IMG/VR virus record: IMGVR_UViG_3300007735_000798 | Location: 40,737 to 104,736 of that record | Origin: a virus | Length of the DNA: 64,000 nucleotides | Direction: 5' to 3' (one strand) | Shown: positions 1 to 64,000 of the stretch, in pieces | How the letters are laid out: the number at the start of each line of letters is the position of its first letter | How positions within the stretch are numbered: position 1 is the first letter of the stretch | Translations under genes and position numbers: made by a program | The notes under the pieces: model-generated | Database searches by the model: none | What the model was told of the DNA's origin: nothing | Seen by the model: only the letters and a program-made list of their open reading frames with translations

Positions 1-1380
1 ATAATTATAATTACTATTATAATTATCAATATCAAAACTAATATAAGGTATTGTATTCCAATTAAAATTTATATAATTAATATCGCTATTTCCAGTAAAA
101 TATATAGTAGAACTTTCAGTTACGAATATTAATCCACTACCAGTTTGTTGAAATTCATACCAAAAACCCGTTAATAATCCACTTTTTGCGCCAGTAATAT
201 CTCTTGATTTATATATAAAAATGTCTTCATTAAAATTATCTATATATCCAGTAGCAAAAACAGTTGTATTCGGACGCGCTGGCGATAAACCACTACCCCC
301 ATGAATTGGAATATTATAATAATAATTAACATTTCCAGTTGGATATTGTAATTGTTTTTCAGTAGAAATAAATCCAGTAGATAAATTATTTCCATAATAA
401 TCTGTAAATAAACTAACTGAAAAACCAGAAGATATTCCTGTAATATAATCATCTCCATGAATAAAACCAGAAATTACTCCATAACTTAAACCAGTACTTA
501 AAAATCCAGTATAATATAAATCACCAGTATGCCCAAGATGATTTACTAATGAAATAAATACATCTTGATTTTCAGGAGATTTTGTTTGTAAATTATAATT
601 ATAGTTATAATTATAGGTAATATCATCTACAATTCCTGTAAAAATTGTAACGAAATCTAAATAATAAAATGGTAATTTTTCGACGGGAATATTAAAATCA
701 TAAGAAATATTTCCAAAATTTGTATTAAACAAAAAATAACCATCTATAAAATTTAATTGAAAAACTCCTGTACTAAAAATATTTGGATCTTGATTTAAAA
801 CATAATCTAAAATTAATTTTCCAGATTGTGCCCCAGAAATAAAATCATTATATGTATTATTTAATCTATAATAATCATTATTAACAAAAGATTGTCCAGA
901 AAAAAATTGAAAAGACGAATTATTATTAAATGATATATTTTTAATATATCCAGTAATTTGTTCACCAATTAAATTTTTAAAAGGAAATTCTATAGAATAA
1001 TTTGGGCCAATATTTCCATATATATAAGAATTTAAATTTGTGGAACAATTTTCGGAAGATGCATAAAAATATTTATAATAATTATTATTTTTAGGAGAAG
1101 AAAGACAAACTATATTATTATTTATAAAATAATTTAAATCACCACTATTTATATTGCCAGATATATTTATATTTTCAGATGGATTATAAGACCATACATG
1201 TCTATTATTTATATCATAAATTTTGCCTGTTTTAAAAGTAAATAAATTTAAATTACCATTATCCCCAGAAAAACCAAAAGATGAAATACCACTTGTATTA
1301 TCAATATTTATATTTATTAAATATGATAATATATTTTGTGAAGCGATACTTCGATATTTAGTTCCAGAAACAATATTCAT
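1..1380 (-). CDS. Partial AT-rich virion protein, probably tail or fibre
   Basis: The frame opens at ATG 1380 and runs 460 codons off the left edge with no stop, so the C-terminus is missing. The readable part is rich in Asn, Ile, Tyr, Thr, Ser and Gly with recurring T-G and S-G steps (for example TGDLYYTGFLSTG), the same flavour as the gene at 4060-5964. Only 3 bp separate it from the preceding gene, so it belongs to the same leftward distal-tail operon. No catalytic motif, signal peptide or membrane segment is visible. A beta-rich tail or adhesion protein is an inference from composition and position only. Confidence 0.7.
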   Translation of the reverse strand, partial: MNIVSGTKYRSIASQNILSYLININIDNTSGISSFGFSGDNGNLNLFTFKTGKIYDINNRHVWSYNPSENINISGNINSGDLNYFINNNIVCLSSPKNNNYYKYFYASSENCSTNLNSYIYGNIGPNYSIEFPFKNLIGEQITGYIKNISFNNNSSFQFFSGQSFVNNDYYRLNNTYNDFISGAQSGKLILDYVLNQDPNIFSTGVFQLNFIDGYFLFNTNFGNISYDFNIPVEKLPFYYLDFVTIFTGIVDDITYNYNYNYNLQTKSPENQDVFISLVNHLGHTGDLYYTGFLSTGLSYGVISGFIHGDDYITGISSGFSVSLFTDYYGNNLSTGFISTEKQLQYPTGNVNYYYNIPIHGGSGLSPARPNTTVFATGYIDNFNEDIFIYKSRDITGAKSGLLTGFWYEFQQTGSGLIFVTESSTIYFTGNSDINYINFNWNTIPYISFDIDNYNSNYNY

Positions 1381-1383
1381 AGT

Positions 1384-4020
1384 TTATAACGCATTTAATG
1401 AAGCACGATTAACTCTTGATTCAATCATTCTTAAAATATTATCTGACTCTGTTGGCTGTGGAAGTGGCGGCCTTGAAGAAAAAACTACTTTTGTTTCAAA
1501 CCCCTGATCTGAATAAGTAATATCTAATGAACTTAACCCCTCGGAAACAGATAAATTTAAATTATCTGCTGGATTTCCCGCAAAAGTATATTCTATTTTT
1601 TTTGTTGGTTCTTTATTAACAATAGATTTTGCTAATTGTAATGGAACCTCTCTTGGCCTTGACCAAAAATCATCGGTTTCTGTAACATTATCATCAAATA
1701 TATTTACAGTCGCTACGTTTTTATAATCCTTTAAAAATTTTTCATCGTCTAAATTATAATATATTTTTTGATTATAATCTATCGGAGGTATAAATGTAAT
1801 TTGGCGACGAGTAGTTGTAAAAGTTCGTATAGAACCAAAAGAAGGTGCACATAAAGTTACTGGTGGTTTTCCAAAAAAATTCATTTTTATAGCTTTAGAT
1901 AAAGTACTATTTAAGCCAGTTCTATCATCTGCGCTTGAACTTTGAAGTGGTTCATTTTCACCAAGTTCTCTATAAGCAGCTGATGTTGCTTTTTTTCGAG
2001 CCTCATCCTCAAAATTTAAACATTTACCTTTATCTATTTGATCATCTAATAAATTACATTTTGGAAAACCATTTCCACCACCACCTTCAGCATCAGACCA
2101 TTTTTTTTCTAAAGGATTTAGGCTCGTAGTTATTGTCCAATCAAAAGATTTATATTTCTTCCTAATATAACTATACTTAGGAACTATAAATATCTGTGTT
2201 CCTGTTTTTATATTAGGAAACATTTGATTTAAGTTATTTTCTGCAATGTCAAGTTTTCTTACTACAATATTATCTAATATTTCAGCTTTATCATCTTCAT
2301 TTAAACCTATTAAGCCAAGAACTTGATTTGGATCATGGCTAAAATTTCCACCACGTTCGTACCATTTTTTACCTTTGAATTCGCTACTTGGAGTTTCTAT
2401 TCTTGTTGCTTCTGGGCTAGCGCTAGTACTTACTGTCATAAAAAATTTCGGAGTACAGATATATGATGTAAAAGGTTGAGTACCTTGATAATAATAATAT
2501 TTTCCATACAAATTTAAAATTTTTTGTTCAAGATCAAACCATGTTTTAGCCAAACCCTCAATTTCTACTCCAACCCAAAACCAAAATGCTTCTCCTGCAA
2601 ATTTTTTTGGTTCACCAGCGTTATTTTTACCTACAAATTCTATTTCTAATTCTTTAATACGCTGTAATTCTGCATTATCTACTAAAAGATCATATATGTT
2701 ATTTATTTCTTCTTGTTTTAAACGATATAAATAATTTTCTCCACGTTCAGATAGAGCGGCCCCATAACTTAATTCTGGTTGTGGAGATCTTAATGTTACC
2801 CCCACATTTTTAAATACTTTATAACCAACTTTTTCCTTTAAAGATTCATTTCCCAATACTTCCCATATTAAATTATATAAATATATTTCTCTTATTTCTG
2901 GACTAAAATATCCTAAAAACGCAGCACTTAAAAACTGATGTTCTTCTCTCCCGCCCCAAAGAGCAAGTTCTGCTGCTAAAGGATCATCAAAACCTTCTTG
3001 AACTTCTACAACCTCACCATTAGTGTTTTCATATAAAGAAACATTTTTATATTCATTTATTTTATCTAAAGTTCCATCGTTTCTTAAAAAACGACTAATA
3101 GGGACCGCATGCATAAAATCATACGCAGATTCTTCAAACTCTCCAGTTTGTGTTCCCATAGGTTCTTTTGGTTTTTTTGTATAAGCCATTGCATAATTTA
3201 TAAAAGTATTATCTAAAGAGCTACTTGCTGTTTTTGCAATCAATCTTGTACTTGTAATATCTGGTAATTGAAGTTTAATCCCCTCATTTAATACATAAGT
3301 CTTAATTTTATTATTTGTAAAGTCCCAATAAAATCCAATACCACAGGCTTCAGCCCAAGATTTTAAAACAGTTCTTAAAGACCCTTCTGTATTTTTCTTT
3401 AATTCTGGTGGGGCTGTAAAATCAACACCCTCTACAATATTATAGTTTTTTAGTATATTTTTTAAATTTTCTAATGTATAGTATGTTTCTGGAATATCGC
3501 ATTCTGTTTTTGGAAAAGATTCTTTTCCAAGATAAATAATATTATTTTTTACACCGTAGGCTTCATAAACTTTTTTTTGGACTTCTTGATTTTTTAATTT
3601 TACTAAAGTAAATGTTCCTATTTTTCGTGAATAAATAGGAACTACATCTTCGTTGTCAAACTCGACAATTTTTTTTCTTAAAACTAAATTTCCATCAATT
3701 CCAAATTTACCACGCTCCCATTTTTTAACATAATATCTATCTAAAATAACACTATGGTCTTTAATTTGTACTTCTAATATTTTATCTTGAAGAGTTTCTT
3801 TAATATCATAAGACCATATTATACCATTGAATGTAAAAGAACCAAAAGAAATTTTTATAGGTTCATTTAATATCGGTAATGGATTATAATCACCATCTTT
3901 ACTAATAATATTTAAGGTTAGAACGGATGGCTCCTCAGAATAACCAATTTCTAAATTTAATCCATAAATTACCCCGCCAAAATTTGGGCCTTCTATTATT
4001 GGTACTTTTGAAATTTCCAT
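1384..4020 (-). CDS. Large distal tail protein, baseplate-hub-like
   Basis: 878-residue protein downstream of the tape measure and distal tail genes, where siphoviruses place hub or tip proteins. The first 110 residues read as alternating strands (FGGVIYGLNLEIGYS, then SFTFNGIIWSYDI), a layout seen in hub or late-control-D-like N-termini. The middle is charged and mixed alpha/beta, with YYYYQGTQPFTSY and a GGGGNGFPKCNLLDD loop. The C-terminus returns to beta-like sequence. No lysozyme or peptidase motif is visible. The start is ATG at 4020, about 40 nt downstream of a GTGTAA motif. Membership of the tail tip is likely; the exact part is inference. Confidence 0.55.
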   Translation of the reverse strand: MEISKVPIIEGPNFGGVIYGLNLEIGYSEEPSVLTLNIISKDGDYNPLPILNEPIKISFGSFTFNGIIWSYDIKETLQDKILEVQIKDHSVILDRYYVKKWERGKFGIDGNLVLRKKIVEFDNEDVVPIYSRKIGTFTLVKLKNQEVQKKVYEAYGVKNNIIYLGKESFPKTECDIPETYYTLENLKNILKNYNIVEGVDFTAPPELKKNTEGSLRTVLKSWAEACGIGFYWDFTNNKIKTYVLNEGIKLQLPDITSTRLIAKTASSSLDNTFINYAMAYTKKPKEPMGTQTGEFEESAYDFMHAVPISRFLRNDGTLDKINEYKNVSLYENTNGEVVEVQEGFDDPLAAELALWGGREEHQFLSAAFLGYFSPEIREIYLYNLIWEVLGNESLKEKVGYKVFKNVGVTLRSPQPELSYGAALSERGENYLYRLKQEEINNIYDLLVDNAELQRIKELEIEFVGKNNAGEPKKFAGEAFWFWVGVEIEGLAKTWFDLEQKILNLYGKYYYYQGTQPFTSYICTPKFFMTVSTSASPEATRIETPSSEFKGKKWYERGGNFSHDPNQVLGLIGLNEDDKAEILDNIVVRKLDIAENNLNQMFPNIKTGTQIFIVPKYSYIRKKYKSFDWTITTSLNPLEKKWSDAEGGGGNGFPKCNLLDDQIDKGKCLNFEDEARKKATSAAYRELGENEPLQSSSADDRTGLNSTLSKAIKMNFFGKPPVTLCAPSFGSIRTFTTTRRQITFIPPIDYNQKIYYNLDDEKFLKDYKNVATVNIFDDNVTETDDFWSRPREVPLQLAKSIVNKEPTKKIEYTFAGNPADNLNLSVSEGLSSLDITYSDQGFETKVVFSSRPPLPQPTESDNILRMIESRVNRASLNAL

Positions 4021-4059
4021 AACCTTTTACCTTTTATATTATATCCTTTACTGTATAAT

Positions 4060-4065
4060 TTACAC
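4060..4065 (-). promoter_or_regulatory. GTGTAA motif before hub-like gene
   Basis: Minus-strand GTGTAA preceded by a T-run and followed by ATTATAC, 39 nt before ATG 4020. It includes the Val-stop codons of the upstream gene, so part of it is also coding. Confidence 0.35.
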
Positions 4066-5964
4066 AAAAAAATCTTCAGTATTATTATAAATTATATAAT
4101 TATTTTTATTTTCATAAAAATCTCCAGAAAATAAATCAAAGTTACTATTTTCTACATAATTATTATTTAATTTTTGTTTAATGCCATTCAAATAAACCTG
4201 TGAAGAAGTTTTATTTAAATTTTTTGTTTGTATTTTTAATGTTGATTCATTTCCCGTAATATTGTTTAAAGTTGGAATTGATTTAATATATACATAATTA
4301 TTTCCAGAAGGTATATTTAAATTAAAAGTATTATTTCCAGTATAAGTTATTCCAGATATTAATTTTTGCCCATTAACAAATACAAATTTATTATTAAAAT
4401 TTTTTCCAGCCAATTGCATTCCAGAATGAATTCCAGTAATAGATAAAAATTCAAAATCACCAGTAAATCCATCATAAAAAAGATCATCATTTCCATTTAT
4501 AAGATTATTAACGTAAATTTCATTGCCAGTAATAAAATAGTCATTATTAGTTCTAATAAAAGTATCATAACCAATTGTTTCTAAATAATATCCAGAATCT
4601 ATAATAAGTTGACCATTACAAAATACTAATGTTCCAGAAGTTAAATTATTTTCAGTGGTAAAATTATTTTTAATAAAATTAAAATTTAAATTTTTATTAT
4701 AATTTAAATTTTTATCCTGATAAGATTCATAATATACTTCAACAATATCATTCTGTTTATTTATTTCTGATAATAAAGAAATTTCGGAAAAAGATAATGA
4801 TTCTAAATAATCTGTATCTTTAAAAAAGATACTCGCGCCAGTTTCTAAAAAAACTCCAGTACAAATTTCTCCAGTAATATAAACTTGTTTTGATCCAGTA
4901 ATTTGACCAGTTAAAGGTATTTGGTTATAACCAGTAAAAGAAATTATTCCAGTTTGTGGAAAATTATATGAATAATTTATTGTAATTAATCCAGATAATG
5001 GTGTTTGACCATAAATTGCAGATGTGATATTACAGTTATTACTATAATATCCTAATAAAATATTATTATACCCAGTAACGCCACTATATGAATAGCCAGT
5101 TACACCAGTTATATATCCAGTAATTCCAGTAATATTTAAATTAGAACTGTTTGTTAAAAATCCTGTTATTCCACTTGTTGAAAATCCAGATTCTATAAAA
5201 TAACCAGTAGTATAACATGTATTTTGTATATATCCAAGTTTACCACTATAAATATGTAATATACCGCTTACAATATATTGATTATAAAAAAATGGAATAT
5301 TTTTAAATATAAAAAATTTATCTACATATCCACTAAAATTAGAACTATTATTAGCCCAATTTATATTTGGATATATCCCACCAAGAAATAATTGGTCAGA
5401 TTGTTTAAATACATTATTTTTTATATAAAATGTTTCTGTTTCAAATGATAATGTATTATTATTTAAATTACCCATCGTTAATACATTATTATTGCGATTT
5501 ATTATTATTAAATTTTTATTCGCTAAAATATTTGAAGCAGTAAAACTAAATACTCCTTCTACATTATTCCAATATTTAAAATATAATTTATTAGCATTAT
5601 TAACTCCAAGACAAAACCCAGAATATGTAGAAAAAGAATTTCCAGTAGCGGAAGAAAGTAAAATTTCATCTCCAGTTCTTAATTTTTCATAAGAAAGTAA
5701 TATCGTATCATTATCAAAAGTATAAGGAGCATTTAATTTCATTATTGTTGAACCATTAAAATATCCAGTTCCACTATATTGAAAAAATGTACCAGTAGAT
5801 CCAGTATTTAAAATACCAGAAAATGAATTTATAGCCCAATTATCTGGAGGTACAGTCTGATTATTAATTAGTGATTTATTATAAAAACTAAAAGCAGCTG
5901 TAGCACTAGAAATTGGAACCCCAATCTGGTCTAAAAAATACGGCATTCCAGTAAAAAATATCAT
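4060..5964 (-). CDS. Tail or adhesion protein with LamG-like N-terminal domain
   Basis: 634 residues. Residues about 25-230 follow the order of a concanavalin/LamG jelly roll: a YFNGST strand, KLYFKYWNN, then LFLGGIYPNINW followed by FSGYVDKFFIFKN near the end of the domain. The region after it has many T-G-[YF] steps (TGITGYITGVTGYSYSGVTG), suggesting a repetitive beta shaft. ATG 5964 overlaps the stop of the upstream gene (ATGA) and is preceded by AAGGAG. Carbohydrate binding at the tail tip is plausible for a LamG fold but is not shown by the sequence. Confidence 0.6.
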   Translation of the reverse strand: MIFFTGMPYFLDQIGVPISSATAAFSFYNKSLINNQTVPPDNWAINSFSGILNTGSTGTFFQYSGTGYFNGSTIMKLNAPYTFDNDTILLSYEKLRTGDEILLSSATGNSFSTYSGFCLGVNNANKLYFKYWNNVEGVFSFTASNILANKNLIIINRNNNVLTMGNLNNNTLSFETETFYIKNNVFKQSDQLFLGGIYPNINWANNSSNFSGYVDKFFIFKNIPFFYNQYIVSGILHIYSGKLGYIQNTCYTTGYFIESGFSTSGITGFLTNSSNLNITGITGYITGVTGYSYSGVTGYNNILLGYYSNNCNITSAIYGQTPLSGLITINYSYNFPQTGIISFTGYNQIPLTGQITGSKQVYITGEICTGVFLETGASIFFKDTDYLESLSFSEISLLSEINKQNDIVEVYYESYQDKNLNYNKNLNFNFIKNNFTTENNLTSGTLVFCNGQLIIDSGYYLETIGYDTFIRTNNDYFITGNEIYVNNLINGNDDLFYDGFTGDFEFLSITGIHSGMQLAGKNFNNKFVFVNGQKLISGITYTGNNTFNLNIPSGNNYVYIKSIPTLNNITGNESTLKIQTKNLNKTSSQVYLNGIKQKLNNNYVENSNFDLFSGDFYENKNNYIIYNNTEDFFV

Positions 5965-7574
5965 ATTAAAATATCTCCTTGATAACTATAATTTTCTGTT
6001 ATTTCATATATTTTTGAGAAAGCATCTTTTTTAATAGTTCTTTTTTCTAACAAGTAATTTTTATTTAATATATTATATACAGTTTTAATTCTTTGTAATT
6101 CTGAATTAACTTCGCTAATTGCGTAATCAATATTTTTATCTGGTTTCGCAACAGCAGATATATTTAACTCTAGTTGCGCGAGATTTGCACAATTTATATC
6201 TTGAATATTATGCTCTCTTTTTTGGGTAATAGATGATTTTGGTACATAAATAGATATTGATGGATTATATTTTAAACTAGACTTCATTGTAATTACATTA
6301 TCTGAAAAAGGTTTTCTTTTATCAGACCAAGAAGCTGTATATTTAATTTCGGCACCATATTCATTAAAAGTAATTGATTCCGTCAGTGGCTGTGAATAAA
6401 GACTACGACCAGTAATTTCTTTTTTATATTCAGTATTAGCCAAATTAAAAGCATTAAAATTACCACTATAATAATCTTTTACTAATCCCCATCTCGTATT
6501 AACGTCTCCATATTTTCCAAAAATTGTGGCATCTAATTTTACAGTAGTAATATTTTTTATAGGATCGGTAGTTAAATCAACATTATAATTATTTGTAATA
6601 TTAGATAATAAGTCGCTATTATAAGTTAAATTAAAATTTAATTTTTGATTATTGAATTCTTCTTGTACTGATTGGGTAATAGGATTTGAATTTAATGTTG
6701 TACCAAACGTTTTTAATGAAGCCTCGTTTGCTATATTATAAAAATTATAGTCAAAAAATCCTGATCTTAAATTATTAGAAGTTGTCCCAGTCACAATATT
6801 ATTACTTAAAGACCCATCAATTTTAACAGTAATAAGCCCATCTTCAATTCCAGAAGAAATATCTAAATTATAATCAAGAACTGCATTCGCAGGTGACTCC
6901 AAAAAATTTGATTTAACATAAGACCCCTCCCAAGAATATGTACCATCAAATCTGTTTACTGTTTCCTTAATTGATTGTAATAAAAAATTAGAACCATTAC
7001 CCGTTTGAGCAAATATTGGCGTAATTTTATTATAATTTCCAGTTCTAGTTTTTACCCAATTTTTAGCACTTTCAATTGCATTTAAATTTCCAGTTTTTAA
7101 TCCTTTTGCGGATATACTATGTGTTAAATTAACAATAAACCCATTCTCTTCTGAAAAATCAATATTCTCTTCTGGGTCCGTTACTCCATAATATTCGGTA
7201 AAAAGACCACTTTCATATATTTCAAAATCAATTGTAAAAGGTAAGATTCCATAAAATAATCCTTCATCCGTTTTAATTGAATCAATAATCACGTTATTGC
7301 CAGAAAATAAATTTTCAGAATTTTCATTAATAACTAAAGTACCATAATTATTACTTAATCTATTAACAAGTAAATTCAAACCACTATTTAATTCATAAAA
7401 AGACAATTGTCCTAAATTTTTTCCAGTAATTTGACCATTTAAAGTCATTTTAGTGACTTGATTCCATTTAGTATTAAAATTAATAAAATCTTGATTTATA
7501 GAAATAAAAGGGGTCGGTGATATACCATCAAATAAATCAGTATCATTATATAATATTTTGATATTATTATTCAT
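5961..7574 (-). CDS. Distal tail beta-domain protein, paralogue of the next gene upstream
   Basis: 537 residues, translationally coupled at both ends (TAATG with the upstream gene, ATGA with the downstream gene). It repeats an F-D-G-x-Y-x-W/Y pattern (FDGTYSWEGSYV) followed by beta stretches, and shares that pattern with the 656-residue neighbour (FDGNIEYDVSF, FDGKITYNYTY), so the two look like related distal tail proteins built from a repeated beta domain. The C-terminal 90 residues are more helical. The order tape measure, then these two, then the hub-like gene fits a siphoviral distal-tail cluster. No named family is recognised with confidence. Confidence 0.55.
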   Translation of the reverse strand: MNNNIKILYNDTDLFDGISPTPFISINQDFINFNTKWNQVTKMTLNGQITGKNLGQLSFYELNSGLNLLVNRLSNNYGTLVINENSENLFSGNNVIIDSIKTDEGLFYGILPFTIDFEIYESGLFTEYYGVTDPEENIDFSEENGFIVNLTHSISAKGLKTGNLNAIESAKNWVKTRTGNYNKITPIFAQTGNGSNFLLQSIKETVNRFDGTYSWEGSYVKSNFLESPANAVLDYNLDISSGIEDGLITVKIDGSLSNNIVTGTTSNNLRSGFFDYNFYNIANEASLKTFGTTLNSNPITQSVQEEFNNQKLNFNLTYNSDLLSNITNNYNVDLTTDPIKNITTVKLDATIFGKYGDVNTRWGLVKDYYSGNFNAFNLANTEYKKEITGRSLYSQPLTESITFNEYGAEIKYTASWSDKRKPFSDNVITMKSSLKYNPSISIYVPKSSITQKREHNIQDINCANLAQLELNISAVAKPDKNIDYAISEVNSELQRIKTVYNILNKNYLLEKRTIKKDAFSKIYEITENYSYQGDILI

Positions 7575-9544
7575 TATGAATATTTATAAACCTCCTCATA
7601 ACCTATTATTTGCTCAATTTCATCAGAAGTAAAATTACAAGATTCTAAATATTTACCAGAATTTCCACCAAAATAATAATTTCTTAGTTGTGTTTTTAAA
7701 GTATCAAAATATAATAAACCATTAAAAATTCCCGTTTGACTTGTTAATCCGATATCTGCTTTACCTTCTATGGTAAAAGTACCCTGTTGTTTCAAATCTC
7801 TATTATGCACTAATTCATATTTATTATTTGGAATTATATATTTTTTAAAATAAGGTGTTAATTGCGTACCAGAACTTCCATCATCAGAATAAGTAATATC
7901 TAATTTTTTGATATCTCCTAAATCTGTTCTAATAGTTGGATCATCAGTATAAGTATAATTATAAGTAATTTTCCCATCAAATGGCGTTCTTGTTATTTGC
8001 TTATCAATTAAATTTATACCACTAGAAGCTTTTTCCAAAGCCTGTCCAGACCAAAAAGATTTTAATCTTGACTCTATTCCTGTTTTTACTACTGCCCAGC
8101 CAGTTTCTGCACTTAAATATTTTGCAGAATTAATAATAGAATTTTTTTCTCCAACACCAATTATTGAACCTTGTTCATTAACACTCCATATGAATTGCTC
8201 ATTACGATTTAATGTAGAAGTATAATCAAAAATATAATTTTTAGAAAACTTTTTATCATTATTAAATGACACATCATATTCAATATTTCCATCAAATTTA
8301 TTTATACGAACTGTTTTTTCAGCCAAAACAGTATTTAAAGCATCAATTATATTAAATTTATTTTTATAGGCTTGGAAAAAATTATTACAACGTAAATAGG
8401 CCCCAGTAATTTCTTTATTTAAACCAATTACGGCATTTTCATATAAACTTGGAATATTATTTTCAGCTTTAATTGAACAATTTTCACCTACATTAGCTAT
8501 ACCATTATTATCTAATGAAATATTTAAATTTCTATTTATAGAATAAGGTTCTAAATTATTGTTAGTAGAATAAGAAAAAGTTTTAGTAAATCCACATTTT
8601 CCGTTAATAATATCATAAGATTCATTTCTTAATACTTTATAAGTTCCTTCTTGTCTAGTCGAATAATTGTATTCTGATAAATTTATTGGAATAGACTTAT
8701 TTAATAATTCTACGGCTAAACTTTGAGCCAATGTTATTACATTAATATCTTTATTATCAGCATTATATTCAATATCTATAGAATGTGTTCCACCTAATAT
8801 TTTTGTATTATTATCAAAATCAAAAGTAAAATTTTCACTAAAACTTTTTATAAGATCAAATCTTTTATTTGATAAATTTAAAATATAATCATTATCAATA
8901 GCTAAAGTTGTATTACCCGCAAAACCTAAAAATCCAAGAAAAGTTATTCCAGTTGGTGGGGTCATTTCACTACTAGACCTTTGAAATCTTGGCGTATTAG
9001 AGGATCCAACCCCTGTAACAGGCGATATTCTCCATTGCGTACTAGACGCATTCCACAAAGCATATATATTTGTAGTATCATAATAAATTGGTCTAGAATT
9101 CAAAATTTGATTTGTTTTATAAAATTTATATCCCGAAAGATTTGGAGATGCACCAGAGGTATTACTAACTATATAATTTGAAGAAATGAATTCTTTTGAT
9201 ACTAAACTTTGTAAATTTGCTGTTGTATAAATTTCAATATCTGCATTATATTTTGTAGAACGTACCCAATTCCCTTCGTCAAAAGATAATGATGTAATTT
9301 TTCCGATACCAAAGTTTTGACCTTTTATTATTATATTATAAAAATTTTGGGCAATATTTTTAATTCTATTTACATCTGTAAAAATATCTTTAACTCCGAC
9401 CGTGTTAGTTAAATCTAAAACATAACCACGAATAGAAAGTGTTTTTGTCGTTGAGTATTGAAATGATTTTTCACCCAAAAAATTATTTTGGTGGTTATAT
9501 CCAAGCACCTCAATGTTATCTAAAATTAATGTTTCAAAAGACAT
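7574..9544 (-). CDS. Distal tail protein, first gene after the tape measure
   Basis: 656 residues beginning MSFETLILDNIEVLGYNHQ. Genes directly after the tape measure usually encode the distal tail protein that starts the tail tip. The N-terminal 100 residues alternate strand and helix (LSIRGYVLDL, then VNRIKNIAQNFYNIIIKG), as distal tail proteins do. The rest repeats the FDG-Y-Y motif twice (INKFDGNIEYDVSF and TRTPFDGKITYNYTY). It begins 6 nt after the tape measure stop. Function is inferred from position and architecture, not from a diagnostic motif. Confidence 0.55.
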   Translation of the reverse strand: MSFETLILDNIEVLGYNHQNNFLGEKSFQYSTTKTLSIRGYVLDLTNTVGVKDIFTDVNRIKNIAQNFYNIIIKGQNFGIGKITSLSFDEGNWVRSTKYNADIEIYTTANLQSLVSKEFISSNYIVSNTSGASPNLSGYKFYKTNQILNSRPIYYDTTNIYALWNASSTQWRISPVTGVGSSNTPRFQRSSSEMTPPTGITFLGFLGFAGNTTLAIDNDYILNLSNKRFDLIKSFSENFTFDFDNNTKILGGTHSIDIEYNADNKDINVITLAQSLAVELLNKSIPINLSEYNYSTRQEGTYKVLRNESYDIINGKCGFTKTFSYSTNNNLEPYSINRNLNISLDNNGIANVGENCSIKAENNIPSLYENAVIGLNKEITGAYLRCNNFFQAYKNKFNIIDALNTVLAEKTVRINKFDGNIEYDVSFNNDKKFSKNYIFDYTSTLNRNEQFIWSVNEQGSIIGVGEKNSIINSAKYLSAETGWAVVKTGIESRLKSFWSGQALEKASSGINLIDKQITRTPFDGKITYNYTYTDDPTIRTDLGDIKKLDITYSDDGSSGTQLTPYFKKYIIPNNKYELVHNRDLKQQGTFTIEGKADIGLTSQTGIFNGLLYFDTLKTQLRNYYFGGNSGKYLESCNFTSDEIEQIIGYEEVYKYS

Positions 9545-9550
9545 ATCTTA

Positions 9551-12500
9551 TTACGGTTTCGAAGGCGGAACTTTTATTCCCATTGCACTTTGTATTTCTC
9601 TAGTAATTCTTGGAATTTGTTTTTGAATTTCAGCCGCGACAGCTGAAGCTACATCTCCACCACTTTCGGCATTTACGACAAGATTAATTGGAGCATTTGT
9701 TGTATTTGCTATTGATGGTGAATTTATACCTTGATTATTTTGCATATTAGAAGCGTCTGTAGTATTTTGTAAACTAGATAAGGAAGTATTAAGATTTTGA
9801 ATTGCGCTTAGTAATGAAGTCAATGCGCTTGTATTTGTATCTAAACTTGATTCTATTTGCGTAAAAGACTGTTCTGAGACAGCAAAATTCGGAATATAAC
9901 CACGACTCATTAATCCCGCAGATTTTTGTCCTATCATTGAGTCATTCAATGCTTTATCTAATCCGCCATGATCAGCTATTGCAGATGCAAATGTAGGTTG
10001 ACTACTATTTCTAATATGTGGAAAAGGTTTAGTGCCATAAATAGCTTTATTACCACTAAGGCGTTCTTCAAGATCCATTACTGAATTTTTGTATGCAAAA
10101 TTTGGAATAAAGCCACCAGCCAAATTATCAGGTGTGGTCCCAGGTGGTAGTTTACCACTTTTTAAAAGTTTCTCTTTTAATTTTAGAGTTTGTGCTTCTG
10201 CAAATACAGTTCCATTCGTTGAAGATATGAGATCTGGTATCATAGCACCAGTAGTTAGTAGATCTTTTCCAGCCCCAATACCTAGACTAGTAATCGCCCC
10301 ATAAACAGCCGCTAATGGATTTTTTCCGATAGCTAGACCACTAGCGGCCCCACCAACAGCAGTTGAGAATATTTTTTCGAGTTGATCAATATAGGGGTTT
10401 TCCGATTTTTTTCCACCATGAAATAAATTATCTAATGCATATTGAGTACTAGCTTCCGCACCAATACCAATGGCTCCAGATTTAAATATATTTTTAGCGC
10501 TATTCGCTACCGAAGCAAGTTTTGTTGTACTATTAACTTGGAATCTATTCCAAATATCTTCAAAAAATGGAATAAGGCTATCGAGAGTATCTTCTAATCC
10601 AATAGTTCTACCAAATTTCGCATTTTTATTTTCTTCTGCGAAATTTGGAATAAAGCCTTTTGCCATACCTATGGCTTTTTGCATATTTCTTGTCAATACG
10701 GCTGTTTGACCACTTCCCCCAAAATTATCAACAAGTTTTTCTCCACTATTAATAAAAGCAGGAGATCCATTTAAATTTGGAATAAATTGTGGTCGATCTC
10801 CAGGTTTTGCCCCTCCAACTCCACGACCGATATCTCGAGATTCTTTATTGTATCCAGGTAAAAATCCTTTTGCATTTGATGTCGACTCTACAGATTTATA
10901 TTTTGCTATTGGTATATAAGGAGTTGGATTTCCAGGCTCCCCTGTTCGTTCTAAAATTTGTTTTAATATATTGTTTGTAATATTAATTGCTTGTACCGTA
11001 GGATCGCTTGAAAGTATTATATCATCTTTATAACTTGTCAGCATCTTTTCTAATGCTTGTTTTTCTTTGGTGTCGCTTGTAGTTTTTATTTTATCACGAA
11101 TTTCTTGTAACAGACTTTCATTTGTTACACCAAGCGCTTGCGCTACTTGGATTTTTGCAATGAGTTCTTCTCCACCCAGCGCTTGTGTTTGTTTTAATGC
11201 GGTTAGAAGCTCTGTTTTAAATTGATCAGGTAAATTTTGATTGCCTTGAACCTGTTTTGTCAATAATTGTATTTTATTAGTAAGATTTTGAGATAAACCA
11301 GCTACAATTTCTTTATAAATTTGACTGTTGGCATCTGGTGTATATCCAGTAAGTTCTTGTAAAGATTGAACATATTGTAAAGCATTACGTCCATATTTTG
11401 GTAATAATTCTTTTCTAGCTCTTTCTGCTTCTGATCCTTGATATCTATATTCACCAAATTGATTAGTTCTAAATACCCCTTTAGTATTTAATGCAGCAAC
11501 TGTATTAGCTGACTTCGCAACTTTATCAAAAGCACTTTCTCCATATTTGGGTGGATTTATAAATTCTTCAATGCCACCGCCAAAATTTTGAGCTTGTTTA
11601 ATTGCATCCACAAGTCTTTTTTGAGTAGTTTCTTGTGCAAGTTTAACTTGTTTTTCTTGTAGCAATTTGGCGGCTTCTTCCGCTTTATCATTTCCCTTAG
11701 ATGTTATACCAATTAGCTCACTTAATTTGTCTTCAAGTGGTTTTCCAAAAAAACCAAGATTATTCAATAATGGAGTAAATATTTCCGATAAATATTCAGG
11801 CTGTAAATTTTTCTTATCTATAATTTCAGAGTTGATTTTTTCTATAAATGCGTCTATAACTGGAGATTTACCATTTTCTGAAATGTTAAGTCTAGTTCTT
11901 AAGTTTTTATCACTGTCTAATTGTTCTTTTGTCGGTAGGACAGCATCATTTATGGCTGTCGCCATCTCAACCATTATATCATCAACTGATTGTTCAAAAT
12001 CAATATTTAATTTTGCAAACTCAGATTTTAGTTCAAAATCTTTTGTCATGCGAGATTCCTGCCCAGTAAGTTGTGATATAAGTTGTGCTGGATTTGTAAA
12101 TTGTTCAGTGTACGAAAATTCTCGAGCAAAACTTCTCTTTTTTTGTTCTATAACTATTGATTTTTTTGCCAAATCAATATTTTTTTGCAATGATTTAATC
12201 ATTGCTTCATTAGCTTTAGCAGCACTTAATTGTGCATTCTCTGTATCTCTTAAGGCTTGTGCATATTGATTAGAAGATGTTACATTTTGTCTAGTAGCAT
12301 AATTAGCATCACTAGCAGCCCTCTGAAGAACTATGAGTGTATCGAGATAATCCTGATTAGTTCGTTTTGCAGCATTTATGGTACTTTCTATAAATTCCGC
12401 GCTTCCTACTACACCTCCCAATGAGTCTTCTAATATTGTTTGTAAATCTTTAACTTTTTCTTCTAATGGGCGGGCATCTTTTTTATATTCTCCAGTGTCA

Positions 12501-15500
12501 GGATTTACGCCAGTTAATAACCCTAATTTTTTACCCGTTTCTTCGTCTAATTTTTTTAAAATAGGCAATGCCTCTTCTCCCTTTTTACCCTGTAAAGCCA
12601 TTCCAATGAATGTATCTCCAAGAAGTTTTATATTTTTTTCAACATCAGCGGTATCTGTTCCCCTAAATAAATAGTTATCTCGTCTACTAGCTAATTCACT
12701 AACCTTCTCGACATTAGCTCTATTTTCCTCTGCGCGTTGTTTTTCTCCTCTTATTTTTGCCATTTCTGCTTGTTGCGCAGTTTTTCCTTGTTTGCTTACA
12801 ATTCTTGCCTGATCTTCTGGTGAAAAATCTGCAAGAGCAGCGGCATATTCATCTTGGGCCTGTTTTACTTTTTGTGGATTTGGAACGGCTTCACTTAAAG
12901 CATTTTTTAAATTTTCGCTAGCAGTTGTTAATCTAGCTGAAGCATCATTAAATTTTGTTAATTCTTGACTAGCTTTTTCATGTGCGGCAATCGCTTCTGG
13001 TAATGTATTATTAAGCTCACTAAAATAATCATTCGCAGCCATAACTCCTCCAGCTATAAGCCCAATCGCGCCACCCGCAGCAGCCCCATAAGGACCAAAA
13101 GCCAGTCCTAATTGAGCACCAGTAGCTCCTAAACTTAGTGCTTGTCCCGCACCAGTAACAGCTGCCGCCGTTGCTCGTCCTTGCGGACTTGTCTGTGAAA
13201 TAGTATTTTTAATAGTGGCCGCAAGAATTGGAGCACCAATTGCTATTGCACTTCCATATGCATCCGCAGCAGCACCAAATTTTTTTACACCTTTGGCTGA
13301 ATCACCCAATGCTTGAAGATTTTGTCTATATTGATTTGTTGTTCCACTTAATACATAACTAAGTCCAACTAATTGAATACTTAACGCACCAAGTGCTGAA
13401 CTAGTACTTGTAGGCTCTTCTGCATAATTTGGTACAAAACCGCGAGAATACATTCCAATACCTTTTCGCTCGCGCCCAATAGCATCTTTTAATCCATTTG
13501 GTTCATCGCGTGTATTTGTCACAGCAATTGGGTTTCCATTTTTATCAAAATGTGCACGAATTTGAGAAACTGGAACGCCACGATTAGTAGAAGCAAAATT
13601 TGGAATAAAACCTTTCGCCATTCCTCTACTTAAAAATGCTGGAATATCTTTTTCAAAAATTCTACCAGGACCATTAGCTTGTTTAATTGGCCAAACAATT
13701 TGATCTTTACTTAAAGGTAGTCCATAAACAGAGGCACCACCAGTCTCCATATCTGGAAGTAGTTCTGAACTTTTTAGTTTATCCCTATTATATCTTACTA
13801 ACCAAGAACTTTGTTTTCTAGCTGAAGCCCAATTTTTTGCACGACCAATATTTTGTTTATAAGCTTGCCTATCGCTCATTTTTTCCCCTGGTCGGGAAAG
13901 AGCATCCCACATGTAAGTTCCAGAGCCACCAAAATATTCCATAGCAGATTGGTCAGAAGATCTATTTCGGAAGGCCCATCCTTTACCGAATTTAGATAAC
14001 ATCATTTTTAATTCTTTGTCATCTACGGCTCTTACGAGTGGTGCTGCAAAATTTGGAATAAAACCGCGCGCATAAATTGGAAAATCTTCTTCTCTTTTTA
14101 GTTGGCCTTTATTTTCTACATATTTTCTAACCATTTGACTATCAAAAGCGATACCCTTGCCACCATGAGTTCTAGATAATCTAAATAAAACTCTTTGAAT
14201 ATCAAATTCTTTTCCTGGAAATTTTTTTAATAATAATTGGTAGACTTTATCATCTACAATTCTTTTTTTAGGGAAGGTAATTTGTCCATAAGCTCCTTTA
14301 TAACCTTCTTGTTCTTCATCTGGAGAGGCAAATGCTTGGGCAACTTTTTTATTTTTAGAAGTGCTCATCATTCGCCAATTAACATCAGTCTCAAAATCTT
14401 GAGAAACTTGATCAAAAATAGCATCTTTAATCCCAGTAGGTTCAAAATCATCACCAGGAGTACCTAACATAGTAAAATCTTTATGTCTATAATCGTCTTT
14501 TCTACCAGCTCTTAGATTAAAAATACTTTGTTTATTTAATTTTTTAAAATCTTTTCCAGGAACTGAAACGCCACGATATAATTTTTCTGTTTGTTCTGAT
14601 CTGCCTAATTTTTTAATTATAGATAAATATTCTCTTAAAATTTGAGCATCAATTGCTTGGGATTTAAAATTAGGATTAGTATTAATATCTTTACGTCTTA
14701 GTGCTAAATCTTTACCAGTAGCTCTTGGTAAATCTTTAAAGTCAATACCACCCAAAAATTTTGGTGATGCAAAATTTGGAATAAAACCAAAAGCAGCTCC
14801 AGGCCTACGAAGAAACTCCATTTCTTTCATTTTTGTGGCTTGAGATTTAAAACCCATTTTTAACGCACGTTCTCCACGAGAACTTCTAGCAAATTGAGTA
14901 ACTTGATCAAAATCGTTTTTTGTCAAACCATTTTCTTCAAATTGTTTTTGAACATATTTCCAATCTCCGATTTTTAATGCATCGACATTAAAAGATCTCC
15001 CAAGCCAACCTTCACCCAACGCTCTAGATAAAGCTTCAATTTTAGCACGACCCTTTAGTGGGAATCCAGGTTGTTTTAGAAAAGCGTCTAAACCAGAAGT
15101 ATTAACGCCCAATTTTGTTGCGGCTTTTATATAAGCATTATTCGATAAACCACTACCCTCCGATAACTTAGTAGATATATTAGGATTAGTTATTCTACTA
15201 TTTATAATTTCTATTAATTTTGAATTTGCAAAATTTGGAACAAAACCAGCAGCCATACCTTTTGATCTACTAATTCTTGCCATTTCTTCTTTAATTGCTT
15301 TTTCTAGTTGTGGTCCTCTTCTTAGATTTTGTCCTTGAAGATTTTTTAAAGCTTCTGTTCTTAATGCTTGTGATTGCTTATAACCAGCACCACTTTTTAC
15401 TTGCTTTACTTCTCCAACTTTAGCTTCTTGTAGTAACTTGCTCATTACATCATTAACTAATTCTGGAGAATATTTAGCATCATACATTCCAGGAGCACCA

Positions 15501-18445
15501 TGAAATAGATTTCTTAGTTTAGGGGTTATTCTATTTTGACGAAAATCAATTCCTGCATTTTGAGAAGTTTTTTGTAAATTTTGTTGAAGTAAAGTAAGTA
15601 AACCACCTTCAAAAGCAACGCCAACAGCCCCTTTTGCCGCACCAAAATTTGGAAGGTCTTGTGCTGATTTTAAGAAATTACCCCCGCCAATTGCTTGACC
15701 AAATTGATTTGCCTCACGAACTAATAGGTCACCTAAATTTTTATCTAAATCTGGAAGTTCGCCCTTAAGAACTTGCTTATTAATTCCAGCTACGGGAATT
15801 AAACCTTTATATTGTTGTCCTAAATAACTTGCTGTTGCTGGGGTCATCGAATATCCTTCAGAAACCCCTGGATGAATTAGAGAAACAACTTTGCCTTTTA
15901 ATGCTGGAGAAGTTGTTGTATCTCCAAGATCAATCAAATTTTTTCCTTGCGCAAAATTTGGAATAAAACCAGAAGCACGATTTTTAAATTTTGATGCAAT
16001 TATATTTGCAGCAGAAGCTCGCACTTTAGGATCGTTAAAATTTTTACCTTTTCCAGCAACATTTCCAAAAAGAGTTTTTCTATCAATATTTCTAACAGAA
16101 TCAATTAGAATGTTTGATAAAAATAAAGAATCTCCTTTTTCGAGACCAGAATTTTTAAAAACTGAAGAATTAGCAACGCTAGGATTTTTCTTTAAAATTG
16201 CCCCAACACCAGCACGTAAATTTACTATTTTATCACGATTACCATCTCCTGGAACTAAAATTGATCCACCACTTCCAGGTGGAATTACTTGATTTCCAAG
16301 AATTTGTGACCCCGAAAGTCTTAATATTTTAGATATATAACTAGCTTTATTACCTTCAGATTCGCTTAATTTTGCATCTCCATATAATGTTCTTCTATTA
16401 ATACCAAGAAGATTTTTAACTTCTGGATTTACTCTTGCGCTAGATAATACGTTTGGTGCAAAATCTATAATATCAGAATCTTCTAAATAAGCTTTTTTAA
16501 GACCTAATGATAAAGCAATAGCATTGTCAAAAACTTTACCAGCAGCAAAACTTTTTTGATATTGAGATATATTTTTTTCATTTGCAAAATTTGGAATATA
16601 TCCTTTCGCCGCCATTTGTACACCATTTCCATACATTGGAATAACCATTGAATCACCATTACTACCAACTCCAGGATATTCAATTTCTTGGTTATTCATT
16701 ACAAATTTTTTACCACCGATTGTACCTTGCGACATGTGTGGCCGAACAGAAGGAGTTGCACCTAAAGCAATTGCCTGTGCTTTTTCAATTTGCTTATCCG
16801 AAGCAAAATTTGGAATATAACCAGCGGCTTTACCAGTTTTTTTCGTTGGCGCTATTGGTACTCCGCCAGTAACACGAACTCCAGCACCATAAAACGCTTT
16901 AGAAATTTGCGCTGCCACCGCAGCTTGTTTTTGTAATTCAACAGTTTGTTTTTGTAAATTTGCTAACAAACTATTAGCGGCAGCATTCAAACCCTGCTCA
17001 CCTTTTAAAGCAAGTTCAAGAAGCTGTGGATTTTTAGATAAAATTTGATTGATACTTTGTTGTAAACTTTGTTGTTGTACTGCGGCCTGATTTAAACCAA
17101 GAAGTTGTTGGACACTTCCAGTTGCAAATTTCCCTAAATCACGAAAAAGTTTAAGTAATACTCCCCCAATAATTGCTAAACCAGGACCCGCAATAAATTG
17201 AGCCAAACCATCTATAATACCTTTACCAAGTGCAGATCCAACTCCAGTTCCTTCAGATTCGTTTACCCCACCCAATATTTTATTAGCTCCACCGACAACA
17301 CGTTCGAATGCTGGACCGAGTAAACGGTTTCCAGCCGTTGCCGCTAATTGTGTGGCATTTTGTTTTAATGTATTAATTTGTGCGGCATAAGTTTTATTTA
17401 GCGCGTCATTTCTTTTAACGGCTTCGTCTGTAGAACTAGCTGCAACATTTAAAGCGCTATTATAAATAGAATATTCTTTACCTAAATCAGCAAGAGCGGC
17501 TTTTAAAATGTTAATTTGAAAAACACCACCAACCTGTTCGGCTACATAAGCTTGTTGTTGCGCTCCAAGAGTATCATAAACCTTACCTAAATCTTGCAAT
17601 AATTGAATTGTAGATTTTAATTGTCCAGAACTATCAGTAGTACTTATTCCTAAACTTCCTAAAAGATCTTGAACCTTACCACGTTCTAAACGTGTAAAAA
17701 TTGTTTTAAATGAGTTACCAATTACAGCGCCACCGCGTGCAGTAGTTTGCTGTGCTGATGTGACAATAGCAATAAGTTCATTAAGTGAAACCCCAGATTG
17801 TGCAGCACTACTACCAACACGACTAATAGCTTCTGCAAGATCCGCCGAACTAACTGCGAAAGCAGCATCAACATTAGCAAATTTATTTACAACTTCACTA
17901 GCGGTTACAGCTTGACTCGCAAAAGAATTGACTGCGGCAGTAAGGGCTTCAACACTTTTTGCCGCATCAAGACCACTTAAACGTGAAAGAATAAGAGCTT
18001 CATTAGTACGTTTTAATGTTTCTGCGACACCCAAACCTTGACGAGAAAATTCTGTAGCTGCTTTGGCTACTTCTTGAAACCCCTGTCCAGTATTTTTAGC
18101 AATATTAAACAATTCACCACCAAATTTTTGTAATTGTGAGGCTGAAACATTTAATATAACATTAATATCTTGTAAAGATTTTTGTACTTCAATAGTAGAT
18201 GAAACTAATGCGCTGAAAGCTTTTTCTAAACCATATATAATTCCAGCACTTGCTCCGAATGCGATAACACGGGCATTAGATGCATCTAATGATTTTGTAA
18301 ATTCATTAACTTGCCCAGTAATACGCCCCAAAGGCTGATCGCCTTTAGTTTTTAAGTTAATAGAATAAACTTTATTGACAGTTCTTTGAATATCTCTGTC
18401 TAATTGCCTAGTATTTCCACCAATATCTAATGTAATAGCAGCCAT
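9551..18445 (-). CDS. Tape measure protein with GFIPNFA repeats
   Basis: 2964 residues, by far the longest gene, between the tail tube or chaperone-position genes and the distal tail genes. Residues about 50-400 look like a phage minor tail/tape-measure core (VIAFGASAGIIYGLEKAF, then Ala/Ser-rich helices and GGAVIGNSFKTIFTRLERG). Hydrophobic stretches near residue 415 and about 1790 could cross a membrane. From residue 542 a short motif G-[FY]-[IV]-P-N-[FY]-A recurs at about 542, 615, 826, 1067, 1220, 1461, 1612, 1669, 2597, 2778 and 2849, with degenerate copies near 2527 and 2553; it divides the middle into modules. At the usual 0.15 nm per residue the tail would be about 440 nm, an inference. 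Start is ATG 18445 after AAGGAT. Confidence 0.9.
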   Translation of the reverse strand: MAAITLDIGGNTRQLDRDIQRTVNKVYSINLKTKGDQPLGRITGQVNEFTKSLDASNARVIAFGASAGIIYGLEKAFSALVSSTIEVQKSLQDINVILNVSASQLQKFGGELFNIAKNTGQGFQEVAKAATEFSRQGLGVAETLKRTNEALILSRLSGLDAAKSVEALTAAVNSFASQAVTASEVVNKFANVDAAFAVSSADLAEAISRVGSSAAQSGVSLNELIAIVTSAQQTTARGGAVIGNSFKTIFTRLERGKVQDLLGSLGISTTDSSGQLKSTIQLLQDLGKVYDTLGAQQQAYVAEQVGGVFQINILKAALADLGKEYSIYNSALNVAASSTDEAVKRNDALNKTYAAQINTLKQNATQLAATAGNRLLGPAFERVVGGANKILGGVNESEGTGVGSALGKGIIDGLAQFIAGPGLAIIGGVLLKLFRDLGKFATGSVQQLLGLNQAAVQQQSLQQSINQILSKNPQLLELALKGEQGLNAAANSLLANLQKQTVELQKQAAVAAQISKAFYGAGVRVTGGVPIAPTKKTGKAAGYIPNFASDKQIEKAQAIALGATPSVRPHMSQGTIGGKKFVMNNQEIEYPGVGSNGDSMVIPMYGNGVQMAAKGYIPNFANEKNISQYQKSFAAGKVFDNAIALSLGLKKAYLEDSDIIDFAPNVLSSARVNPEVKNLLGINRRTLYGDAKLSESEGNKASYISKILRLSGSQILGNQVIPPGSGGSILVPGDGNRDKIVNLRAGVGAILKKNPSVANSSVFKNSGLEKGDSLFLSNILIDSVRNIDRKTLFGNVAGKGKNFNDPKVRASAANIIASKFKNRASGFIPNFAQGKNLIDLGDTTTSPALKGKVVSLIHPGVSEGYSMTPATASYLGQQYKGLIPVAGINKQVLKGELPDLDKNLGDLLVREANQFGQAIGGGNFLKSAQDLPNFGAAKGAVGVAFEGGLLTLLQQNLQKTSQNAGIDFRQNRITPKLRNLFHGAPGMYDAKYSPELVNDVMSKLLQEAKVGEVKQVKSGAGYKQSQALRTEALKNLQGQNLRRGPQLEKAIKEEMARISRSKGMAAGFVPNFANSKLIEIINSRITNPNISTKLSEGSGLSNNAYIKAATKLGVNTSGLDAFLKQPGFPLKGRAKIEALSRALGEGWLGRSFNVDALKIGDWKYVQKQFEENGLTKNDFDQVTQFARSSRGERALKMGFKSQATKMKEMEFLRRPGAAFGFIPNFASPKFLGGIDFKDLPRATGKDLALRRKDINTNPNFKSQAIDAQILREYLSIIKKLGRSEQTEKLYRGVSVPGKDFKKLNKQSIFNLRAGRKDDYRHKDFTMLGTPGDDFEPTGIKDAIFDQVSQDFETDVNWRMMSTSKNKKVAQAFASPDEEQEGYKGAYGQITFPKKRIVDDKVYQLLLKKFPGKEFDIQRVLFRLSRTHGGKGIAFDSQMVRKYVENKGQLKREEDFPIYARGFIPNFAAPLVRAVDDKELKMMLSKFGKGWAFRNRSSDQSAMEYFGGSGTYMWDALSRPGEKMSDRQAYKQNIGRAKNWASARKQSSWLVRYNRDKLKSSELLPDMETGGASVYGLPLSKDQIVWPIKQANGPGRIFEKDIPAFLSRGMAKGFIPNFASTNRGVPVSQIRAHFDKNGNPIAVTNTRDEPNGLKDAIGRERKGIGMYSRGFVPNYAEEPTSTSSALGALSIQLVGLSYVLSGTTNQYRQNLQALGDSAKGVKKFGAAADAYGSAIAIGAPILAATIKNTISQTSPQGRATAAAVTGAGQALSLGATGAQLGLAFGPYGAAAGGAIGLIAGGVMAANDYFSELNNTLPEAIAAHEKASQELTKFNDASARLTTASENLKNALSEAVPNPQKVKQAQDEYAAALADFSPEDQARIVSKQGKTAQQAEMAKIRGEKQRAEENRANVEKVSELASRRDNYLFRGTDTADVEKNIKLLGDTFIGMALQGKKGEEALPILKKLDEETGKKLGLLTGVNPDTGEYKKDARPLEEKVKDLQTILEDSLGGVVGSAEFIESTINAAKRTNQDYLDTLIVLQRAASDANYATRQNVTSSNQYAQALRDTENAQLSAAKANEAMIKSLQKNIDLAKKSIVIEQKKRSFAREFSYTEQFTNPAQLISQLTGQESRMTKDFELKSEFAKLNIDFEQSVDDIMVEMATAINDAVLPTKEQLDSDKNLRTRLNISENGKSPVIDAFIEKINSEIIDKKNLQPEYLSEIFTPLLNNLGFFGKPLEDKLSELIGITSKGNDKAEEAAKLLQEKQVKLAQETTQKRLVDAIKQAQNFGGGIEEFINPPKYGESAFDKVAKSANTVAALNTKGVFRTNQFGEYRYQGSEAERARKELLPKYGRNALQYVQSLQELTGYTPDANSQIYKEIVAGLSQNLTNKIQLLTKQVQGNQNLPDQFKTELLTALKQTQALGGEELIAKIQVAQALGVTNESLLQEIRDKIKTTSDTKEKQALEKMLTSYKDDIILSSDPTVQAINITNNILKQILERTGEPGNPTPYIPIAKYKSVESTSNAKGFLPGYNKESRDIGRGVGGAKPGDRPQFIPNLNGSPAFINSGEKLVDNFGGSGQTAVLTRNMQKAIGMAKGFIPNFAEENKNAKFGRTIGLEDTLDSLIPFFEDIWNRFQVNSTTKLASVANSAKNIFKSGAIGIGAEASTQYALDNLFHGGKKSENPYIDQLEKIFSTAVGGAASGLAIGKNPLAAVYGAITSLGIGAGKDLLTTGAMIPDLISSTNGTVFAEAQTLKLKEKLLKSGKLPPGTTPDNLAGGFIPNFAYKNSVMDLEERLSGNKAIYGTKPFPHIRNSSQPTFASAIADHGGLDKALNDSMIGQKSAGLMSRGYIPNFAVSEQSFTQIESSLDTNTSALTSLLSAIQNLNTSLSSLQNTTDASNMQNNQGINSPSIANTTNAPINLVVNAESGGDVASAVAAEIQKQIPRITREIQSAMGIKVPPSKP

Positions 18446-18474
18446 TGTGTATCCTTAATCCTTTGTATAATTAA

Positions 18475-18480
18475 TTACAC
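18475..18480 (-). promoter_or_regulatory. GTGTAA motif before tape measure gene
   Basis: GTGTAA on the minus strand, 29 nt before ATG 18445 and followed by TTAATTATAC. Candidate late-promoter element. Confidence 0.4.
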
Positions 18481-18483
18481 ATT

Positions 18484-19503
18484 TTAATTATTTTCGCGCG
18501 CTTTAAAATAATCAGATTTTTCAAGTGTTCCACCCTGTTCTGCGGCTAATTCTAATAAACTTTTACCCTTTAATTTTTCTATTTTTACACCTAATTGATT
18601 TAAATCTTCTTTTGTAGCCCCCACAAAACTATGAACAGAATTATCTCCATTTCCAGATTTTCTATTTTTAGATTTTATACCAGGTATATTTGATTGATTA
18701 TCAACCCATTGAACAAATTTATCTGGATCATTTACTATTTCATCTAAAATTGGTTTACCATTTTCTGCATGATTTTTTATTATATTTCTATACATTTTAC
18801 CATACAAAATAAGATCAATTTGATATTTTGTACAATTAACCGTTGATTTTCCCCAAAAACTGTAAGCATCTTCGCTTAAATATACAAGATTTTGAAAGAA
18901 ACCACTTGCAGCAATTCTTTTAATATTATCAGTATTAAATATATTTGAATATGTTTCAAAAGCATTTTTAATTTTATCTAGATCCTCTTCTTTTAAATCA
19001 TAATATTCTTCCCTATTATTGAATAGTTTTTCTGAAAATTCTATATTTTTATAACTAAAAAAAAATAATAAATCTTCCGTTAATTTACTATTTGCGTAAT
19101 CTTCCAAAGTATAACCAACAATTTCTCTACGTTCTTTTGTATAAGTAATTAAAATAGCTTGATTTTGTTTTATTTGTTTATCAATTTGCTCTTTCTGGGA
19201 TGATAAAAATAATTTATCTCTAGTTTTATATAAATTTTGTATAGTTTTTTTTAAAAGAGAAATTGTAGATTCTTTTTCTGATGCCCACCAGCCACCTTTA
19301 ATAGCAATCTCTATTTTTTCTTTTTCTGATTGGAGGCCCTTTTTTTGTCCATCACTAATAAAAATATCATAATTAGTATATACTGAAAAATGTTCAGCGA
19401 TACTTGGATGTTTAAAATAAATATATGATTTATTTATTTTTTCTTCAGAAAAGCCTCTGCATATTTGGCTGTAAATTCTACCATATTCTGCATTTTTATC
19501 CAC
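18484..19503 (-). CDS. Tail-assembly-position protein, second of pair
   Basis: 339 residues, between the tail tube and tape measure genes, the usual place for tail assembly chaperones. It is charged and helical (KEKIEIAIKGGWWASEKEST, then a long Lys/Gln helix), and ends ELAAEQGGTLEKSDYFKAREN. It starts at GTG 19503, one nucleotide after the upstream stop, with no Shine-Dalgarno site, so it probably depends on translation of the upstream gene by reinitiation or frameshifting. The upstream in-frame stop is only a few codons away, leaving a very short window for a shift. No family is recognised. Confidence 0.6.
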   Translation of the reverse strand: MDKNAEYGRIYSQICRGFSEEKINKSYIYFKHPSIAEHFSVYTNYDIFISDGQKKGLQSEKEKIEIAIKGGWWASEKESTISLLKKTIQNLYKTRDKLFLSSQKEQIDKQIKQNQAILITYTKERREIVGYTLEDYANSKLTEDLLFFFSYKNIEFSEKLFNNREEYYDLKEEDLDKIKNAFETYSNIFNTDNIKRIAASGFFQNLVYLSEDAYSFWGKSTVNCTKYQIDLILYGKMYRNIIKNHAENGKPILDEIVNDPDKFVQWVDNQSNIPGIKSKNRKSGNGDNSVHSFVGATKEDLNQLGVKIEKLKGKSLLELAAEQGGTLEKSDYFKARENN

Positions 19504-19504
19504 A

Positions 19505-20305
19505 TTAACTTGGTTTTATTTCTTCTACGAGAACACTATTTTCTTTAACATTTTCTTCAATTTTATTTTCGATGGGATTTTCTTCAATATTGCTTACAGT
19601 ATTCTCTTTCAAGAAGTTTTTATCAAAAGCTGCAAAATCTTCATTTGTATCTACACGACCTAGAAACCAAAGCGTGACTAAATAAGTTATTCTACGAATA
19701 ACACCTAATAAAAATTCATACTTATTTTCTTCTTCTTCTTCAAAACTATCATATTGCAAAAGTTTTTCTTCAAATGTATCACCTTTAAAAATAGATTTAT
19801 AATTATCTCCATCTTTTTCGTATGAAAGATTCATGACCCACCAAAGAATTGCACGATTACGAGCTTTTGCTTCCGCAGTATTTTCAAAAATACTTATTTG
19901 AGAAGCTTCAAAATTTTGAATAGCTTTACGAATATCATCAAGATTATTAATTAATTCATCAGAACGAATTTTTTCTGCATCCGTCCTTTCAGACTCTCCT
20001 TTGATTAGAATTGATTGTAATTCAAAAGAAAGATCACGAAATTTTAAAAGAAGATTTCCATATTCTTCGCGTTCTTGATCACTAATACTACCGCCCCCAT
20101 TGGAAAGAATAGTACCCCAAGCAGCTTTTGGTAACACCCCTGCCTTTGCAAAACGCGATGTTTCGGTGGCATAAAAAAGTTCTCCATCTTCACGTAAACG
20201 ACGATTTGGTTTGAGTAACCCAAATTTTTTAACGATAGTTTCTTGACTACCATCTTCTTTTTTTACAACATTGTTTGCCTCAAATTCGTATAGCCATTTA
20301 TTCAT
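19505..20305 (-). CDS. Tail-assembly-position protein, first of pair
   Basis: 266 residues starting MNKWLYEFE. It has an N-terminal beta-like segment, a long acidic helical middle, a hydrophobic helix near residues 200-215 (RRITYLVTLWFLGRV) and a Glu/Asn-rich tail. First-of-pair chaperone genes of long-tailed phages are shaped like this: folded head, acidic tail, immediately followed by a second frame. Direct evidence is only position and architecture. The ribosome site is weak (AAAAGG about 20 nt before ATG). Confidence 0.6.
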   Translation of the reverse strand: MNKWLYEFEANNVVKKEDGSQETIVKKFGLLKPNRRLREDGELFYATETSRFAKAGVLPKAAWGTILSNGGGSISDQEREEYGNLLLKFRDLSFELQSILIKGESERTDAEKIRSDELINNLDDIRKAIQNFEASQISIFENTAEAKARNRAILWWVMNLSYEKDGDNYKSIFKGDTFEEKLLQYDSFEEEEENKYEFLLGVIRRITYLVTLWFLGRVDTNEDFAAFDKNFLKENTVSNIEENPIENKIEENVKENSVLVEEIKPS

Positions 20306-20314
20306 ATATTTATA

Positions 20315-20539
20315 TTATTTTCCTTTTAAAGTAAAATCAAAATTATTTAATTGTTCTTCTATATTTCTATGACAATTATTACCATGATCAAGAACACGTT
20401 TTCTTAATCGCTGAAATTCTTCTTCATTAATTTTATTATCACTTTTTAAATCTTCTATACAATATAAAAAACTTAAATATAACTTTTTAATTTCTTTATA
20501 AATAAGACTTTTAACAAAATTATCAATATTGATATCCAT
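20315..20539 (-). CDS. Small helical protein between tail tube and chaperone-position genes
   Basis: 74 residues, mainly two charged helices (VKSLIYKEIKKLYLSFLYC and EEEFQRLRKRVLDHG). It starts the block leading to the tape measure, downstream of the tail tube terminator and a GTGTAA motif, so it may be separately transcribed. No family recognised; a small assembly factor is possible. Confidence 0.55.
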   Translation of the reverse strand: MDINIDNFVKSLIYKEIKKLYLSFLYCIEDLKSDNKINEEEFQRLRKRVLDHGNNCHRNIEEQLNNFDFTLKGK

Positions 20540-20575
20540 ATATAGAACCTTGAGTAACCTTTTACCTAATAAGGT

Positions 20576-20581
20576 TTACAC
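20576..20581 (-). promoter_or_regulatory. GTGTAA motif after tail tube terminator
   Basis: Minus-strand GTGTAA directly downstream of the tail tube terminator and 36 nt before ATG 20539, where a new transcript would have to begin. Confidence 0.45.
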
Positions 20582-20585
20582 CAAA

Positions 20586-20615
20586 TAAAAAAAATGGGCA
20601 CCAAAAGGTGCCCAT
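20586..20615 (-). terminator. Rho-independent terminator after tail tube gene
   Basis: Nine-bp stem ATGGGCACC / GGTGCCCAT with a 4-nt loop, followed on the minus strand by eight T. It lies 20 bp past the tail tube stop. Confidence 0.9.
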
Positions 20616-20634
20616 TAATTTTAATATAATTATA

Positions 20635-21771
20635 TTATACTCCTTGCGGTGTTGGAGGAGGATTATAACTGCCAGATAAAAAGATACCTCTATCTGTTTG
20701 TTGAGCACTACCAACCTGTACTTCAAATGTCGCACTCATTGTAGCCCCATCACCGATAGCAGAACTAAAGTTTTGGCTTGTTAATTTAGCGCCTCTAAAT
20801 TCATATGTAAGGGCATTGGCTCCAGTTCCGCCACAAGCAGGTTTTTTCATTGTAATTACGAAATTATTTAAATTTGTATCACAAAGTAATGACGATAGAT
20901 CTCCAGTGCCGTTTGATAAGTCGCCAACTTGAGCATTCATAGTTAATGTAGCTGTAAGTGGGAAATCAATTTCACGAGAGAATGCGTAGCGACTACCTAA
21001 TTTTTGAAGTGGTGTACGCCCAATATCAACTGCTAATGAAAAGTCTTGAACTTTTAAATCAACAGGGTCAAAACCTAATAAACCAGTTGGTGTAAACGTA
21101 ATATCACCAGGAAGCAATGCATTTGGAATTGAAGATCCAGTCATGGAAGTAGCTGCTGGAAGTTTAAATTTAACTCCTGTTAATAGTTGACCATCAGCGG
21201 CATTAACACCTGGAGCAACTGCCCCACTCCCACCTGGACTTGCGGCATTAAGATCTCCATAAATACGAACATTCAATCCTTCAATTTCAACGTCAGCACT
21301 TGGAATATCACCAACAGCAGCATTAACTGTATATGAAGTTAAGAAGCCATTTCCAATACCAATTACGCCAGTTCTTGCGCTAGTATAGCCAGCAGCATCA
21401 TTACCTTCGTCAGCAATCATTAAATAATAATTTTTTTGATCAGTTGCTCTTGTCAAAAGTCCAGAAATAATAGAAGCATTACCAGCCGAACCAGTCGTCG
21501 CACTAGTTAAACCCAAAAGTCTTTCATTAAGACCGTCAGTCAAATAGTATGAAAAACTTGCTGTTACAGTTGGAGCTTCTACCTCTAAACGATCAATAGC
21601 GGCTAAATTTCCAAATTGATTGACATCTTGGAAAGTGCGTGTAAAATCTTCATCGAAACTTTGAACACGACCTAATTGTTGAACGGCTCCAAGACCAGTT
21701 TGTTGTCCAGTTGGAGAGACTTGACTCGCATAAAGAGCCAATACATTGTAAATTGTTCTATTTCTTGCCAT
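20635..21771 (-). CDS. Major tail tube protein
   Basis: 378 residues, Gly/Ala/Thr-rich with balanced codons compared with neighbours, as expected for an abundant virion protein. It begins MARNRTIYNVLALYASQVSP. Strand-rich segments include FSYYLTDGLNERLLGLT, VQDFSLAVDIGRTPLQKLG and FSREIDFPLTATLTMNAQV, and the C-terminus ends in a typical tube strand (GATMSATFEVQVG). It lies between connector genes and the chaperone/tape measure block and has its own terminator. No sheath gene accompanies it, so the tail is probably non-contractile. Confidence 0.8.
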   Translation of the reverse strand: MARNRTIYNVLALYASQVSPTGQQTGLGAVQQLGRVQSFDEDFTRTFQDVNQFGNLAAIDRLEVEAPTVTASFSYYLTDGLNERLLGLTSATTGSAGNASIISGLLTRATDQKNYYLMIADEGNDAAGYTSARTGVIGIGNGFLTSYTVNAAVGDIPSADVEIEGLNVRIYGDLNAASPGGSGAVAPGVNAADGQLLTGVKFKLPAATSMTGSSIPNALLPGDITFTPTGLLGFDPVDLKVQDFSLAVDIGRTPLQKLGSRYAFSREIDFPLTATLTMNAQVGDLSNGTGDLSSLLCDTNLNNFVITMKKPACGGTGANALTYEFRGAKLTSQNFSSAIGDGATMSATFEVQVGSAQQTDRGIFLSGSYNPPPTPQGV

Positions 21772-21814
21772 AATTATAATTACATCTTATTTTTTTGTTA
21801 GACACTCGATATTT

Positions 21815-22675
21815 TTAATATACTCTTGGTTGTCTAATACTTTTTAGTTCAAAATCTGCTATTGCAGCTATTGTTTTTTTATTTATATATAAATTTTCTG
21901 ATTCGTCAAATTTTGTAATATCAACTTTATGAATATAAACTAATTGATTTTGATTTTGCATTTTACACATATTTATATAATTATAATTATTTCCATCTTT
22001 AAAATCTCCAAAATAGTTAAAAGGTAAATCTTCTGGATTAAATACAGGAAATACTTTTCTGGCAGAATCAGCAAGAATTGATGTTAAACTATCTAAAGAA
22101 AAACTATCTTTTGCTAAAATTATACATCTTATCCAATAATTTGATTCATCTAATCCGCCAAAAGCAAAAGGTTCATTTTCATTTGTTTTTAATTTTATGA
22201 ATACGCATGGATATGGTAATTCTAAATAACCAAGAGCGCCAGTAACTCTTGATGTTTGCGGAGTTAATGAATAAGATTTTTCAAACATCAAACGGTCTTC
22301 ACGTTCATCTGTATAATATAAATTAAATTCTTTAAAACTATATTGCGTAGTAAAATTTTGATTTGTTGGAATTTGATTTCCAGAAAAAATAATTCTTCCA
22401 TGATTATAATCAATCGCTAATCCATTCTGACCACGAGAAATAAACTGCGAACCAGAAACTATTCCACTTGGGATATAAGCATTTGGAATACTAGAATCAT
22501 AAATCCATTGTTTAAATGGAGATCCATAAACAGATGATGTCAATTGAAAATTAGGATCTTCTGTTTCATATAGTTTGCCACTATAAGTAATAAAAGCCTC
22601 TCCACGACTTAAAATTTCATGATCTAACCACAAATAAAAACTTGATGTAAGATTATTAATATAAGAAGCTTTCAT
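21815..22675 (-). CDS. Neck or tail-terminator-region protein
   Basis: 286 residues, immediately upstream of the tail tube gene in transcription order and overlapping the previous stop (ATGA). Mostly beta-like with many aromatic residues (SSFYLWLDHEILSRGEAFITY, GYLELPYPCVFIKL). AGGAGG lies 9 nt before ATG 22675. The position is that of tail terminator or neck proteins in siphoviruses; no family motif confirms it. Confidence 0.55.
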   Translation of the reverse strand: MKASYINNLTSSFYLWLDHEILSRGEAFITYSGKLYETEDPNFQLTSSVYGSPFKQWIYDSSIPNAYIPSGIVSGSQFISRGQNGLAIDYNHGRIIFSGNQIPTNQNFTTQYSFKEFNLYYTDEREDRLMFEKSYSLTPQTSRVTGALGYLELPYPCVFIKLKTNENEPFAFGGLDESNYWIRCIILAKDSFSLDSLTSILADSARKVFPVFNPEDLPFNYFGDFKDGNNYNYINMCKMQNQNQLVYIHKVDITKFDESENLYINKKTIAAIADFELKSIRQPRVY

Positions 22676-23253
22676 TTAATTTTTCCTCCTAATTTTTTTA
22701 TGAAATTATTATATAATGGAGTAAAATATGATATTCTAGTAAATACTTTTCCACGAAAATTTTTTCTTGACTGAATTGCTTTTCCAGAACGCGAATTTTC
22801 AAATTTACCATATAGATAAGCACCTAATCCAGATATTGATTTTTCTACTCCCCATAGCCAACTTCTATTTTCCCATGGCATTTTACTTGCATTACCGAAA
22901 TCTTCTTTTGAAGGAACATAAATATTTACTACAAAATTATTTTTATTAAATAATATTTTTTTATTAATCTTTATATTATTCAATAATGACAATATTGGAG
23001 CAATTGGGTTCGAACTATTAGAAAAACCAATGAATGAAAATAAATTTCCATAACCACCTAAAGTTCCAGATAAATTACTAGCATTTTCTCCACCCTCAAT
23101 TTCTTGAGTAACAGGATGTTCTTTAAATTTTGTAATTAGAATATTTTTTTCAGCTTCTACCGAAGCATTGGCAATTTGTAAAACTTTTTTTTGAACATTT
23201 GAATTTTCAAAAATTATTTTTTTTAAAGCTTGTTTATCTATTTTTCCAGCCAT
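22672..23253 (-). CDS. Head-tail joining protein, tail-completion-like
   Basis: 193 residues beginning with a basic amphipathic helix (IDKQALKKIIFENSNVQKKVL) and ending with basic residues (FIKKLGGKIK). HK97 gp10-type tail completion proteins share the helical N-terminus, basic character and position between head closure and tail terminator genes. The AEKNILITKFKEHPVTQEI segment fits that pattern. One nucleotide separates it from the upstream stop. Confidence 0.5.
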   Translation of the reverse strand: MAGKIDKQALKKIIFENSNVQKKVLQIANASVEAEKNILITKFKEHPVTQEIEGGENASNLSGTLGGYGNLFSFIGFSNSSNPIAPILSLLNNIKINKKILFNKNNFVVNIYVPSKEDFGNASKMPWENRSWLWGVEKSISGLGAYLYGKFENSRSGKAIQSRKNFRGKVFTRISYFTPLYNNFIKKLGGKIK

Positions 23254-23254
23254 A

Positions 23255-23686
23255 TTAATTACTTTCTTCTAGGTAGATAGTATAAAAGTTAGGATCAAAA
23301 AGCCCATGTGGTTCACTTGTTCCAAAAAATTGAACGTTACGACCATCAATTTCTACACTTTTCCAGTCATCAAACCAACCAATATCTTCTTTTTTAATTT
23401 TTAATCTTACAATGTTACCATGAACTTCTTCTTTAATATCTTTTTGACCTTTCAAATCGGATGGATCTAACCATTTAATTCTTGCGTCTATAACTCCACT
23501 AACTGGGGTATATTGTACTTCAATACCTTCTTGAGCATCTGTATATATGAAATTATAATTTAAATTTGTAGAAATTATTGTACGTTTAGGTGTTTTATAA
23601 ACTATAATTTTTCTAGAAAATGTATCATGAATATCATTAAATACATTATCATATAATAATTGATCAGCATCAGGAATAAGATTCAT
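23255..23686 (-). CDS. Head-tail connector, head-closure position
   Basis: 143 residues with a beta-rich core (KRTIISTNLNYNFIYTDAQEG, VEVQYTPVSGVIDARIKWL) and an acidic C-terminus. It is tightly packed with neighbours and second after the adaptor-like gene, the usual head-closure place. No diagnostic motif; call rests on synteny. Confidence 0.5.
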   Translation of the reverse strand: MNLIPDADQLLYDNVFNDIHDTFSRKIIVYKTPKRTIISTNLNYNFIYTDAQEGIEVQYTPVSGVIDARIKWLDPSDLKGQKDIKEEVHGNIVRLKIKKEDIGWFDDWKSVEIDGRNVQFFGTSEPHGLFDPNFYTIYLEESN

Positions 23687-23687
23687 A

Positions 23688-24224
23688 TTAGTAAGTTACC
23701 CTATTATATTCTTGTATAATATAAAATGATTGACCAATTGTATCATCGCCAACGACTTGATCGGGAATTGCCCCATATTTAAGATACATTTTAACAGAAT
23801 CTTGTAATGATTTATAAGCATCATTATAAAATGCACGAAAAGTTTTTGCAATCTCGTGTGGATTTACTCTTGTAATTGAGCTATCAGCTTCTCTTAAATT
23901 TATCCAATCTGAACCTTTTGTGGCAGCACTTCTTGCGAAATTTTCAGCTAAAGATGCATAATATTCAACTTCAAATAATTGTTTATAAATAGCCATTTGA
24001 TCATTACGCATACTTGGCTCTACGCCATAGCCCGTAATATTTCCACAATCATTAGTATAGGCAATACTAGAAAAATTTGTACCAATTAAATTATTTAATT
24101 TACCTACATTTGCATTATCTAGAAACCAAGAAGCAACCCTATCTTGAGAATAATCCGAAGGGCTTCCTAAACCTTCATAAACCCCATTTATAAAATTAGA
24201 AAATGTATAATTTTGTGTACTCAC
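23688..24224 (-). CDS. Head-tail adaptor-like protein
   Basis: 178 residues, helical (LFEVEYYASLAENFARSAATKG, RAFYNDAYKSLQDSVKMYLKYG), as adaptor proteins that dock under the portal usually are. It starts with GTG 24224; the frame has no nearby ATG and no Shine-Dalgarno site. A GTGTAA motif ends 8 nt upstream, so its mRNA may have almost no leader. Two connector genes follow within 2 nt each. Confidence 0.5.
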   Translation of the reverse strand: MSTQNYTFSNFINGVYEGLGSPSDYSQDRVASWFLDNANVGKLNNLIGTNFSSIAYTNDCGNITGYGVEPSMRNDQMAIYKQLFEVEYYASLAENFARSAATKGSDWINLREADSSITRVNPHEIAKTFRAFYNDAYKSLQDSVKMYLKYGAIPDQVVGDDTIGQSFYIIQEYNRVTY

Positions 24225-24232
24225 ATAATATT

Positions 24233-24238
24233 TTACAC
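24233..24238 (-). promoter_or_regulatory. GTGTAA motif before adaptor gene
   Basis: Minus-strand GTGTAA preceded by six T and followed by AATATT, 8 nt before the GTG start. Confidence 0.45.
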
Positions 24239-24244
24239 AAAAAA

Positions 24245-24622
24245 TTATGCACCCTCTCTTAATATCTTTTGAGCCTGTGAATCTAAATCTAAAACAGATT
24301 TAACACCACCTTCAACGATATTACTACCATATCTTGAATTCCATTTAATAAATTCTTGAACTAAACGATCTGTTAAAACTTTACGATCTGGTGTTGGTAC
24401 AAGACCAATTTTATAAGCATGAGTTTGTAAATCAGTCATATTCATTTCCGCCAATTGTCCACGATATTCATCAGAACTATTAGCTGTATAAATAGATAAA
24501 GTTTCTCCTAAAATTTCATCTAAAGAAGATGGTTTTTTTTGTACAGTTTCTTCTTTTCCGTGAATTTGTAGCATTTCTTTTTTACTCGGCCTACCTCTTT
24601 TTCTTTTAGTTTTAGTGTTCAT
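24245..24622 (-). CDS. AT-hook plus SAP-like DNA-binding protein
   Basis: 125 residues. The N-terminus carries a classic AT-hook core (KRKRGRPSKKEM), and residues about 65-100 (MNMTDLQTHAYKIGLVPTPD) resemble a SAP/Rho-N helix-extended-helix. Both are DNA-binding folds. Between the capsid gene terminator and the connectors, it could act in genome packaging or chromosome organisation inside the capsid; that role is inference. Confidence 0.6.
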   Translation of the reverse strand: MNTKTKRKRGRPSKKEMLQIHGKEETVQKKPSSLDEILGETLSIYTANSSDEYRGQLAEMNMTDLQTHAYKIGLVPTPDRKVLTDRLVQEFIKWNSRYGSNIVEGGVKSVLDLDSQAQKILREGA

Positions 24623-24667
24623 CTTAAATATTATTACATTTAATGTAAAAATAATCTAATTTTTTTA

Positions 24668-24699
24668 TAAAAAAAGGGCCACCCTTTCGGATGGCCCAA
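24668..24699 (-). terminator. Rho-independent terminator after capsid gene
   Basis: Minus-strand stem GGGCCATCC / GGGTGGCCC (one wobble) with GAAA loop and seven T. It is placed about 35 bp after the capsid protein stop. Confidence 0.9.
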
Positions 24700-24732
24700 T
24701 TTTAATTATTTGCTATTATTTAATTATAATAA

Positions 24733-25845
24733 TTAGGCATTATTGATAATTAAACCTACAGCAGCACGAGCGTCAACAGCTACACGTCCTTCTTCTAAGA
24801 AACTATAGAAACCAACTTTTTGGCTACGAGCCAAGAATTGATCATCAGGAAGTGTTTGTACTTGACCACGACTTTCGCTTTGGGTTGCGACTGGGCGCAA
24901 GAAAGCATTACGTGAAGCATCGATACCGATAACTAAATCATCAGCAGCAACATCATATGTAATACCGTCATAAGTAACACCACTACCGAATGTATTGAAC
25001 AATTGTGTATATTTTCTATTTACACCAAGTTCTAACATTTCGTTGATTGTTACGCCGAAGATTTCTTGAGTGCCAGCGGCACGATAGATTTCTTCACGAA
25101 CACTATCAGGAAGAGCAACGTTACCAGCACTTGTTGAACCACCACTTCTGGTATTCATTGGCTGATAAGCGAAACTACGAATTTGTGCTTTGACTTCTGG
25201 ACTTACAAATAAGTCTGTTAAGCCACGGCTTTGTAAAGCTTGTGGAGTGCCACCAGTATAAGCAGCATTTAATCTACGAACAAGTGTCCATAATCTATTT
25301 ACATCATCAAGTTGGAATACATTTCCAGTTGATGTTGATTTAAGAATATGTTTTGTTCCACCTGTTGAAGCGTCAGCTAAAAGCTTAAGAATAACAGCCC
25401 ATGCATTACGTTCTTGTTTTACAAGAAGTTCATTGGCCATACGTTCTAAACCAGCAGCAACAACGTCTAAACGTGCTCTACGAACATAACGTTTGTCCAT
25501 AGAAATAGCTGTGTCAAGACGATAGGTATTAACCTTCATTTCTTGCATGCCTTGAACAAAGTTTGTTGGAAGACCGCCACCGACTGTTTGTGACCAAACA
25601 CTAATGTGTCCTTCATTAAGACCATAGTATAAGTCAAGAGGAATCGAAGGAGAGTCATCTTGATCAAATTCTACGTCACGATAAATCATACTGGCAGTAC
25701 CAGCTTGTAAGAGAACTTGCTGAACAACACTACTGATGAATGCTGCAAAAGCTTCTTGAGCTTCCATAGCTACAGTTTTATTGTCCGAAGCAAGAGCCTT
25801 GATAAGCTCTACTTGCTCAGGGTTTTTGTCGAATTGAATTTTCAT
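24733..25845 (-). CDS. Major capsid protein, HK97-like
   Basis: 370 residues with no N-terminal delta domain, because scaffold is supplied by the upstream fused protease gene. A helical start is followed by an acidic spine-helix region (MANELLVKQERNAWAVILKL) and a beta-rich A-domain (LTDLFVSPEVKAQIRSFAYQ). It ends VDARAAVGLIINN. Codons are more balanced than in surrounding genes and a strong terminator follows, as for a very highly expressed gene. Order protease-scaffold, decoration, capsid is canonical. Confidence 0.85.
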   Translation of the reverse strand: MKIQFDKNPEQVELIKALASDNKTVAMEAQEAFAAFISSVVQQVLLQAGTASMIYRDVEFDQDDSPSIPLDLYYGLNEGHISVWSQTVGGGLPTNFVQGMQEMKVNTYRLDTAISMDKRYVRRARLDVVAAGLERMANELLVKQERNAWAVILKLLADASTGGTKHILKSTSTGNVFQLDDVNRLWTLVRRLNAAYTGGTPQALQSRGLTDLFVSPEVKAQIRSFAYQPMNTRSGGSTSAGNVALPDSVREEIYRAAGTQEIFGVTINEMLELGVNRKYTQLFNTFGSGVTYDGITYDVAADDLVIGIDASRNAFLRPVATQSESRGQVQTLPDDQFLARSQKVGFYSFLEEGRVAVDARAAVGLIINNA

Positions 25846-25871
25846 ATTTTTAATTTTTTCTTTCTAATTGA

Positions 25872-26411
25872 TTAGAGTTCTACCTTGAGTAAGGCATATC
25901 CCTCATCATTTTTAGGTCCAAGGAATTTACCAACAGTTGCGTTAGCATAAGCTATTACTTTGAGTGAACCATCACCAGCGTCAGCAACAGCTGCGCCGCT
26001 ACCGTAGTTTGGTGATCCGTTAATACCACTCACAAGAACCAAACCTTTTGTAAGAATCGGAGCGGCTTGACCGCTGATAATTACATCCATTTCGGCTGCT
26101 TTGCGAGGGTTGAAAATTAATCTTTCTCCATTTTCGTCAAACGTACGAACATCTTTAAGCAATAATCCAACGATTTGACCTTTAGTTGCACCGCTAGCAG
26201 CAGGAGCAACAGTCCAAGGAACATTGAATTGTGCAGAAAGAGTGTTCGCAGCAAACGAAAGGTTGTCTAAAGATGTTTGATCTTTGAGGTTAATACCATT
26301 TGACTGGGCAGTAACAACAGTGCCTTTATCGGCCGTTGCTCCACTTACTGCAAAAAGGTTAATAACATCATGTTCATCATAATCTCTGAATGGTTTTAAA
26401 TTTGATGGCAT
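25872..26411 (-). CDS. Capsid decoration protein
   Basis: 179 residues, beta-rich and Gly/Ala-rich (FAVSGATADKGTVVTAQSNG, TKGLVLVSGINGSPNYG), between the protease-scaffold and capsid genes where head-decoration proteins lie. The sequence of small turns (KGQIVGLLLKDVRTFDENG) suits a beta-tulip-type cement protein, but the fold is inferred. Confidence 0.6.
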   Translation of the reverse strand: MPSNLKPFRDYDEHDVINLFAVSGATADKGTVVTAQSNGINLKDQTSLDNLSFAANTLSAQFNVPWTVAPAASGATKGQIVGLLLKDVRTFDENGERLIFNPRKAAEMDVIISGQAAPILTKGLVLVSGINGSPNYGSGAAVADAGDGSLKVIAYANATVGKFLGPKNDEGYALLKVEL

Positions 26412-26434
26412 ATATTTTTATTTCTTTCTATTTT

Positions 26435-28249
26435 TTATTTGATTTTTACGCTGTTTTTATTGAAAGCAGCATTGATTTTATCAACCAATGTTACTTCTTG
26501 AGGAGAGGAAGCGTTCGGAAGGACTTCTTCCTTTGCCTCTACACTCGAAATTACTTCTTCTACAGTCTTCTCTTCGCTAGCGACGATTTCAGCAGCTTTT
26601 TCTTCTTTCATTTCTTTTTTAGCTGGTTCGCCTTCTTTCATAGCTTCTTGTTTTACAACTTTAGCTGATTTCTTTTTAGCTGCGGCAAATGTAGAAAACT
26701 TTTTATACCATTTCTCAAATTGTTCATCATTTTCAATGGCGTTTAAATCTTCAGCGATGATACTACGATCTTCATCGGTAAGATCAAATTCTTCATCAAG
26801 TAAACTCATTCTACGTTGGAAATTGGCTTCAATTTCTTTTGCTTTAAGATCTTCTTGAATTTTTGTGAACTCTTCTTTTACTTTTTCGCTATCGGCCTTG
26901 ATTGCTTCGAGATCTGTTTTCAATGTTGAGATTTGATCTTCTGCTGCTTTAAGAGCGGTTTCTTTTTCTTCAACTTTTGATTTCCATTCTTGAGCGAGTT
27001 CTGCGATGCGGTTTGAAATAAATTCACGAACGGCACTAGCAGCAACTTCCTTGATGGAATCATCCGTAATATCATCAATATTTTTTAGTTGCATATTAAT
27101 TTTTACATTATTATTTTCTTGTTGGACACTTTTTTTATTCATTTTAATTTCAGAAGATTCAATATTATTATTTTCGTCTTCCATTTCATTATAATCTTCG
27201 CATCCACATTCTGGACATGTTTCGGCTTTAATTCCTTTATATCCACATTTGGCGCAAGCATATTTTGCGTCTTTCATTTCTTCTGCTTTAATATTTTCTT
27301 GTGGTTTATCATAAGAAATAACAACTCCACTAACTTCTGCGGCTGGAGTATTTGTAAATCCGATTCCTAATGGGAGAACACTACCTTGTAAATTTAAAAG
27401 AACAATTTCGCCATCTTCTGTAACTCCATTACCACCAAATACTTTAAGACGATCTTTTAATTCTACAATTTTATCTTCATCTTCAATAATAGTGGCTTCT
27501 GCTAAATTTTTACTACCTTTAGCAACATTAAATTCATTAAAGCCAAGTTCCCAACTTGCACTAACTGAAAGATATTGATCAGATGAAGGATCACTACTAC
27601 TAACGAGTTCAGCAGCAAATTCTGGATTGACAATTTTCCACACATATCCAGAAAGAACAACATTAAATGGATCTTTCATTGCCTTAACTTCTTCAAGAGT
27701 TAAAGGTTTACTACTACCAAATTCACTAAATCCATAACCAGTACAAACGCCCACAACAACTTTACGATTATGTTCAATATTAAATGGTTTATTAATAAAA
27801 TTTTCAACCATTGCAAGTGCAACGTCAGTACTAATTATATGACCATTTTTATTTCCACGATTAACAACGAAAGCATCAAATGCAACGCCCATTAAATCAC
27901 GATTAACATCAAGGTCTACATTTTTTGGAAGATATTGTTTTAATTGATCGATTGAGGCCACGGCCAAATATTTATCTTCATCAAAAGGAACCATTGCTTG
28001 AACAATAATCCCGTCAAATTTAATTGAATATTTAAAATCTTTCATTGTATCCATTTGTAAATTTACACTTTGTTCTTCTAATAGGGCAACATTTTTGAGT
28101 TTATTACCAATGATAATTTTATTATTTTCACATTTATTAATTTGCATAGCACATAAAGAAATTGGGCGAGTAAATGAAACTAATAAGTCCGACAAATCAA
28201 ATTCTGATTGCGTATCAATATTTTCTGGAAGATCTTCGTATGTAGGCAT
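26435..28249 (-). CDS. Prohead protease fused to zinc ribbon and scaffold
   Basis: 604 residues in three visible parts. Residues about 50-310: a prohead-protease-like domain with His160 in KPFNIEHNRKVVVG and a Ser cluster SVSAS at 228-232, the spacing expected of a phage Ser/His protease. Residues about 333-352: a four-cysteine zinc ribbon CxxC...CxxC (CAKCGYKGIKAETCPECG). Residues about 385-490: a Lys/Glu coiled coil followed by an acidic/Lys-rich tail, as in self-scaffolding domains. It starts the head operon (ATG 28249), downstream of a GTGTAA motif. The zinc ribbon between protease and scaffold is unusual. Confidence 0.8.
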   Translation of the reverse strand: MPTYEDLPENIDTQSEFDLSDLLVSFTRPISLCAMQINKCENNKIIIGNKLKNVALLEEQSVNLQMDTMKDFKYSIKFDGIIVQAMVPFDEDKYLAVASIDQLKQYLPKNVDLDVNRDLMGVAFDAFVVNRGNKNGHIISTDVALAMVENFINKPFNIEHNRKVVVGVCTGYGFSEFGSSKPLTLEEVKAMKDPFNVVLSGYVWKIVNPEFAAELVSSSDPSSDQYLSVSASWELGFNEFNVAKGSKNLAEATIIEDEDKIVELKDRLKVFGGNGVTEDGEIVLLNLQGSVLPLGIGFTNTPAAEVSGVVISYDKPQENIKAEEMKDAKYACAKCGYKGIKAETCPECGCEDYNEMEDENNNIESSEIKMNKKSVQQENNNVKINMQLKNIDDITDDSIKEVAASAVREFISNRIAELAQEWKSKVEEKETALKAAEDQISTLKTDLEAIKADSEKVKEEFTKIQEDLKAKEIEANFQRRMSLLDEEFDLTDEDRSIIAEDLNAIENDEQFEKWYKKFSTFAAAKKKSAKVVKQEAMKEGEPAKKEMKEEKAAEIVASEEKTVEEVISSVEAKEEVLPNASSPQEVTLVDKINAAFNKNSVKIK

Positions 28250-28267
28250 TTTTATTATTATAAATAA

Positions 28268-28273
28268 TTACAC
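28268..28273 (-). promoter_or_regulatory. GTGTAA motif before head operon
   Basis: Minus-strand GTGTAA followed by TTATTTATAA, 18 nt before ATG 28249, in the 82-bp divergent region shared with the glycosyltransferase. Confidence 0.45.
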
Positions 28274-28331
28274 ACAATTTATATAATTTATTAATATTGA
28301 TTTTTTTAAAAAAATATATTATCATTTTACT

Positions 28332-29486
28332 ATGAAAGTGCTTGCATTAATTCCAGATTTTTTAGAAAAACCATCTGGCGGTCTTGGCGAGCAAATGCAA
28401 AATATTATTCGTGAACTAGAAAATAAAGTTGAATATTATATTTGTGGATATCCAGAAAAAAATAATTATAAAAATTATAAATCAGTTATAGCGCCAATGA
28501 ATACTTTTAATCATGCGGCATTAACAACAATCTATGGCCAATCAATTTATTTTTTAGAAGCATTAGAATTTAAACAAGATTTTGATATTATTCATGCATG
28601 TGATTGGTCAACATTTTATGCTGGAATTTTATGCTCTTGGCATTTTAAAAAACCTTTAGTGTGTACAGTTAATTTATCTCTACAACAATTAAATAAAAGT
28701 AACATATTTTACTGTCATGATGCAAATTCAGTTGATGGCATGTATATTAATCAATTACAAATATTTTTTGAACAAATGGGGTTATTTTATGCAAATAAAG
28801 TAATTCATGTTTCTGAATATTATGCAAATTTATATAAAGAGCATTTAAATAAATCAATAATTATCCATAATGGATTAAATTTAGATAACTGGAAAAAACA
28901 AAATAATAGTAATTATTTAAAAGGAAAAAATAAAACTAAATTTTGTTATATTGGAAGAGCATCCGCAATGAAGGGATTAGAAACAATATTAAATTCTAGT
29001 ATTCCAGATGATGTAGATTTTTATTTTGTAGTTTCTGAGAAAAATGCCGAAGAACCTATATTTTCAAATATCAAAAATAAATGCAACGATAAAAATATTT
29101 TTCATATCGAAGGATTATATGAACAAGATAAAATAGATTTTTTAAATGAAATGGATGCAATAGTAATGCCAAGTATCCATGAACCTTTTGGTATTGTAGC
29201 TTTAGAAGCATTAGCTTCTGAATCTATATTAATAACAACTGCATCTGGTGGTATCAAAGAAATTGTTCAAGATATAGATTATGTTCATATTAATAATTCG
29301 AATGATTTAGAAAAAGCTTTTGATTATGTTAAAAATCTATCGAACGAAGAAAAAGAAAAAATAATTAAAAAAGGTAAAAATCGTGCAAATAATTTTGATT
29401 GGAAAATTCAATCAAATAAGTTATATGAAGTTTATAAAGAAGTTATGACGATGAATTATAATTCAAATGTTGTAAAGTTTGAATAA
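28332..29486 (+). CDS. GT4-family glycosyltransferase
   Basis: 384 residues. The N-terminal Rossmann-like half carries PSGGLGEQM, the donor-binding glycine loop of GT4/glycogen-synthase-like enzymes, and DIIHACDW. The C-terminal half has FCYIGRASAMKGLETIL and the E-x7-E signature EPFGIVALE with a TTASGGIKEIV loop. It would transfer a nucleotide-sugar residue; targets could be host surface sugars, phage DNA or virion proteins, none indicated. It runs against the surrounding late genes, next to an HNH gene, and looks like an accessory insertion. Confidence 0.9.
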   Translation: MKVLALIPDFLEKPSGGLGEQMQNIIRELENKVEYYICGYPEKNNYKNYKSVIAPMNTFNHAALTTIYGQSIYFLEALEFKQDFDIIHACDWSTFYAGILCSWHFKKPLVCTVNLSLQQLNKSNIFYCHDANSVDGMYINQLQIFFEQMGLFYANKVIHVSEYYANLYKEHLNKSIIIHNGLNLDNWKKQNNSNYLKGKNKTKFCYIGRASAMKGLETILNSSIPDDVDFYFVVSEKNAEEPIFSNIKNKCNDKNIFHIEGLYEQDKIDFLNEMDAIVMPSIHEPFGIVALEALASESILITTASGGIKEIVQDIDYVHINNSNDLEKAFDYVKNLSNEEKEKIIKKGKNRANNFDWKIQSNKLYEVYKEVMTMNYNSNVVKFE

Positions 29487-29507
29487 TTTATATAGTTTCT
29501 ATTATTT

Positions 29508-30101
29508 CTAAAATTTAGAACCTTTAGATAAATTTTCTTTCGCTGTCAATGGTTGCAAATTAGAATAATGAAAACATATTTTTTGATCTTCATATTTTTG
29601 CAAATTAAAACTCGCACATGGGCGAATATGATCTATATGCCAATAACTTCCATAATTATCCCATGACATGTCGGCGTAGAATTTGGATTCGAGATGCTGT
29701 TTCAATTCTTCTATAGAGCAACCTAATAAATTTAAAGTATTTGTAGATTTTACTTTTCCATTTAAAACATTTCTAATTCTATGACGAATACGTTCGGAAA
29801 TAACCCAATTTATATTAAATTTTCCTTTTTTATGATACCATTTTTGTCTTGATCTTTTACAATAACCAGACTTCTTTCTTTGTTTATAAACTTTACCCCA
29901 ATTGTCTTTTCTCCATTTTGAGTTTTTATTTAAAACCTCTTGTTTATTTTCTAAATAATTTTTTTTGGCCCATTCGTTTGTTTTTTTATATCGGCATTTT
30001 TTACAAGACGTGGTGTATCCATCTTTAGTATATTTATCTTTTGGAAACTCTGAATAAGATTTTTGATTTTTACATTTACTGCAAGTTTTAAATATTACCA
30101 T
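29508..30101 (-). CDS. HNH endonuclease, free-standing
   Basis: 197 residues. The N-terminus has two CxxC pairs (CSKCKNQKSYSEF, CKKC) of a zinc ribbon, the middle is a basic linker, and the C-terminus has the HNH core WHIDHIRPCASFNL ... CFHYSNLQPL ... AKENLSKG. Free-standing HNH genes in phages are usually homing endonucleases; packaging-associated HNH genes lie beside terminase, which this does not. It converges with the glycosyltransferase gene. Confidence 0.9.
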   Translation of the reverse strand: MVIFKTCSKCKNQKSYSEFPKDKYTKDGYTTSCKKCRYKKTNEWAKKNYLENKQEVLNKNSKWRKDNWGKVYKQRKKSGYCKRSRQKWYHKKGKFNINWVISERIRHRIRNVLNGKVKSTNTLNLLGCSIEELKQHLESKFYADMSWDNYGSYWHIDHIRPCASFNLQKYEDQKICFHYSNLQPLTAKENLSKGSKF

Positions 30102-30109
30102 GCATATTA

Positions 30110-30115
30110 TTACAC
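30110..30115 (-). promoter_or_regulatory. GTGTAA motif before HNH gene
   Basis: Minus-strand GTGTAA, 8 nt before ATG 30101, coinciding with the last Val codon and stop of the endolysin gene. Confidence 0.35.
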
Positions 30116-30583
30116 ACTAGTTGCTGAAAAGTGCATCCAGTCATAATTTTTGGTACGACCCAAGCTTGTCCAGCCCTCGCCCTCCACTATTTTCCAAAAA
30201 GCATCATATTCTTTTTTTGCAAAAGCAGCACGATCTCTACCCCATTTTAATAAATTTCTATCGGGATCTAAATCCACAGCAGCGCCCCAAGAATGAATTG
30301 ACCACGCACTTCCACCACGCATTTTACGAACATTGACACAACCACCAAAACTATTTAGTTTAAGTTTTTGCACATCTTTCAATCCATATGTTTTTAAAGT
30401 TTGTTCAAGAATTGTATGTAGAGAGTCTGCACATTTTTTATTGCAAGAAATTTTTTTGACTTTTACACCTTCATCCCAAGCTAAATACATTTCGTAAGGA
30501 AGCTGTATTTGAGTCATATTTTCTCCTACAGGGCCGTAAAAAGCCGTCATTGAAGTAAAGTCTTGTTTAGGCCATTTATTCAT
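30110..30583 (-). CDS. Endolysin, M15 D-Ala-D-Ala peptidase type
   Basis: 157 residues with the M15/VanY zinc site: S-x-H-x-W-G-x-A-x-D (SIHSWGAAVDLD) and the second His in YDWMHF near the C-terminus. It should cleave peptide cross-links of peptidoglycan. Last gene of the lysis cassette; its ATG overlaps the end of the holin-like gene by 8 nt. No signal peptide, so export needs the holin. Confidence 0.9.
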   Translation of the reverse strand: MNKWPKQDFTSMTAFYGPVGENMTQIQLPYEMYLAWDEGVKVKKISCNKKCADSLHTILEQTLKTYGLKDVQKLKLNSFGGCVNVRKMRGGSAWSIHSWGAAVDLDPDRNLLKWGRDRAAFAKKEYDAFWKIVEGEGWTSLGRTKNYDWMHFSATSV

Positions 30584-31046
30584 GTGGTTGGGCCTCCACC
30601 CAAATTAAAGGAGCATATGATTTATCATTTTTAAATTTTTCAGAATATATTTCTATTATTGTTTGTTGGACTTCCTCTTTTGCATATTGTATTTCACTTT
30701 TAGAAATAACACTTGTCTCACTATTATATTTAAAATCAATAGCAGCTTGTAATCCTAAATAAGCAGAAATAATAATTGCAAATATTTTAATTGTTTCTAC
30801 AAATATTGTAACAAAAGAACCAGTAATAGATGGAATTGGCGCGGTTAAAAATAAAATAAAAACACTCACTCCATAAAAAGCTATTAACATTATAATAGAA
30901 CTAAATACTACAAAAAACTTTTTACTTCTCAAAAAATTAATAGACTTCATTTCGTCTATATATTCTGGAGGAGTATTTGGTGGAGCTTTATCATGGCTCA
31001 ACATAGAAGCCAATGACTGTCCAATAAGTGCTAGTCTATTCCACAT
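30576..31046 (-). CDS. Holin-like membrane protein
   Basis: 156 residues with two transmembrane helices (FFVVFSSIIMLIAFYGVSVF and a second near residues 85-105, IKIFAIIISAYLGLQAA), a cytoplasmic-looking N-terminus with APPNTPPEY, and a charged C-terminal tail. Position between spanin-like and endolysin genes makes a holin the best call, though holins are too diverse for sequence proof. Confidence 0.6.
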   Translation of the reverse strand: MWNRLALIGQSLASMLSHDKAPPNTPPEYIDEMKSINFLRSKKFFVVFSSIIMLIAFYGVSVFILFLTAPIPSITGSFVTIFVETIKIFAIIISAYLGLQAAIDFKYNSETSVISKSEIQYAKEEVQQTIIEIYSEKFKNDKSYAPLIWVEAQPHE

Positions 31047-31047
31047 A

Positions 31048-31563
31048 TTATAAAAATATCCAAACTAATGTTGCAAATAACCCCGCACCACCAAAAGGAA
31101 CTAATAAATTATATGGAGGTGGGGCAAAATTCATAAATTGTAATCCAACTAATACTCCAGCCGCGCCAGCAAGAATTGCCGCAATTAATTTTAAATTATG
31201 ATAACGTTTAATTGCTTTAACACATTTGTCTAACCATTTTTGAGCTTCGGCTTGTTGAACAGTTCCCCATTGTTTTAAAGTTTCAATTTGTTTATTTAGA
31301 ATATCAATTTCTTTAAAACTTTGATCTAAATCCAAACGTGCTTGTGTTAAACTTTTTTCTAGTTTAACATTCTCACTTTTTGTTTCTTCCAGTTCTTTTT
31401 TTAATTGTACGACAATATCTTTTGCATCACGAATTGGATTAGTAGATTTTTGTACAGCAACTAGCGTTGGAGATGGCGTTGGTTTTGGCTTTGGTTTCCA
31501 AAATTGTCCGAAACTTGTTCCAGTTAAAATTAATAATATAATTAATGATAATAATTTTTTCAT
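31048..31563 (-). CDS. Inner-membrane spanin-like or lysis accessory protein
   Basis: 171 residues: an N-terminal signal or anchor (KKLLSLIILLILTGTSFG), a Pro/Lys segment (KPKPKPTPSP), a long coiled coil (residues about 45-105) and two C-terminal hydrophobic helices. A coiled coil with membrane anchor next to a small lipoprotein gene is spanin-like, but the extra C-terminal helices are atypical. ATG overlaps the preceding lipoprotein stop. Confidence 0.5.
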   Translation of the reverse strand: MKKLLSLIILLILTGTSFGQFWKPKPKPTPSPTLVAVQKSTNPIRDAKDIVVQLKKELEETKSENVKLEKSLTQARLDLDQSFKEIDILNKQIETLKQWGTVQQAEAQKWLDKCVKAIKRYHNLKLIAAILAGAAGVLVGLQFMNFAPPPYNLLVPFGGAGLFATLVWIFL

Positions 31564-31829
31564 TTAATTGGTTCCTTTATAATTTTATCAGAACTTTCGA
31601 TTTGTTCTAATAATTGATTTAAACGTTCTGTTAGGGTTAAAGCTTTATCTACTTTTTCTCCAATAATCGTATTTGAGTCTCCAGCATTTGCAAGAGCAGT
31701 TTTTGTTTTTTCTAATGACGCAATAATTTGTTCAGTTTTTGCCGTAGGTGGTGCTAAATTTTTATGTTTTGAATTTAAACAAACGCAACCTGTTAAAACT
31801 GGAATAACAAGAAACAATAAATATTTCAT
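31560..31829 (-). CDS. Small lipoprotein, outer-membrane-spanin-like
   Basis: 89 residues with a lipobox (VIPVLTGC, Cys as lipidated residue) and a short helical periplasmic part (EQIIASLEKTKTALANAG). Adjacent to the coiled-coil membrane protein and the endolysin, it fits an o-spanin for outer-membrane disruption. A spanin pair suggests a Gram-negative host. Confidence 0.6.
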   Translation of the reverse strand: MKYLLFLVIPVLTGCVCLNSKHKNLAPPTAKTEQIIASLEKTKTALANAGDSNTIIGEKVDKALTLTERLNQLLEQIESSDKIIKEPIK

Positions 31830-31864
31830 ATACTATATGTACACACGAAATAAATTATAGAAAT

Positions 31865-32242
31865 TTATTTAATCCAACTGGCGGCAAAGATTTTATCTGA
31901 AGAACCTCTGGCTGTATGGGCGTATTGGGCGATAGCTTGTACATTGTTTGTATAAGCATAAGTTCTCCAAGAACCCATTTTATCGTATGTAAAAAGTTGG
32001 TTTTTTCCTGGAGGGTAAAGATAGGCAACCATCGCATGACCGCGTATTTTTCCAGTTTGCGAGTCTTTCCATGAATAACGGAAAACTTCAGACCAAACAC
32101 CATATTTTCTTAAAGATTGTTTAAATATAATTGCTGTAGGCAAGCAAGCATTAACCTCTTGCTCCATCCAAAATTCTGGATTAGTTGGAGTTGTTTCGCA
32201 ACCAGTTAAAATTAATAAGAAAATTAATAATAAATATTTCAT
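31865..32242 (-). CDS. Lipoprotein with cysteine-peptidase-like core
   Basis: 125 residues. The N-terminal lipobox (LLILTGCE) predicts a lipid anchor. The mature part keeps the order of a papain/transglutaminase-type triad: Cys in NACLPTA, His in GHAMVAYLY, Asp in FTYDKMGSWR. It could cut a peptide bond or amide in the envelope; neither substrate nor activity is known. It sits at the head of the lysis cassette, sharing the A of TAATG with the upstream gene. Confidence 0.6.
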   Translation of the reverse strand: MKYLLLIFLLILTGCETTPTNPEFWMEQEVNACLPTAIIFKQSLRKYGVWSEVFRYSWKDSQTGKIRGHAMVAYLYPPGKNQLFTYDKMGSWRTYAYTNNVQAIAQYAHTARGSSDKIFAASWIK

Positions 32243-32595
32243 TAAGAAGTAACTTCTGTAACAGTTCCGTCTGAATTAAAATTAAATTCTGGCAATGAAG
32301 CCAAACGAGCATTTATATCCGCAACAAGATCGTCACGTTTTCCAGTCAATTGACCGATCATAAATTGTGTTAGTGCGCTATTTAATTGAAATAATTCAAC
32401 AGCATTTGAGCCTAAAATTTGTAATTTTTGTGGTCGTAAAGATGGATCTCTATGCAAAGTGTCAAAACTTTGAGTCCACATCGTATATAAAAAGTCAAGT
32501 ATTCGACTAGGAGATTCTAATACTTGTTTCATTTCTTCAACCAATTTTAATTGATTAAATTCGGGAGATTGAATATTACCATTTAATAAGCTCAT
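32242..32595 (-). CDS. Hypothetical protein between fibre and lysis genes
   Basis: 117 residues, mostly helical (LKLVEEMKQVLESPSRILDFL, NAVELFQLNSALTQFMIGQL) with an acidic end. Starts 10 nt after a GTGTAA motif and is coupled by TAATG to the lipoprotein. No family recognised. Confidence 0.6.
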   Translation of the reverse strand: MSLLNGNIQSPEFNQLKLVEEMKQVLESPSRILDFLYTMWTQSFDTLHRDPSLRPQKLQILGSNAVELFQLNSALTQFMIGQLTGKRDDLVADINARLASLPEFNFNSDGTVTEVTS

Positions 32596-32604
32596 AAGTT
32601 TATA

Positions 32605-32610
32605 TTACAC
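32605..32610 (-). promoter_or_regulatory. GTGTAA motif before lysis block
   Basis: Minus-strand GTGTAA followed by TATAAACTT, 9 nt before ATG 32595, between fibre and lysis genes. Confidence 0.45.
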
Positions 32611-32616
32611 GTATTA

Positions 32617-35600
32617 TTACCAAGTTGTTAATGCTGAACGTTTCCATGAGTTTCCACTAACACAAACGTAGATAAAATCATTATCCCAAGAAATTTGTCC
32701 ACGAGTTCCAGCTGATCCAGTACTTGTTGGCACTGTTGGATTTGGAATTATAATTCCAGAAGATGCTATATTAACATTTGCACCAGTTAATGTAAGATCA
32801 CGTAAAGTTCCATTTTGAGTTCTTTGGGTGCCTACAATAAAATTATTATTTTGCCAACCAACAAGTCCAAACTCACCAGTATTAGTACCAGTTAAATTAT
32901 ATACTCTAAATTGTTGGGCATTTGTTCCATTTACTTGAGACAAAATATTTGCTGCGTCACGAGTAATGAATAAATCACAACCTTGATCTAAACTTCTACC
33001 ATGCCCCTGAGTTTGTCCAAAAGCCAAATGACCACCTCCTATAACATATAAATTTTGAGTTAATAAACCATATCCAGCACCAGCACCACCACGAAAAGTT
33101 ATTGCATTATTATTTTGATAAGATGCTAAGCTCATCATATATCCATTATCCCCACGATTTAGTGCGAATTCGGAAATTCCATTGGTTAAACTTGTTGTAG
33201 AAAAAGTTCCATTTTTATTAAAAATAAAATTATTATCGTAAAAATATACAAGGCCACTCGGCTTCATTAAGATATTATTGCCAGTTAAAATTAAATCTCT
33301 TAATGTTCCACTTGTTCCGATTCTTGTCCCAATAATTCCAGTAGTACCAGTCCATCCAAGTGTTAAAAATTCACGGGTGGCAAAATTATTTGTTGTTCCA
33401 GAATATATTTTATAAATATTAAAACCTTGATTGTTTGTGCCTATAGTGTCATTGGCACCATAGGAATCTCTAAGTCCAATATATCTATTTGTACCTTCTC
33501 CAAATAAATATCCAGCACTATTAAGAGTTAAATTATTATTTAAAGAAACAAAATTAGCATCAATTGTTATAGCTGTTCCAGCTGAATAACCAATGGTCAT
33601 ATTATTTGTATTTGGCGTAATTTGATAATAATTTGCGCTACTAGGATTCGATAAATAAATACGACTCGTTCCAGCCCCAGTTGTGCCAATATATAAATCT
33701 CCAGTTGGAATTCTAATATTTCGACCGCTTAAAGCAACATCTCTGAGAATTCCACTTTGTGTGGCTTGTGTGCCAATTACAAGTATATTTTGGCCAATTC
33801 CAGTTCCTGTGGCTTGCCATCCAAAAATTCCAAATTCGCCACTATTTGTTCCAGTACTATTAAAAACTCTTAATCTTTGCGGGTTTGTTCCATTAACAAT
33901 ATCTATACCCGTTGCAAATGTTTTTATACCACTTATTGTTTGATTGCCAGTTAAAGCCACTGCTCCGATAAGATGTGGATCAATTGGATCAGTACCATCC
34001 GTATAATGAGAAATATTATGAGAATAAATTGGCTGGATTCTCATAAATCCACCAGACCAATTATTTAACGGTAAATTTGCAGATAAACTATTGGGTGTTA
34101 CTTGTGGAGAAGCATCTTGCAAAATATTATTATATGTATACCACCAACGAGAGGTACCAGTATTAAAATAAATTTCTACCCCAGTGAGTCCAATTCCACT
34201 ATAATAATAACTAGGATTTGGAAAAACTATAGTTCTATATTCTGGACGTTGAATGAAATTATAAATACCTGGACCAGAAAAACCCCCTTTGATTAATGAG
34301 ACTGGAAAATTTGATGTAATATCATTTTCTACAAATCTTTTTTGCCCACTAATATTTTGATTTCCAAAAACTAATATAGAGTTGCCACTTAAATTATTTA
34401 TCTTCGTGTCAAGTGTTGAACCTGTCGAAGCGAGGCTCGTAATCGTAGCAAATCCAGTATAATTTTCAATATCTTTTATTACCGCAATTGTTTGTGTGGT
34501 CCCAGTTGGATATTTAGTAAAATCATAATATAATGTTCTATTTACGCTATTAATATATAGTTGAGCGTCTTCCAAATAAAATGTACTATATTCACTATTT
34601 GGCGCATCAAATGTTTGTATAGTTGGAGTAGAGGTTTGACCATATTCTCCAATACGAATTCCAGATCTAAATGTTTTTAGCCCTGTAATACTTTGATCGT
34701 TAGTTGTGTAAACAATGGTTTCTGGTAGTTGAGCGGCCTCTCCACTTAAAAGTACGCCAGTTCCATTAACAACAGGGCGATTAGTAAATGTAGCTACACC
34801 ATTTAATATTGAAAGTGATGTATTACCAGGAGCCCCCCCGCCATATTGAAAACTTCCATCGGACATTTTGACTGCTATTACTTCATCACTAGTTGTTATT
34901 AAACCTACTTCATTACTATGAGCGCCATCAGTTATTCTTACTTGTCCTATATTATTATTGCCAAAAAATGTTTGATAAGAAGTAAAAGTTTTAATCCCAT
35001 CAATAGTTTGATCACCAGTTGTAAATACAATATTACTATCACTTGAATTGATGTACCCACTAAGATTATTTATCTTTGTGTCAAGTGTCGAGCCAGTTGA
35101 TGCAAGATTCGTAATAGTAGCGTAATTAGATAAATCAACACCTGTTATAAAACCGCTAGGATTATTTTTTGTATAAAAAGTATTATCAACAAATCCGCTA
35201 TAATTAGTAATATCTGTTGTAGAGGCAATTTTTGCAAGCGTACTTAAATCACTATTTCGAGTGGTGGTTCCAAAGACCCATTGATTAGCAGGAACATCAT
35301 AACCAATAATTGCACCAATACTATTTATTCCAGTCATTCCAGACCCTGTGACTATAAAGATACCAGCATCGCGTGCGCCACCAGTAGCATTTAATAAAAG
35401 ATAATTATTAGCCACATTTGTACTGGTTGTATTGACAATTGTTTGTGTCCCAGTTACATAAAGATCTCTAATATAAACTTCATTATTAAAACGTTTAATA
35501 CCACTAACTGTTTGATTTCCACTCGTAAATAAAACATTATTACTATTCAACAAATCAATAGCTGAAGTTCTAAAAACTTGAGATGTTCTAAGATTAAGTG

Positions 35601-36792
35601 GTGAACTTGTAAATCCTAATAAGTCGTTAATAGAACTAGCATTTGCACCCATTTCGACAAAGGGAGCTCGAAGAACAGAGGCTCCCATCCAAGCACCCTC
35701 AAGTGGAGAATACCCACCAACCTGTAAAACTGAACTACCGCCACCACTTATTAATTTATATCCGCCAATAGTTTGATGACCAGTAGTAAAAACAATATTA
35801 CTACTAGGAGAATTAATGTACCCACTAAGATTTGTAATTCTAGTATTAAGCGTCGAACCTGTTGAAGCAAGATTTATCGCAAGCGTCGAACCAGTTGACG
35901 CAAGGTTCGTGATAGTCGCATAATTTCCCGTTAAATTTCCACTTAAAGAATTAATTTTTGTATTAAGAGTTGAACCAGTTGACTCAAGATTTATAATTGT
36001 TGCGCCCTCTCCACTTAAAAGAACCTTAACATTATTTACAGTTGGAGTTTGATCAAAATTTGTATTACCAAAAATTTCTATTCCATTATTATCAATATTT
36101 AAATACTTTGAAGAATATCCAATTCCAGCATTTATTTGATCAATATATACCCAACCATGAGCACTATCTAAATTTTCACTATCAATCCAAAAATATCCTC
36201 CAGTTTGAATTAAAAAAGTTTTATTCCCACTTATTGATTGCTCACCACTTGTATAAACTATAGTATCTGGTAACTGTGCCGCCTCCCCACTTAATAAAAC
36301 TCCAGTTCCATTAATAAATGGTCTAGAAATAAATGTTTTAACACCTGTAATGGTTTGATCTCCTAATTTTAAAACAGAGATATCGTTCAAATTATTAATA
36401 AATGTTAATAAATTCGATCCAGTTAACTCAAGACCTGTAATTGTGGCATAAGTATTTCCAAGATTATTAATTTGAGATTGTAATATAGAACCAGTTGACT
36501 GTAAATTTATGATTGTAGAAAAAGTATTATTTACGTATCCACTATAATTTAATAAATCTCCAGAAGTTACTAATCCACCAGTAATACCAAGACTTTCTTT
36601 TGTGATTACAACAAACCCAATTTGTCCATTAACGCTTTGAACTGGAGCATAGTTTTCCGATAAACTAATAATAATCGGCTGCTCTGTAATATGGGCCGTT
36701 ACATTATCAATTTGAGAAAAAGAAGTCGCGCCAGAAACATTAACAAATGGATCTGTTTCTATTACTAAATTAATCTCTTCATCGAACCACAT
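32617..36792 (-). CDS. Long repetitive tail fibre
   Basis: 1391 residues built from two interleaved repeats: a collagen-free coil unit (ATITNLASTGSTLDTKINN) and a turn unit of the form QTISGxKTF (SGNQTVSGIKRF, TGDQTIDGIKTF). Such repeats make trimeric fibre shafts. The C-terminal 600 residues are non-repetitive and probably hold the receptor-binding or capping part. The N-terminus (about 130 residues) would attach to the particle. Some DNA blocks are almost identical to the 342-residue gene at 37190-38218, so recombination between them is likely. Confidence 0.8.
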   Translation of the reverse strand: MWFDEEINLVIETDPFVNVSGATSFSQIDNVTAHITEQPIIISLSENYAPVQSVNGQIGFVVITKESLGITGGLVTSGDLLNYSGYVNNTFSTIINLQSTGSILQSQINNLGNTYATITGLELTGSNLLTFINNLNDISVLKLGDQTITGVKTFISRPFINGTGVLLSGEAAQLPDTIVYTSGEQSISGNKTFLIQTGGYFWIDSENLDSAHGWVYIDQINAGIGYSSKYLNIDNNGIEIFGNTNFDQTPTVNNVKVLLSGEGATIINLESTGSTLNTKINSLSGNLTGNYATITNLASTGSTLAINLASTGSTLNTRITNLSGYINSPSSNIVFTTGHQTIGGYKLISGGGSSVLQVGGYSPLEGAWMGASVLRAPFVEMGANASSINDLLGFTSSPLNLRTSQVFRTSAIDLLNSNNVLFTSGNQTVSGIKRFNNEVYIRDLYVTGTQTIVNTTSTNVANNYLLLNATGGARDAGIFIVTGSGMTGINSIGAIIGYDVPANQWVFGTTTRNSDLSTLAKIASTTDITNYSGFVDNTFYTKNNPSGFITGVDLSNYATITNLASTGSTLDTKINNLSGYINSSDSNIVFTTGDQTIDGIKTFTSYQTFFGNNNIGQVRITDGAHSNEVGLITTSDEVIAVKMSDGSFQYGGGAPGNTSLSILNGVATFTNRPVVNGTGVLLSGEAAQLPETIVYTTNDQSITGLKTFRSGIRIGEYGQTSTPTIQTFDAPNSEYSTFYLEDAQLYINSVNRTLYYDFTKYPTGTTQTIAVIKDIENYTGFATITSLASTGSTLDTKINNLSGNSILVFGNQNISGQKRFVENDITSNFPVSLIKGGFSGPGIYNFIQRPEYRTIVFPNPSYYYSGIGLTGVEIYFNTGTSRWWYTYNNILQDASPQVTPNSLSANLPLNNWSGGFMRIQPIYSHNISHYTDGTDPIDPHLIGAVALTGNQTISGIKTFATGIDIVNGTNPQRLRVFNSTGTNSGEFGIFGWQATGTGIGQNILVIGTQATQSGILRDVALSGRNIRIPTGDLYIGTTGAGTSRIYLSNPSSANYYQITPNTNNMTIGYSAGTAITIDANFVSLNNNLTLNSAGYLFGEGTNRYIGLRDSYGANDTIGTNNQGFNIYKIYSGTTNNFATREFLTLGWTGTTGIIGTRIGTSGTLRDLILTGNNILMKPSGLVYFYDNNFIFNKNGTFSTTSLTNGISEFALNRGDNGYMMSLASYQNNNAITFRGGAGAGYGLLTQNLYVIGGGHLAFGQTQGHGRSLDQGCDLFITRDAANILSQVNGTNAQQFRVYNLTGTNTGEFGLVGWQNNNFIVGTQRTQNGTLRDLTLTGANVNIASSGIIIPNPTVPTSTGSAGTRGQISWDNDFIYVCVSGNSWKRSALTTW

Positions 36793-36798
36793 TTTAAA

Positions 36799-37140
36799 TT
36801 ATGTTATGTCTCCAATTATTGGAAAGGTTCCTTTTAAATAAGTTCTTGTCATTTCGCCAGAAGCCAATTGAAAATCATAAGAATATGTTTTTGGTTGCAT
36901 TAGCATGCAGGAACCAACTTTTGCATTTAAGCGTACTTCGTTACCCGTAATAACCATTGATGAATCTACGGTTGACCAAGAAAGTACGGAAGAAGAGTTC
37001 ATACTTTCTTTTACTTGGAGATATCCACTAACACCTTCCAAAGAAATTCCACTACCAGAAGAATTATAAAATTTAAATACAATTGGACCATAACTATCGC
37101 CACGATATCCAGTCGGTAAATTATAAAATGCAGGAACCAT
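36799..37140 (-). CDS. BppU-like upper baseplate protein
   Basis: 113 residues matching the plan of the phage BppU N-terminal Ig-like domain: GDSYGPIVFKFYNSSGSGI, a middle strand set, then YSYDFQLASGEMTRTYLKG and a final G-x-F-x-[IV]-x-x-D-[IV]-T. These domains anchor receptor-binding proteins to baseplates. Here it is a stand-alone domain flanked by two fibre genes, 6 nt upstream of the long one, and could be the adaptor for them. Confidence 0.65.
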   Translation of the reverse strand: MVPAFYNLPTGYRGDSYGPIVFKFYNSSGSGISLEGVSGYLQVKESMNSSSVLSWSTVDSSMVITGNEVRLNAKVGSCMLMQPKTYSYDFQLASGEMTRTYLKGTFPIIGDIT

Positions 37141-37150
37141 ATTTAATTAA

Positions 37151-37156
37151 TTACAC
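37151..37156 (-). promoter_or_regulatory. GTGTAA motif before BppU-like gene
   Basis: Minus-strand GTGTAA followed by TTAATTAAAT, 10 nt before ATG 37140. Confidence 0.45.
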
Positions 37157-37189
37157 TTTATATTTATTTTAATTCATCATTAATTATGA

Positions 37190-38218
37190 TTATGTAGCTA
37201 TATCACCATACATAATATATTTATTATCGCCAGTATGTAAAATACTTGCTTGTGCAAACTGTCCAGAAGTTCTAAATCTACTATTTAAACTATTTATTAT
37301 AACATTTGAACCACTACCAGTAATTCTAACGTTTCCAACACCTATTTGAATAATTGATGCATTAAATCCAACTGGATTTCCGCTTATTATAGTTCCAGTT
37401 ATTTGATTTGCTGAATTTATAAGAATAACATCTGAATTATAATTTTCAGAAATTAAAAAATTATTAGTAATAAAAGTCAATTCTGGTACATAGTTTATTA
37501 ATTTAGAATTTTGTAAATTAATACCCGATTGAAAAATTCCAGTATTAATAAAAGTTTTTGTACCACTAATTGTTTGAACTCCTGTAGTAAATACTATATT
37601 ACTATTTGAAGAATTTATGTAACCGCTTAATGAATTAATACTAGAATTTAACGTTGAACCTGTCGAGCCTAGGTTCGTAATAGTCGCATAATTGCCCGTC
37701 AAGTTTCCGCTTAACGAATTTATCTTCGCGTCAAGAGTCGAACCAGTTGACGCAAGGTTCGTGATAGTGGCATAATTGCCCGTTAATGTTCCACTTAAGG
37801 AGTTAATTTTACTATCAAGAGTGGAGCCAGTAGAAAAAAGGTTTGAAAAGGAGACAGCTTCTCCACTTAAAAGAATTCCAGTGGTACCAACCATAGGTCT
37901 TAATGTAAAAGTTTTTATTCCACTAATTGTTTGATCACCACTATTATAAACTAAACGATTTGAATAAATATTATCGGTAAAAGTAACTTCTCCAGAAAAT
38001 TTTACAATTGTATTACTATCAAAATTAACATTAACTCCAGAATATAAAATAGAATTTGATATAAATGTTTTTGTTCCACTTATTGTTTGCGCCCCACTAG
38101 TAAATACTACATTTGGAAATCCACTCACAATTGGAAAAAAATAACCACTTCCATATTCGCCTACAAGGTCTGAAACATTTGTAGATAATTGTGTTTTACT
38201 AATTAAACTTTTAGCCAT
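37190..38218 (-). CDS. Short repetitive tail fibre
   Basis: 342 residues of the same repeat families as the long fibre (TISGTKTF, TISGIKTF, ATITNLASTGSTLDAKINS three times). It lacks a large unique C-terminal domain and ends NKYIMYGDIAT. It could be a proximal fibre segment or a decoy for recombination with the longer gene. It begins 1 nt past the portal stop. Confidence 0.7.
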   Translation of the reverse strand: MAKSLISKTQLSTNVSDLVGEYGSGYFFPIVSGFPNVVFTSGAQTISGTKTFISNSILYSGVNVNFDSNTIVKFSGEVTFTDNIYSNRLVYNSGDQTISGIKTFTLRPMVGTTGILLSGEAVSFSNLFSTGSTLDSKINSLSGTLTGNYATITNLASTGSTLDAKINSLSGNLTGNYATITNLGSTGSTLNSSINSLSGYINSSNSNIVFTTGVQTISGTKTFINTGIFQSGINLQNSKLINYVPELTFITNNFLISENYNSDVILINSANQITGTIISGNPVGFNASIIQIGVGNVRITGSGSNVIINSLNSRFRTSGQFAQASILHTGDNKYIMYGDIAT

Positions 38219-38219
38219 A

Positions 38220-40142
38220 TTATTTTATTTTACTATGATATAAAAGAATTGCCGTTTTGTAATCAACACCATACTCTTCCGCAATAGTATTTATTTCATT
38301 CATGTTTACAGTTAAAACAACTGGTTTGTTAATATAATCTTCAATTTTATTTGTCCAATTTTTAGGATTTTCATTTGTAGCAATTGTTTCGGCAATAGTG
38401 TTAATAATATCTTTTTGTTCTTTAGTTAATCTTTTACGATCATATTTTTCTTTTAATGCGATTTCTACCGCACTAACTAAATTATCAAATTTAACCAAGT
38501 TTTTAGCTACAAGGTCTGCATTAATTTTTGATTTTTCTTCAGAAGCTTTTACACCAATTTTTCCAGGAGTTTTTGTTGTTTGAGGAGTTCCAGTTCCAGC
38601 AGGACGACCAATTTGACTTGGAGAAGGAGCGCCGATTCCTTGTGGTTTATTTAAAAGTGGACGATATAAACCTTCCTCGTCTTGAAGTTTTATAAATTCT
38701 TTTTGAGATTTTATACTTTCTTCTGGGAGTGGTAAGCGACCAGTATCAATTGCTGTAATCCCTTCCTCTGGAGTTAAAACCCCAAGTTCAATCATTCTTG
38801 AATAAATACGTGTTAAATTTGCATCATTTTTAAAATCAGCGTCTTTAAATCTAGGAACTGGTAAATTTTTAAATCCTAAATTTTTTGCAATAAGTTTCAT
38901 CTCTGGAATAAGAAAATCATTCATAAAAGTTTCACGAGCATGTTTTAAACGTGAAAGAAATACTTCTATTTTTGTACTTGTATTTGCATATTTTTCTTCA
39001 CCAAAAAGTACATTATTAAGACCATAACGAATATCACGATCCACAACTTCATATTTTCTAGGATCAAGAATTTGCCCAATTTCTGGAATAATAAATTTTA
39101 TATTGGTTGTATAATCACTAACAAGAATACGGCCAACACTTTCATTTTCAAATATTTTTCTTAATGTACTAATTTGTTCTTTGGTGGGCATACCAACTTC
39201 ATCATTTCCCATTGTAACTAATAAAACTGCTTGTTGTATGGTACGACTAATTGCCATATCCATATTTTTAAGTTCTTGTTTCCAATTAATATCTTCAAGA
39301 ACAGGAAAACCCATTGGAACACTAAATGGCTCATAATCTTGTTTTTTATAAAAAATAGGTATAAATTTTTCAGGTTGTAATTCAAAAACCATATATTGGT
39401 TTGTCATACTAAGATTTGCTTTATCCTGTAAATCTTTAATATTTTTAACTCTTGTGGATAATTCTTTATCCTGTTCTGTTTGTGGGTTCGTTAAAACCTG
39501 CATTTCAAAATCATTTAATATTTTAATATAACGTGGGGTAATAAATGATGCAGACCCTATCGCTTGAATATCAGAAGGATTTAAAAGAATATATCGAATT
39601 GGAATTTCTCCAGCACGAGCTTCTGTCGTAATTAAATCTGAAATAACACGCATATCTTGTTTAGTAAATGCGGCGTGTAATTTATATAAAAATACGTTCC
39701 CACTTCTATAAAATTCACGGAAAAACATATCTTGTAAACGCCAAAGATTAATTCTATCTCCCCATGCTTGAAAAAATTTTCTAGACTGTTCATTTCCACC
39801 AGTAAAATAAATAGGTGAACAACTAAATTCAGTCATTAAATCAATAGTATTTCTAAAAATAGAAAAATTATAATAAGCTTTTTGGCATAAAATTATAGTA
39901 TCACGAATACTAATATTTGAACTATATTTACCAGCGCCACCACCATAAATAAAAGGAATAACCCCACCTTCAATATTTTTATATTTATCAGTCCTAGAAA
40001 TACTAGATGCGCGGTTTCTTCTTACAGAAGTATTTACTTCTCCACGGCTTGCTTTTAACTCTATTGTATCTTTAGATTTAATAGACCCTTCAATTACCTG
40101 CGGCTCTGGAAATTTAATATTTTTATTATTATTACGTGCCAT
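38220..40142 (-). CDS. Portal protein
   Basis: 640 residues. The core (residues about 70-480) has the portal pattern of stem and wing: an acidic FRNTIDLMTEFSCSPIYFTG segment, RSGNVFLYKLH, a PMGFPVLEDINWKQELKNMD clip region and the long helix IEVFLSRLKHARETFMNDFL. Residues 500-540 are a low-complexity Pro/Gly/Thr linker, and the last 100 residues form a helical tail. It lies directly after the terminase, the usual order. Confidence 0.85.
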   Translation of the reverse strand: MARNNNKNIKFPEPQVIEGSIKSKDTIELKASRGEVNTSVRRNRASSISRTDKYKNIEGGVIPFIYGGGAGKYSSNISIRDTIILCQKAYYNFSIFRNTIDLMTEFSCSPIYFTGGNEQSRKFFQAWGDRINLWRLQDMFFREFYRSGNVFLYKLHAAFTKQDMRVISDLITTEARAGEIPIRYILLNPSDIQAIGSASFITPRYIKILNDFEMQVLTNPQTEQDKELSTRVKNIKDLQDKANLSMTNQYMVFELQPEKFIPIFYKKQDYEPFSVPMGFPVLEDINWKQELKNMDMAISRTIQQAVLLVTMGNDEVGMPTKEQISTLRKIFENESVGRILVSDYTTNIKFIIPEIGQILDPRKYEVVDRDIRYGLNNVLFGEEKYANTSTKIEVFLSRLKHARETFMNDFLIPEMKLIAKNLGFKNLPVPRFKDADFKNDANLTRIYSRMIELGVLTPEEGITAIDTGRLPLPEESIKSQKEFIKLQDEEGLYRPLLNKPQGIGAPSPSQIGRPAGTGTPQTTKTPGKIGVKASEEKSKINADLVAKNLVKFDNLVSAVEIALKEKYDRKRLTKEQKDIINTIAETIATNENPKNWTNKIEDYINKPVVLTVNMNEINTIAEEYGVDYKTAILLYHSKIK

Positions 40143-40161
40143 AATTTATTATAACAGTTTA

Positions 40162-40167
40162 TTACAC
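40162..40167 (-). promoter_or_regulatory. GTGTAA motif before portal gene
   Basis: Minus-strand GTGTAA followed by TAAACTGTTATAA, 19 nt before ATG 40142. Confidence 0.45.
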
Positions 40168-40184
40168 TAAAATCTGATATTTTA

Positions 40185-42086
40185 TTAGATTAATTCTGCA
40201 ACAAATGTAGTATTCTTTTTTACAATATTTTCTGGCGCAATTATATCAAAATAAGCTTTTACACCCCAATTTCCTAGCATAAGTGTTGTATAGTTATCTT
40301 TTCTAGCCCTATTTACACTGGTAGATTTTCTTAAATGTGATGGTAAGTCAAAACTTTGAGTACCTCTAGAAGTAGTGCTAACCTCTACATTTGCACATTG
40401 ATCTTTGGTGTCTTGAACTATAAAATCTTGTTGTTCAATAAATTCTCTTACAGTTAATTTTTTAGTTTCATATTCATTATCAGCTTTATCGCCAATTCCT
40501 CTAGGATAAATATATTCCATAGGTAAATTCATAGTAAAAATATTTTCTAAAATATCAGGATGGTTACTAGCTCTAGAGGCAAACCATATTTTTTTATGGT
40601 CTATACAAGTTTGTAAATATGAATTTGCGCGCCCTAAGAAAAAACTTGTAAAATATTGTTTAATACAAATTGTTCCAAAATCTTTATTATATTGTCGAGC
40701 GCAATCTTTTAACATTTTATTATAATCTTCATTTTCTTTATCTGAATCGAAATCTACAAAACCAATTTTGCGATTCATATCTTTAAAAAATTGAGAATTA
40801 TTAACCGCATCAATAAAAGTATCGGCTCCCGCATGGTCAATAATAATTAGTGCAATATTAAAGTTTTTATATAAATAATAAAAATATTTTATATGATCTT
40901 GCAATGAAGATCCAGCAGCCTGGTAACCATGAACTAAAACACCTTGTTTCTTTTCTTCATCTAGTTCAATAACACTCATCGCAAAATAGTCAGCAACCTT
41001 TGAAGAAGAAAAGTTGGGGTCAATAGATAAAATATATTTTTTATCACTATCTCCAATTACTTTTGTTGTAGGATATTCTCCATCTGGAATTGTACACATA
41101 TGCATCTTTTTAGGGGAAAAATAACTATCTCCACCATCAATAAAACGAGCACAATATTCTCTTAAAAACGAATGATGCGAACTTCCACCACTTTTAGCCA
41201 CTTGAATTGCGGCTTGATCTACCATATGGCTAGGTAAAGCTTCATAGCCTAATTGTGAAACAAAATAAGTACCAGGAAGTTCTCCTTCTTTAGTCTCTTG
41301 TTCTTCTGGGTGTTCTATCAAATGTGACCATTGTTGATAAACACGAAATAAATGTTCAAATGTATAACTTGCAGAACTAAGAGCTAACATCTGAGAAGTA
41401 TTTTCAAAGATTTGTTTATTATCAGGATGTAGTAACCCCTTTTTAATTAATTCATCTTCTAATTTTCTAATACGAATTCTTTCGCCTACGTCACGAGGAG
41501 AACTTAAAAATGGAATTAATACATTATCAATAATATCTGGAGGTAAAAGTAAAAACTCATCAAGAATAAGGACGTTCGCTCGAATACCACGAATTTTTTC
41601 ACCAGTTAATGGGATAGCCGTAATACTGCCACCATTTACTTCCCATTCGTATTGGTCATTTCGTTTACTTTTTAAACCAAAACATTGACGAGCCAAAGCG
41701 GCTTGTGGAGAACTCAAAAATTTTTCAATTTCATTAAATACACGACGACTTGTACGAAAGTTAATTGATGCAATAAGAATTTTAGTTCCTGGCTCAAAAA
41801 TACATTTTAAAATACAATAAATAGCCGCACAAAAACTTTTTGCACAACCACGACCCCATACAAGCATGCAATAATTTCTATTAAAAAAGGAATTAATTGT
41901 TAGTTCTTGATACGATTCTAGATTTAAACCCAAAGCTAAATCAGTTGTAAAACCAAGATTATAACGTAAAAATTTTGCAAGAGATACTCTTGCTTCTTGA
42001 TCTGTTAAATCTCCTTTTAATTCTAAAAGATTGTCATTAACAGAAACAAGTTCTTTTTTATTTTGAGATCCTACGATAAGAGCCAT
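40185..42086 (-). CDS. terL: Terminase large subunit
   Basis: 633 residues. The ATPase half has a Walker-A-like loop GRGCAKSFCAAIY, Walker B LILDEFLLLPP and a coupling segment LALSSASYTF. The nuclease half has the metal-binding Asp in ILSIDPNFSSSKVADYFAM, a second in LIIIDHAGADTF and acidic residues downstream. It packages DNA into the prohead through the portal encoded next. The ATG overlaps the end of the ERCC4 nuclease gene by 16 nt. Confidence 0.95.
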   Translation of the reverse strand: MALIVGSQNKKELVSVNDNLLELKGDLTDQEARVSLAKFLRYNLGFTTDLALGLNLESYQELTINSFFNRNYCMLVWGRGCAKSFCAAIYCILKCIFEPGTKILIASINFRTSRRVFNEIEKFLSSPQAALARQCFGLKSKRNDQYEWEVNGGSITAIPLTGEKIRGIRANVLILDEFLLLPPDIIDNVLIPFLSSPRDVGERIRIRKLEDELIKKGLLHPDNKQIFENTSQMLALSSASYTFEHLFRVYQQWSHLIEHPEEQETKEGELPGTYFVSQLGYEALPSHMVDQAAIQVAKSGGSSHHSFLREYCARFIDGGDSYFSPKKMHMCTIPDGEYPTTKVIGDSDKKYILSIDPNFSSSKVADYFAMSVIELDEEKKQGVLVHGYQAAGSSLQDHIKYFYYLYKNFNIALIIIDHAGADTFIDAVNNSQFFKDMNRKIGFVDFDSDKENEDYNKMLKDCARQYNKDFGTICIKQYFTSFFLGRANSYLQTCIDHKKIWFASRASNHPDILENIFTMNLPMEYIYPRGIGDKADNEYETKKLTVREFIEQQDFIVQDTKDQCANVEVSTTSRGTQSFDLPSHLRKSTSVNRARKDNYTTLMLGNWGVKAYFDIIAPENIVKKNTTFVAELI

Positions 42087-43006
42087 TTTGTATCGAAATA
42101 ATATTGTAAATCAATTTTACAAGCTTCTTCATTCATTGCTAATATATGTAATGTTTTATTTTTAGCATCTTCACGATTATCACAAAAAACAAATTGTAAA
42201 TTATCATATGATCTTAATAATTTACGCATATTATGTGCAATAAATTCCCCAGACGCTTTTCCAAACTTTTGTTTTTGATACATCATATTATTAAGTGTAG
42301 ATTCTACTACTACAACAATATAACCTTCAAGTTTTTTAGCTTTTTCAATTTCGCGTTCAAATCTTTCACGACCACCACTTAAAGTTCCATAAAGATCACT
42401 TAAACTTTTACGCTCAATAGCTAATTTATTATTAGGGTGTAAAGAATAATCTCCATATTCTAACTTAGATTCTATTAATGTATATTTTTCAAACTTAAAT
42501 GGTTTTTGTTCTCTGGAATCTACAATAATTTGTGGTATTGCTGTATATGGAATCTCTACTGGAATTTTATAATTAAATCTAGAATGTAATTCAATTTTCT
42601 GACATAAGTCGTTATAAGATATTCCAGAAAATGCCTCCATTGCGCTTACTGGCAATAAACAATTAATACTTTGACATTCCACCTGAGATGGTGCAATAGT
42701 TAGATTTTTTAAATTACAATATTGTATTAATTTACTTTTAAAATAGTCTATACACTCTTCTTTGGATAGGGTTTTTAACCAATTTTTATAATTTTTTTTA
42801 TCAATAAAATCGCATGTTATATATTGATCAAAAGATTTATATTCTATTTTTTTACCATTAAAACGATCAATTCGTTTGATCCATGTTTCAAAATAAGTTT
42901 TAGCTGATAATTTATGATAATATCTTAAATGTTTTTGAAGTTCGGCAAAATAATTAAATTCTTCGCCACAAACTTTACATTTTAAATATATTTTATTCTT
43001 ATCCAT
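42071..43006 (-). CDS. ERCC4-family nuclease with C2H2 zinc finger
   Basis: 311 residues. Residues about 9-31 form a C2H2 finger (CKVCGEEFNYFAELQKHLRYYH). Residues about 165-290 form an ERCC4/XPF nuclease core: IIVDSREQKPF, LEYGDYSL, AIERKSLSDLYGTLSGG and RFEREI, with the V-D-S-R-E and E-R-K residues that coordinate metal. XPF-type nucleases cut branched or flap DNA. Overlap with terL suggests a role resolving branched concatemers before packaging, comparable in logic to T4 endonuclease VII; that is inference. Confidence 0.85.
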   Translation of the reverse strand: MDKNKIYLKCKVCGEEFNYFAELQKHLRYYHKLSAKTYFETWIKRIDRFNGKKIEYKSFDQYITCDFIDKKNYKNWLKTLSKEECIDYFKSKLIQYCNLKNLTIAPSQVECQSINCLLPVSAMEAFSGISYNDLCQKIELHSRFNYKIPVEIPYTAIPQIIVDSREQKPFKFEKYTLIESKLEYGDYSLHPNNKLAIERKSLSDLYGTLSGGRERFEREIEKAKKLEGYIVVVVESTLNNMMYQKQKFGKASGEFIAHNMRKLLRSYDNLQFVFCDNREDAKNKTLHILAMNEEACKIDLQYYFDTKWLLS

Positions 43007-43017
43007 AATATATTATA

Positions 43018-44121
43018 TTATCCATGAACCATTTCATCAATATCAATTCCACGAATGACAGCTTTTAGTTCATCCATGGAAGAGAGTCGTTTCGCCTCTT
43101 CTTCAAGATTTTGTTTTTGTGCTTCCGCCAAATTGATAATACTTTTTCTACGCTCTTCGTCTTTCCATGCTTGAACAAGATTAAGAATACTAGCATTTTC
43201 CTGTTTACGTTCTTGAAGCTTTTTAGAGCGATCATCTACAAGTGATTTATATAATTTATTTTGTCTTGTTCGACATTGATTATATTCAGTTTGTAAACTA
43301 CTAATAGCCTCATTAAGGCTCATTTTGATATTACGCCCTTCATCTTCTTCAGAAGCTTGCCGTAATAATTGTCTTAAATCTTCAACTTGTTGTAAAATTG
43401 TAGAAGCCGTAACCACTTCAGTACAAAGAGTAATAAATTGATCTAGTTCTTCTTGAGTAAGATCATCTTTATCATATGTATAACGAATAAATGCATCTTC
43501 AAACAATTTACGGTCATCATCACGACGATATGTATTAATTTGATAGCAAAAACTAAAAGTATTCAAATATCTTTGTAGCATTTCAACTTGTTTAATTTGA
43601 ACAGCTTTTAATTTTTTATCTTCCCAACCCAAATTAAGATATTTATTTATTCGGAATAAAGTTTGATCCATTCTTCTTGGCGGAAAGTATTCTCCAATAG
43701 GATTATGTTCGGCTTCTTTGGGAACATATGTTGTTGTATCTAAATAAGTTGGATCTTTTTTTTGTAATTGCTCTACAAATTTATTTACCTCTCGCGCTTC
43801 AAGACTTAAATGAGTTAAATTATTATTTTTAAATAATATTTTTGCCATATCAAGATAATGTTGATTCTTATAATTATTTTTTATAAATTCTTCATGCTCA
43901 GAAGTTAATTTAATACGATCTCTTTGAAATACGGAACGATTTTTATATTCTATATTATTATCTAATAAAAATTGTTTTAAAATACGACCCTCTTTACTTC
44001 TACTATCAATATTTTCATTATTATAAGTATAAGCAGTAATTTCCGTTAGCGTAGCTTCAGGATTCTTTTGTAAAAACTCTTTTAATCTTTCTTGCTGTCC
44101 TAGTGTAAGAGTTTCTTCCAT
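43018..44121 (-). CDS. Hypothetical protein, possible small-terminase analogue
   Basis: 367 residues. The N-terminal 90 residues look like one or two helix-turn-helix units (LTLGQQERLKEFLQKNPEATL, LTSEHEEFIKNNYKNQHYLD). The remainder is charged and helical with a Gln/Lys/Glu coiled coil (residues about 270-350). DNA-binding head plus coiled coil beside terL fits a small terminase subunit, but the length is greater than usual and no family is recognised. AAAGGAGG precedes ATG 44121. Confidence 0.5.
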   Translation of the reverse strand: MEETLTLGQQERLKEFLQKNPEATLTEITAYTYNNENIDSRSKEGRILKQFLLDNNIEYKNRSVFQRDRIKLTSEHEEFIKNNYKNQHYLDMAKILFKNNNLTHLSLEAREVNKFVEQLQKKDPTYLDTTTYVPKEAEHNPIGEYFPPRRMDQTLFRINKYLNLGWEDKKLKAVQIKQVEMLQRYLNTFSFCYQINTYRRDDDRKLFEDAFIRYTYDKDDLTQEELDQFITLCTEVVTASTILQQVEDLRQLLRQASEEDEGRNIKMSLNEAISSLQTEYNQCRTRQNKLYKSLVDDRSKKLQERKQENASILNLVQAWKDEERRKSIINLAEAQKQNLEEEAKRLSSMDELKAVIRGIDIDEMVHG

Positions 44122-44825
44122 TATAATACCTCCTTTACAACCTCTCTTGCTTTTTGTAAAATTTTAGATTTAATTTTACTAATTTGTCTATAAGCTGGAC
44201 GACCTTCTTTTAAACTTAATTTATAGCCCATTTTTTTTGCAACATCTGACTCATCTAAATGCTGTAAAAACATATAATCATAAACTTTCCATTCTATATG
44301 AGATAAATTTTTTTTCATCATTTCATGAAATAATGGTATTAATTCTTCTATATTAGATATATGTTCAGTATCATGTAAAATACTTTCTAAAGTTGTTTCG
44401 GGATTATCATAATTTGGGCTATGAATACTTAAAGGAAATTTTACATCATATGCAGATTTTTTACTTTTTTCCCATTTTTTATAATCTTTACAACTATTAT
44501 TTTGGGTACCATATATTGAACATCCATATTCTCCAGTATTAAACGGACATTTTAGACATGGTCTAGAAAAATTAGAATAATGATTTCTTAACATATTCGT
44601 CATTTGGTGGTTTATAACTTGATTTAGCCAGGGCCTTAGTGGTCTTTTTGCATCCCATTTAATCCATTTTTTATGAATATGAATTCGCAATCTTTGCGCG
44701 ACATCTTCAAAATCCATCCATGCTATAGCAGTTAAATGCCAACGATGTTTACGTTTTTGAATTTCAGAATTGATAATTTCAATCGATTCTTCAAAAGTTG
44801 GTCTTTCAACTTTTTTTCTTGACAT
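44121..44825 (-). CDS. Sigma-factor-like protein with zinc-binding insert
   Basis: 234 residues. Residues about 35-80 match sigma region 2 (WMDFEDVAQRLRIHIHKKW, then RPLRPWLNQVINHQMTNMLR), as in ECF and T4 gp55-like factors. Residues about 88-115 insert a Cys-rich knuckle (CLKCPFNTGEYGC, then CKDY) that may bind zinc. Residues about 175-230 look like region 4 (EWKVYDYMFLQHLDESDVAKK). It probably redirects host RNA polymerase to phage late promoters, possibly the GTGTAA sites of this arm. Confidence 0.75.
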   Translation of the reverse strand: MSRKKVERPTFEESIEIINSEIQKRKHRWHLTAIAWMDFEDVAQRLRIHIHKKWIKWDAKRPLRPWLNQVINHQMTNMLRNHYSNFSRPCLKCPFNTGEYGCSIYGTQNNSCKDYKKWEKSKKSAYDVKFPLSIHSPNYDNPETTLESILHDTEHISNIEELIPLFHEMMKKNLSHIEWKVYDYMFLQHLDESDVAKKMGYKLSLKEGRPAYRQISKIKSKILQKAREVVKEVL

Positions 44826-44826
44826 A

Positions 44827-45267
44827 TTATTCTTTTGGTCTAAATAGACCAGCTTCTTTTTGAAATTCTTCTAAAATTTGTTCTCTTGATTTAAATTCTG
44901 ATTGCGTATTATTTTCCAAATTTATAGGTTTAGATGGATTTTCAATTAAAGATGCAAAAGACTCTCCTTTATTTTGATAAATATCTAATTTAAATGAGGG
45001 TTTAATATTTTTAAGATTACTAATTTTAAATTCGTTAATGGTATCTTCCTCTGGGCTATATTCAGAATTATATAAAATATCATCTTCAATATTTATTGGG
45101 TTTATATTTTTCTTTAATTTTAATTCATTTAAAAATTTATTTCTTTTATCTTCTATATTACTTGATGTTAATTTATTAGCAAAAGATTGACCGCAAAAAG
45201 CACAAAATTTTGGTAATTCAATACCATATTGTGTTGTCTTACCACATTTGGAGCAAAAATATTTCAT
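44827..45267 (-). CDS. Small zinc-ribbon protein
   Basis: 146 residues. Residues 4-25 hold two CxxC pairs (CSKCGKTTQYG, CAFCGQSF), a zinc ribbon; the rest is low-complexity and acidic. It is transcribed ahead of the sigma-like gene (1 nt gap) and might be a transcription partner, but that rests only on neighbourhood. Confidence 0.65.
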   Translation of the reverse strand: MKYFCSKCGKTTQYGIELPKFCAFCGQSFANKLTSSNIEDKRNKFLNELKLKKNINPINIEDDILYNSEYSPEEDTINEFKISNLKNIKPSFKLDIYQNKGESFASLIENPSKPINLENNTQSEFKSREQILEEFQKEAGLFRPKE

Positions 45268-45286
45268 ACACTAGTATTTTATAGGT

Positions 45287-45292
45287 TTACAC
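45287..45292 (-). promoter_or_regulatory. GTGTAA motif before zinc-ribbon/sigma genes
   Basis: Minus-strand GTGTAA preceded by seven T, followed by ACCTATAAAATAC, 19 nt before ATG 45267. Confidence 0.5.
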
Positions 45293-45337
45293 AAAAAAAT
45301 TCCAAAATCTCTTATATTAACTATTTATAAAATAACA

Positions 45338-45343
45338 GTGTAA
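45338..45343 (+). promoter_or_regulatory. GTGTAA motif before HExxH gene
   Basis: The only clear plus-strand case: GTGTAA followed by ATAACTATTG, 10 nt before ATG 45354. It shows the motif follows gene direction. Confidence 0.45.
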
Positions 45344-45353
45344 ATAACTATTG

Positions 45354-45941
45354 ATGTCGTCTTTAATCAATTCACAAGTGTTCGATATCATCAAAGAAGA
45401 TATTGAATCTCTTGATGGTCGTATTATATTATTAAAAGGAAATTATTGTGGTGGTAAAAGTAAATGTTCTGGTCTTTTTTATATGGACGCAGAAGATAAT
45501 CCTGTAATTAAAGTAGCAAAAGGATCTTTAAAAGAAGAAGAATGGTTTGGCGTTTTAATTCATGAATATTGCCATTTTTTACAGTGGAGAGATAATTCGT
45601 TGCTATGGGATAATTTTTGTGATCATGATATTACTTATTCACAAATTTTATTAAAACCACAAAAATACAAAAAAGAATTAGTTGCACTTTTTGAATTAGA
45701 AATCAATTGTGAAAAATTAGCAGTAAAAATTATAAAAAATAATAATTTATTTGATCATAAATATTATGCTCGAACAGCTAATAGCATATTATATAAATAT
45801 GCAATGTTATATAAATACGATAAGTGGCCAGAAGATAACAGGAAATATAAAAAAGTAGAAGAATTTTGCCCTAATAAAATTTTAAAGTCTTACAAAGAAT
45901 ATTTAAATATTCCAGAAAAAATTTATAATTATTATAAATAA
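45354..45941 (+). CDS. HExxH zincin-like protein
   Basis: 195 residues. Residues about 65-75 hold the zinc-binding helix LIHEYCHFLQW (H-E-x-x-H), and an ELEINCEKLAVKI helix about 50 residues later offers the third acidic ligand. The order matches SprT/wss-type or other minigluzincin folds. It lies on the plus strand, tail-to-tail with the PhoH gene with no gap. Substrate unknown. I chose ATG 45354 over the TTG one codon earlier. Confidence 0.7.
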   Translation: MSSLINSQVFDIIKEDIESLDGRIILLKGNYCGGKSKCSGLFYMDAEDNPVIKVAKGSLKEEEWFGVLIHEYCHFLQWRDNSLLWDNFCDHDITYSQILLKPQKYKKELVALFELEINCEKLAVKIIKNNNLFDHKYYARTANSILYKYAMLYKYDKWPEDNRKYKKVEEFCPNKILKSYKEYLNIPEKIYNYYK

Positions 45942-46670
45942 TTATTTTTTAATATTTTCAAATTGGTCAATTATATAAGAAAGAATTTCAGAACGTACAA
46001 TATCTTCTTTACCGAATTCAAATGTATAAATTCCATGTTGTTTCGCTTCTTCATTATCAAACATATTAAATACTTTATTAAATCCACTTTGTTTAATATC
46101 TGACTGTTGCGCATCACCGCATATAAATAATGTAGAGAATTTAGCCATACGAGTCATTACAAGAAGAAAATCTTCTATACGACAATTTTGGGCCTCATCT
46201 AAAATAAAACTTGCGTTAGAAATATTAAGTCCACGTAGAAATCCCAATGGGATGCCTACAATTCTTTCATCGGCCATTAATGCTTTAACATGTGGTTCTA
46301 TTAATAATTCGTTTAATTTATCAACCATTGGATGTGTATAAGGCGACATCTTTTCTTCAGAAGTCCCTTTAATATAACCTATTCCATGAATAGAAGCCTC
46401 TACTGGCACGCGGCTATAATATATTTCACTTATTTTTTTATCTTTAATTTTTTGAAGTGAACAATATACGGCAAGTAAAGTTTTACTTGTACCAGCGACT
46501 CCTTTAGTAATAATTACTTTTGTATTTTTGTCACTAGCAAGTTTAATAAACTCTTTTTGTTTATCTGTCCATGGAAGTTCTCTAATATTGAGATCAATAT
46601 TAATTAATTTTGTTTTTTTCTTCTCCGTATATGGAGAAACGTCACGAGGTTTTTCTTTTTTAGACTTCAT
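45942..46670 (-). CDS. phoH: PhoH-like ATPase
   Basis: 242 residues. Walker A TKGVAGTSKTLLAVY, Walker B FILDEAQNC and the sensor motif FICGDAQQSDIKQSGF are all present, the usual PhoH signature. PhoH genes are common in phages of aquatic bacteria; an RNA-related role is suspected but not settled. It starts a leftward block downstream of a GTGTAA motif. Confidence 0.95.
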   Translation of the reverse strand: MKSKKEKPRDVSPYTEKKKTKLINIDLNIRELPWTDKQKEFIKLASDKNTKVIITKGVAGTSKTLLAVYCSLQKIKDKKISEIYYSRVPVEASIHGIGYIKGTSEEKMSPYTHPMVDKLNELLIEPHVKALMADERIVGIPLGFLRGLNISNASFILDEAQNCRIEDFLLVMTRMAKFSTLFICGDAQQSDIKQSGFNKVFNMFDNEEAKQHGIYTFEFGKEDIVRSEILSYIIDQFENIKK

Positions 46671-46686
46671 GAAAGAACACTTATAT

Positions 46687-46692
46687 TTACAC
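46687..46692 (-). promoter_or_regulatory. GTGTAA motif before phoH
   Basis: Minus-strand GTGTAA followed by ATATAAGTG, 16 nt before ATG 46670, in the divergent gap with the heat-shock gene. Confidence 0.45.
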
Positions 46693-46776
46693 TATATTCA
46701 TAATAGACACTTTTTATTTCATTTTTTAAAAAAAATTTTTGAACATATTTTAATATATTGAGTCTAATATCGCACT

Positions 46777-47184
46777 ATGAATATTAATACAACTTTAATT
46801 CCAAAATTAACTGGAAACAATACATGGTCATTTATTGATACTATAGATAGTATGTTACCACCATCTTTTTCTAATGTATTTGATATTGTTACAAGTCCAT
46901 CATATAGTTTTTCCAATACGATTGGATTTAAAGAATCGCAAAAAGATTCTTTTAACTTAGAAATTGAACTACCGCGTTTTCGTAAAGAAAATATTAAACT
47001 TTCTACTGAAAATAATGTTTTACATATTAGTGCTGAACAAGATAATCTTAAATTTTATCATTCAGTCAGTATTCCTTCAACTTTAGATACAAATACAATT
47101 AATGCCAAATTAGACCATGGAGTTCTTTTAATATCAGCTAACAAATCCGAACAAGCAAAATCAAAACAAATTATGATTGATTAA
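46777..47184 (+). CDS. Small heat-shock protein (HSP20)
   Basis: 135 residues. An N-terminal flexible arm leads into an alpha-crystallin domain: FNLEIELPRFRKENIKLSTE, NNVLHISAEQ, then LDHGVLLISANK (the L-x-x-G-V-L signature). It should act as an ATP-independent chaperone, for virion proteins or stressed host proteins. It is rightward against the late genes and its 3' end overlaps the next convergent gene by 14 nt. Confidence 0.9.
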   Translation: MNINTTLIPKLTGNNTWSFIDTIDSMLPPSFSNVFDIVTSPSYSFSNTIGFKESQKDSFNLEIELPRFRKENIKLSTENNVLHISAEQDNLKFYHSVSIPSTLDTNTINAKLDHGVLLISANKSEQAKSKQIMID

Positions 47185-47428
47185 TTATTTCAGAATATTC
47201 AGATTCATTAATTTCTATTAATTGCTCTATATAATTTTGAATAAGCTCATCATTATAAATAAAATCTATTAATACAAAATAAGCATAATTATTATTAATA
47301 ATTTGTGGGATTGGATCAATAATGTATTGCGCTTTATTATTGCTAATATATTTATTATATAAAGTATCATTTATACCCGCTTGTAAACCATCATAAGATT
47401 GTAAATTTATTTTATAAAATTTATGCAT
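47171..47428 (-). CDS. Small hypothetical protein after fibre gene
   Basis: 85 residues (MHKFYKINL...), rich in Asn/Ile/Tyr. ATG 47428 shares its A with the fibre stop (TAATG), which is preferred over an upstream in-frame ATG at 47446. It could be a fibre chaperone by position, as small genes after fibres often are; nothing in the sequence proves it. Confidence 0.5.
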   Translation of the reverse strand: MHKFYKINLQSYDGLQAGINDTLYNKYISNNKAQYIIDPIPQIINNNYAYFVLIDFIYNDELIQNYIEQLIEINESEYSEIINQS

Positions 47429-48225
47429 TAGTTGCTCACCCCCCATTTATTTGATAAATATTTGATAATTTTATTTCTTTCTGTTTCTGCATGTACAGAA
47501 CCAGTATAAATTAATATTTCATAAATTGAGCCATATAAAGGAGAAGTTGCCGCTGCAAGGTTATGTGATCCAATTATCATATTAGTTAGACTACTTGTGT
47601 TCATTGTAGCACTTAAAGATTGAAAATTATTTCCTCTTCCCAAGATTTGAGAAGTTGAACCAGAAAATATTGCATAAATAATATTTTTTCCACCTGACAT
47701 GGTTATATTTGAAATAGTAGATGTGGTGGCATTTTTTACACCAAGTTTTGAACCAGTATTTACTGTAAAAGTATATCGAGTTTGAGTAGAAATATCCGAA
47801 GGCCCTTGTTTAATAATTGCGGCTGGATTTATTGAGTTATTTCCAGATAAAATTGTTTGCGTGGCTACATAATAATTTAATGGACTGTTTAAAATATTAA
47901 TATTTCCAGTTAAAATATTTATACCAGAAAATTTTACAGCATTATTTATATATCTTGGCTGAAAAGATGGATTTCCATGGCTTAAGTTTGTTCCATTATT
48001 AATTTTATTTTCCCATAATGCTATTAAATCATTTTCTTGAGAGGGGATTCCCGTGTAAGTTTGATATACTCCATAATCACTACTATACCATGAGAAAAGA
48101 TATGGTAAATCAGTTGGAATAAAATCCCGCTGAAAAATAATTGAATTAGTATATATTCCAGTAGCAGAACCAGATCCAAAAATTAAATTTCCAAAATCGG
48201 TATTATTAATTCCTATAAAATTCAT
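47428..48225 (-). CDS. LamG-like fibre or adhesion protein
   Basis: 265 residues with a concanavalin-like layout: an N-terminal WYSSDYGVY segment, SFQPRYINNAVKFSG, then IIGSHNLAAATSPLYGSIYE and the typical end YLSNKWGV. Such domains bind carbohydrate or act as structural jelly rolls. Start is 12 nt past a GTGTAA motif; a bidirectional terminator lies just upstream. Confidence 0.6.
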   Translation of the reverse strand: MNFIGINNTDFGNLIFGSGSATGIYTNSIIFQRDFIPTDLPYLFSWYSSDYGVYQTYTGIPSQENDLIALWENKINNGTNLSHGNPSFQPRYINNAVKFSGINILTGNINILNSPLNYYVATQTILSGNNSINPAAIIKQGPSDISTQTRYTFTVNTGSKLGVKNATTSTISNITMSGGKNIIYAIFSGSTSQILGRGNNFQSLSATMNTSSLTNMIIGSHNLAAATSPLYGSIYEILIYTGSVHAETERNKIIKYLSNKWGVSN

Positions 48226-48237
48226 TAGTATATAATA

Positions 48238-48243
48238 TTACAC
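48238..48243 (-). promoter_or_regulatory. GTGTAA motif before LamG-like gene
   Basis: Minus-strand GTGTAA followed by TATTATATAC, 12 nt before ATG 48225 and just downstream of a terminator. Confidence 0.5.
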
Positions 48244-48269
48244 AAATAAAAAATAATATAAATAAAAAT

Positions 48270-48299
48270 AAAACCCCCTCTATTGCTAGAAGGGGTTTT
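48270..48299. terminator. Bidirectional Rho-independent terminator
   Basis: Thirteen-bp stem with one mismatch (AAAACCCCCTCTA / TAGAAGGGGTTTT), TTGC loop, with T-rich exits in both directions. It closes the 78-residue gene on the minus strand. Confidence 0.9.
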
Positions 48300-48303
48300 T
48301 AAT

Positions 48304-48540
48304 TTAAAACAGGCTTGTAAAGGCCATAGGGTTTTTTGCGATTGCTTCCAAATAAACTCTATAAGATTTCTTATAAGATCTAAATAATCGTTTAAAATAA
48401 TATCTGGCCAAACGAAATAATCCGAAATAAGTGTCAACGACTTCTTTCAAATCTTCCCGCTTTATCGTGCCGACATAACCGACATAACCATAAGGACCAT
48501 ACACAATTCCCTGTTGGGATGTATGATAACTTTCTTTCAT
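48304..48540 (-). CDS. Small basic/aromatic protein
   Basis: 78 residues with an N-terminal Gly/Tyr stretch (GIVYGPYGYVGYVG) and a basic amphipathic C-terminal half (LARYYFKRLFRSYKKSYRVY). It has the clearest Shine-Dalgarno site in the left arm (AAAGGAGG, 4 nt spacer) and its own terminator, so it is probably well expressed. The Gly/Tyr repeats and basic helix suggest membrane or nucleic-acid contact; function unknown. Confidence 0.65.
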   Translation of the reverse strand: MKESYHTSQQGIVYGPYGYVGYVGTIKREDLKEVVDTYFGLFRLARYYFKRLFRSYKKSYRVYLEAIAKNPMAFTSLF

Positions 48541-48607
48541 TATACCTCCTTTCCATACTATATATTACAGCAAAAAAGGTGCCAAGATTGTTACAATATT
48601 GTCAAAT

Positions 48608-49933
48608 TTATCTAGTTTCGCGCCACTGCATTCCAGCAAGAACGTCTGTGGTATTTCCAGGCCCAGAAGCAAAATTTTTAAATACTATTGCAAATATATT
48701 ACTGTCAGTACTATCAATATTTTGACTTATATAACCACGTTTGGCAGCAGATGCATCTGCAATACTTGCAGTCCCAGCAGTTGTATTTCCAACCCCAATG
48801 CCGCCAGCTGTTAAAAATCCAACATCAAACATTAACCCCCCAGATGTACTATAACCAGTAGCATTGATATTATATTCAATAACACTTGCATCATCAGCAC
48901 TTACCCAAGATCCACCAATTAATGAAGCGCCACTAGGTAAACGCCAAAATTCATAACTACATAATTGATCTTTACTATATAATTCTGTGCTACCAAGTCT
49001 TACAATACTACGATTTGGTTCGCCTTGGTATCCAGTTTTTAGTCTTATTGCCATAACTGGCATTGTATTACCAGCTGTTATATTTCTATAACCAGTACTT
49101 CTGATTGAGAAATCAACACCCGCTTCTTTATATCCACCTTCACTAATTACAGTGGCACAAATTTGATCCATCTGTCCACTACCAGTTGGAGCGCCATAAT
49201 TTCTAAGTTCACACCGTATTGGTAAATTAGGATTACTCCAGTATACATTATCTTTTATATTACTATTATAAAATTGATGAGCAACAATAAGCTGCCCTTC
49301 GTGGACAAATCCAGCGCGAACAGTTCCTACTCCAAGCCACTCATAATCTGCATAAAATAATTGCGTTTTAGTTGTATCTAAATTAAAATATGAAGGGGCC
49401 GCGCCATTACATTTATCATTATTCCATTGTGATTGTGGAATAATATCATCATAAGTATATCCAGAAACACTACTTCTAAGAATCATTGATAGAGTACCAT
49501 CGCCACTTTGTTGAAAAAATATTCCATTTTTGTCATCAAATAGTCCAACACTTTTATTTGTTCCAGAACGCGGCGCGCGAAAATTAAAACTTTGAAAACT
49601 TAATTGACTTTTTCCAGGCATGTAGTGGTGATACATACGACTTTGATGTATGACAAAATCATTACTTCCACTACCTATATTTAAAACTGCTTTAGCTTTT
49701 TTAATATCAAAAGATATTGAAGAAATATTACCACTAGTTTTAGTTAATAATTCTGTTTCTTCTCCATAAACATGGCTATAATCGGCAAGAGTGAACGGGT
49801 CACTCGTTCTCATGCGACCAAATGCATCAATTAAAACTGGTTGTAGTGTTGCAGATAAACTGGGATTTACAATATTAACATTTACTGGAGTATTTCCACC
49901 TTCTTGTTCTATCTGTGTGATATTTGTTATCAT
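48608..49933 (-). CDS. Virion structural protein (DAFGRxR family)
   Basis: 441 residues starting MITNITQIEQEGG; an upstream in-frame TTG at 49942 is less likely. Residues about 35-55 hold LIDAFGRMRTSDPFTLADYS, a motif I know from large virion proteins of many aquatic phages. The C-terminal region is beta-rich with Gly/Ala turns. Outermost gene of the leftward late block. Its role in the particle is not known. Confidence 0.65.
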   Translation of the reverse strand: MITNITQIEQEGGNTPVNVNIVNPSLSATLQPVLIDAFGRMRTSDPFTLADYSHVYGEETELLTKTSGNISSISFDIKKAKAVLNIGSGSNDFVIHQSRMYHHYMPGKSQLSFQSFNFRAPRSGTNKSVGLFDDKNGIFFQQSGDGTLSMILRSSVSGYTYDDIIPQSQWNNDKCNGAAPSYFNLDTTKTQLFYADYEWLGVGTVRAGFVHEGQLIVAHQFYNSNIKDNVYWSNPNLPIRCELRNYGAPTGSGQMDQICATVISEGGYKEAGVDFSIRSTGYRNITAGNTMPVMAIRLKTGYQGEPNRSIVRLGSTELYSKDQLCSYEFWRLPSGASLIGGSWVSADDASVIEYNINATGYSTSGGLMFDVGFLTAGGIGVGNTTAGTASIADASAAKRGYISQNIDSTDSNIFAIVFKNFASGPGNTTDVLAGMQWRETR

Positions 49934-49950
49934 GCGTATCAATTATCATA

Positions 49951-49956
49951 TTACAC
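49951..49956 (-). promoter_or_regulatory. GTGTAA motif before outermost late gene
   Basis: Minus-strand GTGTAA followed by TATGATAATT, 17 nt before ATG 49933. Confidence 0.45.
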
Positions 49957-50381
49957 GCGAATTATCTAGTTAGGATTAAATTAAAATTATAGGAAAAATA
50001 CCCTCCACCGATTTTTTTATTTTGATTCTTTTATTATTTATTCATTTACTCTTAAAGTTTTAGAAATGGGTAGGGGGGTATACATATACAAATACAGAGA
50101 AATCTATACATTATTACTAGAATATATATAGAAAGAATATATGAATAAGAGCGATTAAATTTAAATTAATTAATATAAATTATTCTCTTTCTATAATATA
50201 TAGAATAGAATATATTATAATAGAATGGGTTAAAATAAAGATATTAAAATAAATATTCAGGAGATTGAAAATGGACCCCTCCCCCACCCTAAAATTAAAA
50301 CACTCGTTCGTTTTTTTCAAAAAGTGGGGGGGGACTAGGCTTTTTAAACAAAAAAAAGTTCAAAAATCTTAAAAAAATCCC
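49957..50381. other. Noncoding junction between the two arms
   Basis: About 420 bp without a convincing gene, very AT-rich on the left. It contains an AT dyad (TATAATATAT at 50192 facing ATATATTATA at about 50210) and, nearer the right arm, a C-run/G-run pair (CCCCCAC at about 50282 and GTGGGGG at about 50326) that could form a hairpin with a long loop. Divergent control region or replication origin are possibilities; no iteron array is visible. Confidence 0.5.
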
Positions 50382-50409
50382 TTGCTTTTTGGCGCATCTG
50401 TGGTATCTT
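50382..50409 (+). promoter_or_regulatory. Sigma70 promoter, leaderless, first of right arm
   Basis: TTGCTT, 16 bp, extended -10 TGGTATCTT; only GTATAC separates -10 from ATG 50416. Confidence 0.8.
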
Positions 50410-50415
50410 GTATAC

Positions 50416-50706
50416 ATGAAAGATAAACAAAACCAATTCACCAAAGGAAGCGTGTATCGCTTCGATTACCTGTCTCGCATGGGACGCTTCCACTACCAGA
50501 ACGTGCGATTCGCTCGCTACGTTGGCCCCTTCAAGTTTGAAGGCAAATACACTTGGAGCGACGACTCCATCCCTGCTGGGAACTACTCGTTCGTCAACGA
50601 GAACAACGAACCTGTCCAGATCGTTGACTGGATGGTTAACGAAAAGACCGCACAGGTCGAAACCTTCGGCAAAAACGAAAGGAACTTCCTGCGTCAAGAC
50701 TGGTAA
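50416..50706 (+). CDS. Small hypothetical protein, first right-arm gene
   Basis: 96 residues (MKDKQNQFTKGSVYRFDYLSR), beta-like with aromatic pairs (GRFHYQNVRFARYVGPFKFEG), suggesting a small SH3-like or barrel fold. First of the small rightward genes; composition differs sharply from the left arm. ATG is fixed by the promoter six bases upstream. No family recognised. Confidence 0.7.
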   Translation: MKDKQNQFTKGSVYRFDYLSRMGRFHYQNVRFARYVGPFKFEGKYTWSDDSIPAGNYSFVNENNEPVQIVDWMVNEKTAQVETFGKNERNFLRQDW

Positions 50707-50715
50707 AAAAATCCC

Positions 50716-50743
50716 TTGACTTTCTCCACATCTCTGATATCCT
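50716..50743 (+). promoter_or_regulatory. Leaderless promoter, internal type
   Basis: TTGACT, 16 bp, TATCCT, then ACTAAC and ATG 50750. It begins 10 nt after the upstream stop. Confidence 0.8.
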
Positions 50744-50749
50744 ACTAAC

Positions 50750-50980
50750 ATGAACACATACGAAAAACACATCACTCACAACGGAAGCGAATACTATCTC
50801 TGCACAGAGTATGCGTTCGATCACACCGACACTCTGCAAGTCTCTGACTTTACGCTGACCGATGAGGACGGCGAAGAAATCACGCAAGAGGCTTTCGAGG
50901 CTGACAAGGCTCTCTATGAGCGTGTCTGCGAAATCCTCGCAAACGAGGACGCTGTCTGCTATGGCGGCGCGCCTTGCTAA
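50750..50980 (+). CDS. Small acidic protein
   Basis: 76 residues (MNTYEKHITHNGSEYYL), strongly acidic with a beta hairpin then a helix (EAFEADKALYERVCEILANE) and C-terminal cysteines. Small acidic early-type phage proteins often inhibit host enzymes or mimic DNA; that is only a possibility here. Own promoter. Confidence 0.7.
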   Translation: MNTYEKHITHNGSEYYLCTEYAFDHTDTLQVSDFTLTDEDGEEITQEAFEADKALYERVCEILANEDAVCYGGAPC

Positions 50981-51012
50981 TTCAAACACTCGTTTCAAAT
51001 ACTCGTTTCAAT

Positions 51013-51087
51013 ATGCTAACACACGCTGCCGAAATCCTAACAGCCATTCTCATATTCGTCCTAGGCTTTGCCTTGCTCTGTATATAA
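51013..51087 (+). CDS. Tiny single-span membrane protein
   Basis: 24 residues (MLTHAAEILTAILIFVLGFA...), almost entirely one transmembrane helix. The stop lies within the left dyad of the next 77-bp element. No clear promoter, no Shine-Dalgarno site. Size makes this uncertain. Confidence 0.35.
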   Translation: MLTHAAEILTAILIFVLGFALLCI

Positions 51088-51160
51088 GCCGTTGATAATC
51101 AACAGGTTACGACGGGGCGCCCCGCCGCGCGACGCAAGTCCTTGGTAATCAGCGACTTAC
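51084..51160. repeat. 77-bp composite element, copy A
   Basis: 27-nt dyad (CGTTGATAATCAACA-like), 23-nt GC-rich core containing GGGGCGCCCCGCC, second 27-nt dyad ending GCGACTTAC. Followed by TTCAGAAAGCGTGCCAAC (51172-51189), a tail shared with copies C, D, H and I. Confidence 0.9.
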
Positions 51161-51245
51161 ACAAACACACATTCAGAAAGCGTGCCAACTCACAAAACTT
51201 TTTTCTATCAACAAAAAAAACTTTCAACAACCGCAAAAAAATCTC

Positions 51246-51273
51246 TTGCTTTTTCCGTGCGCTGTGCTATTCT
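51246..51273 (+). promoter_or_regulatory. Leaderless promoter after element A
   Basis: TTGCTT, 16 bp, extended -10 TGCTATTCT, then ATATCC and ATG 51280. Confidence 0.8.
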
Positions 51274-51279
51274 ATATCC

Positions 51280-51498
51280 ATGTTCAAGATCAGATACCAA
51301 CTCATCCACAATCGTGGCTGCGAAACAGTCACCATCCAAAACCGCTCGGTCAAGCGCGCCATGCGTATGGCACGCACCCAAGCGTGGGATCAATACGCGC
51401 AATCGGGCGCGACTAACTGGGCCGATGTGTGGCTCACCATCACCAACCCCTACGGCAAGGTCGTCTATGCGGACTTTGCTCCGTCATCAGCGATCTGA
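51280..51498 (+). CDS. Small basic hypothetical protein
   Basis: 72 residues (MFKIRYQLIHNRGCETVTIQ). An Arg-rich helix (NRSVKRAMRMARTQAWDQYA) is flanked by beta strands, possibly nucleic-acid binding. First gene after element A. Family unknown. Confidence 0.7.
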   Translation: MFKIRYQLIHNRGCETVTIQNRSVKRAMRMARTQAWDQYAQSGATNWADVWLTITNPYGKVVYADFAPSSAI

Positions 51499-51506
51499 AA
51501 AATCGC

Positions 51507-51534
51507 TTGACTTTTCTCTTTCTTCTGCTATCCT
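51507..51534 (+). promoter_or_regulatory. Leaderless promoter, internal type
   Basis: TTGACT, 16 bp, extended -10 TGCTATCCT, TTAATC, ATG 51541; starts 9 nt past the upstream stop. Confidence 0.8.
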
Positions 51535-51540
51535 TTAATC

Positions 51541-51915
51541 ATGAACAACGAAAACACCACATTCAACTTCAACGGAACCATCTGCAAGCTCGTCATCTCG
51601 GAGGACTTCGATGGTGACTGCACGAAACTTTGGCACGAACTCGTCAGCGTCGAGACTGGTAAGACCATCGCCACCCTCGACTGGTCGCCTTACTCTGTGC
51701 CCTCTGATGCGGAGGTCGAGCAACTTATCAGCCTTGGGGAAGTGATCCTCGGAGAATTCCACTTGCCCTGTGGTTTGCGTTTTGCTAACTCTCACCCGCT
51801 CTCACGCTTCAACTTCGACAGCAAGATGCTCGCCGCTTTTTTTGCTGGTGTTTACGGGGAAACTGTTGGCAAACTTGAACTTGTGTTCAGTGTGCGCCCT
51901 ACCTTGGCCGCATAA
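51541..51915 (+). CDS. Hypothetical protein
   Basis: 124 residues with an N-terminal beta sheet (TTFNFNGTICKLVISEDFDG, TGKTIATLDWSPYS) and a helical second half ending in a hydrophobic FFAGVYGETVGKLELVFSVR. Compact alpha/beta protein. No family recognised; leaderless start fixed by the promoter. Confidence 0.7.
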   Translation: MNNENTTFNFNGTICKLVISEDFDGDCTKLWHELVSVETGKTIATLDWSPYSVPSDAEVEQLISLGEVILGEFHLPCGLRFANSHPLSRFNFDSKMLAAFFAGVYGETVGKLELVFSVRPTLAA

Positions 51916-51944
51916 AAAAACTTTCACAATCGCAAAAAAAATCC

Positions 51945-51973
51945 TTGCGTTTTCTCTCAACCTGTTCTATTCT
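51945..51973 (+). promoter_or_regulatory. Leaderless promoter
   Basis: TTGCGT, 17 bp, TATTCT, TTAACC, ATG 51980. The upstream context is of the cassette-head type although no 77-bp element precedes. Confidence 0.75.
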
Positions 51974-51979
51974 TTAACC

Positions 51980-52198
51980 ATGAAAGACATCGACACCTAC
52001 ATCACCAACGCCCACTCCGACGATTTCGCCACGGAGGCGGAGGAGCGCGCCACCCTCAACACGTTCGCGGCAGAGCCTGCCGTCGAGCAGGAACCCGAAC
52101 CGCAACCCTACGATGGGTACGAGGGCCATTGGGCGGGGGATGGGTCGGGCATGGACGACCTCGCGGACTGGGGCGAGCAGGAGGGCTGGGACAACTAG
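51980..52198 (+). CDS. Acidic, disordered small protein
   Basis: 72 residues with a very acidic, Pro/Glu/Gly-rich sequence (EPEPQPYDGYEGHWAGDGSG) and net negative charge. DNA mimicry or protein binding is possible, not shown. A strong hairpin terminator follows the stop. Confidence 0.65.
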   Translation: MKDIDTYITNAHSDDFATEAEERATLNTFAAEPAVEQEPEPQPYDGYEGHWAGDGSGMDDLADWGEQEGWDN

Positions 52199-52210
52199 CC
52201 CAAACAATTC

Positions 52211-52244
52211 AAACGCCTGTTTCAAACGGGCGTTTGTTTTTTGC
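52211..52244 (+). terminator. Rho-independent terminator
   Basis: AAACGCC-TGTTT with AAACG-GGCGTTT, a 12-bp stem with minimal loop, then GTTTTTT. Clearest plus-strand terminator, just before element B. Confidence 0.85.
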
Positions 52245-52260
52245 CCAAATTCCAAGTTGC

Positions 52261-52337
52261 GTAAGTCCTTGATATTCAACCACTTGCATTGGCGCGCGGG
52301 GCGTGCGCGCGTAAGTCCTTGATAATGAACGACTTAC
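52261..52337. repeat. 77-bp composite element, copy B
   Basis: Same 27-23-27 plan; left dyad GTAAGTCCTTGATATTCAAC, core GGCGCGCGGGGCGTGCGCGC (inverted relative to most copies), right dyad GTAAGTCCTTGATAATGAAC. It follows the terminator instead of a stop codon. Confidence 0.9.
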
Positions 52338-52427
52338 GTGATGGCTTGCGAACCCGCATAAATACTGGCTTCGCGGGTGTCAAGCTTTTTTTGCAAAAAA
52401 AATTTTGCGTAATCGCAAAAAAATCCC

Positions 52428-52455
52428 TTGCTTTTTTGCAGTCCCGTGCTATTCT
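52428..52455 (+). promoter_or_regulatory. Leaderless promoter after element B
   Basis: TTGCTT, 16 bp, TGCTATTCT, TTAAGC, ATG 52462. Confidence 0.8.
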
Positions 52456-52461
52456 TTAAGC

Positions 52462-52647
52462 ATGAAAAAGAAATACTACACCAAAGCGGAAATCGTGGAA
52501 TTCGCCACGAAAAACAAAGCCACTTGCACGCACGCATCGTTGGCTTTCAGTTCGTTCATCTTCACCAACCGCGTTGGTCGCACTTGCAAGGTTGCGTTTG
52601 ATCGCGTGGATCATGGCGTTTGGCAGAAAAAAATCTTGAAAAAATAA
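52462..52647 (+). CDS. Small basic protein, MKKKYYT family, copy 1
   Basis: 61 residues (MKKKYYTKAEIVEFATKNKA) with a beta-rich second half (KVAFDRVDHGVWQKKILKK). It is a paralogue of the 60-residue protein at 54605: same start, central T-C-T/THASLAF versus TFGGLNLR, same VW-x-KKI-x-K end. Duplicate with its promoter. Function unknown. Confidence 0.75.
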   Translation: MKKKYYTKAEIVEFATKNKATCTHASLAFSSFIFTNRVGRTCKVAFDRVDHGVWQKKILKK

Positions 52648-52648
52648 C

Positions 52649-52676
52649 TTGACTTTTCCCGCATCTCTGGTAGATT
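52649..52676 (+). promoter_or_regulatory. Leaderless promoter, internal type
   Basis: TTGACT, 16 bp, TGGTAGATT, GTAAGT, ATG 52683; overlaps the region just after the previous stop. Confidence 0.8.
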
Positions 52677-52682
52677 GTAAGT

Positions 52683-52856
52683 ATGAAAAACGGATACACT
52701 AAAAGCTGGCGCGCTAAAGAGCGCGTCGAAACTCTCGACCTTCCTCTCGCGGAGGACAACGATCACCCTGTTTGGGTGAAGCGTCCTAAAGACGCTTTCG
52801 AGCGTGAACTGGAGCGGTTGAACCGCGAAGAAAAGCGTAACCGCTGGTCACGCTAA
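52683..52856 (+). CDS. Small charged protein, NGYT-SWR family, copy 1
   Basis: 57 residues (MKNGYTKSWRAKERVETLDL), Arg/Glu-rich throughout with a C-terminal coil (ERELERLNREEKRNRWSR). Paralogue of the protein at 55754 (MNRNGYTRSWREEERLQTLD). Too short for most gene finders, but supported by promoter, start and paralogue. Confidence 0.75.
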   Translation: MKNGYTKSWRAKERVETLDLPLAEDNDHPVWVKRPKDAFERELERLNREEKRNRWSR

Positions 52857-52883
52857 AGCTTGTCAAGCAAAAAAGTGTTCAGC

Positions 52884-52960
52884 GTAAACCACTGAACATC
52901 AAGCGCTTACGACGGCGCGCCCCGCCGCGCGGCGTAACCCGTTGAAAATCAAGCACTTAT
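52884..52960. repeat. 77-bp composite element, copy C
   Basis: 27-23-27 plan with core GGCGCGCCCCGCCGCGCGG. The TTCAGAAAGCGTGCCAAC tail (52972-52989) follows. Confidence 0.9.
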
Positions 52961-53044
52961 GCAAAGCGCCGTTCAGAAAGCGTGCCAACTTCAGAAATTT
53001 TTTTTCTTCAACAAAAAAACTTTAGAAAATCGAAAAGATTTTCA

Positions 53045-53072
53045 TTGCTTTTTGCGCGTTCTGTGATATGCT
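53045..53072 (+). promoter_or_regulatory. Leaderless promoter after element C
   Basis: TTGCTT, 16 bp, TATGCT, GTATGT, ATG 53079. Confidence 0.75.
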
Positions 53073-53078
53073 GTATGT

Positions 53079-53351
53079 ATGAAAAAAGAAATCACCACAA
53101 TCGAACAAGCAAAGAAACTCTCCGTCTTGGAGTTCATGGATTTGTCCACTCTGGAACGCAAACTTCTGGATGAACTGAAGCGCGTTGAATCGCAGGTTGA
53201 ACTGCTCCAGACTTGGCTGGACAACGCTAACCAGTCGTGCGAAACCTTGCGCAAAGCACGCGACAACTATCGCAGACAGCTTGGCATCTCGTCCGATTGG
53301 GACACGATGGAATCTGTCCGCGACAAATACGATGCCAGACATGGCGGATAA
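53079..53351 (+). CDS. Small coiled-coil protein
   Basis: 90 residues, mostly one coiled coil (ERKLLDELKRVESQVELLQT) then an Arg-rich helix (CETLRKARDNYRRQLG). Probably an oligomeric regulator or scaffold; no family recognised. First gene of the longest small-gene cassette. Confidence 0.7.
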   Translation: MKKEITTIEQAKKLSVLEFMDLSTLERKLLDELKRVESQVELLQTWLDNANQSCETLRKARDNYRRQLGISSDWDTMESVRDKYDARHGG

Positions 53352-53357
53352 AATCGC

Positions 53358-53385
53358 TTGACTCTCACCATCTTTCTGCTATTCT
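53358..53385 (+). promoter_or_regulatory. Leaderless promoter, internal type
   Basis: TTGACT, 16 bp, TGCTATTCT, AAAGAC, ATG 53392. Confidence 0.8.
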
Positions 53386-53391
53386 AAAGAC

Positions 53392-53640
53392 ATGAAAAAC
53401 ACCATCACCAAACACGAACTTAACGATCACCTTTGCCACGCTCGCGTTGCTCTGGTTCTTCAGAGCCGCGAACTCTACAAACGCCGCAATGGGTTTTGCG
53501 GAAAATCCTTCCGCCAAACTCTGCGCGACAACATCCGCGCCTTGCGCGTGTTGAGCAATCTCAACACCATCGAAGCGACTCTCTACTCGTCGTTCGCATC
53601 GCCCAAAGTAGGCAAAGCCGAAAAAATTCTCGGCTTGTAA
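53392..53640 (+). CDS. Small helical protein, RNGF family, copy 1
   Basis: 82 residues. HARVALVLQSRELYKRRNGF, then a basic helix and LSNLNTIEATLYSSF. Paralogue of the protein at 58400 (QARIALSKDIRDFLKYRNGF, LSSIDTIDAQLYSF), sharing the R-N-G-F turn and the T-I-[ED]-A-x-L-Y-S end. Family function unknown. Confidence 0.75.
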   Translation: MKNTITKHELNDHLCHARVALVLQSRELYKRRNGFCGKSFRQTLRDNIRALRVLSNLNTIEATLYSSFASPKVGKAEKILGL

Positions 53641-53646
53641 AATCGC

Positions 53647-53674
53647 TTGACTCTCACCATCTTTCTGCTATCAT
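53647..53674 (+). promoter_or_regulatory. Leaderless promoter, internal type
   Basis: TTGACT, 16 bp, TATCAT, then seven bases and ATG 53682. The first 20 bases repeat the previous promoter exactly. Confidence 0.75.
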
Positions 53675-53681
53675 CACTTTT

Positions 53682-53852
53682 ATGAAAAAAGAAAAACTGA
53701 ACCAACACCTCGTCGAAATCTTCCGCGCGATTGATCGGCTCAATCACGCAATCGGCAACGGGAAGATGCCGAAACTCGACAAGGGACAAAAAATCGTCCT
53801 GCGTTCGGCACTCATCACGCTCGACAACATCGCACTAGAGGGACTGCAATAA
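53682..53852 (+). CDS. Small helical protein
   Basis: 56 residues (MKKEKLNQHLVEIFRAIDRL), one long amphipathic helix, a Lys-Gly turn and a second helix. Stop overlaps the next ATG (TAATG), so the two are co-translated. Function unknown. Confidence 0.7.
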   Translation: MKKEKLNQHLVEIFRAIDRLNHAIGNGKMPKLDKGQKIVLRSALITLDNIALEGLQ

Positions 53853-54082
53853 TGTCACAAAACGAAAACATCATGAAGTCGCTTCACGCTCTCGCAAAGC
53901 ATGAGGTTGCCATGCAAGCGCAGGAGGCGGAAATCGTCGAACTGAAAAATCTTTTGTCTCGCGCCTTGCACACCATCACCATGCACGAGCACAAACTCAA
54001 TCTTTTGTGTGGCGTTTCTACCACGCTTGCGGTAGAGTTGCACAAAGTTAAAAATAACCAAATCACATTCGGAGTAAACTAA
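53852..54082 (+). CDS. Small coiled-coil protein
   Basis: 76 residues with a Leu/Glu heptad-like centre (EAEIVELKNLLSRALHTITM) and a hydrophobic end. Coupled to the preceding gene; possible partner. Confidence 0.65.
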   Translation: MSQNENIMKSLHALAKHEVAMQAQEAEIVELKNLLSRALHTITMHEHKLNLLCGVSTTLAVELHKVKNNQITFGVN

Positions 54083-54083
54083 C

Positions 54084-54248
54084 ATGAAAACACAATTGTT
54101 CTCACCCTTGATGCTGGAAAGCGCGGAAGAAAATCTGCGCAAAGAATACGAAAAAAAACTTGGTCGCTTGCCCCTGTGGTGGTATCCTTGCGCTTTCATT
54201 GCTTTTGCAATCCCAATCGTCACTCTAACTCTAATCATATTCACATGA
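54084..54248 (+). CDS. Small single-span membrane protein
   Basis: 54 residues. Charged N-terminal half (ESAEENLRKEYEKKLG), then one transmembrane helix (WWYPCAFIAFAIPIVTLTLI). Follows the coiled-coil gene by 1 nt and overlaps the next ATG (ATGA). Possible inner-membrane early protein; no family recognised. Confidence 0.6.
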   Translation: MKTQLFSPLMLESAEENLRKEYEKKLGRLPLWWYPCAFIAFAIPIVTLTLIIFT

Positions 54249-54400
54249 GCAAAATCATCATGACCATCGACACGCGACCGCTCGCGCGCGCGATTGAGCG
54301 CAGTGTTCGCAAGACCACTTGCCGTCCTTCATTCGCCATGCGTGTCAAGAAAAAATTCACGCGCAAGGCAAAGTTTTTTCGCGGTTGGTCTGACGAGTAA
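54245..54400 (+). CDS. Small highly basic protein
   Basis: 51 residues (MSKIIMTIDTRPLARAIERS) with Arg/Lys runs (RVKKKFTRKAKFFRG), probably nucleic-acid binding. ATG overlaps the upstream stop. Its stop codon lies in the first bases of element D. Confidence 0.6.
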   Translation: MSKIIMTIDTRPLARAIERSVRKTTCRPSFAMRVKKKFTRKAKFFRGWSDE

Positions 54401-54473
54401 AGCGTTGAATATCAACGACTTACGGCGGCGCGCCCCGCCGCGCGACCTAAGTGCTTGAAAATCAACGACTTAC
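54397..54473. repeat. 77-bp composite element, copy D
   Basis: Left dyad includes the TAA of the gene above. Core GGCGGCGCGCCCCGCCGCGC. A diverged tail (GCCGTTCAAGAAGTGTGCC) follows. Confidence 0.9.
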
Positions 54474-54570
54474 GCAAAGCGCCGTTCAAGAAGTGTGCCA
54501 AGTTGCGGAACAAAACGCTCGTTTGAAAAATCATCAACAGAAAAAAGTTACGGAACCGCAAAAAAATCCC

Positions 54571-54598
54571 TTGCTTTTTCGCAGTCTTGTGGTAGAGT
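54571..54598 (+). promoter_or_regulatory. Leaderless promoter after element D
   Basis: TTGCTT, 16 bp, TGGTAGAGT, GTATAC, ATG 54605. Confidence 0.8.
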
Positions 54599-54604
54599 GT
54601 ATAC

Positions 54605-54787
54605 ATGAAAAAGAAATACTACACCACGACAGACATCAATGCCTACGCTCTCCGCAACAAAGCGGTTTGCACATTCGGAGGTTTGAACCTTCGCGTGTTC
54701 AAGGGTTGGACTGCGAAAGGTTCTTACGAGGTGAAATTCCACCGCGTTGACGCTCTCGTGTGGGAGAAAAAAATCGTAAGAAAATAG
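54605..54787 (+). CDS. Small basic protein, MKKKYYT family, copy 2
   Basis: 60 residues (MKKKYYTTTDINAYALRNKA); paralogue of the protein at 52462 with a beta-rich centre (TFGGLNLRVFKGW) and the same Lys-rich end. Both copies are first genes of their cassettes. Confidence 0.75.
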   Translation: MKKKYYTTTDINAYALRNKAVCTFGGLNLRVFKGWTAKGSYEVKFHRVDALVWEKKIVRK

Positions 54788-54788
54788 C

Positions 54789-54816
54789 TTGACTTTTCCC
54801 GCATCTCTGATATCTT
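54789..54816 (+). promoter_or_regulatory. Leaderless promoter, internal type
   Basis: TTGACT, 16 bp, TGATATCTT, AAAAGC, ATG 54823; the -35 starts one base after the TAG stop. Confidence 0.8.
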
Positions 54817-54822
54817 AAAAGC

Positions 54823-55038
54823 ATGAAAAATAAAAACACCACTCCTCAACCGAAAGTCGGACAACTCTGGAGAGTCGCCACTGGCGAACGCAAAGGCGGT
54901 TACACTCTCGTCCGCGTCACCGAAATCATCGGCACTCTGGCTTGTGTTCGCACTCACGAAAACAAACGCGGCCACATCCTGCTGGACTACCTACATCCCG
55001 CCTCGAAAGAGGACATTCAAAACTATCTGAAAAAATAG
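54823..55038 (+). CDS. Small SH3/KOW-like protein
   Basis: 71 residues. VGQLWRVATGERKGGYTLV followed by VTEIIGTLACVRTHEN is the strand-turn-strand plan of small KOW/SH3-like barrels. Could bind RNA or protein. No family recognised. Confidence 0.65.
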   Translation: MKNKNTTPQPKVGQLWRVATGERKGGYTLVRVTEIIGTLACVRTHENKRGHILLDYLHPASKEDIQNYLKK

Positions 55039-55039
55039 T

Positions 55040-55067
55040 TTGACTCTCTCCACATCTCTGATACTCT
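55040..55067 (+). promoter_or_regulatory. Leaderless promoter, internal type
   Basis: TTGACT, 16 bp, TGATACTCT, AAAAGC, ATG 55074. Confidence 0.75.
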
Positions 55068-55073
55068 AAAAGC

Positions 55074-55328
55074 ATGACAACCTACAACGAACAAAAGTGC
55101 TACACGGCAAAGGTGAAAAACCATCTCACGAACAAAACGAAATTTTTCGATGTGTTCGCGCCGTCGATCAGCAAGGCAATCCTGCTCGCTGAAGAACTCG
55201 GCTCCTTGTTCTTCTGCACGGCAAGCGTCGAGTGCATCGCCTGTGGCCTCAATCGCTTGGGCAAAGCTCCTGCCGTCATCACGGACGACATTCCTCCCGC
55301 GCCCACGGAGATGAGTCCAATCATCTAA
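55074..55328 (+). CDS. Small hypothetical protein with four cysteines
   Basis: 84 residues: KCYTAKVKNHLTNKTKFFDVF, a helix (ISKAILLAEELGSLFFC), VECIACG and a Pro-rich end. The KNHLTNKTKFFDVFAPSISKA segment is typical of small single-domain alpha/beta phage proteins. Function unknown. Confidence 0.7.
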   Translation: MTTYNEQKCYTAKVKNHLTNKTKFFDVFAPSISKAILLAEELGSLFFCTASVECIACGLNRLGKAPAVITDDIPPAPTEMSPII

Positions 55329-55336
55329 AAAATCTC

Positions 55337-55364
55337 TTGACAAATTCAAATTTTCTGATAGATT
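55337..55364 (+). promoter_or_regulatory. Leaderless promoter, internal type
   Basis: Consensus TTGACA, 16 bp, TGATAGATT, AAAAGC, ATG 55371. Confidence 0.8.
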
Positions 55365-55370
55365 AAAAGC

Positions 55371-55541
55371 ATGAAAAATAAAAACACCACATATGGTTCG
55401 CGTGAACACACACGCGAGGAGCAGTGCAACTATCGGCTCGTTCAAGACCCGAACGCTCCGAACTACGATCCCAACTGGGAGGATCCAGACCTTCGTCGGT
55501 TAGCTCGCCGTGAGGCTCGCAACTACGGAGGCGACTGGTAA
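55371..55541 (+). CDS. Small charged protein
   Basis: 56 residues (MKNKNTTYGSREHTREEQCN, ending ARREARNYGGDW), Arg/Glu/Asn-rich, probably a disordered or helical peptide. Supported by promoter-start spacing identical to neighbours; short and therefore easily missed. Confidence 0.65.
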   Translation: MKNKNTTYGSREHTREEQCNYRLVQDPNAPNYDPNWEDPDLRRLARREARNYGGDW

Positions 55542-55589
55542 AACAGTCGTTTGAAACACGCGTTTTGTCTTGTCAAAATTACATTCTTT

Positions 55590-55666
55590 GTAAAGTGTTG
55601 AACATCAAGTACTTGCACGGGCGCGCCCCGCCGCGCGACCTAAGTGCTTGAAAATGAACGACTTAT
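55590..55666. repeat. 77-bp composite element, copy E
   Basis: Left dyad less perfect (TGTTGAACATCAAG), core GGGCGCGCCCCGCCGCGCG, right dyad CTTGAAAATGAACG. No tail. Confidence 0.9.
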
Positions 55667-55719
55667 AAATGTCAAGCAAAAAAATAATAAAAAAAATTGC
55701 ACAATCGCAAAAAAAATTC

Positions 55720-55747
55720 TTGCTTTTTACGCGTTCTGTGCTATCTT
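55720..55747 (+). promoter_or_regulatory. Leaderless promoter after element E
   Basis: TTGCTT, 16 bp, TGCTATCTT, GTATAC, ATG 55754. Confidence 0.8.
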
Positions 55748-55753
55748 GTATAC

Positions 55754-55957
55754 ATGAACAGAAACGGATACACCAGAAGCTGGCGCGAAGAAGAGCGTCT
55801 GCAAACCCTCGACCTCCCACTCGGCATTGATCCTTGGGATCCTGCCTACCAACGCAACCCAGAGGCTTACGAGCGCGACATCGAACGGATGAACCGCGCC
55901 GAAGGGCGTTACAACCGCTACGGACTCTGCTATCGGGAGCCTAAAAAAAGCTCTTGA
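55754..55957 (+). CDS. Small charged protein, NGYT-SWR family, copy 2
   Basis: 67 residues (MNRNGYTRSWREEERLQTLD, DLPLGIDPWDPAYQRNPEAY, then a charged end). Paralogue of the protein at 52683 with an extra Pro/Trp segment. Function unknown. Confidence 0.75.
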   Translation: MNRNGYTRSWREEERLQTLDLPLGIDPWDPAYQRNPEAYERDIERMNRAEGRYNRYGLCYREPKKSS

Positions 55958-55982
55958 CCCTAACCACAAAACAAACCACAAT
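55954..55982 (+). promoter_or_regulatory. Weak leaderless promoter
   Basis: TTGACC, 17 bp, degenerate CACAAT, AACACC, ATG 55989. Same geometry, poor -10. Confidence 0.4.
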
Positions 55983-55988
55983 AACACC

Positions 55989-56204
55989 ATGACGAAAAAA
56001 CAATTCGACGCCATCGCAAAAATCTTGGGCAAGCGTCTCGCTGAAAAAGTAGAAGCTCCCATCGGAGAGTATGAAGTTGTCGAAGTCCTCGCGTTGGACT
56101 TTGCGAAATACTTTGCCGAACAGAATCCGCGTTTCGATGAGGATCGCTTTCTGGAAGCGGTTTACGTTTCAACCCCCAACATTCCTGTTGGATCATATAA
56201 ATAA
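55989..56204 (+). CDS. Small alpha-helical protein
   Basis: 71 residues (MTKKQFDAIAKILGKRLAEK), two helices joined by an acidic loop (FAEQNPRFDEDRFLEAVYVS). Starts a run of four closely spaced genes. Family unknown. Confidence 0.7.
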   Translation: MTKKQFDAIAKILGKRLAEKVEAPIGEYEVVEVLALDFAKYFAEQNPRFDEDRFLEAVYVSTPNIPVGSYK

Positions 56205-56207
56205 ATT

Positions 56208-56294
56208 ATGTCAATCTGGGAACCACTCTTTTACCTGTGCATCTTTCCTGCCGCTTGCGGTTTCTTAATCCTCTGGGCAGACTCTAAAAAATAA
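56208..56294 (+). CDS. Tiny single-span membrane protein
   Basis: 28 residues (MSIWEPLFYLCIFPAACGFL), essentially one transmembrane helix with a short Lys end. In an operon with a second membrane protein. Short, so uncertain. Confidence 0.4.
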   Translation: MSIWEPLFYLCIFPAACGFLILWADSKK

Positions 56295-56298
56295 TCTC

Positions 56299-56541
56299 AT
56301 GAAAAAATACATATACACCATCGTGGTTGCTCTGATGAGTAGCCTTCTCACCCTCGTCCTCACTGGCATCGCTGTTTGCGTGTTCATCATCGCGCCGTTC
56401 AACAAAGCGGCTGTTGATCGTGGCTTTGCAAGCTGGGTCGTGACCAACACGGCAACTGGCGCGACCAAATTCGCTTGGAACGAACCCGCGTCAGTCGGTG
56501 AAGATTTCTTCGCGCAAATCGAAAAGCCTCTCGACAAATGA
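56299..56541 (+). CDS. Small membrane-anchored protein
   Basis: 80 residues. N-terminal transmembrane helix (YTIVVALMSSLLTLVLTGIA), then a soluble domain of about 45 residues (WVVTNTATGATKFAWNEPAS). A signal-anchor topology with a periplasmic domain is likely. ATG overlaps into the next gene (ATGA at its end). Confidence 0.65.
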   Translation: MKKYIYTIVVALMSSLLTLVLTGIAVCVFIIAPFNKAAVDRGFASWVVTNTATGATKFAWNEPASVGEDFFAQIEKPLDK

Positions 56542-56735
56542 TCACGCCCAACATCCAAAAAGCACTTGAGTCAAACGGAGTGCGGTTCTTTGCAAAAGAC
56601 TTTCTCATGGAAGGTATGCGGAAAGACTGCGTTGACGCTGTGCATGACGCGCATCTTGTCTATACGCTACTGAAAGAGCGCATGGAAAAAATGCTTGGCA
56701 CGGAAAGCAAAAACGAATACGCTGGAGAAGTATGA
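56538..56735 (+). CDS. Small helical protein
   Basis: 65 residues (MITPNIQKALESNGVRFFAK) with an acidic helical centre (CVDAVHDAHLVYTLLKERME). Overlaps both neighbours by 4 nt, so co-translated. Family unknown. Confidence 0.65.
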   Translation: MITPNIQKALESNGVRFFAKDFLMEGMRKDCVDAVHDAHLVYTLLKERMEKMLGTESKNEYAGEV

Positions 56736-56878
56736 TAAAAATAATCAAACGCCTGTTCGGAATAAATCAAACGCCTGTTTCACTGCTCGCCTTGAGCCTG
56801 TGGCACTACAACACTTCCACATGGCTAGAGCGCGCCATCTGCAACGGCACGATTGACGACTACATCGTAAAGCGTTAA
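56732..56878 (+). CDS. Small protein at end of operon
   Basis: 48 residues (MIKIIKRLFGINQTPVSLLA), amphipathic at the start, with a TWLERAICNGTIDDYIVKR end. The CAAACGCCTGTT segment appears twice in its early DNA. Its stop lies in element F. Function unknown. Confidence 0.55.
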   Translation: MIKIIKRLFGINQTPVSLLALSLWHYNTSTWLERAICNGTIDDYIVKR

Positions 56879-56943
56879 GAATCAACGACTTACGGCGGCG
56901 CGCCCCCGCGCGCATCGTAACTCCTTGAAAATGAACGACTTAT
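56867..56943. repeat. 77-bp composite element, copy F
   Basis: Left dyad contains the TAA of the gene above (56876-56878). Core slightly degenerate (GGCGGCGCGCCCCCGCGCGC). Confidence 0.9.
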
Positions 56944-57028
56944 GAATAGGTGCAAATACTATCATACTAAGGAAAGAATGTCAAGCAAAAAAGCATAAAA
57001 AAATTTTCAAAAAAAATAAAAAAATCCC

Positions 57029-57056
57029 TTGCATTTTTTCAGATGTGTGGTAGTAT
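57029..57056 (+). promoter_or_regulatory. Promoter of structured RNA
   Basis: TTGCAT, 16 bp, TGGTAGTAT, GTATAC, then ATG 57063 followed at once by a stop (ATG AGA TAA), so no protein is made. Confidence 0.75.
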
Positions 57057-57062
57057 GTATAC

Positions 57063-57266
57063 ATGAGATAAAGATAAGGACATAAACCAACCCACAGAGA
57101 GCCTCGTGCCTGCAAGTTGGTTGTCCCACATCGGCACAATTTTTGATTAAGAAAAGACATGAAAGTGTCGGGGTTCATTCTCAAGAAGGGTTGATCGCCA
57201 GAAAAGAGAGAGTGACGAAAGCGTTGGATCGTAATGACTAGGCCTCCTTAATCAAACTTTTTTATT
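57063..57266 (+). ncRNA. Candidate structured phage RNA, about 200 nt
   Basis: RNA predicted from the promoter above. Visible structure: hairpin AACCAAC / GTTGGTT extended by GGAC / GTCC; GTGCC in its loop is complementary to GGCAC just downstream, an H-type pseudoknot; then a perfect 10-bp closing stem TTTGATTAAG (57142-57151) / CTTAATCAAA (57247-57256), followed by six T. Inside it a small GACA/TGTC hairpin. I do not recognise the family. A role as regulator or mimic is inference. Confidence 0.65.
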
Positions 57267-57292
57267 GACTTTTTTCTGCGTTCGTATAAACT
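57265..57292 (+). promoter_or_regulatory. Leaderless promoter
   Basis: TTGACT, 16 bp, TAAACT, TTAACC, ATG 57299. The -35 sits at the terminator-like T tract of the RNA. Confidence 0.7.
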
Positions 57293-57298
57293 TTAACC

Positions 57299-57529
57299 AT
57301 GCTAAGTAAAACACCACAAGTGGGAGACAAGATCATGTATCGGTTCTCCCAAGGCAGAACCAAACACCCTGCAACCATCATCGCCATCGAGGGCGAACAC
57401 TGCATCTTCACGCTCGATGGGGACTGCGACGAGATAAGCGGCGTCCGTGGCACGAAGTGGCCCATGTGGCACGGACTGCTCTACGACTACGACGAGACGC
57501 TTGTCAAGAAAAAAAGAAGGTGGCGATAA
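57299..57529 (+). CDS. Small SH3/KOW-like protein
   Basis: 76 residues. VGDKIMYRFSQGRTKHPATI and EGEHCIFTLDGDCDE give alternating strands as in small barrels; the C-terminus is Lys/Arg-rich (LVKKKRRWR). Similar plan to the protein at 54823 without clear identity. Stop lies in element G. Confidence 0.65.
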   Translation: MLSKTPQVGDKIMYRFSQGRTKHPATIIAIEGEHCIFTLDGDCDEISGVRGTKWPMWHGLLYDYDETLVKKKRRWR

Positions 57530-57602
57530 GCCACTGAACATCAACGACTTACGGGGCTGCGCCCCGCCGTCCGTCGTAAGTGCTTGATACTCAACGGTTT
57601 AT
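57526..57602. repeat. 77-bp composite element, copy G
   Basis: Left dyad includes the TAA stop. Core variant GGGGCTGCGCCCCGCC. Confidence 0.9.
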
Positions 57603-57771
57603 GCATTTATGAAAAAATACAAAATCGTCATAGTAAATGAATAAATAATTACCAATTACTGATTACCATATCTTAATTCTAACTATTTGACCAAAAGCTA
57701 TTTCACAATTTTACCGTGAACTTGTCAAGAATAAAAATGCAAAAATAAAAAATAATTTTTAGAAAAATCTC
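57603..57771. other. AT-rich gap with a 34-nt repeat
   Basis: No gene. A 34-nt segment at 57681-57714 (AACTATTT...GCTATTTCAC...TAC) recurs with 26 of 34 bases matching at 61187-61220, before the tRNAs. A 10-codon ORF at 57608 is not supported. Confidence 0.5.
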
Positions 57772-57799
57772 TTGCGTTTTTGTATGTCTGTGCTATTCT
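57772..57799 (+). promoter_or_regulatory. Leaderless promoter after element G
   Basis: TTGCGT, 16 bp, TGCTATTCT, GTATGC, ATG 57806. Confidence 0.8.
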
Positions 57800-57805
57800 G
57801 TATGC

Positions 57806-58003
57806 ATGACAGAAAAAGAAACCACCAAGTGCCCCAAGTGCGGGGGGAAAGCCACGCAAACCTACGAGCCACCCTATCAGGAATACGCTGGAGCCAGCGT
57901 TCAGGGCGGCTACTACTACGTTGAGTGCCCGTGCGGTCACGAGGGCACTCAGGAGGCCAGCCTCGACGACTACAACTGGCAAGAGAATACGAGGGGCTGG
58001 TAA
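57806..58003 (+). CDS. Small zinc-ribbon protein
   Basis: 65 residues with two CxxC knuckles (CPKCGG, CPCGHEG) about 30 residues apart and a Tyr-rich middle (GGYYYVEC), a classic zinc ribbon. Sole gene of its cassette; stop inside element H. Likely nucleic-acid or protein binding. Confidence 0.8.
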   Translation: MTEKETTKCPKCGGKATQTYEPPYQEYAGASVQGGYYYVECPCGHEGTQEASLDDYNWQENTRGW

Positions 58004-58076
58004 GCCCCTCATTCTCAACAACTTACGGCGGCACGCCCCGCCGCGCGACCTAAGTGCTTGAAAATGAACGACTTAC
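58000..58076. repeat. 77-bp composite element, copy H
   Basis: Left dyad includes the TAA stop and is the most diverged (CCCTCATTCTCAAC). The tail holds a perfect CACTTTC/GAAAGTG dyad. Confidence 0.9.
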
Positions 58077-58128
58077 ATAAAACCACTTTCAGAAAGTGTG
58101 CCAACCTTGGGGCCTGGTCGCACTTTTG

Positions 58129-58147
58129 CGTAAAGTAGCACTTTACG
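58129..58147. repeat. Perfect 8-bp inverted repeat
   Basis: CGTAAAGT, 3-nt spacer, ACTTTACG, 28 bp upstream of the next -35. Operator or hairpin; nothing decides. Confidence 0.5.
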
Positions 58148-58174
58148 AAATAGTGACGAGCCGAAAAAAATCCG

Positions 58175-58202
58175 TTGCATTTTCGCGCCGCTGTGGTAGA
58201 GT
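58175..58202 (+). promoter_or_regulatory. Leaderless promoter after element H
   Basis: TTGCAT, 16 bp, TGGTAGAGT, GTATGC, ATG 58209. Confidence 0.75.
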
Positions 58203-58208
58203 GTATGC

Positions 58209-58361
58209 ATGACAGAGAAAGAAAAACAAATCCAAGACATCACCGCAAAAATCGAACAAGTCGCAGAGGATTTGATCGACCCTATGCTGGACGATCAAAC
58301 GACTGTTTTGCTCAACCACTTGAGCAAGCTCCGCAAAAAACTTGCGGCACTGCAAAAATAA
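58209..58361 (+). CDS. Small helical protein
   Basis: 50 residues (MTEKEKQIQDITAKIEQVAE, ending HLSKLRKKLAALQK), two amphipathic helices, probably a coiled-coil dimer. Too short for standard gene calling, but promoter and start geometry match neighbours. Confidence 0.65.
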   Translation: MTEKEKQIQDITAKIEQVAEDLIDPMLDDQTTVLLNHLSKLRKKLAALQK

Positions 58362-58364
58362 TCC

Positions 58365-58393
58365 TTGCAACCAAACGCAAAATCAGAGAAAAT
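58365..58393 (+). promoter_or_regulatory. Weak leaderless promoter
   Basis: TTGCAA, 17 bp, GAAAAT, AAAATC, ATG 58400. Degenerate -10. Confidence 0.35.
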
Positions 58394-58399
58394 AAAATC

Positions 58400-58639
58400 A
58401 TGAAAGTCACCAAAATTGAAATGAATGAAGCCCTCATCCAAGCTCGCATTGCCTTGTCGAAAGACATCCGCGATTTCTTGAAATATCGCAATGGGTTTCT
58501 GGCTGAAACTTACCGCAGGAACATCCGCGAAAAAATCGCGGCCTATCGTCTCCTCTCCAGCATCGACACAATCGACGCTCAACTCTACTCGTTCGACGCT
58601 CGCACTCGCGCAAGGGTGAAAAAAGCCCTTGCCAAGTAA
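58400..58639 (+). CDS. Small helical protein, RNGF family, copy 2
   Basis: 79 residues (MKVTKIEMNEALIQARIALS); paralogue of the protein at 53392. Charged helices around the R-N-G-F turn. Both copies are second genes of their cassettes. Confidence 0.75.
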   Translation: MKVTKIEMNEALIQARIALSKDIRDFLKYRNGFLAETYRRNIREKIAAYRLLSSIDTIDAQLYSFDARTRARVKKALAK

Positions 58640-58657
58640 GTCAAATTCTGCGAAAAT
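58629..58657 (+). promoter_or_regulatory. Weak leaderless promoter
   Basis: TTGCCA, 17 bp, GAAAAT, seven bases, ATG 58665. It overlaps the end of the preceding gene. Confidence 0.35.
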
Positions 58658-58664
58658 CACCACC

Positions 58665-59339
58665 ATGAAATTACTCGCCACCAACACCAAACTCGAAAAG
58701 GGCGCATCCTTTGGATGGCGCACACTCGGACTCTCACTCTCTCCCGCTGGAAAATCTGGCAAGCAATTCTGTCCGCATCGCTCGGCAGGTTGTGAAGCCG
58801 CTTGCCTTGACACTTCGGGCATGGGAATTTTTTCTAATGTTCAAGATGCGCGCCTTGCCAAGTCGCGTTTCTTCATCGACAAGCGCAACGATTTTCTCGC
58901 GCAGTTGAACCGCGAAATGCACAACGCGGAAAAAATGTCCGTGCGCACAAGCGTGCCCGTTGCCGTGCGTCTCAATGTCTTGTCTGACCTTCCGTGGCAC
59001 AAGCTGATCGACATGGCGCGCTTTCCATCAATCCAGTTTTACGACTACACGCCGAACATGGAACGCATGATGCAATTCCTTCGCGGTGAACTTCCGAAAA
59101 ATTATCACCTGACATTCTCGCGCAAGGAGGACAATCAGCATCGCGTTCACGCTGTCATCGCCGCTGGCGGTAATGTTGCGGTTGCGTTCAACAAACTTCC
59201 CGACACCTATCTCGGCAAGCCTGTGATCGACGGAGACAAAAGCGATCTGCGCTTTCTCGACGCGCAGGGCGTGATCGTCGGACTCAAAGCAAAAGGCAAG
59301 GGGAAGAAAGATACCTCTGGCTTCGTGGTGCAAATCTGA
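58665..59339 (+). CDS. GP88-family phage protein
   Basis: 224 residues. The N-terminal signature LSLSPAGKSGKQFCPHRSAG followed by CEAACLDTSGMG is that of the phage GP88 family; three cysteines (C, then C, C) could bind metal. Later ARLAKSRFFIDKRNDFLAQL and FYDYTPNMERMMQF are conserved-looking. Function of the family is unknown to me. Largest protein of this part of the arm. ATG 58665 matches the family start. Confidence 0.85.
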   Translation: MKLLATNTKLEKGASFGWRTLGLSLSPAGKSGKQFCPHRSAGCEAACLDTSGMGIFSNVQDARLAKSRFFIDKRNDFLAQLNREMHNAEKMSVRTSVPVAVRLNVLSDLPWHKLIDMARFPSIQFYDYTPNMERMMQFLRGELPKNYHLTFSRKEDNQHRVHAVIAAGGNVAVAFNKLPDTYLGKPVIDGDKSDLRFLDAQGVIVGLKAKGKGKKDTSGFVVQI

Positions 59340-59340
59340 A

Positions 59341-59346
59341 TATAAT
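59341..59346 (+). promoter_or_regulatory. TATAAT -10 without clear -35
   Basis: Perfect TATAAT directly after the stop of the GP88 gene, eight bases before ATG 59355. No TTGACA at 16-18 bp. Confidence 0.4.
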
Positions 59347-59354
59347 GGGCACTT

Positions 59355-59423
59355 ATGGAAATAATTTCTTTGCTCGTTGTCATTCTCTGCGCTTTTGCAA
59401 TCAATCATAACTCAAAAAAATAA
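59355..59423 (+). CDS. Tiny single-span membrane protein
   Basis: 22 residues (MEIISLLVVILCAFAINHNS), one hydrophobic helix. A third tiny membrane peptide of this arm; short and uncertain. Confidence 0.4.
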   Translation: MEIISLLVVILCAFAINHNSKK

Positions 59424-59428
59424 AAACT

Positions 59429-59587
59429 ATGACATCTAATCTAATCGCACGAAAAAACTTGTTCAGCTTGTCGCAAAAATTTTTCAGCTTGGCCCTATGG
59501 TCGGAGCGCGCAGGCATCACGCCTCTGCAAAAACTTTCTTTCGCCATCTGGAAAAAATTGCTTGACACACGCGACAAACTGCGGTGA
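59429..59587 (+). CDS. Small hydrophobic/basic protein
   Basis: 52 residues (MTSNLIARKNLFSLSQKFFS), amphipathic helices with Trp/Phe, ending LLDTRDKLR. Follows the tiny membrane gene by 5 nt; no separate promoter. Its end nearly touches element I. Confidence 0.5.
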   Translation: MTSNLIARKNLFSLSQKFFSLALWSERAGITPLQKLSFAIWKKLLDTRDKLR

Positions 59588-59588
59588 C

Positions 59589-59665
59589 GTAAAGCGTTGA
59601 TAATCAACGACTTACGGGCGCGCGCCCCGCCGCGCGGCGTAAGTGCCTGGAAATCAACGACTTAT
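59589..59665. repeat. 77-bp composite element, copy I
   Basis: Left dyad one of the best (CGTTGATAATCAACG perfect). Core GGGCGCGCGCCCCGCCGCGC. Diverged tail to 59694 (ATTCAAGAACCATGCCAAC). Confidence 0.9.
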
Positions 59666-59749
59666 GCAGAACCACATTCAAGAACCATGCCAACTTGTCA
59701 AACTTTTTTTCGTCAACAAAAATACTTTCTAAAAATGCAAAAAAATCCG

Positions 59750-59777
59750 TTGCATTCTCGCGCGGCTGTGGTATAGT
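59750..59777 (+). promoter_or_regulatory. Leaderless promoter after element I
   Basis: TTGCAT, 16 bp, TGGTATAGT, TACATC, ATG 59784. Confidence 0.8.
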
Positions 59778-59783
59778 TACATC

Positions 59784-59918
59784 ATGCAAGCAAGCTCCAT
59801 CATCAACGACGACTTCACCGCAACCATCCAGAGCGACGAGTTCGCAACGGAATTCGAGGCATGGCTCGACGAGCAGGAAAAAAATTATTGGCGCGAAATT
59901 GAAGCGGAGGGAAATTAA
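59784..59918 (+). CDS. Small acidic protein
   Basis: 44 residues (MQASSIINDDFTATIQSDEF, ending YWREIEAEGN), very acidic. Promoter at its exact start supports it despite its length. Confidence 0.6.
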   Translation: MQASSIINDDFTATIQSDEFATEFEAWLDEQEKNYWREIEAEGN

Positions 59919-59922
59919 CCGC

Positions 59923-59953
59923 TTGACACTCGCGCACGAATCACCGATACTTT
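59923..59953 (+). promoter_or_regulatory. Promoter, internal type
   Basis: TTGACA, long 19-bp spacer, TACTTT, seven bases, ATG 59961. A GATACT at 17 bp is an alternative. Confidence 0.55.
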
Positions 59954-59960
59954 AGACCTT

Positions 59961-60245
59961 ATGCAAACACCACAAAACCCATTGGAGGGATATGTCTCCA
60001 TCTGCTGCGGAGTGCAGCACGACATCAACGCAGAATACACCATCGACAACGAGGATGTCGTCGGCGGTTGCTGCTCCTGCAAACGCTACGCGGAATTCGT
60101 TCCTGCGGAGGACTTCGTTCGCCGCAAGCGCGGCGTGATCAATCGCCTTGCGTTTTCGGGAGTTAATCAATCCCAAGCCTCTGCGCTCGCTTCGCTCAAC
60201 TCGTTCGTGCCAGACGACACGGACTACCACATGGACTTGTGGTAA
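59961..60245 (+). CDS. Hypothetical protein with Cys-rich centre
   Basis: 94 residues. VSICCGVQHDINAEYTID, then GGCCSCKRYAEF and a basic helix (FVRRKRGVINRLAFSG). Four to five cysteines could form a metal site. No family recognised. Confidence 0.7.
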   Translation: MQTPQNPLEGYVSICCGVQHDINAEYTIDNEDVVGGCCSCKRYAEFVPAEDFVRRKRGVINRLAFSGVNQSQASALASLNSFVPDDTDYHMDLW

Positions 60246-60250
60246 ACCGC

Positions 60251-60279
60251 TTGACACTCACACGCTCACTCTCTAAACT
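60251..60279 (+). promoter_or_regulatory. Leaderless-type promoter
   Basis: TTGACA, 17 bp, TAAACT, nine bases, ATG 60289; slightly longer gap than usual. Confidence 0.65.
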
Positions 60280-60288
60280 CTCAACTCT

Positions 60289-60783
60289 ATGGAACAAGCT
60301 AAAATCATAATCAGCACATACGGCAACGGCATCGCTGTCGGCCTCAACGGAACACGCGAACAGATCACGCGCACATTCAACCGATTCTTTAATTGGGGTG
60401 CTGCTGGTGCTGGCGCAAACTTCATGCGCTCAAATCAAGACTGCGAGATGCAGCATGGCGAATTGGGTGACTCCTACTTGCACGAAATCGGGGAAAACTT
60501 TTCCTACTTCCTCTCGACTGACGAGAACATGGTTCGTGCTCTGACTGCCGAGACGATTACAAAGTGGCAGGACTCTCCGATCAGCGAGCAATATAAGTCT
60601 CGCCCTCGTCACCATAAGAAACCAAACGGCACAAAGTTCGTGCGTGATGCGGTTGCCGCTGCGACTGCGGAATATAATTCTTTCGCACGCGAAAACTTCA
60701 TGCTGTTCGGCAAAACTCCCACACACATCTACCAGCAACTCGATGGCGGCGCGCCGTCTTGGATCAGCGAAACGGAGGACTAA
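60289..60783 (+). CDS. Hypothetical protein
   Basis: 164 residues. Starts with a beta-alpha unit (KIIISTYGNGIAVGLNGTRE), Gly/Ala turn (WGAAGAGANFMRS), then acidic helices and a basic segment (YKSRPRHHKKPNGTKF). Compact alpha/beta, no family recognised. Confidence 0.7.
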   Translation: MEQAKIIISTYGNGIAVGLNGTREQITRTFNRFFNWGAAGAGANFMRSNQDCEMQHGELGDSYLHEIGENFSYFLSTDENMVRALTAETITKWQDSPISEQYKSRPRHHKKPNGTKFVRDAVAAATAEYNSFARENFMLFGKTPTHIYQQLDGGAPSWISETED

Positions 60784-60786
60784 TCT

Positions 60787-61041
60787 ATGTCACACATAGT
60801 TATAGAAATCAAAGGCGAGCTTTGGAGTTTCATTTGTGCAAATCCTAATCTGGGCAGCTATGACATACTCGCCAAGTATAGCAATAAAGGAAAAACAATC
60901 GTGAATAAAAACTTCGGAGAAAAAAATTCTATTGAACTTATAGGAGTCACTCACCTAGAAGTTGCTGCAATTAAGTTTGCGGAAAGCATATACTATGACA
61001 CACATCCGCGCCCAAACCTTGTCAATATAAAAAAATACTAA
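60787..61041 (+). CDS. Hypothetical protein
   Basis: 84 residues (MSHIVIEIKGELWSFICANP), beta-rich start, then helix (LEVAAIKFAESIYYDTHP). More AT-rich than its neighbours. No own promoter; 3 nt after the upstream stop. Confidence 0.65.
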   Translation: MSHIVIEIKGELWSFICANPNLGSYDILAKYSNKGKTIVNKNFGEKNSIELIGVTHLEVAAIKFAESIYYDTHPRPNLVNIKKY

Positions 61042-61042
61042 T

Positions 61043-61119
61043 GTAAAACGCTAATAATCAACGACTTACAGCGGCGCGCCCAGCCGCTCGGCGTAATTCC
61101 TTGAATATCAGCATTTTAC
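61043..61119. repeat. 77-bp composite element, copy J
   Basis: Dyads are imperfect (CGCTAATAATCAACG, CCTTGAATATCAGC); core GCGGCGCGCCCAGCCGC. It lies 1 nt after the stop of the gene above. Confidence 0.85.
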
Positions 61120-61242
61120 AAAAAATCAACTCCTACTCTAGAATCTGATAAATAATTCTGATAATCTATAATATATTCCCCTATTTAACTATTTAGCCTT
61201 TCGCTATTTCACTATTATACAAAAATATTTTTACTATTTAGC
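61120..61242. other. AT-rich gap before tRNAs
   Basis: No gene. It contains the second copy (61187-61220) of the 34-nt AT-rich segment also seen at 57681-57714. Confidence 0.5.
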
Positions 61243-61270
61243 TTGATTTTTTTGAAATTTGTTGTAGATT
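61243..61270 (+). promoter_or_regulatory. Promoter directly before tRNA
   Basis: TTGATT, 16 bp, TAGATT, seven bases to the first tRNA base (61278): predicted start equals the tRNA 5' end. Confidence 0.7.
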
Positions 61271-61277
61271 TATAGAT

Positions 61278-61350
61278 GCGGGGCAATGTTCCAAGGCTGG
61301 CGAGAAGGTCTCCAAAACCATCTGGCAGAGTTCGATTCTCTGGCCTCGTG
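61278..61350 (+). tRNA. tRNA-Trp-like (anticodon CCA), imperfect
   Basis: Acceptor GCGGGGC pairs with GCCTCGT (two wobbles), anticodon loop CTCCAAA gives CCA, T-arm CAGAG-TTCGATT-CTCTG is perfect. The anticodon stem has one A-A mismatch and the D-stem is only three or four pairs, so folding is weaker than usual. No encoded CCA end. It could be functional or decaying. Confidence 0.65.
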
Positions 61351-61353
61351 CGC

Positions 61354-61425
61354 GGGATGGTAGCTCAAAGGTAGAGCAGCGCCCTTTTAAGGCGTTGGTT
61401 GTGAGTTCGATCCTCACCCATCCCA
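61354..61425 (+). tRNA. tRNA-Lys (UUU)
   Basis: Cloverleaf complete: acceptor GGGATGG/CCATCCC, D-arm GCTC-AAAGGTA-GAGC, anticodon loop CTTTTAA (UUU), T-arm GTGAG-TTCGATC-CTCAC. No encoded CCA. Three nt after the Trp-like tRNA, same transcript. It reads AAA/AAG, abundant in the AT-rich left arm. Confidence 0.95.
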
Positions 61426-61436
61426 TAAAAAATCCA

Positions 61437-61464
61437 TTGACAAATCAATTTTTTCTGATATATT
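61437..61464 (+). promoter_or_regulatory. Leaderless promoter after tRNAs
   Basis: TTGACA, 16 bp, TATATT, AGGTGT, ATG 61471. Confidence 0.8.
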
Positions 61465-61470
61465 AGGTGT

Positions 61471-61599
61471 ATGAAAAAGAAAACCACCGCTGAAAAAACT
61501 CTCACCGAGATTGCCAAGATCGCCCTGTTTGAGGCTAACGCCAAAACTGGCCTAAAAAAAATCCAAAAAATCTTGGAAAATTTTCAAAAAACCCATTGA
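61471..61599 (+). CDS. Small basic helical protein
   Basis: 42 residues (MKKKTTAEKTLTEIAKIALF), one amphipathic helix with Lys runs. Promoter-start geometry supports it. Its stop TGA overlaps the next promoter -35 (TTGACA). Confidence 0.6.
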   Translation: MKKKTTAEKTLTEIAKIALFEANAKTGLKKIQKILENFQKTH

Positions 61600-61624
61600 C
61601 ATTTCAATCAAATCCTTGTATTCT
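61596..61624 (+). promoter_or_regulatory. Leaderless promoter overlapping stop codon
   Basis: TTGACA (includes the TGA stop), 17 bp, TATTCT, ATAAAA, ATG 61631. Confidence 0.8.
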
Positions 61625-61630
61625 ATAAAA

Positions 61631-61894
61631 ATGAAAGCACTACTAAAGAAAATCAAACTGGCAATCGCAGACTCCAAGTTCGGACAACTCTCCAATCCTG
61701 TGTATAGGTTGAAGTATCGTCCTTACACGGATCACGGAAACAAGGAGGTCTATGACTACCTCGTTTCGCGGCCCTTCGATGGGTTCGTGAATGGCTTCAC
61801 CGCCTACTGCTTCGGCAAGGGCGTTCGTAGGTTCCGCTTTGACGAGATCGTTGATCGTGAAGTGGTTCACATCTTTGGAAAGTCAGTTGCATAA
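61631..61894 (+). CDS. Small WYL-like domain protein
   Basis: 87 residues. YRLKYRPYTDHGNKEVYDYL then GFTAYCFGKGVRRFRFDEIV follows the WYL domain pattern (Y-x-x-x-Y..., A-Y-C-x(4)-R-R-F-R-x-D-x-I). WYL domains sense nucleic-acid ligands in transcription regulators. A stand-alone copy in a phage could be a sensor; this is inferred from pattern only. Confidence 0.55.
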   Translation: MKALLKKIKLAIADSKFGQLSNPVYRLKYRPYTDHGNKEVYDYLVSRPFDGFVNGFTAYCFGKGVRRFRFDEIVDREVVHIFGKSVA

Positions 61895-61916
61895 CTTTTG
61901 CTCAATTAAATATCTG
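61887..61916 (+). promoter_or_regulatory. Possible promoter of large RNA
   Basis: TTGCAT, 17-18 bp, TATCTG or ATATCT, overlapping the end of the WYL-like gene; predicted start near 61920. Confidence 0.4.
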
Positions 61917-62640
61917 CGAGTTCATAGCCAGAGGGAACTGGTGTCCACGCGCAGAGAATAAACTCCCACAATTTTTAGTTCTTTTACAATTTGCAAAACA
62001 AGCCCGAATAAAGTATCGGAATAAAAGATGGACAGAAACAAGGGTCTGTCGTCATACATAAAACCCTCCGAGGCTGAAATCATTTTTTCCGAAAGGAAGA
62101 GAATATCCAATGCTTCTATAGAACCGATGTGCGCTCGGATGCTGCTTGGAGAATAAGGCGCACAAAAAATTTTACCAACCCATTCCGAAAACCCCAATGA
62201 TTGTTGGGGAACCATGCTACGGCATAGGGGTGGGTGGTAAAAAACTCTCCCAAGCTCTGGCGGACATTTCTCCGTTCAACTTGTGAGCTAGTCGCCGCAA
62301 GGCGATTCGATGTCGGTGCTGCCAGAAGGCACGGAGTCAACGGCAGGGAGTTCTGGCCTCCCTGTCACACTTTCTTTGAAAAAAATTTGATGGTCTACTA
62401 ACCATAGTCTAGAAAGAGAGGTTAGTAGCGTAAGCCGACGCCGTTATAGTTTAGGGCCATCTACACATCCGATTGGGAGTAATGAACCAATAGTCAGAAC
62501 CCACTGATGAAGAGAAGCAGATCATGCCTGTGATAAGGGGGATGGTCACCGTGACCCGCGTTCGGCACGCGTTAGCTGTATCGGCCCGATTCCGCAAGGA
62601 AAAAGACGGCAAGAGAAAGCAGCCGAACTTCTTAATTATC
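61917..62640 (+). ncRNA. Candidate large structured RNA, about 700 nt
   Basis: No convincing gene in either strand, but dense secondary structure. Stems seen in order: CTGCG/CGCAG; GACAGA/TCTGTC; TTCC-GAAA-GGAA; TGTGCGC/GCGCACA; TTTTACCA-CCC/GGG-TGGTAAAA enclosing CCCCAA/TTGGGG and ATGC/GCAT hairpins; TCGCC-GCAA-GGCGA; TGCC-AGAA-GGCA; CAGGGAG/CTCCCTG; CTACTAACC/GGTTAGTAG; GGTCAC/GTGACC; CGCGT/ACGCG. At least two loops are GNRA. Size, phage context, and tRNA genes just upstream resemble the giant phage RNAs such as GOLLD or ROOL; family membership is not established. The 3' end probably runs into element K. Confidence 0.7.
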
Positions 62641-62700
62641 AAGCACTTACAACGGCGCGCCCCGCCGCGCCACTTAAGTCGTTCATTATCAACACTTTAC
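62624..62700. repeat. 77-bp composite element, copy K
   Basis: Left dyad CTTCTTAATTATCAAG, core GGCGCGCCCCGCCGCGCC, right dyad TCGTTCATTATCAAC. It follows the large RNA and may be its terminator. Confidence 0.85.
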
Positions 62701-62719
62701 ATTTTCAACATGGAAAATC

Positions 62720-62748
62720 TTGACAGGCGCATAGAAAACGTGTAATAG
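62720..62748 (+). promoter_or_regulatory. Promoter with no gene at its start
   Basis: TTGACA, 17 bp, TAATAG; predicted start near 62755 in CCAAATTTGG, with no ATG. Could make a short RNA ahead of the glycosylase-like gene. Confidence 0.55.
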
Positions 62749-62840
62749 TTCAAGCCAAATTTGGACAACAGCCCACAGAAGGTGTATTTGTAACAAAAAT
62801 CATCAGCGGCTATCAACAAAAATATTTTCTACAAAACCAG

Positions 62841-62869
62841 TTGACAATAAAATCAAATAGGGCTATCTT
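62841..62869 (+). promoter_or_regulatory. Leaderless promoter
   Basis: TTGACA, 17 bp, TATCTT, TAGAGC, ATG 62876. Confidence 0.85.
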
Positions 62870-62875
62870 TAGAGC

Positions 62876-63601
62876 ATGATCACCACACAACTGCCTCTCC
62901 CTATGCGTTGCTCGTCTGACGCTTTGGTGCAACCCGAATTGGAATTGAAGCCTACGCGCAATCCGCAATTCATGCGCGTCGAAAAATTCTTTGACTCGCT
63001 CGACCGCTCGCGTGTTAGCGAGTATGTTGACTACTGGACTTCTATCGCGCCCAAGGGAACGCAAGACTCAATGTTGCGTTGGCTGTTCGCGTTCATGTCT
63101 GTGCATACAAGCTGGAAGTCTAATGTCAACGGCTACAATGCAATCAAGACTCTCGACTGGTGGCACGATCAGCAAGTTCTTCTCAACAAGCTCAAGCATA
63201 GTGGCGTTGGCTTGCACAACAACCGCACAAAGTTTGTGTGGGAGTTCCAGCAAAAGTTCTGGAAAGACATTCCGAAATACTCGCATGAACCCGCGCATTG
63301 GCGCAACCATCGTGATCAACTCGTCAAGGATGTTCTTGGTCTTGGCAAGGCCAAAGTCTCGTTCTCCTTGGAGATGATGCATCCCGACAAGTGCGAGGTT
63401 GTCTGCATGGATACTCATATGTTCCAAGCCTACGGACTCGACCAAACCAAAGACGAAAAACATTACGATAACATTGAGGCTCATTGGATCACCATGTGCC
63501 GCGCATACGATGTTCCTTGCTACATCGCTCGCTGTTTGTATTGGGATGCGATCCAAGACAAGCAGGACTCGCGCTACTGGTCGTATGTTTTTGAAGAATA
63601 A
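62876..63601 (+). CDS. HhH DNA-glycosylase-like protein
   Basis: 241 residues. The core runs from FAFMSVHTSWKSNVNGYNAI through LKHSGVGLHNNRTKFVWEFQ to a helix-hairpin-helix VLGLGKAKVSFSLEMM followed by the Asp motif VCMDTHMF, the layout of HhH-GPD/OGG glycosylases (HhH then Asp). It may remove oxidised bases from phage or host DNA. The Lys of bifunctional enzymes sits within the HhH segment (GKAK), fitting OGG type; activity is inference. Confidence 0.7.
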   Translation: MITTQLPLPMRCSSDALVQPELELKPTRNPQFMRVEKFFDSLDRSRVSEYVDYWTSIAPKGTQDSMLRWLFAFMSVHTSWKSNVNGYNAIKTLDWWHDQQVLLNKLKHSGVGLHNNRTKFVWEFQQKFWKDIPKYSHEPAHWRNHRDQLVKDVLGLGKAKVSFSLEMMHPDKCEVVCMDTHMFQAYGLDQTKDEKHYDNIEAHWITMCRAYDVPCYIARCLYWDAIQDKQDSRYWSYVFEE

Positions 63602-63604
63602 TCC

Positions 63605-63633
63605 TTGCAATCCATCTCAAAAAACCATACATT
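63605..63633 (+). promoter_or_regulatory. Leaderless promoter, weaker
   Basis: TTGCAA, 17 bp, TACATT, AACAAT, ATG 63640. Confidence 0.5.
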
Positions 63634-63639
63634 AACAAT

Positions 63640-63858
63640 ATGAACAAAACCATCATCACTCGTCGCTCACCATTCACTGGTAAAGTCCATCAGATGGAGA
63701 TTCCTCTTTCTCCAATGGAGTTTGCTAAACGCGAAATCCTCTGGCAAACAGGGGAACTCATCCAAAACGCTTTCCCCATGCTCGACGCTGGTCAGCGCGA
63801 GTTCATCAAGACGGGCATCACGCCCGACGAGTGGGACAATATGTTCGGAGAAGACTAA
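63640..63858 (+). CDS. Small phage protein, acidic helix type
   Basis: 72 residues (MNKTIITRRSPFTGKVHQME, then LSPMEFAKREILWQTGELIQ, ending ITPDEWDNMFGED). The start PFTGKVHQME is typical of a small phage family I know only as hypothetical. Acidic C-terminus. Followed by a Shine-Dalgarno site, so the leaderless style ends here. Confidence 0.75.
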   Translation: MNKTIITRRSPFTGKVHQMEIPLSPMEFAKREILWQTGELIQNAFPMLDAGQREFIKTGITPDEWDNMFGED

Positions 63859-63879
63859 TATAGAAAGGAGGGGAATATA

Positions 63880-64000
63880 ATGAAACTAATCGCAGGTGCT
63901 ATCTATAACTACAAGGGAGAAGCCGTTCGTTTCCGCAAGGAAGTGGGAGCCGTGTCTGTCTTGTCGCGCCGTAAGAAAGCTGGTTTCTTGGGTCGCACTG
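63880..64000 (+). CDS. Partial protein running off the right edge
   Basis: The first 40 residues (MKLIAGAIYNYKGEAVRFRK) of a basic, beta-like protein. AAAGGAGG lies nine bases before ATG, the only clear Shine-Dalgarno site in the right arm. The end is outside the window. Confidence 0.7.
   Translation, partial: MKLIAGAIYNYKGEAVRFRKEVGAVSVLSRRKKAGFLGRT

Follow-up and report, generated by a model that had tools for sequence, protein, structure and literature searches.

A conserved, modular array of structured RNA elements in a phage tRNA region

Introduction

What is encoded by some 730 bases in the tRNA region of a phage genome that contain no credible gene? The stretch lies 3' of an 87-aa reading frame in the window, by which we mean the whole 64,000-nucleotide segment analysed here, drawn from a 104,736-base virus record (IMGVR_UViG_3300007735_000798). 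A sequence-only reading of this DNA had proposed a giant structured RNA, possibly GOLLD-like, that follows directly on a pair of tRNA genes and has a possible promoter at its start. Comparison with related phages characterises the locus instead as a conserved, non-coding and structured region that is built of modules (Table 1).

Table 1. Positions of features in the window
Feature	Start	End	Strand	Remarks
Second RNA site, modules S and N	57088	57262	+	precedes 76-aa ORF; N = 57143-57262
tRNA-Trp (CCA)	61278	61351	+	ARAGORN; upstream end of putative tRNA/RNA operon
tRNA-Lys (TTT)	61354	61425	+	ARAGORN, Rfam
Promoter-like TTGACA-17-TATTCT	61596	61624	+	consensus match only; 5' of conserved small gene and array
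Conserved 87-aa gene	61631	61894	+	directly 5' of array in 8/8 window-group phages, 79-95% identity
Structured RNA locus	61906	62634	+	~730 bases, 3' of tRNA-Trp and tRNA-Lys
Module C	61906	61976	+	stem TCTGCG/CGCAGA 61913-61918/61950-61955; outer stem covaries
Module C, proposed pseudoknot	61933	61967	+	loop GGGA 61933-61936 with TCCC 61964-61967; pairs in 83% of cells as aligned
Junction sequence TTCTTTTACAATTTG	61979	61993	+	in ~1 Mb of phage records, inside arrays only
Module B, paralogue of A	61998	62078	+	P1 AGCC/GGCU 62001-62004/62072-62075
Module B, P3	62031	62050	+	GACAGA/UCUGUC 62031-62036/62045-62050; A/B alignment
Module B, pseudoknot	62042	62066	+	GGG 62042-62044 with CCC 62064-62066; A/B alignment
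Module E	62096	62166	+	proposed 7 bp pseudoknot from sequence: loop TGTGCGC 62128-62134 with GCGCACA 62158-62164
Module G	62166	62243	+	three-way junction on TTTTACCA/TGGTAAAA, 62170-62177 with 62235-62242; fold of module alone z = -4.2
Core module H	62246	62370	+	covariation, covariance model R1
H, hairpin CGG/CCG	62261	62274	+	62261-62263/62272-62274; loop ACAT 62264-62267 pairs with ATGT 62310-62313
H, GNRA hairpin	62290	62307	+	module H structure
H, hairpin with loop GCCAGAA	62316	62332	+	loop 62321-62327; module H structure
H, hairpin with loop TTCTGGC	62342	62366	+	loop 62351-62357; module H structure
Module I	62386	62462	+	long hairpin CUACUAACC/GGUUAGUAG within GAUGG/CCAUC; also L009, L010, variant in L025
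3'-terminal module J	62470	62634	+	in relatives tRNA-Cys follows ~4 nt on
Intergenic palindromic repeat	62633	62697	+	bounds putative operon; one of about a dozen in small-gene region

Genomic context and database searches

The absence of a plausible gene, noted in the sequence-only reading, is confirmed. Homologous arrays differ by insertion, deletion and reordering of whole blocks, and their pattern of change is non-coding. The proposed position holds in part, since the tRNAs do lie upstream but two small reading frames (61471-61599 and 61631-61894) intervene. The suspected promoter was not recovered, as no promoter-like site is present where the RNA begins; the closest ones (61437-61464 and 61596-61624) lie 5' of the two small reading frames. 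This arrangement makes co-transcription with the upstream gene likely, and the array would probably form the 3' part of a tRNA-mRNA-RNA operon. Wherever tRNAs are near, the array is on the strand of the upstream tRNAs. In six relatives (L009-L012, L014 and L021) a tRNA-Cys gene starts about 4 nt (TTTC) past the last conserved array block. This gene is missing in the window, where the array and a palindromic repeat are joined, and none is found near the L025, L035 and L047 arrays, though modules remain there.

The repeat is an imperfect intergenic palindrome of ~60-80 bp, with the form TCAACGACTTAC-GGCGGCGCGCC...GCGCG-GTAAGTGCTTGA. About a dozen copies lie between genes of the small-gene region of the window (51095-62697; for example 54398-54476, 56868-56944 and 61050-61116), and related phages carry many copies on both strands. 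The repeat may serve as a terminator or recombination site, or may be a mobile element.

The 87-aa protein is predicted to form a helix and a small beta-barrel, and its RRFRFDEI motif recalls WYL domains. It has no Pfam match, and we rejected its assignment as a WYL protein; its likeness to the WYL-domain protein PafBC is a lead only, because the Foldseek matches are non-significant (E = 0.19 and 0.28, model pLDDT 70). The protein might bind the array RNA. A neighbouring gene has a weak, below-cutoff match to Ogg-HhH. One virion protein has 41% identity to cyanophage S-RIM32, a match that does not settle the host.

Membership in the GOLLD family is unsupported: Rfam gave no match over the array of the window at E<=10, nor over nine related loci at E<=5 and E<=2, and in covariance-model searches none of GOLLD, ROOL and HEARO matched at the gathering threshold or at E<=10. 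Across 61420-62900 nothing in Rfam reached the gathering threshold, and at E<=10 only a weak sRNA match appeared, just 3' of tRNA-Lys and outside the array. Four arrays were compared by blastn with 50,697 phage records, and one with plasmids; no meaningful match emerged.

Modules and their order in related phages

Ten distinct arrays are known (Table 2), of which eight come from the phages that we call the window group. The gene downstream of the array (62876-63601) identified six IMG/VR loci, L009 to L014, with L012 and L013 identical there; DNA patterns from conserved parts added L021, L025, L032 (partial) and the more distant L035, and a pattern from module C added L047. Several further pattern matches were rejected: L034 and L036-L040 encode VLPEGTG in one phage lineage, L041-L046 are chance coding matches, and the 35 bacterial-genome matches to a relaxed H pattern are attributed to chance because none can form both hairpins.

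Table 2. Order of modules in the ten arrays (slash, junction motif)
Array	Order
Window	C/B-E-G-H-I-J
L009	A-D/B-F-H-I-J
L010	/B-G2-H-I-J
L011	A-B-C/E-F-H-J
L012	A-B-D-C/F-H-J
L014	A-B-C/F-L-H-J
L021	A-B-C/K-L-H; nothing 3' of H
L025	A/K-(O)-H-(I variant)
L035	(X)-C-K-E/L-M; H alone 1.9 kb off, across coding genes
L047	P/N-C/Q-K/R-M

Even in a plain comparison, a segment that is 3' in the window is 5' in L011, L012 and L014. Mapping by similarity, which also set the module ends, reveals that modules recur in changed order and are gained and lost as blocks, with neighbours mostly within ~20 nt of each other. Several modules, D, J, K, M and N among them, were mapped from separate seeds, whereas O, X and the I variant were left unmapped; the labels D (blocks in L009 and L012), J (three sequence versions of the 3' block), O, X and I variant group blocks by position or structure. 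We found at least 15 module types of ~55-185 nt, several of them pseudoknotted. A and B are the sole clear paralogues, C and E resemble each other weakly, and the other modules are mutually unrelated. Over whole records, the covariance models for H (R1) and C (R2) give at most one strong match per record, and the A/B model (R3) scores strongly only at array copies over the loci examined.

The modules differ in their distribution. H is ~90% conserved, occurs in all eight window-group arrays, and is found once in nine of the ten phage records by R1; L047 has no detectable H across its 86-kb record despite its array. The L035 and L047 records may be fragments, and absence there is thus not proof. 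Module C has homologues in L011, L012, L014, L021, L035 and L047. G is found in the window only, with other modules in its place in the relatives, and J is absent from L021 and L025 and has a different sequence in L009 and L012. At least H and N also occur outside arrays, since H is solitary in L035 and N is found at the second RNA site of the window, where it is 88% identical over 68 nt to a member of the L047 array. Module S, its neighbour at that site, has a hairpin AACCAAC/GUUGGUU, whose loop GUGCC is complementary to GGCAC downstream.

Modules C and E both start with AAUAUC and both carry GAGAAUAA just 5' of the proposed pseudoknot strand. With the weak match of the C model to module E of L035 (E = 0.9), these common features suggest that the two may be old paralogues.

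The junction motif TTCTTTKACA is almost confined to arrays, and all seven occurrences of TTCTTTKACA(N)TTTG in ~1 Mb of these records are inside them. The motif usually occurs once per array and not between every module pair; the L010 array starts at it, and there the upstream stop codon overlaps the motif. Its placement makes it a candidate site for cleavage or recombination. We rejected its interpretation as an internal sigma-70 promoter, as TTKACA resembles a -35 element yet no -10 is present.

Structure and covariation

On the + strand, positions 61910-62650 fold better than 20 of 20 shuffles, with a moderately low z of -2.95 (-1.8 for the - strand), and several single modules are not significant by energy. 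Of the structures that the sequence-only reading had pointed to, the multi-branched stem proved real and corresponds to module G; the two GNRA loops are GAAA at ~62091-62094 and GCAA at 62297-62300, the latter on a covarying stem. That reading lacked the pseudoknots, in which several hairpin loops are complementary to downstream strands.

Structures were drawn from comparison, and pairs were then counted on MAFFT alignments; since the sequences counted are those from which the structures came, comparison with shuffles is the fairer test. In module H (nine sequences) 96.8% of the cells are paired, 10 of 35 pairs changed on both sides, and none of 500 shuffles reached the score, with the signal coming mostly from the variable GNRA-loop hairpin and the last hairpin. 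The A/B alignment is 99.2% paired with 6 of 13 pairs changed on both sides (0/500 shuffles), and the pseudoknot between its loop and the downstream strand covaries as GGG/CCC, GCG/CGC and CGGAU/AUCCG. Five pairs changed on both sides in each of K (100% paired, 1/500 shuffles), F (100%, 2/500) and I (92.2%, 2/500), and for J RNAalifold predicts 27 pairs, 8 of which changed on both sides. Covariation is weaker in C, where 95.5% of cells are paired and one pair covaries strongly, with three pair types, but 6 of 500 shuffles reach the score; the register of its pseudoknot shifts between the window group and L035 and L047. Module E has too few differences for covariation, and G has only the window copy. 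Covariation thus supports helices in seven module families (A/B, C, F, H, I, J and K), and the compensatory changes that the sequence-only reading had named as a check are present. What stands of the giant RNA it envisaged is a structured, covarying locus in a phage tRNA region; a single fold is replaced by a mosaic of modules.

The two 7-nt loops of module H, GCCAGAA and TTCTGGC, are fully complementary, and we propose that they form kissing loops; both are invariant, and covariation therefore neither supports nor refutes their pairing. GCCAGAA has an alternative partner in CTGGC upstream (62255-62260), and going by these complementarities H is possibly a two-state switch. Energy folding favours a long helix, CUGGCGG/CCGCCAG, which we did not adopt since it is disrupted in L035 and partly in the window; it may be an alternative state of H. 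The twister-like look of A/B (GCCCGA...UCGG-AAUAAAAG) was also considered, and this assignment was rejected because a twister match in Rfam is absent.

Exchange of modules between phages

Some modules are nearly identical in phages that otherwise have little in common. L014 and L035 carry copies of module L that agree at all of 99 nt, although their compared stretches otherwise share only a few short, weakly similar protein matches; the matches of an L035 reading frame to L014 and L021 are module L itself. Module C is 97% identical between L035 and L047. The module E of the window recurs in L035 and L011 with 96-97% identity over 67 nt, and E, too, is shared (96%) by phages whose compared stretches have only a few short protein matches in common. 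Between the compared stretches of L035 or L047 and the window group there are short protein matches only, the clearest being one L047 reading frame with ~36-46% identity. This suggests that modules either move between phages or are under very strong constraint, and function is implied either way.

Discussion

The reading that we prefer, at about an even chance, is a mosaic array within an operon, made up of autonomous, exchangeable structured RNA modules that are co-transcribed with the tRNAs and perhaps act in trans. In its favour we count the non-collinear order, the solitary H and N, the covariation, the near-identity of L and E, the spacing to tRNA-Cys and the confinement of the junction motif to arrays. 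The presence of H in every window-group array counts against it, as this fits a scaffold core.

That last observation is the best argument for the main rival, which we consider unlikely: a single large ornate RNA as in GOLLD or ROOL, in which H serves as core or multimerisation element amid an interchangeable periphery formed by the other modules. The high conservation of H fits such a role, and its invariant 7-nt loops could join two molecules. However, in L035 H lies 1.9 kb from the array with coding genes in between, and this, with the array of L047 that has no detectable H, is the best counter-argument; moreover, L021 has nothing 3' of H, and the order of the modules is not fixed.

A less probable alternative is that the modules are cis-acting leader or trailer structures that protect or pace the maturation of the tRNA-operon transcript and have no separate function. 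Stable RNA folds block exonucleases, and the link to tRNA-Cys is tight where the gene is present. Nevertheless, modules persist in the four arrays that have no tRNA-Cys nearby, and their near-identity between distant phages exceeds the needs of a simple barrier. Tandem self-cleaving ribozymes or ligand-binding aptamers are more improbable still: the compact pseudoknots, the size and the strongly conserved loop bases in A/B, C and H are in keeping with them, but the Rfam searches above gave no ribozyme or riboswitch match and no downstream genes are regulated consistently. Finally, a stretch of ordinary intergenic DNA in which stems arise by chance, or a decayed gene, agrees with the modest folding energies but is already refuted by covariation that exceeds column shuffles in five module alignments, and more weakly in a sixth, and by the non-coding pattern of change, which makes it a most improbable reading.

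If the locus is an array of autonomous modules, it would be transcribed together with the 87-aa gene and the flanking tRNAs, and in the relatives cleavage by RNase P at tRNA-Cys would set its 3' end. The placement of the junctions suggests that the transcript could be cut at these single-stranded, U-rich sites into small stable RNAs. Most speculatively, the modules may bind different host factors in trans; their most plausible role would be that of decoys or inhibitors directed at proteins of host defence or RNA processing. They may also be turned over by recombination since different hosts would demand different modules. Pseudo-ToxI, a phage array of pseudoknot RNA that neutralises a host toxin and evolves by expansion and recombination (PMC3475682), is by analogy a precedent for the decoy idea. 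No recognised defence gene lies beside the arrays; phage decoys need not carry the toxin gene. We suggest, with more doubt than we attach to the array itself, that phages share a recombining pool of many structured RNA cassettes, which tRNA operons would take up as swappable payloads against host factors. Such a pool would parallel, at the RNA level, the variable islands of anti-defence genes in phages.

Comparison with known phage RNAs

The tRNA cluster of phage T4 contains the small stable RNAs 1 and 2 (C and D), whose function is unknown and which are transcribed within the cluster. By description, these are two fixed RNAs and no shuffled array. HEARO combines an Rfam model with an IsrB/HNH gene, and here neither is found, the neighbours being the 87-aa gene and the gene with the Ogg-HhH match. 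GOLLD, a structured RNA of >700 nt, is found in phages close to tRNA genes and is partly conserved and partly variable (PMC12286853); the arrays share its size, its proximity to tRNA genes and its mixture of conserved and variable parts. However, GOLLD has one conserved 3' domain and a variable 5' half, whereas the most conserved module here, H, is internal, separate in L035 and absent in L047; the arrays have reordered and in part solitary modules and match no covariance model. GOLLD forms a 14-mer RNA cage, and the arrays are known from sequence alone. ROOL, an RNA of phages and prophages near tRNA islands, with multiple pseudoknots and no known function (PMC12286853), is similar in these features, but the arrays do not match its covariance model. 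ROOL has a single conserved fold that forms an octamer; sequence comparison of the arrays reveals no single conserved fold or order of parts.

The likeness to ToxI and pseudo-ToxI, as phage arrays of pseudoknot RNA units, is one of working principle and not of family: ToxI consists of near-identical 36-nt repeats, whereas the modules here are longer and mostly unrelated to one another. No ToxI match was found in Rfam, no ToxN/AbiQ-type toxin gene is adjacent, and tandem near-identical repeats are absent.

The known structured RNAs of phages are thus either single large families (GOLLD and ROOL) or repeated identical units (ToxI). The organisation of the arrays, together with the absence of an Rfam match, points to a kind of swappable phage RNA previously undescribed in the open-access literature. 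A shuffled array of unrelated modules that is exchanged between distant phages in tRNA operons would be a new non-coding strategy for viruses, and at least 15 new kinds of RNA module, seven families of which have structure models, can now be searched for and tested singly.
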